Below are positions 1 to 20,609 of a stretch of DNA of 20,609 nt, piece by piece. This stretch comes from a virus. Positions within the stretch are counted from its first letter, which is position 1; every line of letters begins with the position of its first letter. Below the pieces are notes generated by a model. It had not been told where the DNA came from, ran no database searches, and saw only the letters and a program-made list of their open reading frames with translations. The stretch spans positions 1-20,609 of the IMG/VR virus record IMGVR_UViG_3300025880_000145, one strand, 5' to 3'. The position numbers and the translations under genes were made by a program.

Positions 1-3000
1 CTAAATCTATAAACGTATATTCTTTACCATCAACTTGCTTAAGCTTTCCTTCTAATACAAGTTCGCCATCATCAAAGTGCAATCTTCCGTCGTCCGCCGC
101 AAAAACGAAGCTTCCGTCTCCACTAACAACAAAACCTTTTCCAGTATCAGCAAGACCATCGAAGCCAGCGCTCCTAATTTGACCGCTACCCCCACCAAGA
201 CCCACCTGAATATCTTGACCTTTTATTTCTGCACTTCTAATTTTGTCTGCAGTTAAGTTATGAATTTTTGCATTTGTAATAGCGGCATTTTCTATGTGAG
301 CACTACCAATCAATGCGTTAGCAAATGCGTGCCACATTGGAGAGGCTACGCCGTTTACATTTCTTGCTATTATAAAATCGCTATCATCTACTACTGCCGG
401 AAGCTCATTGTCGGTACCCTGCCCCTGTCCAGCGGGATGATAATCTACAGAATCGTAATCTCCAGTAAAGACTACATTCCTGAGGGGATTATTTTTAGAG
501 TCGTCAAGAGTTCCTCCTCCAGCTTGACCCAGCTTTAATTCTTCCTTCTTTTGGTCTTCAGTTAACTCTAAAGAACTTCCCGTAAAATAAAGAAATTTAT
601 CGTCTGTGCTACCTGCAGAAATATAATAGCCAGTTCCGTTATTATACAAATAATGACTTTCCCAAGATATAGACGAACTATTGGGGTCTTGATTTTTAAA
701 AGGGTTATTAGGAACCAAAGCTACCGTATTAGGAAATGTTTTTGTTATATTTTGCTCAAAGTCAGCAATATCTGTAGTTTTTGCTTGTCCTAAAATTAAC
801 TTCAAACCCTCTACATTATCAGTATTAGCAAGATCGGATGCACCAGTAAAAGGCCCTTTATTTCCAGCGTGATCAACAGGTCTTACCCAAAAGTAACTAG
901 TATCATTTACTTGTCCTCTATGAGTTATTTGTATAGACGGAGAAGATGCATCTATATCCAATACATTTGTAGCATTTACAATACCACTCGCAAAATCTTC
1001 ATATTCAGTTGGAATATTATCTCCAAAGGTATATTGTATTCCATCAATTCTTCTGTATCCTGTAGCATTTTGCTCTTCTGTTAAAAAAGATCCATCAGAA
1101 AATTGTAAAAAATTATTAGGTTGCCCTGCTGATTGCCACACCTCATAGTAACTAATATCATTTGGAGCAGCATCAACCAAAAGATTATTTTGAATTTGAG
1201 CATTAGGCATATTCCAATTCAAGAAATAATTTTCAAAAGCAGTTTCGCCTTCTAAGTTCTTTACAGGTCCAGGAATTTCGTCTGTAGTAATTTTTATAGC
1301 GGGACCAGTAGGAGCATCTGGATTTTTTGAATGAAAGTTTTTAGGTAAAACCCAAACTTTTTCTATTGGATCTTTATCATCAACCGCAGTATACAATACT
1401 CCACTACCAAAATCATCGAAAGGTAATAATTTATAATAGTATCCAGTTATTTCCTCGCCCACTTCTGCGGTATCATCTACTATTTGAGTAATATTATCTC
1501 CAAAAGTTGCATCTCCTTCTCCCAGTACGGACTTAACAAAAGTAGAGTTTGTCTGATTAATTTCAGTAAATGGCAAACCATCGGAACCTGTTATCTCAAA
1601 ATCAGGTTGATCAGATCTATATAAATTCAATAAAGTAGTTTTTTCTTGCCTACCTCGAATATAATTAAAATTAAATTTTACTTTTGTTACTTCGCTTTGA
1701 GAATCTACAGAAAAACCATTACTTGATATTGTTGGAGCTGGATTATCGCCAATAATTCTATCCGAAACAACAACAGTCCCGTTGGAATCTACAATCCCGA
1801 CCTCAAGCCCAACACTTCTTTTTCCGCCTTCCGGAATACCAACATGCTTAAATACGACGTCGTCGAAACGATCATCTAACTCCCAAAAAGGAGTCCATTC
1901 TTCAGCAGAATAATCTTGATTTAAGCTAACTAACGGAGTTGTAGGAGCTAAGGTCGGATTAGAGACATTTCTCTTAAATACAAACCCTTCAGAATAAATA
2001 TTATCCGTTAAAGGTTGACTGGAAAAACTGTCCGCAAAAAGAGAAAAGCTAGAAGAACTACCTGGAGTTTGTATGGACCATTCTGCAGATCCCTCACTCG
2101 GAGGAGTGTTGGATAAACCCACATCGATATTAGCTTTAAATAAAAACAGGTTCGTTTTTTCATAAACATGTCGCTTTTTCCAGTACTCAAAATTGGAGTC
2201 CGGAAAACTTAATATATTATTAGGCTCTATATCTCTTAAGCATTCAAATACAGAACCCTCAAAAAGAACCATTTCGCCAACAAAATACCTATCAGATGGA
2301 GTAAAAATGTTAAAGCCTACGGGAAATAAAACGACATCCCCCGCCTTATAGACAGAGGTTTCATTAAAAAGCCCTAGTGAAGAGCTCAACCCTGGGCCAA
2401 AATCTTGAACCACCTCAAATAACTTATCGTTATAAGAGACTATATCCGAAAAAGGAGAACCTTCTCTTTTGTAATAATCTCTCGAAGAATCCCAAAGTTC
2501 GTACACAGGCTTAATGTAAGGCTGCTCAAGAGAATTATCTAGATAAGCAGAAAACAATTTTTGATCAACTTCGCAATTATTAAGGCTTGAGCCGGGGGAA
2601 TATACCAAAGACGGGTCAAAACTAAAAACTCCCGGCGGATAACCCCCGTTTTTATAAATTTGATTATTCTTTTCTCTAGAATACGAAAAACTTTCTATAA
2701 TCTCTTCTGAAAAAATTCCAGACAAATACTGATCAGTGTGATTATCAAAAAGGTGGCCGCTTACTCCGATAACAGAAGGAGCATCTAAAACATTCGTTAA
2801 ATATTTATAAGAGCTAATTGCGACAGGTAAACCATCTTGATCTTCAAACTTCCAATCAAAAACTAAAGAGTCTCCTCTCTCCCTAAAAGATAAGTCTCTA
2901 ATTTTTATCGAAGAAGTTATACTTTTTAAATCTGAATACTGAGAGTATCTAAGGGCAAGCGAGCTATTTCCCCAGCTATCCTCACTTAAATTATAAATAG

Positions 3001-4213
3001 CCCCAGAACCGTAAGCGTCAAAAGGCTGAAAATCGTAATAATAAGAATAACCAAACAGCTGGTCTACCTCAAAAAAATCCAAGTCAGTATCCTCTTGAGA
3101 AGTTATATAAGGAACCTTCTCCCCAAGATCCTGCCAAAAATCAGAATTCCCAGGTTTCAAATTATCAGAACTAACATGATCCTGTATAGATTTATATACG
3201 TGACCATCCTCAAATACAACAAACCTATCCCCGCTAGCAATATACTCGTTTTTTAAAAAAACGTAATCAGAGGCCCCATTAATTGAAGCGTAATATTCCT
3301 GATTTAGCTCTATACTTGAAGAATCAAACAAAGCTTCGCCCTCTGGAATAGCGATAAACCTTATTCGGGTAGACTCAAAATCTGTATCTAAAGATGAAAA
3401 TGCAAACGAGCATTTTGACCCATGCAAAGACTGGGAAGCGGTTAAGTTTGGCTCGTAGTTTACGCCCGTCAACATACCAGTGCAAGAATTCCCAAAAACA
3501 TCAAAACCAACAATTTCAAAAGATACAGTCCTACTCAGGTTAAGCTCAGACTCTTCAAAAACTTCTCTACTTAAGTGAAGATTAAAATCTCTATAATAAT
3601 TCAGTTTATCAGAAACTTCGTCGGTAGAAAGGTTGTTGCGTAAAGCGGCAGACGAGTCAAGGATCGAATCTTCAATAATTAAAGAGTCGGCGCCATTCTT
3701 AATTTTCACTTTAAAATGATCAAAAAACTTATCAGAAAGCAACTCGGAGCTTACAGGCGCCCCCTCAAGAGGGTGACCAGCGGGCGGAAGAAGATCCCAA
3801 GATAGCTTTATATCCCTTCCGATATATTCTGAATTTACTATCATTTTATCGCCAGGGTATTCAGGCGTATGTATAATTGTTTTTCCTACCTCTGAAATTT
3901 GACTAATTCCATCTATTTTTAGATTAGAAAAAGTAAAAGTACCATCAAACTCCGGAGGGCTAATATTTACAGTATCCTCTAAAAATGAAGATCTTATCCC
4001 TATATCACTTACAGCAAAAACTCTTACTTTGAAGACTCCATAATTACCCTTCAAGGAAATAACCTCCTGAACGGTATCACCTATATTACTAACAATGTCA
4101 TTACCTCTACCCAATTCATACTGGAAAGAATAGTTATCTGAAGTCCCAACAACCTCGTACTTAGCACTTAAATCTAAAACCTTAAATTCGACGCCTAATG
4201 AAGTGGAAACCAT
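1..4213 (-). CDS. Large tail-tip/central fibre protein with Fn3-like and carbohydrate-binding-like modules (3' end beyond window)
   Basis: One reading frame is open from the ATG at 4213 to the left edge. I checked every codon and found no stop over 1404 codons, so the C-terminus lies outside the window. The N-terminus reads as a fibronectin-III-like beta domain. Around residues 320-365 and 565-710 are several short modules ending in W after a G/N/P-rich turn (for example NTPPSEGSAEW), resembling small carbohydrate-binding folds. Two segments share the pattern YYY-x-x-x-PFD-x-[YF]-GSG and look like paired Fn3-type repeats. Near residues 1295-1340 come WHAFANALIGSAHIENAAI and NAKIHNLTADKI, the pattern of the lambda gpJ central-fibre region just after the tip. 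It starts 5 bases after the gpI-J-like stop with no clear Shine-Dalgarno, so translation is probably coupled. I infer a distal tip or fibre component that contacts the host surface. The role is not proven, and the receptor-binding end is unseen. Confidence 0.85.
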   Translation of the reverse strand, partial: MVSTSLGVEFKVLDLSAKYEVVGTSDNYSFQYELGRGNDIVSNIGDTVQEVISLKGNYGVFKVRVFAVSDIGIRSSFLEDTVNISPPEFDGTFTFSNLKIDGISQISEVGKTIIHTPEYPGDKMIVNSEYIGRDIKLSWDLLPPAGHPLEGAPVSSELLSDKFFDHFKVKIKNGADSLIIEDSILDSSAALRNNLSTDEVSDKLNYYRDFNLHLSREVFEESELNLSRTVSFEIVGFDVFGNSCTGMLTGVNYEPNLTASQSLHGSKCSFAFSSLDTDFESTRIRFIAIPEGEALFDSSSIELNQEYYASINGASDYVFLKNEYIASGDRFVVFEDGHVYKSIQDHVSSDNLKPGNSDFWQDLGEKVPYITSQEDTDLDFFEVDQLFGYSYYYDFQPFDAYGSGAIYNLSEDSWGNSSLALRYSQYSDLKSITSSIKIRDLSFRERGDSLVFDWKFEDQDGLPVAISSYKYLTNVLDAPSVIGVSGHLFDNHTDQYLSGIFSEEIIESFSYSREKNNQIYKNGGYPPGVFSFDPSLVYSPGSSLNNCEVDQKLFSAYLDNSLEQPYIKPVYELWDSSRDYYKREGSPFSDIVSYNDKLFEVVQDFGPGLSSSLGLFNETSVYKAGDVVLFPVGFNIFTPSDRYFVGEMVLFEGSVFECLRDIEPNNILSFPDSNFEYWKKRHVYEKTNLFLFKANIDVGLSNTPPSEGSAEWSIQTPGSSSSFSLFADSFSSQPLTDNIYSEGFVFKRNVSNPTLAPTTPLVSLNQDYSAEEWTPFWELDDRFDDVVFKHVGIPEGGKRSVGLEVGIVDSNGTVVVSDRIIGDNPAPTISSNGFSVDSQSEVTKVKFNFNYIRGRQEKTTLLNLYRSDQPDFEITGSDGLPFTEINQTNSTFVKSVLGEGDATFGDNITQIVDDTAEVGEEITGYYYKLLPFDDFGSGVLYTAVDDKDPIEKVWVLPKNFHSKNPDAPTGPAIKITTDEIPGPVKNLEGETAFENYFLNWNMPNAQIQNNLLVDAAPNDISYYEVWQSAGQPNNFLQFSDGSFLTEEQNATGYRRIDGIQYTFGDNIPTEYEDFASGIVNATNVLDIDASSPSIQITHRGQVNDTSYFWVRPVDHAGNKGPFTGASDLANTDNVEGLKLILGQAKTTDIADFEQNITKTFPNTVALVPNNPFKNQDPNSSSISWESHYLYNNGTGYYISAGSTDDKFLYFTGSSLELTEDQKKEELKLGQAGGGTLDDSKNNPLRNVVFTGDYDSVDYHPAGQGQGTDNELPAVVDDSDFIIARNVNGVASPMWHAFANALIGSAHIENAAITNAKIHNLTADKIRSAEIKGQDIQVGLGGGSGQIRSAGFDGLADTGKGFVVSGDGSFVFAADDGRLHFDDGELVLEGKLKQVDGKEYTFIDL
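2078..2520 (-). other. Cluster of CBM5/12-like modules in the fibre protein
   Basis: Residues about 565-710 contain successive units: LWDSSRDYY...FSDIVSYNDKLFEVVQD; SVYKAGDVVLF; YFVGEMVLFEGSVFECLRD...FEYWKK; LFLFKANIDVGLSNTPPSEGSAEW. Each ends near a Y/F-x-W after a loop. A similar unit lies at about 320-365 (3120-3260). Confidence 0.5.
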
Positions 4214-4218
4214 AACTA

Positions 4219-7200
4219 TTATACAGTTAAATCTGTTAAAATCAAACCTTCAGGAGGCTCAGGTACAGACATATCTGCTTGAGGGGGTATTGGCAATGAA
4301 GGTTTTCTGACTATACCCTTTTTATCTATGGCCGCAAACTTCGAAGGGTTATATTCTAAAGCTGATACCTTATACTTATTATAAGGCTCTTCATTAATAG
4401 ACATTACCCGATACAACGCGGACTCATAAATCCTCTGGTTAATTGATCTGGCGTTTTCGAAAAAACTAATATATCCATAATTCTGCAAAGAAAAATTCTG
4501 CGTGTCCATTATTTGCTTTAATTGCGAAGAACCAATAAGCTCAACAATGTCTTCAGATATCCTAATAGTGTGCCAGGATTGAGCAATAATGCTTTGGTGA
4601 AAAGCCCCACTTATATTATCCTCAACACTATCGAAATTAACCGTAAAGTTTTGACTAAGATCCGCGTCATGAGAATTTAAAATCTTTACATGAACAGACT
4701 CCTCTCCCTGAATGGAACTTTCCGAACCAGAAGGAATAAACTCCAAAACCCCCACTCTTTTGAAATTTGAATTATCCAAGAAATTTTCAACAGATGCGGC
4801 AGTAGGAGTGGTGCTGGAATTAGATATTGAGTCTCTATAAGAATCATCCCAGCCTTTAGCAAAATCATCCCTAAATGCTAAAACATAATATTCAGCACCC
4901 TGAACAGGAACAGAAATAACCTCAAGATCAATATCGCCAATCCTGTAGTCGTCCGAAACTTCCAGAACTCCACCACTCTGCATATTATCAAATAAAAATA
5001 TACAATAAATCTTTCCTTTTTCTGAAATTATAGGAGAAATCCAAGTTCCGTCTTCCGAACCTCTCTCTCCATCAGAAACAAGCCAGAATTCAACACCATC
5101 ATTATAGTAAACATCACTCAACCAAATCCAACCCAACTCAAGACTCCAAACCCAACCGCTGAACAGTTCATTATCGAAAAAATTATCTATAGATATCCAC
5201 CTGGCGTAATGAGAGGACAAAAGGATCCAAGATCTAGAGTGAATATAAATTCTACCAAATCTGGAAGATTGAGCCCAACCAAAACCTGAATCGTGCGTAA
5301 CCCCAAGCTTGTTTAATTCCGCATCAGTAAAACCTATTCCGTCTACCCCCAAATCAACACTCCTTCTTTCAGAGTCAAAAAGCCCAGCAATAGAATAAGC
5401 TGAACCTGGGTCTATTTGCTCTATTGCGCTTAAAGTAAGGGGGGAAATCCCTTCGATATTTTCGGGAGAAACGAAATGCTTTCCTCCTCGATTAGACAAA
5501 GAGTCGAAACCTTGATCTACAATATTCACAACCGCCCCTCCATCTTCAAGAGACAAAGTAAAACTATGTCGGTTTACATCTTTAACAAAATAAGCTTTTT
5601 GGAATTTTCTATCGACAGATAGCCCCCCAGGAAGAACCCCAGAGGAAGAAAACCGAACCCTATCCCCGCTCTTTAAGTTATGGTTAAATAACTTAACCTG
5701 ATTTAAGGTTATATCAAACTCAACCTGAAGCTTCAACATTAAATCCGTAAGATAAGTAGACTGCCCATCGGGACCAAAATCCTCTGGGTCGCTAGAAACA
5801 TTAATAAATGCTGAAAACTTAAAGTACTGAGGAGTCTGCAGGGAATCAATTTCCTGATCTTGATCTTGTTGAGAAGATTCGCTTTTACTTCTTTTTTCTA
5901 TCAAATCAAGATCAGTATTAATTGCTCCAGAAGCTATTGTAACCTCAATCCTGGACAAGGAAGGCTCTGACTCTATTCTTTTATCAACAAAGATGAGGTG
6001 CTTAATAATCTCTTTGCCAGCAGCGGTTGTTCTTTTTTTTCTTTTTAAAGAAAGAACCCTTCCGCTTTTATTTTTACCTGCTCGCATTTCGTCAGACACC
6101 TCAATAATAGAACCAGGAGCCAAGTATGCCGCCTCTTGACCGCACTCAAAAGACACCCCCTCAGTCTCTAACTGGGAGGTCATTAGCACCCACCTAGCAA
6201 ACCTCCTTGCTTGACTCTGAGACGTAACTCCCATCGACATAATCTCGTGTTCTAAATAACCAGAAGACTGGGAAGCTTCAGCGTCTTCTTCAAACACAAT
6301 ATCCGGTTTAAAATTTTTTTCTGAATTATTATACCTGATCAAGACAGCGGTTATTCTTTTATTTTTGTAAACGCCAGAATACGTAAAACCATCTGGAGAA
6401 ACATTTGAATTATTAAAAAGCATAGAAGGCTTCTTGAAGCAATCAATCACAGACGTGACCTTCCCATCTTGATAGGAAGTTATACCTCTAAACACAGAAG
6501 CTATAGAGTTTAGAATCTTTAACGAGTCAGCTCTTTCGGTAAAGTAAAAGTTTGAAGAAAACCTAGGCTCAACGACAGCATGATTTTTCTGAACAACGCA
6601 GGCTCCAATAGTATTTTTTATAATTCCTACCCCCGGCATATTATGCTCAAAGGTTGCTGAGTTACTTTCAAAACTAGGACCTGTAACAGTCAACTTTCGT
6701 TTCTTCCAGTCGCTAGAATGAATAACTCTTTCCTCGATCACAATTTCCCCCTCCCTAAAAGCGGACCTTTCTTGAGCTAACCTCCTTTGCGAAAGGGTTA
6801 ACCCGCCTAACGAAAAAGAGTGTTGATGTATAAAAAACGCAATCTTTTTACCCCTAAAAGAATCTCCGTCCCCGAATTCATCTATCCACTCATCATCGGT
6901 AAGCGTAACGTTTTCTCTGTCTTGATCAAAGGAGCTCCCCGAAATATCTAAATCAAAAACGCCCAAATCATATTCATTTCCATCAAACACAATCTCATTA
7001 TAAGTGCTAAACAGGCGAGGCACGCCATGTTTGTTTTCTATAGGAAAATCAGTCTCAACCAACTCATCGCAATATTTAGCGATCCTATAAAGCTGCCATT
7101 TGTCTATATTTTTTTCCTCCAAGCCGTATTTCCCTAGGCCGTACCTGCAATTATTCAACATATCAAAGTATACCCAAGCGGGATTATCTGTCCACACTTT

Positions 7201-8841
7201 ATCTTTATCGCTTATGCTATATATAGATTCAGAGGATGATTTTTGACCCTTGAACAAGCCGTTCCACGGACCTATGTATTTTTTCGAAAACTCATCAAAA
7301 TTAGAAGGGACCAGTACCCTTTTTAATTTCACGTGGAAAGTTCTAGCAGGAACTTTCGAGAAGTTCTTGGAATCGATACAAAAAGATATCAATGAGGAAT
7401 TAGGGTATAAAAGTTTTTCGTTAATTACTTCGACGATATGCGCAACCGACAATGCTCTCTCCCTCCTCATTCCACCAACAGTTCCCCCGCTAACAGAAGG
7501 GTCCAACTCAGAACTGAGTTTTATAAAGTTTAGACTAGATACATTTTCCCCTAAGTCTATCTTAAGATCTACCTGGTAAGCTGATGTAGCAAGACCGTTA
7601 ATCACGAACATCCCATCATTTTCCCCTGTTTTCTCGAGCCAATAAAAAGACCCACTGCCATTACTCAGGGTATTTCCTGAAAAGTCAAAACCCGAAGTAG
7701 GATCTTTTTTTAAATCGACCAAATTATACTTTTCATTATCAATTACAACCTCAATAGCAAACCTTACGTTCCAACCAGAGACTTCGCCACTCTGTTTATT
7801 GGTTTGAGAACCTTGAAATTTAAACGCGGCGATTACCGAAGATACGGAACTATTAGAGACTGAATGAGCGAACGCCTTAGCCCCTTGTTTCATAGCTCTT
7901 TTCGTTGTTCCCCAGAAATCTGCACTTCCCGGAGAAGTTGACGGGCCATAAGGGCTTGAGCCAAACATGACATTTTGATAATCAATTAAATATCTTACAT
8001 CTGGACTCAAAAGCTTAGTCTCGCCATCTTCACCCAATTTTATTACAGGAACATCTTCTGTATCTTCATTTAAAATATAGTTTAGAGAATTATCCCCTTC
8101 CCCGCTAGATTTTGGAGTATTCTTTACTTGAACATTATTTAAAAAAATACCCTCTCTAAGATCTGAAGTGCTAAGGAGCGCTCCATTAGAGTTGGTTAAT
8201 CCTAAAATTGGCCCTTCAGAGATAAGGTCAACATACCTCAACTTAACATAAGACTCTAAATGGCCGTTTTTAGAGTTGGTATATTTAAAAGTCTCCTGGT
8301 AGTGAGAAATTTCGGTAGAGCCAATAATCAACCTTCCGTAACCCAAAGGAACAGCGATTCCCTGGGCTCGCCTATTAGAGCTTCCAGAAAGAAGAAAAGA
8401 CTTTGTAGATACTGGGTCTTTCCTATCGTCCTTAGGTTCAGGAGGCTTTGTTATTATAGCTATAGCTATTTGAACAGCCGTCATAACTATCATAACCTTA
8501 GTCATAACAGCTGCAGCTTTCCAGGCTGCTACAACGGCTGTTATAACTCCGGAACCAGCAACAACTGGAAGAACGTGAATTTCTTTAGAGTTAACAATTA
8601 AGTTAAAATTACTATCTCCTATAGAGTTATCAATTAAATCTCTTTCATTCTTTATGCTCGAAGGGTGCCTACAAACTATAGCGTAGTGAACCTCCCTCAA
8701 TTGTTGATCAATGATATAATCAAAAAAACCTTCACAATTTGAGTCTATAGCTCGAAAAGCCTCCAGCGCACTATCGACGTTAAGGTCGAATTTTCGACCA
8801 AATTTCTCACCTAATTTTCCGTATAAAAAAACACTCTTCAC
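4219..8841 (-). CDS. Fused lambda gpI-like / gpJ-like tail tip (host specificity) protein, 1540 aa
   Basis: Residues 1-95 match the small lambda tail assembly protein gpI (SVFLYGKLGEKFGRKFDL, ending VLPVVAGSG). A hydrophobic, Ala/Val/Ile-rich stretch follows at about 95-131. From about 155 the chain is gpJ-like: NRRAQGIAVPLGYG, RYVDLISEGPILGL, VWTDNPAWVYFDML, CRYGLGKYGLEEKNIDKW and the block around RFARWVLMTSQLETEGVSFE (about 880-900). The usual end of the gpJ tip core, YRVMSINEEPYNKYKVSALEY, is displaced to about 1477-1497. Roughly 450 residues lie between, holding a small beta module (about 1050-1100, LKSGDRVRF) and a tryptophan-rich module (about 1185-1290). gpJ forms the trimeric tip/central fibre hub that binds the receptor. 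The start is GTG with AAGG six bases upstream, and it preserves the gpI N-terminus. The gene ends in tandem TAA TAG. The family call is strong; the roles of the inserts are unknown. Confidence 0.93.
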   Translation of the reverse strand: MKSVFLYGKLGEKFGRKFDLNVDSALEAFRAIDSNCEGFFDYIIDQQLREVHYAIVCRHPSSIKNERDLIDNSIGDSNFNLIVNSKEIHVLPVVAGSGVITAVVAAWKAAAVMTKVMIVMTAVQIAIAIITKPPEPKDDRKDPVSTKSFLLSGSSNRRAQGIAVPLGYGRLIIGSTEISHYQETFKYTNSKNGHLESYVKLRYVDLISEGPILGLTNSNGALLSTSDLREGIFLNNVQVKNTPKSSGEGDNSLNYILNEDTEDVPVIKLGEDGETKLLSPDVRYLIDYQNVMFGSSPYGPSTSPGSADFWGTTKRAMKQGAKAFAHSVSNSSVSSVIAAFKFQGSQTNKQSGEVSGWNVRFAIEVVIDNEKYNLVDLKKDPTSGFDFSGNTLSNGSGSFYWLEKTGENDGMFVINGLATSAYQVDLKIDLGENVSSLNFIKLSSELDPSVSGGTVGGMRRERALSVAHIVEVINEKLLYPNSSLISFCIDSKNFSKVPARTFHVKLKRVLVPSNFDEFSKKYIGPWNGLFKGQKSSSESIYSISDKDKVWTDNPAWVYFDMLNNCRYGLGKYGLEEKNIDKWQLYRIAKYCDELVETDFPIENKHGVPRLFSTYNEIVFDGNEYDLGVFDLDISGSSFDQDRENVTLTDDEWIDEFGDGDSFRGKKIAFFIHQHSFSLGGLTLSQRRLAQERSAFREGEIVIEERVIHSSDWKKRKLTVTGPSFESNSATFEHNMPGVGIIKNTIGACVVQKNHAVVEPRFSSNFYFTERADSLKILNSIASVFRGITSYQDGKVTSVIDCFKKPSMLFNNSNVSPDGFTYSGVYKNKRITAVLIRYNNSEKNFKPDIVFEEDAEASQSSGYLEHEIMSMGVTSQSQARRFARWVLMTSQLETEGVSFECGQEAAYLAPGSIIEVSDEMRAGKNKSGRVLSLKRKKRTTAAGKEIIKHLIFVDKRIESEPSLSRIEVTIASGAINTDLDLIEKRSKSESSQQDQDQEIDSLQTPQYFKFSAFINVSSDPEDFGPDGQSTYLTDLMLKLQVEFDITLNQVKLFNHNLKSGDRVRFSSSGVLPGGLSVDRKFQKAYFVKDVNRHSFTLSLEDGGAVVNIVDQGFDSLSNRGGKHFVSPENIEGISPLTLSAIEQIDPGSAYSIAGLFDSERRSVDLGVDGIGFTDAELNKLGVTHDSGFGWAQSSRFGRIYIHSRSWILLSSHYARWISIDNFFDNELFSGWVWSLELGWIWLSDVYYNDGVEFWLVSDGERGSEDGTWISPIISEKGKIYCIFLFDNMQSGGVLEVSDDYRIGDIDLEVISVPVQGAEYYVLAFRDDFAKGWDDSYRDSISNSSTTPTAASVENFLDNSNFKRVGVLEFIPSGSESSIQGEESVHVKILNSHDADLSQNFTVNFDSVEDNISGAFHQSIIAQSWHTIRISEDIVELIGSSQLKQIMDTQNFSLQNYGYISFFENARSINQRIYESALYRVMSINEEPYNKYKVSALEYNPSKFAAIDKKGIVRKPSLPIPPQADMSVPEPPEGLILTDLTV
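4972..5289 (-). other. Tryptophan-rich module in the gpI-J-like protein
   Basis: Residues about 1185-1290: FGWAQSS, SWILLSS, RWISI, SGWVWSLELGWIWLS, FWLV, GTWISP. The spacing W...LGW-[ILV]-[YW]-[LV]...[FW]W/F matches modules in two other genes of this operon (12537-12968 and 15024-15464). It sits in an insertion within the gpJ fold. Confidence 0.65.
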
Positions 8842-8847
8842 CTTAAA

Positions 8848-8851
8848 CCTT
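8848..8851 (-). promoter_or_regulatory. Shine-Dalgarno supporting a GTG start
   Basis: The minus strand reads AAGG, six bases before the GTG at 8841. This supports GTG as the start of the gpI-J-like protein, which then begins exactly at the conserved gpI-like beta strand. Confidence 0.6.
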
Positions 8852-8858
8852 AATATAC

Positions 8859-9197
8859 CTATACACTTATATTCCCGTATAAGAAAAACTCTTTATCCAT
8901 TAAGCTATATATCAAGAAAGGTAAGCACAGTTCGTCAGAAATTTTCATATCAAAAGGAGTGGGCCTACAACTGGTTCTCGGGTGAGAGTGAAATATGCAT
9001 ACTGTATTATATTCAATTATAAGGCGATTATCTATTATAAAAAAATCAAACTTATTGTCACTCAAATTCTTTGCGGGTAAAAAATAAAACTGATCTTCAA
9101 TTTTATGAATAATACCGCAAGACTCCTCAAGAGGATTAGACAATGCATACGCTTCTATTTCTTTTAATATTTTTTCATTAAAATCAACCCTGGACAT
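8859..9197 (-). CDS. JAMM/MPN (JAB) metallopeptidase, tail assembly protein corresponding to the N-terminal half of lambda gpK, 112 aa
   Basis: The motif set is complete. Counting from the ATG at 9197, Glu25 lies in PLEESCG, and HSHP at 70-73 is followed ten residues after the second His by Asp83 (E...HxH-x10-D). His70, His72 and Asp83 should bind zinc and Glu25 should be the general acid/base. Lambda gpK joins such a domain to an NlpC/P60 peptidoglycan hydrolase. Here the chain ends about 30 residues after the motif, and no NlpC/P60 domain is present. Its position between the gpL- and gpI-like genes is the lambda order. The ATG at 9197 overlaps the gpL-like gene by 14 bases. An upstream TTG at 9227, with GAAGG eight bases before it, would add ten residues (122 aa), but the shorter form matches where this family usually begins. 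The natural substrate in phage tails is not known to me. Confidence 0.88.
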   Translation of the reverse strand: MSRVDFNEKILKEIEAYALSNPLEESCGIIHKIEDQFYFLPAKNLSDNKFDFFIIDNRLIIEYNTVCIFHSHPRTSCRPTPFDMKISDELCLPFLIYSLMDKEFFLYGNISV

Positions 9198-10209
9198 TAT
9201 ACTTTTCTGTACCAGGAAAACCTCCAAATCTCAAACCTTCATAAGTTTGATCAGCCCTATTGTAAGGAATAAGGTCTAGCTTAGATCTACCAAACCTCTT
9301 CGAGCAAGATTCCAGCGTTTTAGAGCATTCATCTTTCAACCAGTACCTAGAGTCTAGATAAGGGTGATGCATAGACACATCCTTATGCTGTTTGTTACAA
9401 ACAAAAACTTGAGGAACCCTTTTTTGGGGGTTTTTGTAAACTTTGCCTTCAATCATTACAACATCTCCGACTTCATATTCAGATTTATTTCGATCCCATT
9501 CAGCAATACTAGAATTCTTATCGGGATCTATATCGTTGTACAATACCCTCCCCTCTTGAGTCTCAATAGGTAAGCCCTTATAACCGCATCCAATAGAGCA
9601 ACGATAGGTCCAGTTACAATAATCAGCCATCACGATCCTTGCAGGAACCCAAGACCCTTCAAATTCTAAAGCCGAGACAAGCTCAAATTGGATAACTTGT
9701 TTGTTTTCTGAAACTTTTTTATTTATAAAGTAAACATCGTCCAAGAGGTGGGAATTTGGATCCGCCGCGCCAAAAGGATTCTTCCCTTTTTCGTTTAAAT
9801 TTTTATTTTGAAAGTTTTCATCATCAAGAAATCTTGCATAAGTCCTCTTTCTTGTGACTTGGCAATTTGAGAAATCTTGATTAGAGTGAGAGATTTTAGA
9901 AAATATACCTTCTGGATTAGCCATTGAAAGCATAGGCCTTGGAAGCTTACCGTCAGAGGAAGAATCAAAACCTTCCATCTTAATAGGTAAAGGTTGATAC
10001 GATACACCTTGCCATATTACAGGATTAGAGTTGTTAATCATTGGGCAAAATCTATACTTAGCCTCAGCTCCGAAGTTGACCCCGTACAAGTCACTTAAAT
10101 TCTCAAAATCTACCTGAAGATTAGAAAAATCTATCTCAAAAAAAGATATAAGAGAGTCAGGAATTAAAGATGTTAATTGCTTATTTAAATTCGATTGGGA
10201 CTTACTCAT
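9184..10209 (-). CDS. Minor tail protein L-like (lambda gpL family) with inserted carbohydrate-binding-like module, 341 aa
   Basis: Strong lambda gpL signature: PVIWQGVSYQPLPI, RPMLSMANPEG, RKRTYARFLDDENF, VPARIVMADYCNWTYR followed by CGYKG, and C-terminal CSKTLESCSKRFG then LRFGGFPG. gpL proteins sit in the tail tip and are known to coordinate an iron-sulfur cluster through four cysteines. The equivalents here should be Cys198, Cys208, Cys295 and Cys302, with an extra Cys204 between the first pair. Residues about 235-295 split the two cysteine pairs and read W..NKSEYEVGDVVMIEGKVYK ... YWLKDE, a small aromatic module like CBM5/12 chitin-binding domains, absent from lambda gpL. The protein is therefore longer than lambda gpL (about 230 aa). 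The start overlaps the previous stop as ATGA, indicating translational coupling, and no Shine-Dalgarno is visible. The gpL call is secure; sugar binding is inference. Confidence 0.93.
   Translation of the reverse strand: MSKSQSNLNKQLTSLIPDSLISFFEIDFSNLQVDFENLSDLYGVNFGAEAKYRFCPMINNSNPVIWQGVSYQPLPIKMEGFDSSSDGKLPRPMLSMANPEGIFSKISHSNQDFSNCQVTRKRTYARFLDDENFQNKNLNEKGKNPFGAADPNSHLLDDVYFINKKVSENKQVIQFELVSALEFEGSWVPARIVMADYCNWTYRCSIGCGYKGLPIETQEGRVLYNDIDPDKNSSIAEWDRNKSEYEVGDVVMIEGKVYKNPQKRVPQVFVCNKQHKDVSMHHPYLDSRYWLKDECSKTLESCSKRFGRSKLDLIPYNRADQTYEGLRFGGFPGTEKYNVQG
9325..9507 (-). other. CBM5/12-like module inserted in the gpL-like protein
   Basis: Residues about 235-295: W, then YEVGDVVMIEGKVYK, then FVCNKQH, then RYWLKDE. 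The pattern W...Y-x-x-GD-x-V-x-x-x-G-x-x-[YF]...W is that of small chitin-binding-type folds. It lies exactly between the two cysteine pairs of the gpL core. Confidence 0.55.
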
Positions 10210-13200
10210 AAATTTTTAATATATACACTTAATGAAGCTTCTTGAGGGCTAAATTGCTCACTGCTTTCTATAATAATCTTTGAACTATAATACGTATCTT
10301 CATTGGAAATTTCAATAGGCCCGGAAGATTCAGGCAAAGTTCTCGACTGAGAGGGACCATGATCGTTCCAGTGAATCTTACCAAATAAAGATTTACTAGT
10401 TTTATCTTTAAACTCTGGAGACCCTTCGATTATTTTAATCGCCTGCCCAACAGTAGTATTTCCATCAAAAGTCCAACCCCAATGATCATTCGTTTCTACA
10501 TAGCTAGGAACCCTGTCCAACATTTTTTGAAACAAAGTACTAAGTGTATCGCTAGTATGAATCTTTAATTTGAATTCGCGAGAAAAAGAAAGTTTTTGAC
10601 TCAAAAAACTTAAATAAGAGGCAGATAGATCTGAATATTTATTAACGTATGATTCGTAAATATCATCGCCGACCAACTTATAATATATTTGCTCGCCATC
10701 TTCGTTCACTAGGTAATTTTTTTCCTGCGAGAAACCTTCCCCATCAAAGACTATATCAATAAAACCAGAAGATCCTCCGGGAATTTCTGCTTGAGAATTG
10801 TTTTCAAAAAACTGCTCAGCAATAAAATATTCACAAAGGTAACGTTCGCCATCCTCATCTAAAACATCCCTTATTTTTCCTGTGTTATCCTGAAAAAAAG
10901 ATTGCTGGCGACCATTTACTAACTTAGGAGTCCACTCGCTTTTTACTGTCCCGCTACCCTCCATTAATATAAAAAATTGCCCACCGTCTAAACCATCCTT
11001 AAATTTCTTATCAAGTTTAATTTTTGCCCCATCAAGATTAAAAGGTAAATTCTTATCACTCGGCAAGACGTAAATAAAAGACTCTGCAGAGGTGGACTCG
11101 GGAATAAAAGGGGGCACCAAGGAGTTAGAGCCAAGAATTTCAAAATGATCATCATTGCAAATAATTGAATGTAAAGTAACAGGTCCATCACCTATATTCT
11201 CCAACTTTAACCTATTCCTTATTCTTTGTTTATTATAACCTCCAGAAGAAAATTTATCCGAGAAAACCAGTGGAGACGAAAAACTTAACTCTCCGGGAGT
11301 ATACAAAGGTGGAGAAGTATAACTGGATAAATTCGAAGAGGTTAAATTAAAAGGGAACTGCTCAAAAACAGCAGAAATGCTATGATTATTCTTAAAATTA
11401 TAAACATGACTCCACTCCGAACATATAAAATTTTGAGGAGTCTCGTATGGAGCAGGAGGAGAGAATAAGAACGGAATAGATCCGTAATGACTCTCTAAAA
11501 AATGAAGAATGGCCCAAGCCTCCTCGTCACCCCTATTATTAAAACTCAAGTTCAGCGTAAGTAAATTATCATTAATACCATCTTTATACATCTGAATATA
11601 AGAGTTATCAACAGAGATTTCCTGGAGAGAAACTGAATGGTTTACCTCAAGACCCAAAGAAGGCTTCCAAAAGAAATCTCTAGTCCAAAATTCTTTATTT
11701 ATTTGTTCGTAATAACCAAACTCACGAGAATATTCGCTCGTTTCACGAACCGGACTTCTTCCATTAACAGAAGAAGACTCATTCCAGTAATAATAATACT
11801 CATGATCTCCAGTAGAAAAAATTACATCATTAAGTTGATAATTTATATTTTCATTATAACTGCCAGGAGGCTTTACATACATACTTTCAGACTTATTAAG
11901 TATTGAAGTATTAAAATTTCTAAAAGATAAAGAAATATCATTACTGTTTTCGAAATTCAAAGAATGGGAAAATTCATTACAGTAAAAATCTTTAGACTGA
12001 TTAGATATTGAATCGTACGGATGGAAGGTTGAATCCCCGCCCCACCTAAATCCAGACACTCCCTGAGAATATTTTAAGTTTACTGAATTTTCGTGTTTTT
12101 CATGCTGCCCCTGATGATTTTCTAAAAAATGAATAATTGCATTAGCTTCTCTGTTAGTCCTATTCTTAAAACTTAAATTAAAATTGCAACTTAGAGAATT
12201 AATAGACTTCGGCTGCGTTATATAATAACCATTACCAAATTCATATTTAAAATTATCGCATTTAAAATTAGCAGAAGAGCCGTAATCGCAGTCAAAAAAG
12301 AACAAATCCTTTGCCCATTTATCAGGGCTACTGCCAGGAGTAAAGTTTATCAAGGATAACTTTATAGGGTTAGAGGATTTCTCCTCGAAAGACACTATAG
12401 AGTCATTATCTGTTAACCCTTGAATTTGTATTTTTGAAACCTTTCCGTCTCCCAGTCTGTCAGGAACAGGAAAAGAAGGCTTAGATTGAGTAATAGTAAC
12501 TCCATTGACATTATTATTTACTCCAGCAAGATCCCTTTTTATGCCGTACCATTTTTCGTTAGAAAAATTATAAATAAACATAGAGTTATCTTGATCGCCT
12601 TTGCTCAGATATAACCAACCTTCAGGCCCAAGCTCATTAGTAAATTGAGGAACCAAGTAAAGAAAACTGTTTGATTCGAGATCACTTCCTCCGATAAGTT
12701 CTTCACTAGCATAGATCCAATGCCCCGCAGGTAAGGCCCCCTCAGGAGTATTTCTTGAAAAAAACGTCTCTCTAAAAAACCACAACTTTCTCTCTGGGGG
12801 AGATAAGCTTAAGCCCTGCGGCAAAGGTGAAAGGTACAACCAACCAAGAGCGCTAGTTCTTATCCAGTTAGTTTCTTGAGAGCGCCAGAATGAAGTTAAA
12901 TTTAATTCATTATCTCCACCTCTTCCAGGAAACAAGAACCAGCTTGATCTATACCAACCAAACCCAACAGTAGAAACATCAAGGGTTTGAAGAATAATGT
13001 CGCTATCGGGAATATTCTCAACGTTAGCTTCAACGTCTTTAATTAAAAAACTTCCATCATTACCATTAACAGAACCCTCTATTTTTAAAGTCTGACCCAC
13101 TTGAAGTTCACTGCCGAGAGCTTCAGCTTCAGCAAGTTCATCTATTATATAATAAGATGGCTTGCCGTCAATTAACGGTCCGTCAGGATCAAGAGAAAAT

Positions 13201-13430
13201 CGGTGAGAGCTCTCGAGAACCAGTCCCGCTCCGTCGGTAATATCCTCCTTTGCATAATAAAAAGAACTATCTCCAGTATTGTAAACAAAATCGAACTTTT
13301 TATAACTAGCTCCTTGTTCAAAATTACCACTATAATTCGAAATATGCCCAGCGAAAGAAGGAGGCTTAAATCCTGGATCAATATTCTCTAGTAACTGATC
13401 TATATAAAATGGAGATCCTGGGTATTTCAT
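10206..13430 (-). CDS. Giant minor tail protein with two gpM-like domains, tryptophan-rich module and Ig-like region, 1074 aa
   Basis: Domain order as read: short aromatic module at about 30-75 (YKKFDFVYNTGDSSFYYA); small beta module at about 75-150; tryptophan-rich module at about 155-298 (FGWYRSSWF, ALGWLYLS, GWLYLS); first lambda gpM-like domain at about 390-510 (FEFG-type GY turn, NLSFKNRTNREANAIIHFLE, FYCNEFSHSLNF); second aromatic module at about 520-590 (YQLNDVIFSTGDHEYYYYW); second gpM-like domain at about 590-695 (NLSFNNRGDEEAWAILHFLE, FICSEWSHVYNF). An Ig-like segment like ASH/SPD-2 domains follows at about 730-828 (LKLENIGDGPVTLHSI ... GSG), then an unrecognised C-terminus. Lambda gpM is a single domain of about 110 residues that starts tip assembly with gpL. 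Position before the gpL-like gene agrees. The gene starts 2 bases after the previous stop and overlaps the next gene by 4 bases. Confidence 0.82.
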   Translation of the reverse strand: MKYPGSPFYIDQLLENIDPGFKPPSFAGHISNYSGNFEQGASYKKFDFVYNTGDSSFYYAKEDITDGAGLVLESSHRFSLDPDGPLIDGKPSYYIIDELAEAEALGSELQVGQTLKIEGSVNGNDGSFLIKDVEANVENIPDSDIILQTLDVSTVGFGWYRSSWFLFPGRGGDNELNLTSFWRSQETNWIRTSALGWLYLSPLPQGLSLSPPERKLWFFRETFFSRNTPEGALPAGHWIYASEELIGGSDLESNSFLYLVPQFTNELGPEGWLYLSKGDQDNSMFIYNFSNEKWYGIKRDLAGVNNNVNGVTITQSKPSFPVPDRLGDGKVSKIQIQGLTDNDSIVSFEEKSSNPIKLSLINFTPGSSPDKWAKDLFFFDCDYGSSANFKCDNFKYEFGNGYYITQPKSINSLSCNFNLSFKNRTNREANAIIHFLENHQGQHEKHENSVNLKYSQGVSGFRWGGDSTFHPYDSISNQSKDFYCNEFSHSLNFENSNDISLSFRNFNTSILNKSESMYVKPPGSYNENINYQLNDVIFSTGDHEYYYYWNESSSVNGRSPVRETSEYSREFGYYEQINKEFWTRDFFWKPSLGLEVNHSVSLQEISVDNSYIQMYKDGINDNLLTLNLSFNNRGDEEAWAILHFLESHYGSIPFLFSPPAPYETPQNFICSEWSHVYNFKNNHSISAVFEQFPFNLTSSNLSSYTSPPLYTPGELSFSSPLVFSDKFSSGGYNKQRIRNRLKLENIGDGPVTLHSIICNDDHFEILGSNSLVPPFIPESTSAESFIYVLPSDKNLPFNLDGAKIKLDKKFKDGLDGGQFFILMEGSGTVKSEWTPKLVNGRQQSFFQDNTGKIRDVLDEDGERYLCEYFIAEQFFENNSQAEIPGGSSGFIDIVFDGEGFSQEKNYLVNEDGEQIYYKLVGDDIYESYVNKYSDLSASYLSFLSQKLSFSREFKLKIHTSDTLSTLFQKMLDRVPSYVETNDHWGWTFDGNTTVGQAIKIIEGSPEFKDKTSKSLFGKIHWNDHGPSQSRTLPESSGPIEISNEDTYYSSKIIIESSEQFSPQEASLSVYIKNL
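12537..12968 (-). other. Tryptophan-rich module in the gpM-like protein
   Basis: Residues about 155-298: FGWYRSSWF, NWIRTSALGWLYLS, LWFF, HWIYASEE, FLYL, EGWLYLS, KWYGI. This is the longest and clearest copy of the module shared by three tail proteins. Confidence 0.68.
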
Positions 13431-13432
13431 AA

Positions 13433-14353
13433 TTAGCTGACTACTTCTCTGATTGATATGGAACCCATTGAGTGTTGACCCTCAGAAATGGATAAAGACT
13501 GATCAACAATTCTGCCGGAGCAATCAAACTTAGCTATCTGAGTATCCTGCAAAGAGTACAAAAAAGCAGAAGCATCAACCATTAGATCGCTATTTACGCC
13601 AGCAAGCCTTTGTTGAACTCCGTAAGAATTTAAAAAAGGAACAATTTCGTTAGAAGTTATATTCATTTTTTTTTCTATTCCTTCAACAGAAACCCTGCAA
13701 GGAAGAACTCCCGAAGCGTTAGTATTTACAGAGGTGTTTTCAGATTCTCTAACTCGATAATGCGTTTTTCTTTCCACCTTTATACTATAACTTAACTCGC
13801 TAATTTCAAATCTGCCCCCAACAACATCCTCCGCAATTGACGAACCAATTTTTAAATCCCCAAAAGATTTCAATCCGTGAGCAAAATCAACCTCGCTCTT
13901 ATTAAAGGTGTCGGCAACACCCTTATTAGTTATAGTTCCGTAAATAGCGTAAGACGCTGAAGCCTGAATAACGCCAAAAGGAACAAGCTTGAAGCTCAAA
14001 GATGTTAAAAAAGCGTTGTCAAACGAGTACCTCCCAACTTTATTTCCGTTAACAGGAAGCTCTGACATTCCACTCTTTATATCGAAGATCCTATTTATGT
14101 TATTAGGGGAGCCGTCTTTTGAAAAAGTTTCTGCAGATATATAGAAACCTATATCCAAAGTTCCAGTTAGCGGCTGAATAGGAGAAAAGCCAACAAATTC
14201 AACTCCCGCTCCAGACAATCCCCTTTTATAATTTCCGTAAACTTTTTCAACAGCAAGAGATGGGCTCATAGACAAATTAGCAGAGTTGACCATTAAATCT
14301 TTATTACCTAAAGATATTTTACCGCTTTCAAATCTTAAAAAAGGGTCACTCAT
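13433..14353 (-). CDS. Putative tail structural protein, tube-like beta fold, 306 aa
   Basis: I do not recognise a named family with certainty. The protein is rich in short alternating beta-strand patterns and has no signal peptide, membrane segment or catalytic motif. Its first 140 residues follow the same plan as the start of the preceding 574-aa protein: an opening strand pair, then P-L-[TE]-G-x-[LF]-x-[IV] (PLTGTLDI here), then a strand pair ending in ASASYAIYGT (compare ETSLTVYGE). Phage tail-tube proteins often show this arrangement, so the two may be diverged copies of a tube-like subunit. The middle has SYSIKVERKTHYRVRE and the C-terminus repeats short strands. It lies between tape measure and gpM-like genes, where lambda has no gene, so a baseplate/distal-tail collar role is plausible but unproven. 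The ATG overlaps the previous stop by 8 bases. Confidence 0.7.
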   Translation of the reverse strand: MSDPFLRFESGKISLGNKDLMVNSANLSMSPSLAVEKVYGNYKRGLSGAGVEFVGFSPIQPLTGTLDIGFYISAETFSKDGSPNNINRIFDIKSGMSELPVNGNKVGRYSFDNAFLTSLSFKLVPFGVIQASASYAIYGTITNKGVADTFNKSEVDFAHGLKSFGDLKIGSSIAEDVVGGRFEISELSYSIKVERKTHYRVRESENTSVNTNASGVLPCRVSVEGIEKKMNITSNEIVPFLNSYGVQQRLAGVNSDLMVDASAFLYSLQDTQIAKFDCSGRIVDQSLSISEGQHSMGSISIREVVS

Positions 14354-16070
14354 AATTTAAATACCTGTAAGTGTCATAACCTTTATATGTCAAAGATATA
14401 GACATCTCCCCCTCAACAGAAGAAGAAATAGATTCTCCCACGAGCCTTACGTTTCTTCCAAAAAAAGAATCAATTTCCAACCCTGTCTTAGAATCACTTA
14501 TGATTATACTTACGTTACTCTTTGGGGCGGACTGAATTCTATCTTTTATTTCTCTTATTTCGTAATTATTTACTATAATAGTAACATTAATGTCTGTTTC
14601 TATTGGGTACTGAGTGTCAACTTGAACAGGTTCTAGATTTTTCACTGAAGCCTTTTTCCCCAAAGCCCAATCCTCTGAAGTTCCTTTTGGGATCGCGTAT
14701 ATAGGTTGAAGATTTATTGCTCGACTAAAACTAAAATCACTAACAGCGTCTATATTAAAATCATCAATAATTATTGATATAGTTGATTGGTCTGGAAAGC
14801 TGATTGGTGGATGACTACTTCTTATAAGTTTATTGACATCGTAAGTAGCTAGCTCAAAAGCGTCTTTTCCCAGAGTCAAAATATCCGAGGCGGGGAGCAG
14901 AAGGTTATCCTGAACAGTTGCAGAAGGAGCTAGGCTTGGAGATAGTTGTCTTAAATTTATATCCTCTAAGCTTAACTCTTCAAGTATTAATTTGGAAGTA
15001 GAATCAACAGATAACCCCGACATTCCGAGCCACCTTGAGCCAGAATGGTCATAAAGAATAGATTTATACTCGCCCAAAGAATCTCTAAAAAATTCAACCC
15101 AAGTATTCTGCATAATATTTTGTTCTGGAGAGAATAAATAAGCTACACCCCTCGAATTTAATAATTCCTGATCGGACCACATCCAAACCGGCGACTGAAA
15201 AGCCCCTCCACTCCCTTGCAATTCAAGAAAAACAGAAAACCACATTTGCTTGCTCGAGGAAAAATTAGACTCAGAAGTTTGAACGTAAACCCAGCCAAGA
15301 AAATTATTAAAGACCCAATAAGAACTTAAGGTATGATCGAAAACCCCGTTCACTTCCGGGCAATATGTAAGGCTATAGTTTAAAGACAAAGAGGTATTCT
15401 TCTTGGAAATAAAAAACCAATCGGAATAATACCACCCCGAGGAATAAGTGCGCAACCCTAAAGCCTCAACAAATCCGTACTGGATAAATTTAGAGTCCTC
15501 GGCTAGACCATTATAAGCCTGATCAGATACACTAAGAGTTTTATTTTTCCAAGACTCAAGCAGATTTACGTTTTGATCAATAAATTCTTCGCTAGAGCTC
15601 GTTAGGTAAACGTAATCCCCATCAAAACCTTCATTATAATTTTTTTTCAAAACAAACAACGAGCTATTCCCAGCCATCACCCCTTTTCCCAGTTCTCCAT
15701 ATACAGTTAAACTCGTCTCTATGGAGGGTATATCTCCCACAGAGCAAGATATCGAATACTGATTAACCCGAGCCTTAGTAAAACCGAAACCTTTCGAGTT
15801 ATTATCGTATAAAATAACTCCACTGATTTCTTGTTCGTCAAATTTATAATTACCCAAAGAGTCCCGCTGAAGCAATGGGTCAGAACTTACCATTTCCCTC
15901 GATACCGAAAAGTTACCCTCTAGAGGCTTGTCAACTAGGGCATCAATAAAACCAACCCCTGCAACCTTAATTGGCTTTTCGGATATCCCATAATTAGCCT
16001 CCACACTCTGAACTCCCGATAAGGCAAAACCGTCAAGAATGACAACTTGTTCGTAATTCGAGTAGCTCAT
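14346..16070 (-). CDS. Putative tail structural protein, tube-like ends split by a tryptophan-rich insert, 574 aa
   Basis: The N-terminal about 130 residues look tube-like (FALSGVQSVEANYGI, DKPLEGNFSVSREM, YSISCSVGDIPSIETSLTVYG). The C-terminal about 190 residues are a second beta-rich part (DFSFSRAINLQPIYAIPKG, QVDTQYPIETDINVTI, EMSISLTYKGY). Between them, at about 203-349, sits a tryptophan/tyrosine-rich module (SSGWYYSDWFF, FLGWVYV, MWF, VWMWSDQE, SRWLGM) shared with two later proteins. The ends read as one interrupted structural domain, so the insert probably protrudes from the tail. No enzyme motif is visible. The ATG at 16070 overlaps the tape-measure stop as TGATG. A TTG one codon upstream, slightly closer to an AGGAGGG, is the alternative start. 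Placement right after the tape measure suggests a distal tail or tip protein. Function is inferred. Confidence 0.75.
   Translation of the reverse strand: MSYSNYEQVVILDGFALSGVQSVEANYGISEKPIKVAGVGFIDALVDKPLEGNFSVSREMVSSDPLLQRDSLGNYKFDEQEISGVILYDNNSKGFGFTKARVNQYSISCSVGDIPSIETSLTVYGELGKGVMAGNSSLFVLKKNYNEGFDGDYVYLTSSSEEFIDQNVNLLESWKNKTLSVSDQAYNGLAEDSKFIQYGFVEALGLRTYSSGWYYSDWFFISKKNTSLSLNYSLTYCPEVNGVFDHTLSSYWVFNNFLGWVYVQTSESNFSSSKQMWFSVFLELQGSGGAFQSPVWMWSDQELLNSRGVAYLFSPEQNIMQNTWVEFFRDSLGEYKSILYDHSGSRWLGMSGLSVDSTSKLILEELSLEDINLRQLSPSLAPSATVQDNLLLPASDILTLGKDAFELATYDVNKLIRSSHPPISFPDQSTISIIIDDFNIDAVSDFSFSRAINLQPIYAIPKGTSEDWALGKKASVKNLEPVQVDTQYPIETDINVTIIVNNYEIREIKDRIQSAPKSNVSIIISDSKTGLEIDSFFGRNVRLVGESISSSVEGEMSISLTYKGYDTYRYLNYE
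15024..15464 (-). other. Tryptophan-rich module in the 574-aa tail protein
   Basis: Residues about 203-349: SSGWYYSDWFF, YWVFNNFLGWVYV, MWF, VWMWSDQE, YLFS, TWVEFF, RWLGM. It aligns motif by motif with the copy at 12537-12968 and separates two tube-like halves of its host protein. Confidence 0.66.
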
Positions 16071-19000
16071 CAATCAAAAAGCAACCCTCCTGGACGCTGC
16101 TCCTGGACAATGACAGCTACAACTTGAGTTTTTATTTTGTCCGCAAACTCTTGAGCTCCGTCAGGCCCTCCATCCTCCGAATTTGGTTTTGCATCTTCAA
16201 CCTGAGTTGCGTCTTCACCTGTGCCCTTTTTAATGTTGACCGATATGGAAATATTATTAGTGTTCCCTCCTGAAGATGTTGACTCAGCAACCGAGTTTAT
16301 AGGGGAAACCTCTCCTCCGAATTGAAATTTTCCTGCATTTATTTGATCAAGCATTGGCTTACCAAGTTGACGAGCACTACTAGCCTTGATTACATACTCT
16401 CCTTCGCTTAACATCGCAGGAATTTGATCGATTCCAGATTTTCCTGCGATGTGTCCACCACTGGCATACTTACGAATTGGGCCTCCGTTGTATAATCGAC
16501 CTAACTGGCTACTATAATTATAATCACCAAATTGAGAAAAATCTCCTACAGGGCTAGACTTAACGCCCGAAAAATCAAATGAGCTTTCAGGCATTCTTGA
16601 TATAGTGTCCCTTCCTAGCCCCATTTTTGGCCCACTGCTGCCGCTAAATATTTTTCCAAGTGCAAATTGAGCGGCAACGCCAATAGCCATATTCATCAAC
16701 TGCTTTCTTTTTGCTTTTTTAGCCTCCCTTCTTGCTTTTTCCATTTGACGAATATGATCTTCCTCTGAAAGTATTGATTGCATTGCACCTGTATCCTCGG
16801 TAAGTCCCACATTATCAGACTGAGCGTAAAAAGCGCTGCTCATCGCTCTTTTTTGGTACAACCTACCAGAGTCAAAACCTCGCCCTCCTCCAAAATTTTG
16901 GGCAAGCGCAGACCCTTGTTCTACAGGCGCCCCCATAGAACCCTCTTCTCTTTTTATTTTCCCCTTCGATAGTAAATTATTCTCCACAGCAGTTCTCAGA
17001 GAATCTTGACGTTTCTTTTTTCCTTCTAAAATTTTTGAAGATATACCGCCACCAATTAATCCAGCACTAAAAACTTCCCCGCCGCTAGCGAATTCAGGAG
17101 CGCGCCCTCCAGCGTTCAATCCATGCATAAATGATCCGCCGTATTTATTTACAGCCTCTCGACTCATTAAATATTCTCCATCCGAAACCCTTGCGGGAAC
17201 ATTTCCGCCTTTTGAGTAATTGCGGACATTACCTCCTTGAGAAAACCCCATGGACCCCATTGCTTGCATGACCATTTTTTGCATCATGGCTTTTTGAATC
17301 ATACCAAGAAACCCAATCGCGGCATCCATTAAACCTTCTTTTATGCTTTTTGTGCCATTAATTGCGTCAACCATTGCGTTGGAAAGCCCATCAGCGAAAG
17401 CTTGCGGAATTCTTTGGCCAAGCTCGTAGTCCATCGTTTCAACTTGTTCTGCCATGCTTTTCATGCCGCCCGCCAACCCTCTACCAAATGCTCCAGATCC
17501 AGTTTCGTGTTTTCTTTTGATTTCGAGTCTTTCTTTCTCTTTATCTAAGAGCGCTTGCTCGCTTGATATTTGTTTATTTGTCTCTTTGGTTATGTTTTTT
17601 ATTTTTTGTTCGATTTCTTCTAGTTTCTTTTTTCTTTCGGCCTCAAGTTTCTCCAGCGTATTCAGTGTTTCTAGGTCTTGGTCAGAAATTAACAAAGGCT
17701 CACTATAATCTTCTGCATCTTTTTTGTTTTGTCTTAAATTTTTGAGTTTATCCTGGTCAACCACTTGATTAGTTTTTTCTTTTTCTATATTTAGCTCTCT
17801 TATAGATCTTTCTTTATTTTCTTCGAGGGTTGTGATTTTAGATTCTAATCTAAATCCTTTCTCGGACATTGCAAAATCTTCCCTTTCCCTACCAGTTTGG
17901 TATCCTGGACCTACAGCATTTAACCTTTTTGCTGCGGCAACTTGTTCGGTAAACCCTCGGATTTTCTGGGAAGACCGAAGGCCTTCTGAAGACATGCGGT
18001 TTTTTCTTTCTAAATCTTTTATAATTTCAGCCCGACCTGCGAGTATACCATTAATCTCTCGCTCTCTATCTGCTTGGCTTGTAGAAACACCCTTCTGCCG
18101 TTCCGCCAGAGACAGTATGTTTTCCATTTTAGTTATTTCTAAAGATAATAATTCATTAATAGCCTTTCTTATTGTTGAATTTTCACCCGCTTCGCTGGCG
18201 ATACTCTCTAAAGTAGACTTTAGTTCTTTTCCAGTTAACGAACCGACCCTCTCACTAATATCTTGAAAAGAGGACGTATCATTCATTCGAAGAGCTTTCT
18301 TTAATTCCCCCTGCAAAGGGTCGTTGACCTTTAATTGAGCTAATATACCTGTTCTTAATTGATTATCGGCAGAAGCTGCCGCATTAGAGTATGCTTCTTC
18401 GGCTTTATTTATTGCTTGAAGGTATTTGCTTTGGGCTTTTTGCTGATCGGTCATCAAGCTACCCATTAATTTTTCTTCAAACTTTAAGTTGTCAGAAATT
18501 TTCGAATAGTTTTCTTTTATCTCAAGCTGTTTTACGGCTGCGGCTTGTTGGGCGGCGATTTGAGCTTTTTGAAGATTAAGTTGTGTAATAACTCCTCGAG
18601 CTTGTCCGTTTTTTGAATTATTATATTCTTCTTCTAAGACTCCTTGTTCTCTTAATTTTTTGTTTATTTGAGATAATTCAGCCTTGCGCTCTTTACCAGA
18701 AATATCTTTAGCAGATTCGCCTTTCAATAATTTGCGGTATTCATCTTTTTGAAATAGAATGTCCTGTCCACCCTCTTCAAATTTAAATTTAAATTTATCA
18801 GCCTTTTCATTATCTAAAAAATAATCGACGGCCTGACCTCGGGCCTGTCTTCTCCCGGAGCCCTTGCTTAATAAACTTTGCCTTAAAGATTGAATGTTAG
18901 TGTACCCCATTGTATTCAAAAAACCTGAAACTCCCCGAATATCATCGTCATCAATATTGGAAAGATTGTAGTTTGGATCAGTTCTCTCTCCAGATGCATA

Positions 19001-20609
19001 GTCTGCCAAGTTGTAAGTTTTTTGCATTTTTGCAAATGTTTTACGATACGTTTTTTCTTTTCGGGCTCTATCTTCTTCAGATATATTTTTAAACTGAGGC
19101 AACTCTTTTGCCCAATTTGGTCCAAACAACTCATCCAAATTTATAGCTTGTTCTTCCTGAGACCCCATTTGATACAAAGTTTGACCCACGGTCATTTTTG
19201 GATCAAAACCTGCCTTGATTGCAGAGGTTAATCCTGCAGATTGAATATCTTTAGTTAATTCTTCTCCTTGAATAATTTTAGAAAAAGTTTGGGACGCAGA
19301 TTGATATTGCGTTGCAAGCCTACGACCTTCTTTCTCTTTCAGAGCTTTTGTATTTTGCTCCATTGCATCATTCCAACCGTCAAATGCGCCGTACAAGGCT
19401 CCTGCGGCAACAACAAAAGGTGCAGCTGGACCCAAAAATGGAGCGACCATACTGGCCATCATTGCTCCTGTAGCTGCGCCCTGCAAGGCCCCTCCCGCTT
19501 GATAAGCCGTTCCTCCTTTTTCAGCTCCGCCTGACTGTAGGTAGCCAGAAGCCATAGATGTACCCATCATCATCATCATGCCGGACCCCGCAAATCTTTG
19601 ACGCGTAGCTGCTCCCCTAGCAGTGGAGTTAGATATTGCAGCTAATTTTCTTTCAGCAGCAGCTCTAGTTTTCACCGCTGCATCAAGATCTCGGCTTGTT
19701 GCGGTTAATCTTTGTTGAGCACGATTGTAGGCAGATGTTCCCTGCTTCTGTCGACTTAATGCTTGTGTTTGTTGTTCTTTTGTTTTGGTTAATTTTTTTT
19801 CTGTTGCCGAGGCCTCTTTAATTGTTTTCGCATATTCTTCGCGAGATTGAAGTAAAGAATCTCTCTTAGCATCGTCCATTCTGAAACCACTCAGAAAGTC
19901 TCCAACAGCATAATTCGGCACAAATCCATTCGCACCAAACACATCACGCAAACCATTTGGCTCATCGTGTGTATTGGTTACGCCGAGGCCGAGGGGGTTT
20001 CCTTTGCCCATGAGTGCACCGTGTGAGCCCACGCGAATTTGTGAAACTGGAACACCAGCTGCTTTTTCCCTACCTATCGCATCAGATAATGGGTCAGCAA
20101 AGTTAGGAATATAGCCTTTCGCCATAGCTAAGTTTGAGATTCCCTCTCCGATCGATTTTGAATGCATGCTTGCAAGACCATACGCTTGTAAGGCTCGGTT
20201 AGACACCCCTTGTTTGAGTAGCCACCTGCTTAATTTACGCTTATCTTTTTTCGGAAAACTGTCCCATGTAAGATGTTCATTCATCAAGCCGTTGAAGTAG
20301 GGATTAGATCTTACCAGTCTTGTCATTTGCCTACGATCTATATTGCCAAATTTGTTTTTTCCAACCAATCCACCCGCGAGAGCTAGCCGTGCTGCGGCAA
20401 AGTTGGGGATGTGGCCGTAAGCCTTCTTGAAATAACCAGAACCTCTCCTATCTAAGCCTGCGTATGCCGCTCTGCCTCCAGTTTTATCTTTATAATCTTT
20501 ATCTTTATATTCCCATGCTGCTCTGCCCCCTGCGAGAACTTGATAAAACTTTTTAGCAGCTCCTTGTTGTAAATTATTAGCCAAGTCAGCTTTTACTTCT
20601 GCTCCCATT
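16070..20609 (-). CDS. Tail tape measure protein, lambda gpH-like C-terminus (5' end probably beyond window)
   Basis: At least 1512 residues (counted from the first Met in the window, 20608). The frame is open to the right edge and nothing supports that Met as the true start. Residues 1-235 hold repeats and three G-x-[IV]-P-N-[FY]-A motifs (65-71, 165-171, 228-234). About 250-325 is a charged helical coiled coil. About 340-412 is Gly/Ala/Met-rich and hydrophobic, with a membrane-segment-like stretch at 385-410. About 640-1035 is long charged helix. About 1055-1120 (QAFADGLSNAMVDAINGTKS, then a Met-rich helix) matches the conserved C-terminal segment of lambda-type tape measures. About 1130-1435 carries a duplicated GG...GEY segment typical of these tails. 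The protein sets tail length and is usually ejected into the host envelope. By the usual rule of about 0.15 nm per residue the tail could exceed 200 nm, less whatever the modules contribute. The gene ends with TGA overlapping the next ATG. Confidence 0.92.
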   Translation of the reverse strand, partial: MGAEVKADLANNLQQGAAKKFYQVLAGGRAAWEYKDKDYKDKTGGRAAYAGLDRRGSGYFKKAYGHIPNFAAARLALAGGLVGKNKFGNIDRRQMTRLVRSNPYFNGLMNEHLTWDSFPKKDKRKLSRWLLKQGVSNRALQAYGLASMHSKSIGEGISNLAMAKGYIPNFADPLSDAIGREKAAGVPVSQIRVGSHGALMGKGNPLGLGVTNTHDEPNGLRDVFGANGFVPNYAVGDFLSGFRMDDAKRDSLLQSREEYAKTIKEASATEKKLTKTKEQQTQALSRQKQGTSAYNRAQQRLTATSRDLDAAVKTRAAAERKLAAISNSTARGAATRQRFAGSGMMMMMGTSMASGYLQSGGAEKGGTAYQAGGALQGAATGAMMASMVAPFLGPAAPFVVAAGALYGAFDGWNDAMEQNTKALKEKEGRRLATQYQSASQTFSKIIQGEELTKDIQSAGLTSAIKAGFDPKMTVGQTLYQMGSQEEQAINLDELFGPNWAKELPQFKNISEEDRARKEKTYRKTFAKMQKTYNLADYASGERTDPNYNLSNIDDDDIRGVSGFLNTMGYTNIQSLRQSLLSKGSGRRQARGQAVDYFLDNEKADKFKFKFEEGGQDILFQKDEYRKLLKGESAKDISGKERKAELSQINKKLREQGVLEEEYNNSKNGQARGVITQLNLQKAQIAAQQAAAVKQLEIKENYSKISDNLKFEEKLMGSLMTDQQKAQSKYLQAINKAEEAYSNAAASADNQLRTGILAQLKVNDPLQGELKKALRMNDTSSFQDISERVGSLTGKELKSTLESIASEAGENSTIRKAINELLSLEITKMENILSLAERQKGVSTSQADREREINGILAGRAEIIKDLERKNRMSSEGLRSSQKIRGFTEQVAAAKRLNAVGPGYQTGREREDFAMSEKGFRLESKITTLEENKERSIRELNIEKEKTNQVVDQDKLKNLRQNKKDAEDYSEPLLISDQDLETLNTLEKLEAERKKKLEEIEQKIKNITKETNKQISSEQALLDKEKERLEIKRKHETGSGAFGRGLAGGMKSMAEQVETMDYELGQRIPQAFADGLSNAMVDAINGTKSIKEGLMDAAIGFLGMIQKAMMQKMVMQAMGSMGFSQGGNVRNYSKGGNVPARVSDGEYLMSREAVNKYGGSFMHGLNAGGRAPEFASGGEVFSAGLIGGGISSKILEGKKKRQDSLRTAVENNLLSKGKIKREEGSMGAPVEQGSALAQNFGGGRGFDSGRLYQKRAMSSAFYAQSDNVGLTEDTGAMQSILSEEDHIRQMEKARREAKKAKRKQLMNMAIGVAAQFALGKIFSGSSGPKMGLGRDTISRMPESSFDFSGVKSSPVGDFSQFGDYNYSSQLGRLYNGGPIRKYASGGHIAGKSGIDQIPAMLSEGEYVIKASSARQLGKPMLDQINAGKFQFGGEVSPINSVAESTSSGGNTNNISISVNIKKGTGEDATQVEDAKPNSEDGGPDGAQEFADKIKTQVVAVIVQEQRPGGLLFD
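16085..16091 (-). promoter_or_regulatory. Shine-Dalgarno inside the tape-measure 3' end
   Basis: The minus strand reads AGGAGGG, the best Shine-Dalgarno at any gene junction in the window. It lies 14 bases before the ATG at 16070 and 11 before the adjacent TTG at 16073. The spacing is long for either, so it may allow partly independent initiation of the 574-aa protein besides coupling from the tape measure. Confidence 0.5.
16307..16471 (-). repeat. Tape-measure C-terminal repeat, copy 2
   Basis: Residues about 1380-1434 (YASGGHIAGKS ... PAMLSEGEYVIKASSARQLG ... INAGKFQFGGEV). It matches copy 1 at 17072-17218 in layout: YxxGG, PA-x-[VL]-S-[DE]-GEY, a short helix, L/I-NAG, then GGEV. Protein-level repeat; the DNA copies are diverged. 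Confidence 0.7.
17072..17218 (-). repeat. Tape-measure C-terminal repeat, copy 1
   Basis: Residues about 1131-1179 (YSKGGNVPARVSDGEYLMS ... GLNAGGRAPEFASGGEV). It pairs with copy 2 about 250 residues later in the same protein, implying an internal duplication that bracketed or later received the Lys/Arg-rich stretch between them. Confidence 0.7.
19565..19579 (-). repeat. (ATG)5 triplet repeat
   Basis: Five CAT units on the plus strand encode five consecutive methionines (about residues 344-348 of the visible tape measure). It is a simple-sequence run inside a Met/Gly/Ala-rich segment. No convincing Shine-Dalgarno precedes it, so I do not call an internal start. Confidence 0.8.
20465..20530 (-). 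repeat. Short in-frame repeat encoding GGRAA and YKDK twice
   Basis: Near the right edge the tape measure reads GGRAA-WEYKDKD-YKDKT-GGRAAY. The DNA for the two YKDK units is a near-exact direct repeat of period 15 bases, and GGRAA flanks it on both sides. It looks like a recent small duplication. Confidence 0.65.

Follow-up and report, generated by a model that had tools for sequence, protein, structure and literature searches.

A predicted CBM5/12-fold module lies between the cluster cysteine pairs of a gpL-type phage tail-tip hub protein

Introduction

In the cryo-EM structure of the lambda tail-tip protein gpL, four cysteines (C173, C182, C205 and C212) surround the density of a cluster, the iron-binding domain is located on the outside of the tip, and the functions of the cluster are said to remain uncharacterised (PMC10721106). 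The cluster is described as essential for tail assembly and activity in the paper on roseophage R4C (PMC10276861), and some lambda homologues are reported to be devoid of it (PMC13243795). In the RcGTA hub, the ion-binding domain is described as consisting of two pieces (residues 143–167 and 250–263) with an oligosaccharide-binding domain (168–249) between them (PMC7296036), and the R4C hub is described with the same layout and an insert at residues 162–243 (PMC10276861). For the upper baseplate protein gp50 of JBD30, C147, C156, C238 and C245 are placed around a putative metal (PMC11445458).

An earlier note on the DNA studied here, made from the sequence alone, had treated an insertion between the cysteine pairs of a gpL-like protein as special. 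This part of the note did not stand, as the layout is known from RcGTA and R4C and the cysteine spacing of JBD30 gp50 implies a further case. The position of the insert is already known; a CBM5/12 fold at this position was not found described in the literature searched via open-licence PMC.

Results

The DNA analysed, referred to as the window, comprises 20,609 nucleotides (positions 1 to 20,609 of IMG/VR virus record IMGVR_UViG_3300025880_000145) and originates from an uncultured, probably long-tailed phage. An open reading frame at 9184–10209 on the minus strand encodes a protein of 341 amino acids, which matched Pfam Phage_tail_L (PF05100) with 152.4 bits (cut-off 25), NCBIfam TIGR01600 with 154.2 bits (cut-off 70.75) and PHROG 18 with an E-value of 6.9e-64. 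These profile matches identify the product as a hub protein of the gpL type, belonging to a tail tip like that of lambda. Residues 16–183 of its predicted model superimposed with lambda gpL (8iyk_L) at Z 15.0 and an rmsd of 2.3 over 140 residues, and by this structure match residues 1–190 (9640–10209, minus strand) are assigned to hub domain I, a tail-tube-like beta-sandwich. The C-terminal tail (residues 310–341; 9187–9282, minus strand) carries a conserved G-G/A-F-P motif at 329–332, in which G329 and F331 were found in 64/64 and P332 in 63/64 sequences.

The neighbouring genes, all on the minus strand, follow the order M-L-K-I/J. The large distal-tail protein of 1074 amino acids (10206–13430) contains two gpM-type stretches matching Phage_min_tail (E 9.9e-24). 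A JAB-type protein of 122 amino acids in the gpK position (8859–9227) matched PHROG 30 (E 4.2e-14), with Prok-JAB at 22 bits remaining below the cut-off of 25. The gpI and gpJ proteins are apparently fused into one protein of 1540 amino acids (4219–8841), which matched PHROG 32 at residues 1–184 and PHROG 31, the central tail fiber J; Lambda_tail_I reached 17.7 bits, under its cut-off of 23.8. Several further observations were made in this region. The length of 1074 amino acids and the two Phage_min_tail stretches in the gpM position would suit a trimeric rather than a hexameric distal ring, an arrangement described for JBD30 (PMC11445458), and a second peptidase domain was not reported for the JAB-type protein. 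Two proteins of 306 and 575 amino acids (13433–14353 and 14346–16073, both minus strand) are located between a tape-measure-like open reading frame and the gpM-type gene; they had no Pfam match up to an E-value of 1 and no strong PHROG match. A partial open reading frame of 1404 amino acids (window positions 2–4213, minus strand) matched CBM_5_12 with 26.0 bits (cut-off 26.2) and, weakly, Phage_Tail_Tip.

Relatives of the hub protein were collected by scans of IMG/VR virus contigs, each of which contributed its 80 top-scoring loci, the relatives thus being the best 80 of 325 from one scan and no random sample; a second set of 80 loci yielded 18 extracted sequences, many of the others being contigs already included. 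After removal of L171 and L174, which are truncated, and of L096 and L097, which have no insert, 79 distinct full-length sequences bearing the module described below were obtained, including that of the window.

The protein of 341 amino acids contains cysteines at positions 55, 116, 198, 204, 208, 271, 295 and 302, and C198 and C295 form the exact ends of the stretch 9325–9618 (minus strand). The window protein and nine of its relatives were combined into a ten-sequence profile, which was aligned with the gpL chain 8iyk_L (E 3.7e-30). In this alignment, C198 and C208 fall on lambda C173 and C182 within a stretch of 101.5 bits, the lambda numbers being counted off the alignment, and C295 and C302 fall on C205 and C212 within a separate short stretch of 2.6 bits, which alone is not significant; this second assignment was made also because of the C-x6-C spacing and the location near the chain end. 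The four cysteines were invariant in 79/79 module-bearing sequences. Accordingly aligned and conserved, C198, C208, C295 and C302 are taken, by sequence, as the counterparts of the four lambda gpL cluster ligands, as the earlier note had claimed, and binding of a 4Fe-4S cluster by the present protein is putative. The first ligand pair (C198 at 9616–9618 and C208 at 9586–9588, with the extra C204 at 9598–9600) thus occupies 9586–9618 and the second (C295 at 9325–9327 and C302 at 9304–9306) occupies 9304–9327, all on the minus strand.

The spacing of the four cysteines is x9/x86/x6, versus x8/x22/x6 in the two lambda-type proteins aligned with it. Among the 79 sequences the spacing within the first pair was 9 in 73 and 8 in six cases, that within the second pair was always 6, and the distance between the pairs, 86 residues here and 22 in lambda, ranged from 79 to 139. 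The stretch between the pairs includes a linker of variable length (residues 213–235; 9505–9573, minus strand): residues 213–236 showed a mean identity of 0.32 to the 78 relatives, and 42% of their columns were gapped. It is followed by a module of about 57 residues (236–292; 9334–9504, minus strand) containing W238, Y245, C271, P283 and W290, in good agreement with the aromatic module of roughly 60 residues that had been proposed between the pairs.

The fold of this module was predicted in two ways. A full-length AlphaFold2 model, for which 56 out of 83 distinct extracted proteins were aligned, had a mean pLDDT of 75.4, with 73–94 per ten-residue block for residues 231–300 and values below 50 for residues 184–198. 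Its residues 236–296 superimposed with the C-terminal part of the Vibrio cholerae chitin de-N-acetylase (COD, 4nyu) at Z 4.7 and an rmsd of 2.1 over 49 residues. The module modelled alone (residues 235–295, with 28 of 53 cut modules aligned) reached a pLDDT of 88.5, and its best VIA match was again V. cholerae COD, now at Z 7.4 and an rmsd of 1.4 over 47 residues. Further VIA matches included chitinase C of Streptomyces griseus (1wvu, Z 6.4), a GH18 chitinase of Chromobacterium violaceum (4tx8, Z 6.2), ChiB of Serratia marcescens (1ur9, Z 5.3), the chitin-binding domain of ChiA1 (1ed7, Z 4.7) and the cellulose-binding domain of endoglucanase Z (1aiw, Z 3.4). The best 22 rows comprised 19 enzymes or domains bearing CBM5/12, representing eight distinct proteins (the CODs of V. 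cholerae and Vibrio campbellii, the COD 3wx7, ChiC, the 4tx8 chitinase, ChiB, ChiA1 and endoglucanase Z), two phage tail-fibre chains and one unrelated protein. To judge from which ranges were aligned and from what is generally known of the enzymes, their matches fall on the CBM5/12 domains. The tail-fibre chains belong to phages Pa193 (9b45, Z 6.5) and 7-7-1 (9rkv, Z 5.0), and for the Pa193 fibre an AlphaFold prediction is reported to have been fitted into the density (PMC11042391).

All Z values of the module are below 8, a range in which VIA warns of common arrangements; we regard the match as true because of its distance in Z from the first unrelated protein (1wxr, Z 3.9) and the near-complete coverage of the segment. 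Foldseek also recovered these enzymes, at modest E-values (the best was 0.27, with a probability of 0.99), and in a viral structure library six of the 50 rows shown were named as ChiA1-BD-binding domain proteins, none of them at E ≤ 0.001. Strands were predicted close to both ends of the module (2–3 and 56–58 of 61), which fits with termini lying near each other. For residues of about 236–292, a CBM5/12-type fold is thus predicted with confidence. The CBM-like module that had been suggested for this stretch, with structure prediction as the check, was in this way recovered as a predicted CBM5/12 fold, with the Pfam score remaining below its cut-off.

Sequence comparison by itself would leave the CBM5/12 assignment weak and unsupported. 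Pfam CBM_5_12 scored 19.2 bits on the protein of 341 amino acids (cut-off 26.2) and was matched in 4/56 full relatives (best E 0.0012) and 6/28 modules; a profile-profile comparison of the module with nine CBM5/12 domains aligned 17 columns with a probability of 33%. The module profile found nothing among PDB sequences up to an E-value of 10, the module of one relative had five PDB matches up to the same value, none of them CBM5/12, and a PHROG scan of 28 modules gave nothing under E 0.028. A CBM profile made from the nine domains matched the hub reading frame of the window (E 0.0013, 11.7 bits), a match that was run without a shuffle control and is taken as weak. When large open reading frames of related viruses were searched with the module profile, the best real scores (11.4 and 10.9 bits, 16 frames) compared with a best shuffled score of 10.8 (320 frames), and the profile did not set real frames apart from shuffled ones. 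In the window the same profile found the gpL gene alone, itself a member of the profile, and hence no second close copy.

The site and size of the insert raise the question whether it might instead adopt the oligosaccharide-binding fold described for the RcGTA (168–249) and R4C (162–243) hubs, whose inserts share the insertion point and are of similar size. A weak match to the OB-type Pfam family tRNA_anti-codon (full protein E 0.18, module E 0.014) points in this direction, but its 15.7 bits are far under the cut-off of 27, and by structure the module comes closest to CBM5/12 enzymes and two phage fibres. No RcGTA or R4C entry stood among the VIA matches listed for the module model, which is no proof of absence. 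We judge an oligosaccharide-binding fold very unlikely here.

With the predicted CBM5/12 fold, the conservation of individual residues can be interpreted. Besides the four ligands, C271, W238, Y245, P283, W290 and D293 were invariant in the 79 module-bearing sequences; Y245 and W290 (79/79) correspond to core aromatics of CBM5/12 domains, a role described for the matching residues in PMC8449059. According to the same source, CBM5 modules bind chitin by a consecutive pair of exposed aromatics (PMC8449059). The corresponding region of the window protein, residues 272–282 (N-K-Q-H-K-D-V-S-M-H-H), contains no F, Y or W. When five intermediate modules from related viruses were included, the aromatic pair of CBM5 fell on K273-Q274 in 6/6 alignment settings, with W290 on the last CBM5/12 Trp, P283 on its Pro and C271 on its small residue; the five intermediates likewise had no aromatic pair at that place. 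Without them (28 modules and nine CBM5/12 domains), the pair was placed before P283 in one of three settings and on Y289-W290 in two. Beside the pair site lies an H-H-P-F/Y stretch (281–284), with H281 in 55/79, H282 in 57/79 and F or Y at 284 in 65/79 sequences. Most likely, to judge from these alignments, the CBM5/12 scaffold has been kept and the known chitin-binding surface has been lost. Without the canonical aromatics for chitin binding, any ligand that the module may have is probably something other than chitin.

The extra cysteines C204 and C271 pointed out in the note are both present, and had been thought to bear on the cluster. This was not borne out: C271 aligns with the small residue of ordinary CBM5/12 domains, as stated above, and C204 is found in 69/79 module-bearing sequences and lacking in the other ten. 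The best interpretation of C271 (79/79) is that it belongs to the module, because the motif Y-x-C-x3-H is also present in CBM5/12-like segments of large reading frames, presumably fibres and not gpL, of four related viruses (L329, L330, L333 and L336). A CBM_5_12 match outside gpL was found at E ≤ 0.1 in 12 of 13 related virus records, G409 having the gpL match alone, and exceeded the cut-off in four of the 13, in reading frames of 523–4038 amino acids; in the control genomes the corresponding figures were 4/14 at the lax threshold and 2/14 over the cut-off. A disulfide between C204 and C271 was rejected as a general feature, since 10/79 sequences have C271 without C204.

H275 is conserved in 76/79 sequences, and a His occupies position 281 or 282 in 68/69 proteins with C204 versus 0/10 without it, a co-occurrence that is confounded by kinship, as the tree does not demonstrate that such changes arose independently several times. 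Together with the invariance of C271, this could be explained by a second metal or redox site of C204, C271, H275 and H281/H282 that bridges the module and the iron-sulfur lobe. The C-x3-H of the C271/H275 position is, however, shared with the CBM5/12-like stretches of large non-gpL reading frames, C204 is dispensed with in ten sequences, and the co-occurrence is phylogenetically confounded; we consider such a site very unlikely.

The module was retained in all 79 distinct full-length sequences examined. In a tree of the N-terminal part only, with midpoint rooting, the module-bearing proteins formed one clade (support 0.944) against 60 other gpL proteins, namely every second scorable locus of a survey of insert-free loci plus named phages. 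The simplest interpretation of this sequence tree is that the module was acquired once and then inherited. Among closely related sequences (53 pairs, not mutually independent), pN/pS was 0.075 for the hub domain, 0.094 for the surroundings of the cysteines, 0.142 for the module, 0.210 for the linker and 0.282 for the C-terminal tail. The module evolves faster than the hub core, yet is under purifying selection. Over these 53 pairs, the pN/pS of the module gave no sign of the diversification that a specificity determinant would be expected to show.

These properties bear on the main rival to a surface contact, a purely structural role, in which a CBM5/12 scaffold that is past sugar binding would pack against gpJ, gpM or a neighbouring gpL and stabilise the cone. 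The absence of the canonical binding aromatics, the inheritance in one clade under purifying selection and the co-occurrence of C204 with His 281/282 (as if the module touched the iron-sulfur lobe) would all agree with a spacer. This co-occurrence may, however, reflect few events on the tree, and the strong variation of the gap between the pairs and of the gapped linker is a better fit to a displayed than to a tightly packed module. We regard a structural spacer as possible, though on balance rather doubtful.

Other gpL-type proteins were compared at the same point. The survey of insert-free loci covered 116 gpL loci, some of them overlapping and partly picked because they resemble a phage that lacks the insert, which makes the sample biased. 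Of 111 loci scored by the cysteine pattern (five were unscored), 103 had 20–23 residues between the second and third ligand, seven had 31–36 and one had 260; in the 31–36 group the pattern had started at the first ligand, and the two of the seven that were rechecked (L097 and L285) really have 22. A tblastn search with the module region alone against 50,697 phage records returned 30 records up to an E-value of 10, none of which is gpL-type. Sixteen of the 30 are Gordonia phage minor tail proteins with matches of 24–26 residues to the module (E 3–7), possibly another CBM5/12-like module.

No cultured phage with the module stood among the matches listed in tblastn searches of phage records with whole relatives (best 40 of 1249, 25 of 411 and 25 of 494 records) and with the module. 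Five records in the first search were covered to at least 80%; Synechococcus phage S-CBS4 (two records of one genome), PHB10 and B1VFA were examined, and OY757066 was judged by its span of 738 bases. In another search, 24 records were covered to at least 80%, and the 17 of them that were listed have spans of 648–789 bases, which, judged by the spans only, leave little room for a module plus the rest. The gpL gene of Synechococcus phage S-H1 is short as well (702 bases). The gpL of S-CBS4 (L098, 5965–7362) carries a stretch of 260 residues whose two ends both look helical by eye; the S-CBS4-type insert was found in other virus contigs, where 23/27 loci matched over the whole length, one of them 100% identical in a record of equal length. 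In two further genomes (L288/L298 and L289/L297), reading frames of 421–428 amino acids showed a Phage_tail_L match split near profile position 92, which marks another insertion point in the hub domain.

Discussion

The predicted CBM5/12-fold module would split the iron-sulfur lobe of gpL in the loop in which the RcGTA and R4C hubs carry their oligosaccharide-binding domain. As gpL is a trimer in lambda, each virion would by homology have three copies ringing the tip, presumably with a cluster like that of lambda and with the module displayed outward beside the gpJ cone. In this arrangement the module could make an accessory, low-affinity contact with glycans of the host surface and so assist the tail in locating the surface and staying on it ahead of binding by the main fibres. 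Glycan contact by the module is putative and plausible. The reading as a whole, a split gpL hub whose CBM5/12-fold module serves as an accessory contact to host glycans, probably other than chitin, is in our judgement evenly balanced between right and wrong.

More generally, one can speculate that the loop between the cysteine pairs of gpL is a general display port of the tail tip, which, depending on the lineage, is empty or holds an oligosaccharide-binding fold, a CBM5/12 fold or another long insert, and that the cluster is a rigid clamp stapling the ends of an exchangeable surface module. We consider this generalisation unlikely, although less so than the alternative fold and the second metal site discussed above. 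If it is true that phages mount surface modules in this loop, the cluster may also be a clamp, a role beyond tail assembly.

A comparison with the known systems shows how the present hub relates to them. It shares with lambda gpL (8iyk) the fold of hub domain I, the four cluster cysteines and the gene neighbourhood, and differs in the 86 instead of 22 residues between the pairs, which hold a predicted folded module, and in the additional C204 and C271. Synechococcus phage S-CBS4 gp036 is likewise a gpL-type protein with a large insert between the second and third ligand, but there 260 residues separate the pairs, and no CBM5/12-like motif was seen by eye in their sequence. JBD30 gp50 is likened to the present protein by spacing alone: in the published description it has four cysteines with 81 residues between the pairs, which implies an insert. 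In comparison with the CBM5/12 domains of V. cholerae COD, S. griseus ChiC, ChiB and ChiA1, the predicted fold and the core aromatics are alike, whereas the module described here scores under the Pfam cut-off, has no consecutive exposed aromatic pair and resides inside a phage hub instead of being appended to an enzyme. The RcGTA hub g13 and the R4C hub, as they are described, resemble it in that their iron-binding domain is divided into two halves by an inserted domain; their insert is an oligosaccharide-binding domain of 82 residues, while that of the present hub is predicted to have a CBM5/12 fold.

Follow-up and report, generated by a model that had tools for sequence, protein, structure and literature searches.

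A distal tail protein with two lambda gpM-like domains in one chain, and its proposed threefold ring, in a group of uncultured phages

The tail genes of the window

The stretch of DNA analysed here (the window) is an entire virus record of 20,609 bases, whose tail genes encode the same proteins as those of L003 (75.8 kb) and L004 (53.2 kb), both longer contigs from IMG/VR. All large genes of the window are on the minus strand, as is every window feature located below, and they are arranged in the order tape measure protein, X1, X2, tandem gpM protein (gene MM), gpL, gpK, gpI-gpJ and fibre, the same order being found in the relatives wherever a contig covers it. No tRNA was found in the window, and the window DNA has no match among the INPHARED phages. 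The tape measure protein, recognised by position and length, is represented by its C-terminal 1512 amino acids (16070..20608), the protein in L003 being 2402 amino acids long. X1 (14346..16073) and X2 (13433..14353) are positioned between the tape measure gene and MM (10206..13430), and gpL follows MM directly. Thus gpM and, after it, homologues of gpL, gpK, gpI and gpJ are encoded in the lambda order, while two more tube-like genes than in lambda lie between the tape measure protein and gpM.

The gpL-like hub protein (9184..10209) matches PF05100 with 152 bits, and its conserved cysteines are recognised in the alignment. The gpK-like protein (8859..9227; Prok-JAB below the cut-off, phrog_30 with E 4e-14) consists of a JAB-type domain only, the NlpC/P60 half of lambda gpK being missing. 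The insertion protein gpI and the central fibre gpJ are fused, here and also in the relatives, into one chain of 1540 amino acids (4219..8841; phrog_32 over residues 1-184, phrog_31 with E 1e-108), a fusion that would set the ratio of plug to central fibre at 1:1. A downstream fibre-like protein, assigned by synteny, is cut by the window end (2..4213). A similar aromatic, W-rich segment (GW..S.WF / LGW.Y) is seen in the tandem gpM protein (12531-12968), in X1 (about 14990-15490) and in the C-terminal third of the gpI-gpJ chain (ORF 4219-8841), and X1 of most relatives is without it.

Anatomy of the tandem gpM protein

MM is an open frame (10206..13430) for a protein of 1074 amino acids with two stretches matching PF05939, the family of lambda gpM (PHROG 14, PDB 8iyk), the textbook distal tail protein. 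Lambda gpM has one domain of 109 amino acids per chain and six chains, whereas here two domains per chain are present along with extra modules. The constant core of the protein consists of a CBM5/12-like module A, gpM domain 1 (gpM1), module B and gpM domain 2 (gpM2), with variable inserts upstream of gpM1 and a variable length downstream of gpM2. Module A (residues 28-74; 13209..13349), upstream of gpM1, carries a conserved YKKFDFVY..YYA block and matches module B; the variable, aromatic-rich insert at residues of about 155-300 (12531..12968), seen in the sequence, is mostly missing from the shorter relatives; gpM1 occupies residues 377-507 (11910..12302), the CBM5/12-like and conserved module B residues 518-582 (11685..11879), and gpM2, of lambda-like length, residues 586-700 (11331..11675). 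An earlier note on this DNA, made from the letters and the translated frames, had proposed two gpM-like domains in tandem at residues of about 390-510 and 590-695, with another module between them. Both segments do match gpM, by Pfam, by PHROG 14 and by hhalign, so the outcome that would have spoken against the proposal, a match of one segment or of none, did not occur; the positions were nearly right, and the intervening module is module B. The gpM motifs quoted there are present in the translation of both copies, as NLSFKNRTNREANAIIHFLENH ... FYCNEFSHSLNF in copy 1 and as NLSFNNRGDEEAWAILHFLESH ... FICSEWSHVYNF in copy 2.

The whole protein is matched twice by PF05939, with 84.3 bits in total (cut-off 39), the match being picked up also in an independent six-frame search, and the PHROG assignment, PHROG 14 (minor tail protein), is concordant. 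Taken alone, copy 2 reaches 60.2 bits (E 2.9e-16; profile positions 3-106 of 108), and copy 1, whose second half is interrupted by a long insertion, stays below the cut-off with 34 bits (E 4.1e-8; positions 3-67). When copy-specific alignments from 17 sequences were compared, the two copies matched each other over 114 columns (hhalign, 99.3%, E 1.7e-20). A chance similarity of motifs is ruled out by the PF05939 matches together with this match between copies. A profile of gpM2 also found lambda gpM in the PDB (5.5e-9), and the PDB sequence search with the gpM1 profile gave nothing useful. In an alignment with the single gpMs of lambda, KS9, NF, RHEph10, Mcat6 and PSTCR8, the first strand (F-x-W) is aligned in both copies, and both can thus be regarded as complete domains. 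As two domains per chain are found in all the intact members, MM is a variant and not an ordinary, single-domain gpM.

The lower score of copy 1 could be read differently, gpM2 alone forming the ring and gpM1 being a degenerate copy that serves as decoration, a reading that would also account for the match to only two thirds of the profile and for the long branch of gpM1 described below. However, gpM1 is conserved to the same degree as gpM2 (71% versus 70% mean column identity), its strands and helix are kept in the predicted structure, and it is present in every intact member found, making degeneration very unlikely.

Modules A and B are related to each other (hhalign E 1.5e-5; HMM cross-hits of 6e-4 and 8e-5), and therefore the duplicated unit was probably a module plus a gpM domain. 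The CBM5/12 label comes from a similar segment in gpL, whose match to CBM_5_12 (E 0.0012) is below the cut-off of that family, and the putative binding of sugars by modules A and B is a guess from this similarity.

Occurrence and history of the pair

The pair is not a peculiarity of one record. A scan with the whole protein returned 30 loci, all 30 with two PF05939 matches in one frame, and when the scans with the whole protein, gpM2, gpM1, X2 and gpL were pooled (best 80 loci per scan), the order gpM1-gpM2 was found in at least 305 locus-level ORFs, which include many overlapping loci of one contig, and in at least 77 different domain pairs, nearly all from IMG/VR contigs. Judged from these sequences, the pairing of two gpM domains in a fixed order is far beyond chance. 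Its recurrence in 77 different sequences also rules out an assembly artefact or a frameshift fusion. Only four different sequences with gpM2 alone were encountered among the best 80 loci per scan, of which three run off the contig end and one has a split frame. The gpM2, X2 and gpL queries are each able to reach relatives with a single gpM, and none with an intact frame was found through these queries alone among the best 80 loci per scan, nor were single-domain intermediates with a matching gene neighbourhood, which were also sought there; remote relatives with a single gpM may exist beyond these loci. Among the matches listed for 50,697 records of cultured phages, only the gpM2 part was covered, once per record, and no gpM fusion was found.

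One side observation concerns a possible host. A contig of 8 kb that carries the same tail genes (L111) is binned in a metagenome-assembled genome of Flavobacteriaceae. As PF05939 is missing from the other 394 genomes searched of this phylum, the contig may be a binned phage fragment, with a weak hint of a Flavobacteriaceae host.

The shortest ORF, a broken frame, has 463 residues and the longest 1857, with a median of 815, and the linker between gpM1 and gpM2 ranges from 47 to 326 residues. Such variability in the linker would suit a precursor that is cleaved between the domains into separate gpM proteins, but the linker module is itself conserved and none of the genes in the window was recognised as encoding a protease, so we regard cleavage as extremely improbable.

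In a tree of 46 pairs and six single gpMs, for which few columns were available, gpM1 forms a single clade (100/100), its long branch measuring 2.9 changes per column, and all the tandem copies are set apart from the six single gpMs (99/99); gpM2 may or may not be a clade as well. Twenty-six positions are conserved at 90% in both copies, 18 with the same residue and eight with a different one, and a 24-column insertion after the helix (within a region of gpM1 at residues of about 442-481; 11988..12107) is found in all 46 non-redundant gpM1 sequences and in none of gpM2. These patterns are consistent with a single duplication that preceded the radiation of the group, copy 1 having changed faster since then, and the two copies are old and specialised. 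We dropped the idea that the gpM1 insertion is a hub-facing E-loop, as it comes after the helix, unlike the hub-contacting hairpin in the distal protein of T1, which is formed by residues 25-44 (PMC11945409).

Predicted structure and a proposed threefold ring

An AlphaFold2 model of residues 365-705, built with an alignment of 17 rows (mean pLDDT 77.8, pTM 0.80), shows the same order of strands and helix in both copies, with low confidence at construct residues 78-91, in the region of the gpM1 insertion. Its best PDB match by Foldseek is lambda gpM (8iyk_E) over one domain, with a TM-score of 0.86 on the target and 0.30 on the query, and this match and the shared strand-helix order identify the predicted domains as the gpM fold, a beta-sandwich with one helix. 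The second match is 8rk3_D of phage JBD30 (E 8.6e-6, TM 0.49 on the query, with a high rmsd of 12.4 A with gaps), which from its length, 554 modelled residues of 567, we infer to be gp49, followed by T4 gp27, a two-domain hub protein, and then by Chi 8vjh_B; predicted long two-domain tail proteins of phages in BFVD reach TM 0.47-0.49 against the same model. As the query score for 8rk3_D (0.49) is above the value of about 0.30 for one domain, both domains appear to be similarly placed in the two proteins. The side-by-side packing of gpM1 and gpM2 is thus predicted from TM-scores, and in the model the pair appears to be arranged as in JBD30 gp49.

In JBD30, three chains of gp49, each with two beta-sandwich domains, form a trimer that connects the sixfold tail with the threefold baseplate (PMC11445458). 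This protein and its homologue in Chi (PHROG 1082, PDB 8rk3) have two tube-like domains per chain, as here, the modelled arrangement of the pair appearing similar, and the gp49 trimer sits on a threefold hub, where a trimer is proposed here. The JBD30 tube is hexameric. The gp49 domains carry OB inserts; in the tandem gpM protein a short insert is present, in copy 1 alone. By hhalign, no sequence relation of the tandem gpM protein to gp49 was found, gp49 is without a Pfam match, and the chain matches PHROG 14 and not PHROG 1082. Another example is the BTC protein of the archaeal virus HFTV1, a pseudo-hexameric trimer of two homologous domains between tube and hub (PMC12494034), likened here by description only, which occupies the same place in the tail as tandem gpM.

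In lambda, gpM is present in six copies of two conformers, joining a sixfold tube to a threefold hub, and below it three gpL and three gpJ domains build the last ring (PMC10721106). Considering the profile matches, the models and these analogies together, we find it probable that three chains of the fused distal tail protein form one pseudo-hexameric ring above the hub of gpL and gpI-gpJ, the genes for which are close downstream of MM. Each chain would give two side-by-side gpM tube domains, and three chains, instead of six, would fill the six positions and complete the ring where the tail tube ends, immediately on top of the threefold hub that gpL and the gpI-gpJ fusion form. The duplication would have included the carbohydrate-binding-like module before gpM, and the copies would then have specialised, probably because each copy has its own constant neighbour in the threefold hub. 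The fusion would provide one chain per gpL-gpJ pair and fix which domain meets which partner, and the fixed differences between the copies fit such a set partner for each gpM domain. The trimeric ring, the way in which it would touch gpL and gpJ, and any binding of sugars by modules A and B are all inferred.

The earlier note had also suggested that one chain supplies two positions, changing the symmetry or stoichiometry of the tip. The former is the reading with the best support, which comes from the modelled pair and from how it resembles gp49, with the ring itself being proposed. Of the latter, the stoichiometry would change, the number of chains being halved with the six positions kept and each copy assigned to its place; the symmetry part should be corrected, as the six gpMs of lambda already adopt two conformers on a threefold hub. 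Alternatively, each virion could hold six chains arranged as two stacked hexamers, a gpM1 ring and a gpM2 ring, with the tip longer by one ring. The fixed differences between the two gpM domains, and the roughly 60 residues that link them, would also suit this arrangement, but JBD30 gp49, HFTV1 BTC, T5 pb6, p140 and pb3, and the P74-26 tube protein are all side-by-side pseudo-hexamers, and the modelled gpM pair resembles the side-by-side type, so stacking seems unlikely.

The novelty is smaller than the earlier note implied, as trimeric rings of fused two-domain chains are known (JBD30 gp49, HFTV1 BTC, T5 pb6/p140). The gpM domain and the principle of fusion being both known, the application to gpM is the new part, and a description of a tandem gpM was not found in the literature, a weak evidence of absence given that most subscription papers were outside the search. 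The tandem gpM shows that duplication and fusion have also occurred in the family of lambda gpM, within a large and widespread set of uncultured phages, and it bears on the need of lambda for two conformers of gpM; here two positions would have become two specialised copies.

The neighbours of MM suggest that the threefold order may extend further. For X2 (306 amino acids), the AlphaFold2 model (37 rows, pLDDT 72.5, pTM 0.70) best matches by Foldseek chain 7qg9_G of the T5 tail tip, a chain of 298 residues (TM 0.53/0.54, E 1.8e-8), with further fold matches to tail proteins of DT57C, SH-Ab15497, T5 and P74-26. This chain is taken to be p140, as pb6 is chain A of the entry and p140 is pb6-like without the Ig domain. 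X2 is thus predicted to be a ring protein of the tube with two domains, as in T5 pb6/p140, both tube domains being seen in the model. It has no sequence match to this type and is weakly matched by phrog_11805, of unknown function; scans of X1 and X2 profiles against PDB sequences and PHROG gave nothing useful. X1 and X2 occupy the gene positions of the pilus-binding gp47 and gp48 of JBD30 and have the same sizes; that they are homologues of these was rejected, there being no similarity, and a tube-like fold being predicted for X2.

X1 is 575 amino acids long here and about 293 in most relatives. Its C-terminal part is homologous (hhalign 93.8%, E 1.7e-7) to the C-terminal part of the candidate tube proteins, and synteny agrees with X1 being a paralogue of these. 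They are encoded by a pair of paralogous genes located upstream of the tape measure gene, and the tube role was assigned to them by position. The two adjoin each other on opposite strands of contig L115 (4841-6370, plus; 6421-7548, minus), one with a CBM-like insert. They matched no known family and gave no useful hits; at about 375 residues or more they have enough length for two domains, and their two halves have no sequence similarity to each other.

In T5 (pb6 and p140) and in P74-26 (the tube protein), a ring is made up of three two-domain chains (PMC5717097, PMC10038345, PMC10034513), and the distal protein of T5, pb9, is a true hexamer with a threefold ring on either side. T5 pb6 and p140 are fused tube domains that give trimers, with X2 predicted to share their fold; pb9 is unfused, whereas the protein of that ring appears to be fused here. 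Given the likeness of X2 to the T5 ring proteins, much of the tail may be threefold. With the X2 model matching trimeric two-domain tube proteins, X1 homologous to the candidate tube proteins, and these long enough for two domains, it is conceivable, at slightly less than even chances, that all rings from tube to hub (tube protein, X1, X2 and tandem gpM) are trimers of fused tube domains. The distal tail protein would then be one more threefold ring and not a sixfold-to-threefold adaptor, and a T5-type tail would carry a lambda-type hub. Together with the T5-like neighbours, the tandem gpM suggests that cultured phages may under-represent the frequency of threefold tails in nature, and that the six-to-three switch can shift along the tail or be lost. 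Near the candidate tube genes, L115 also encodes a protein of 1210 amino acids (9327-12959, plus) with many D-x-D-x-D repeats, which by eye resembles calcium-binding, thrombospondin type 3-like sequences.
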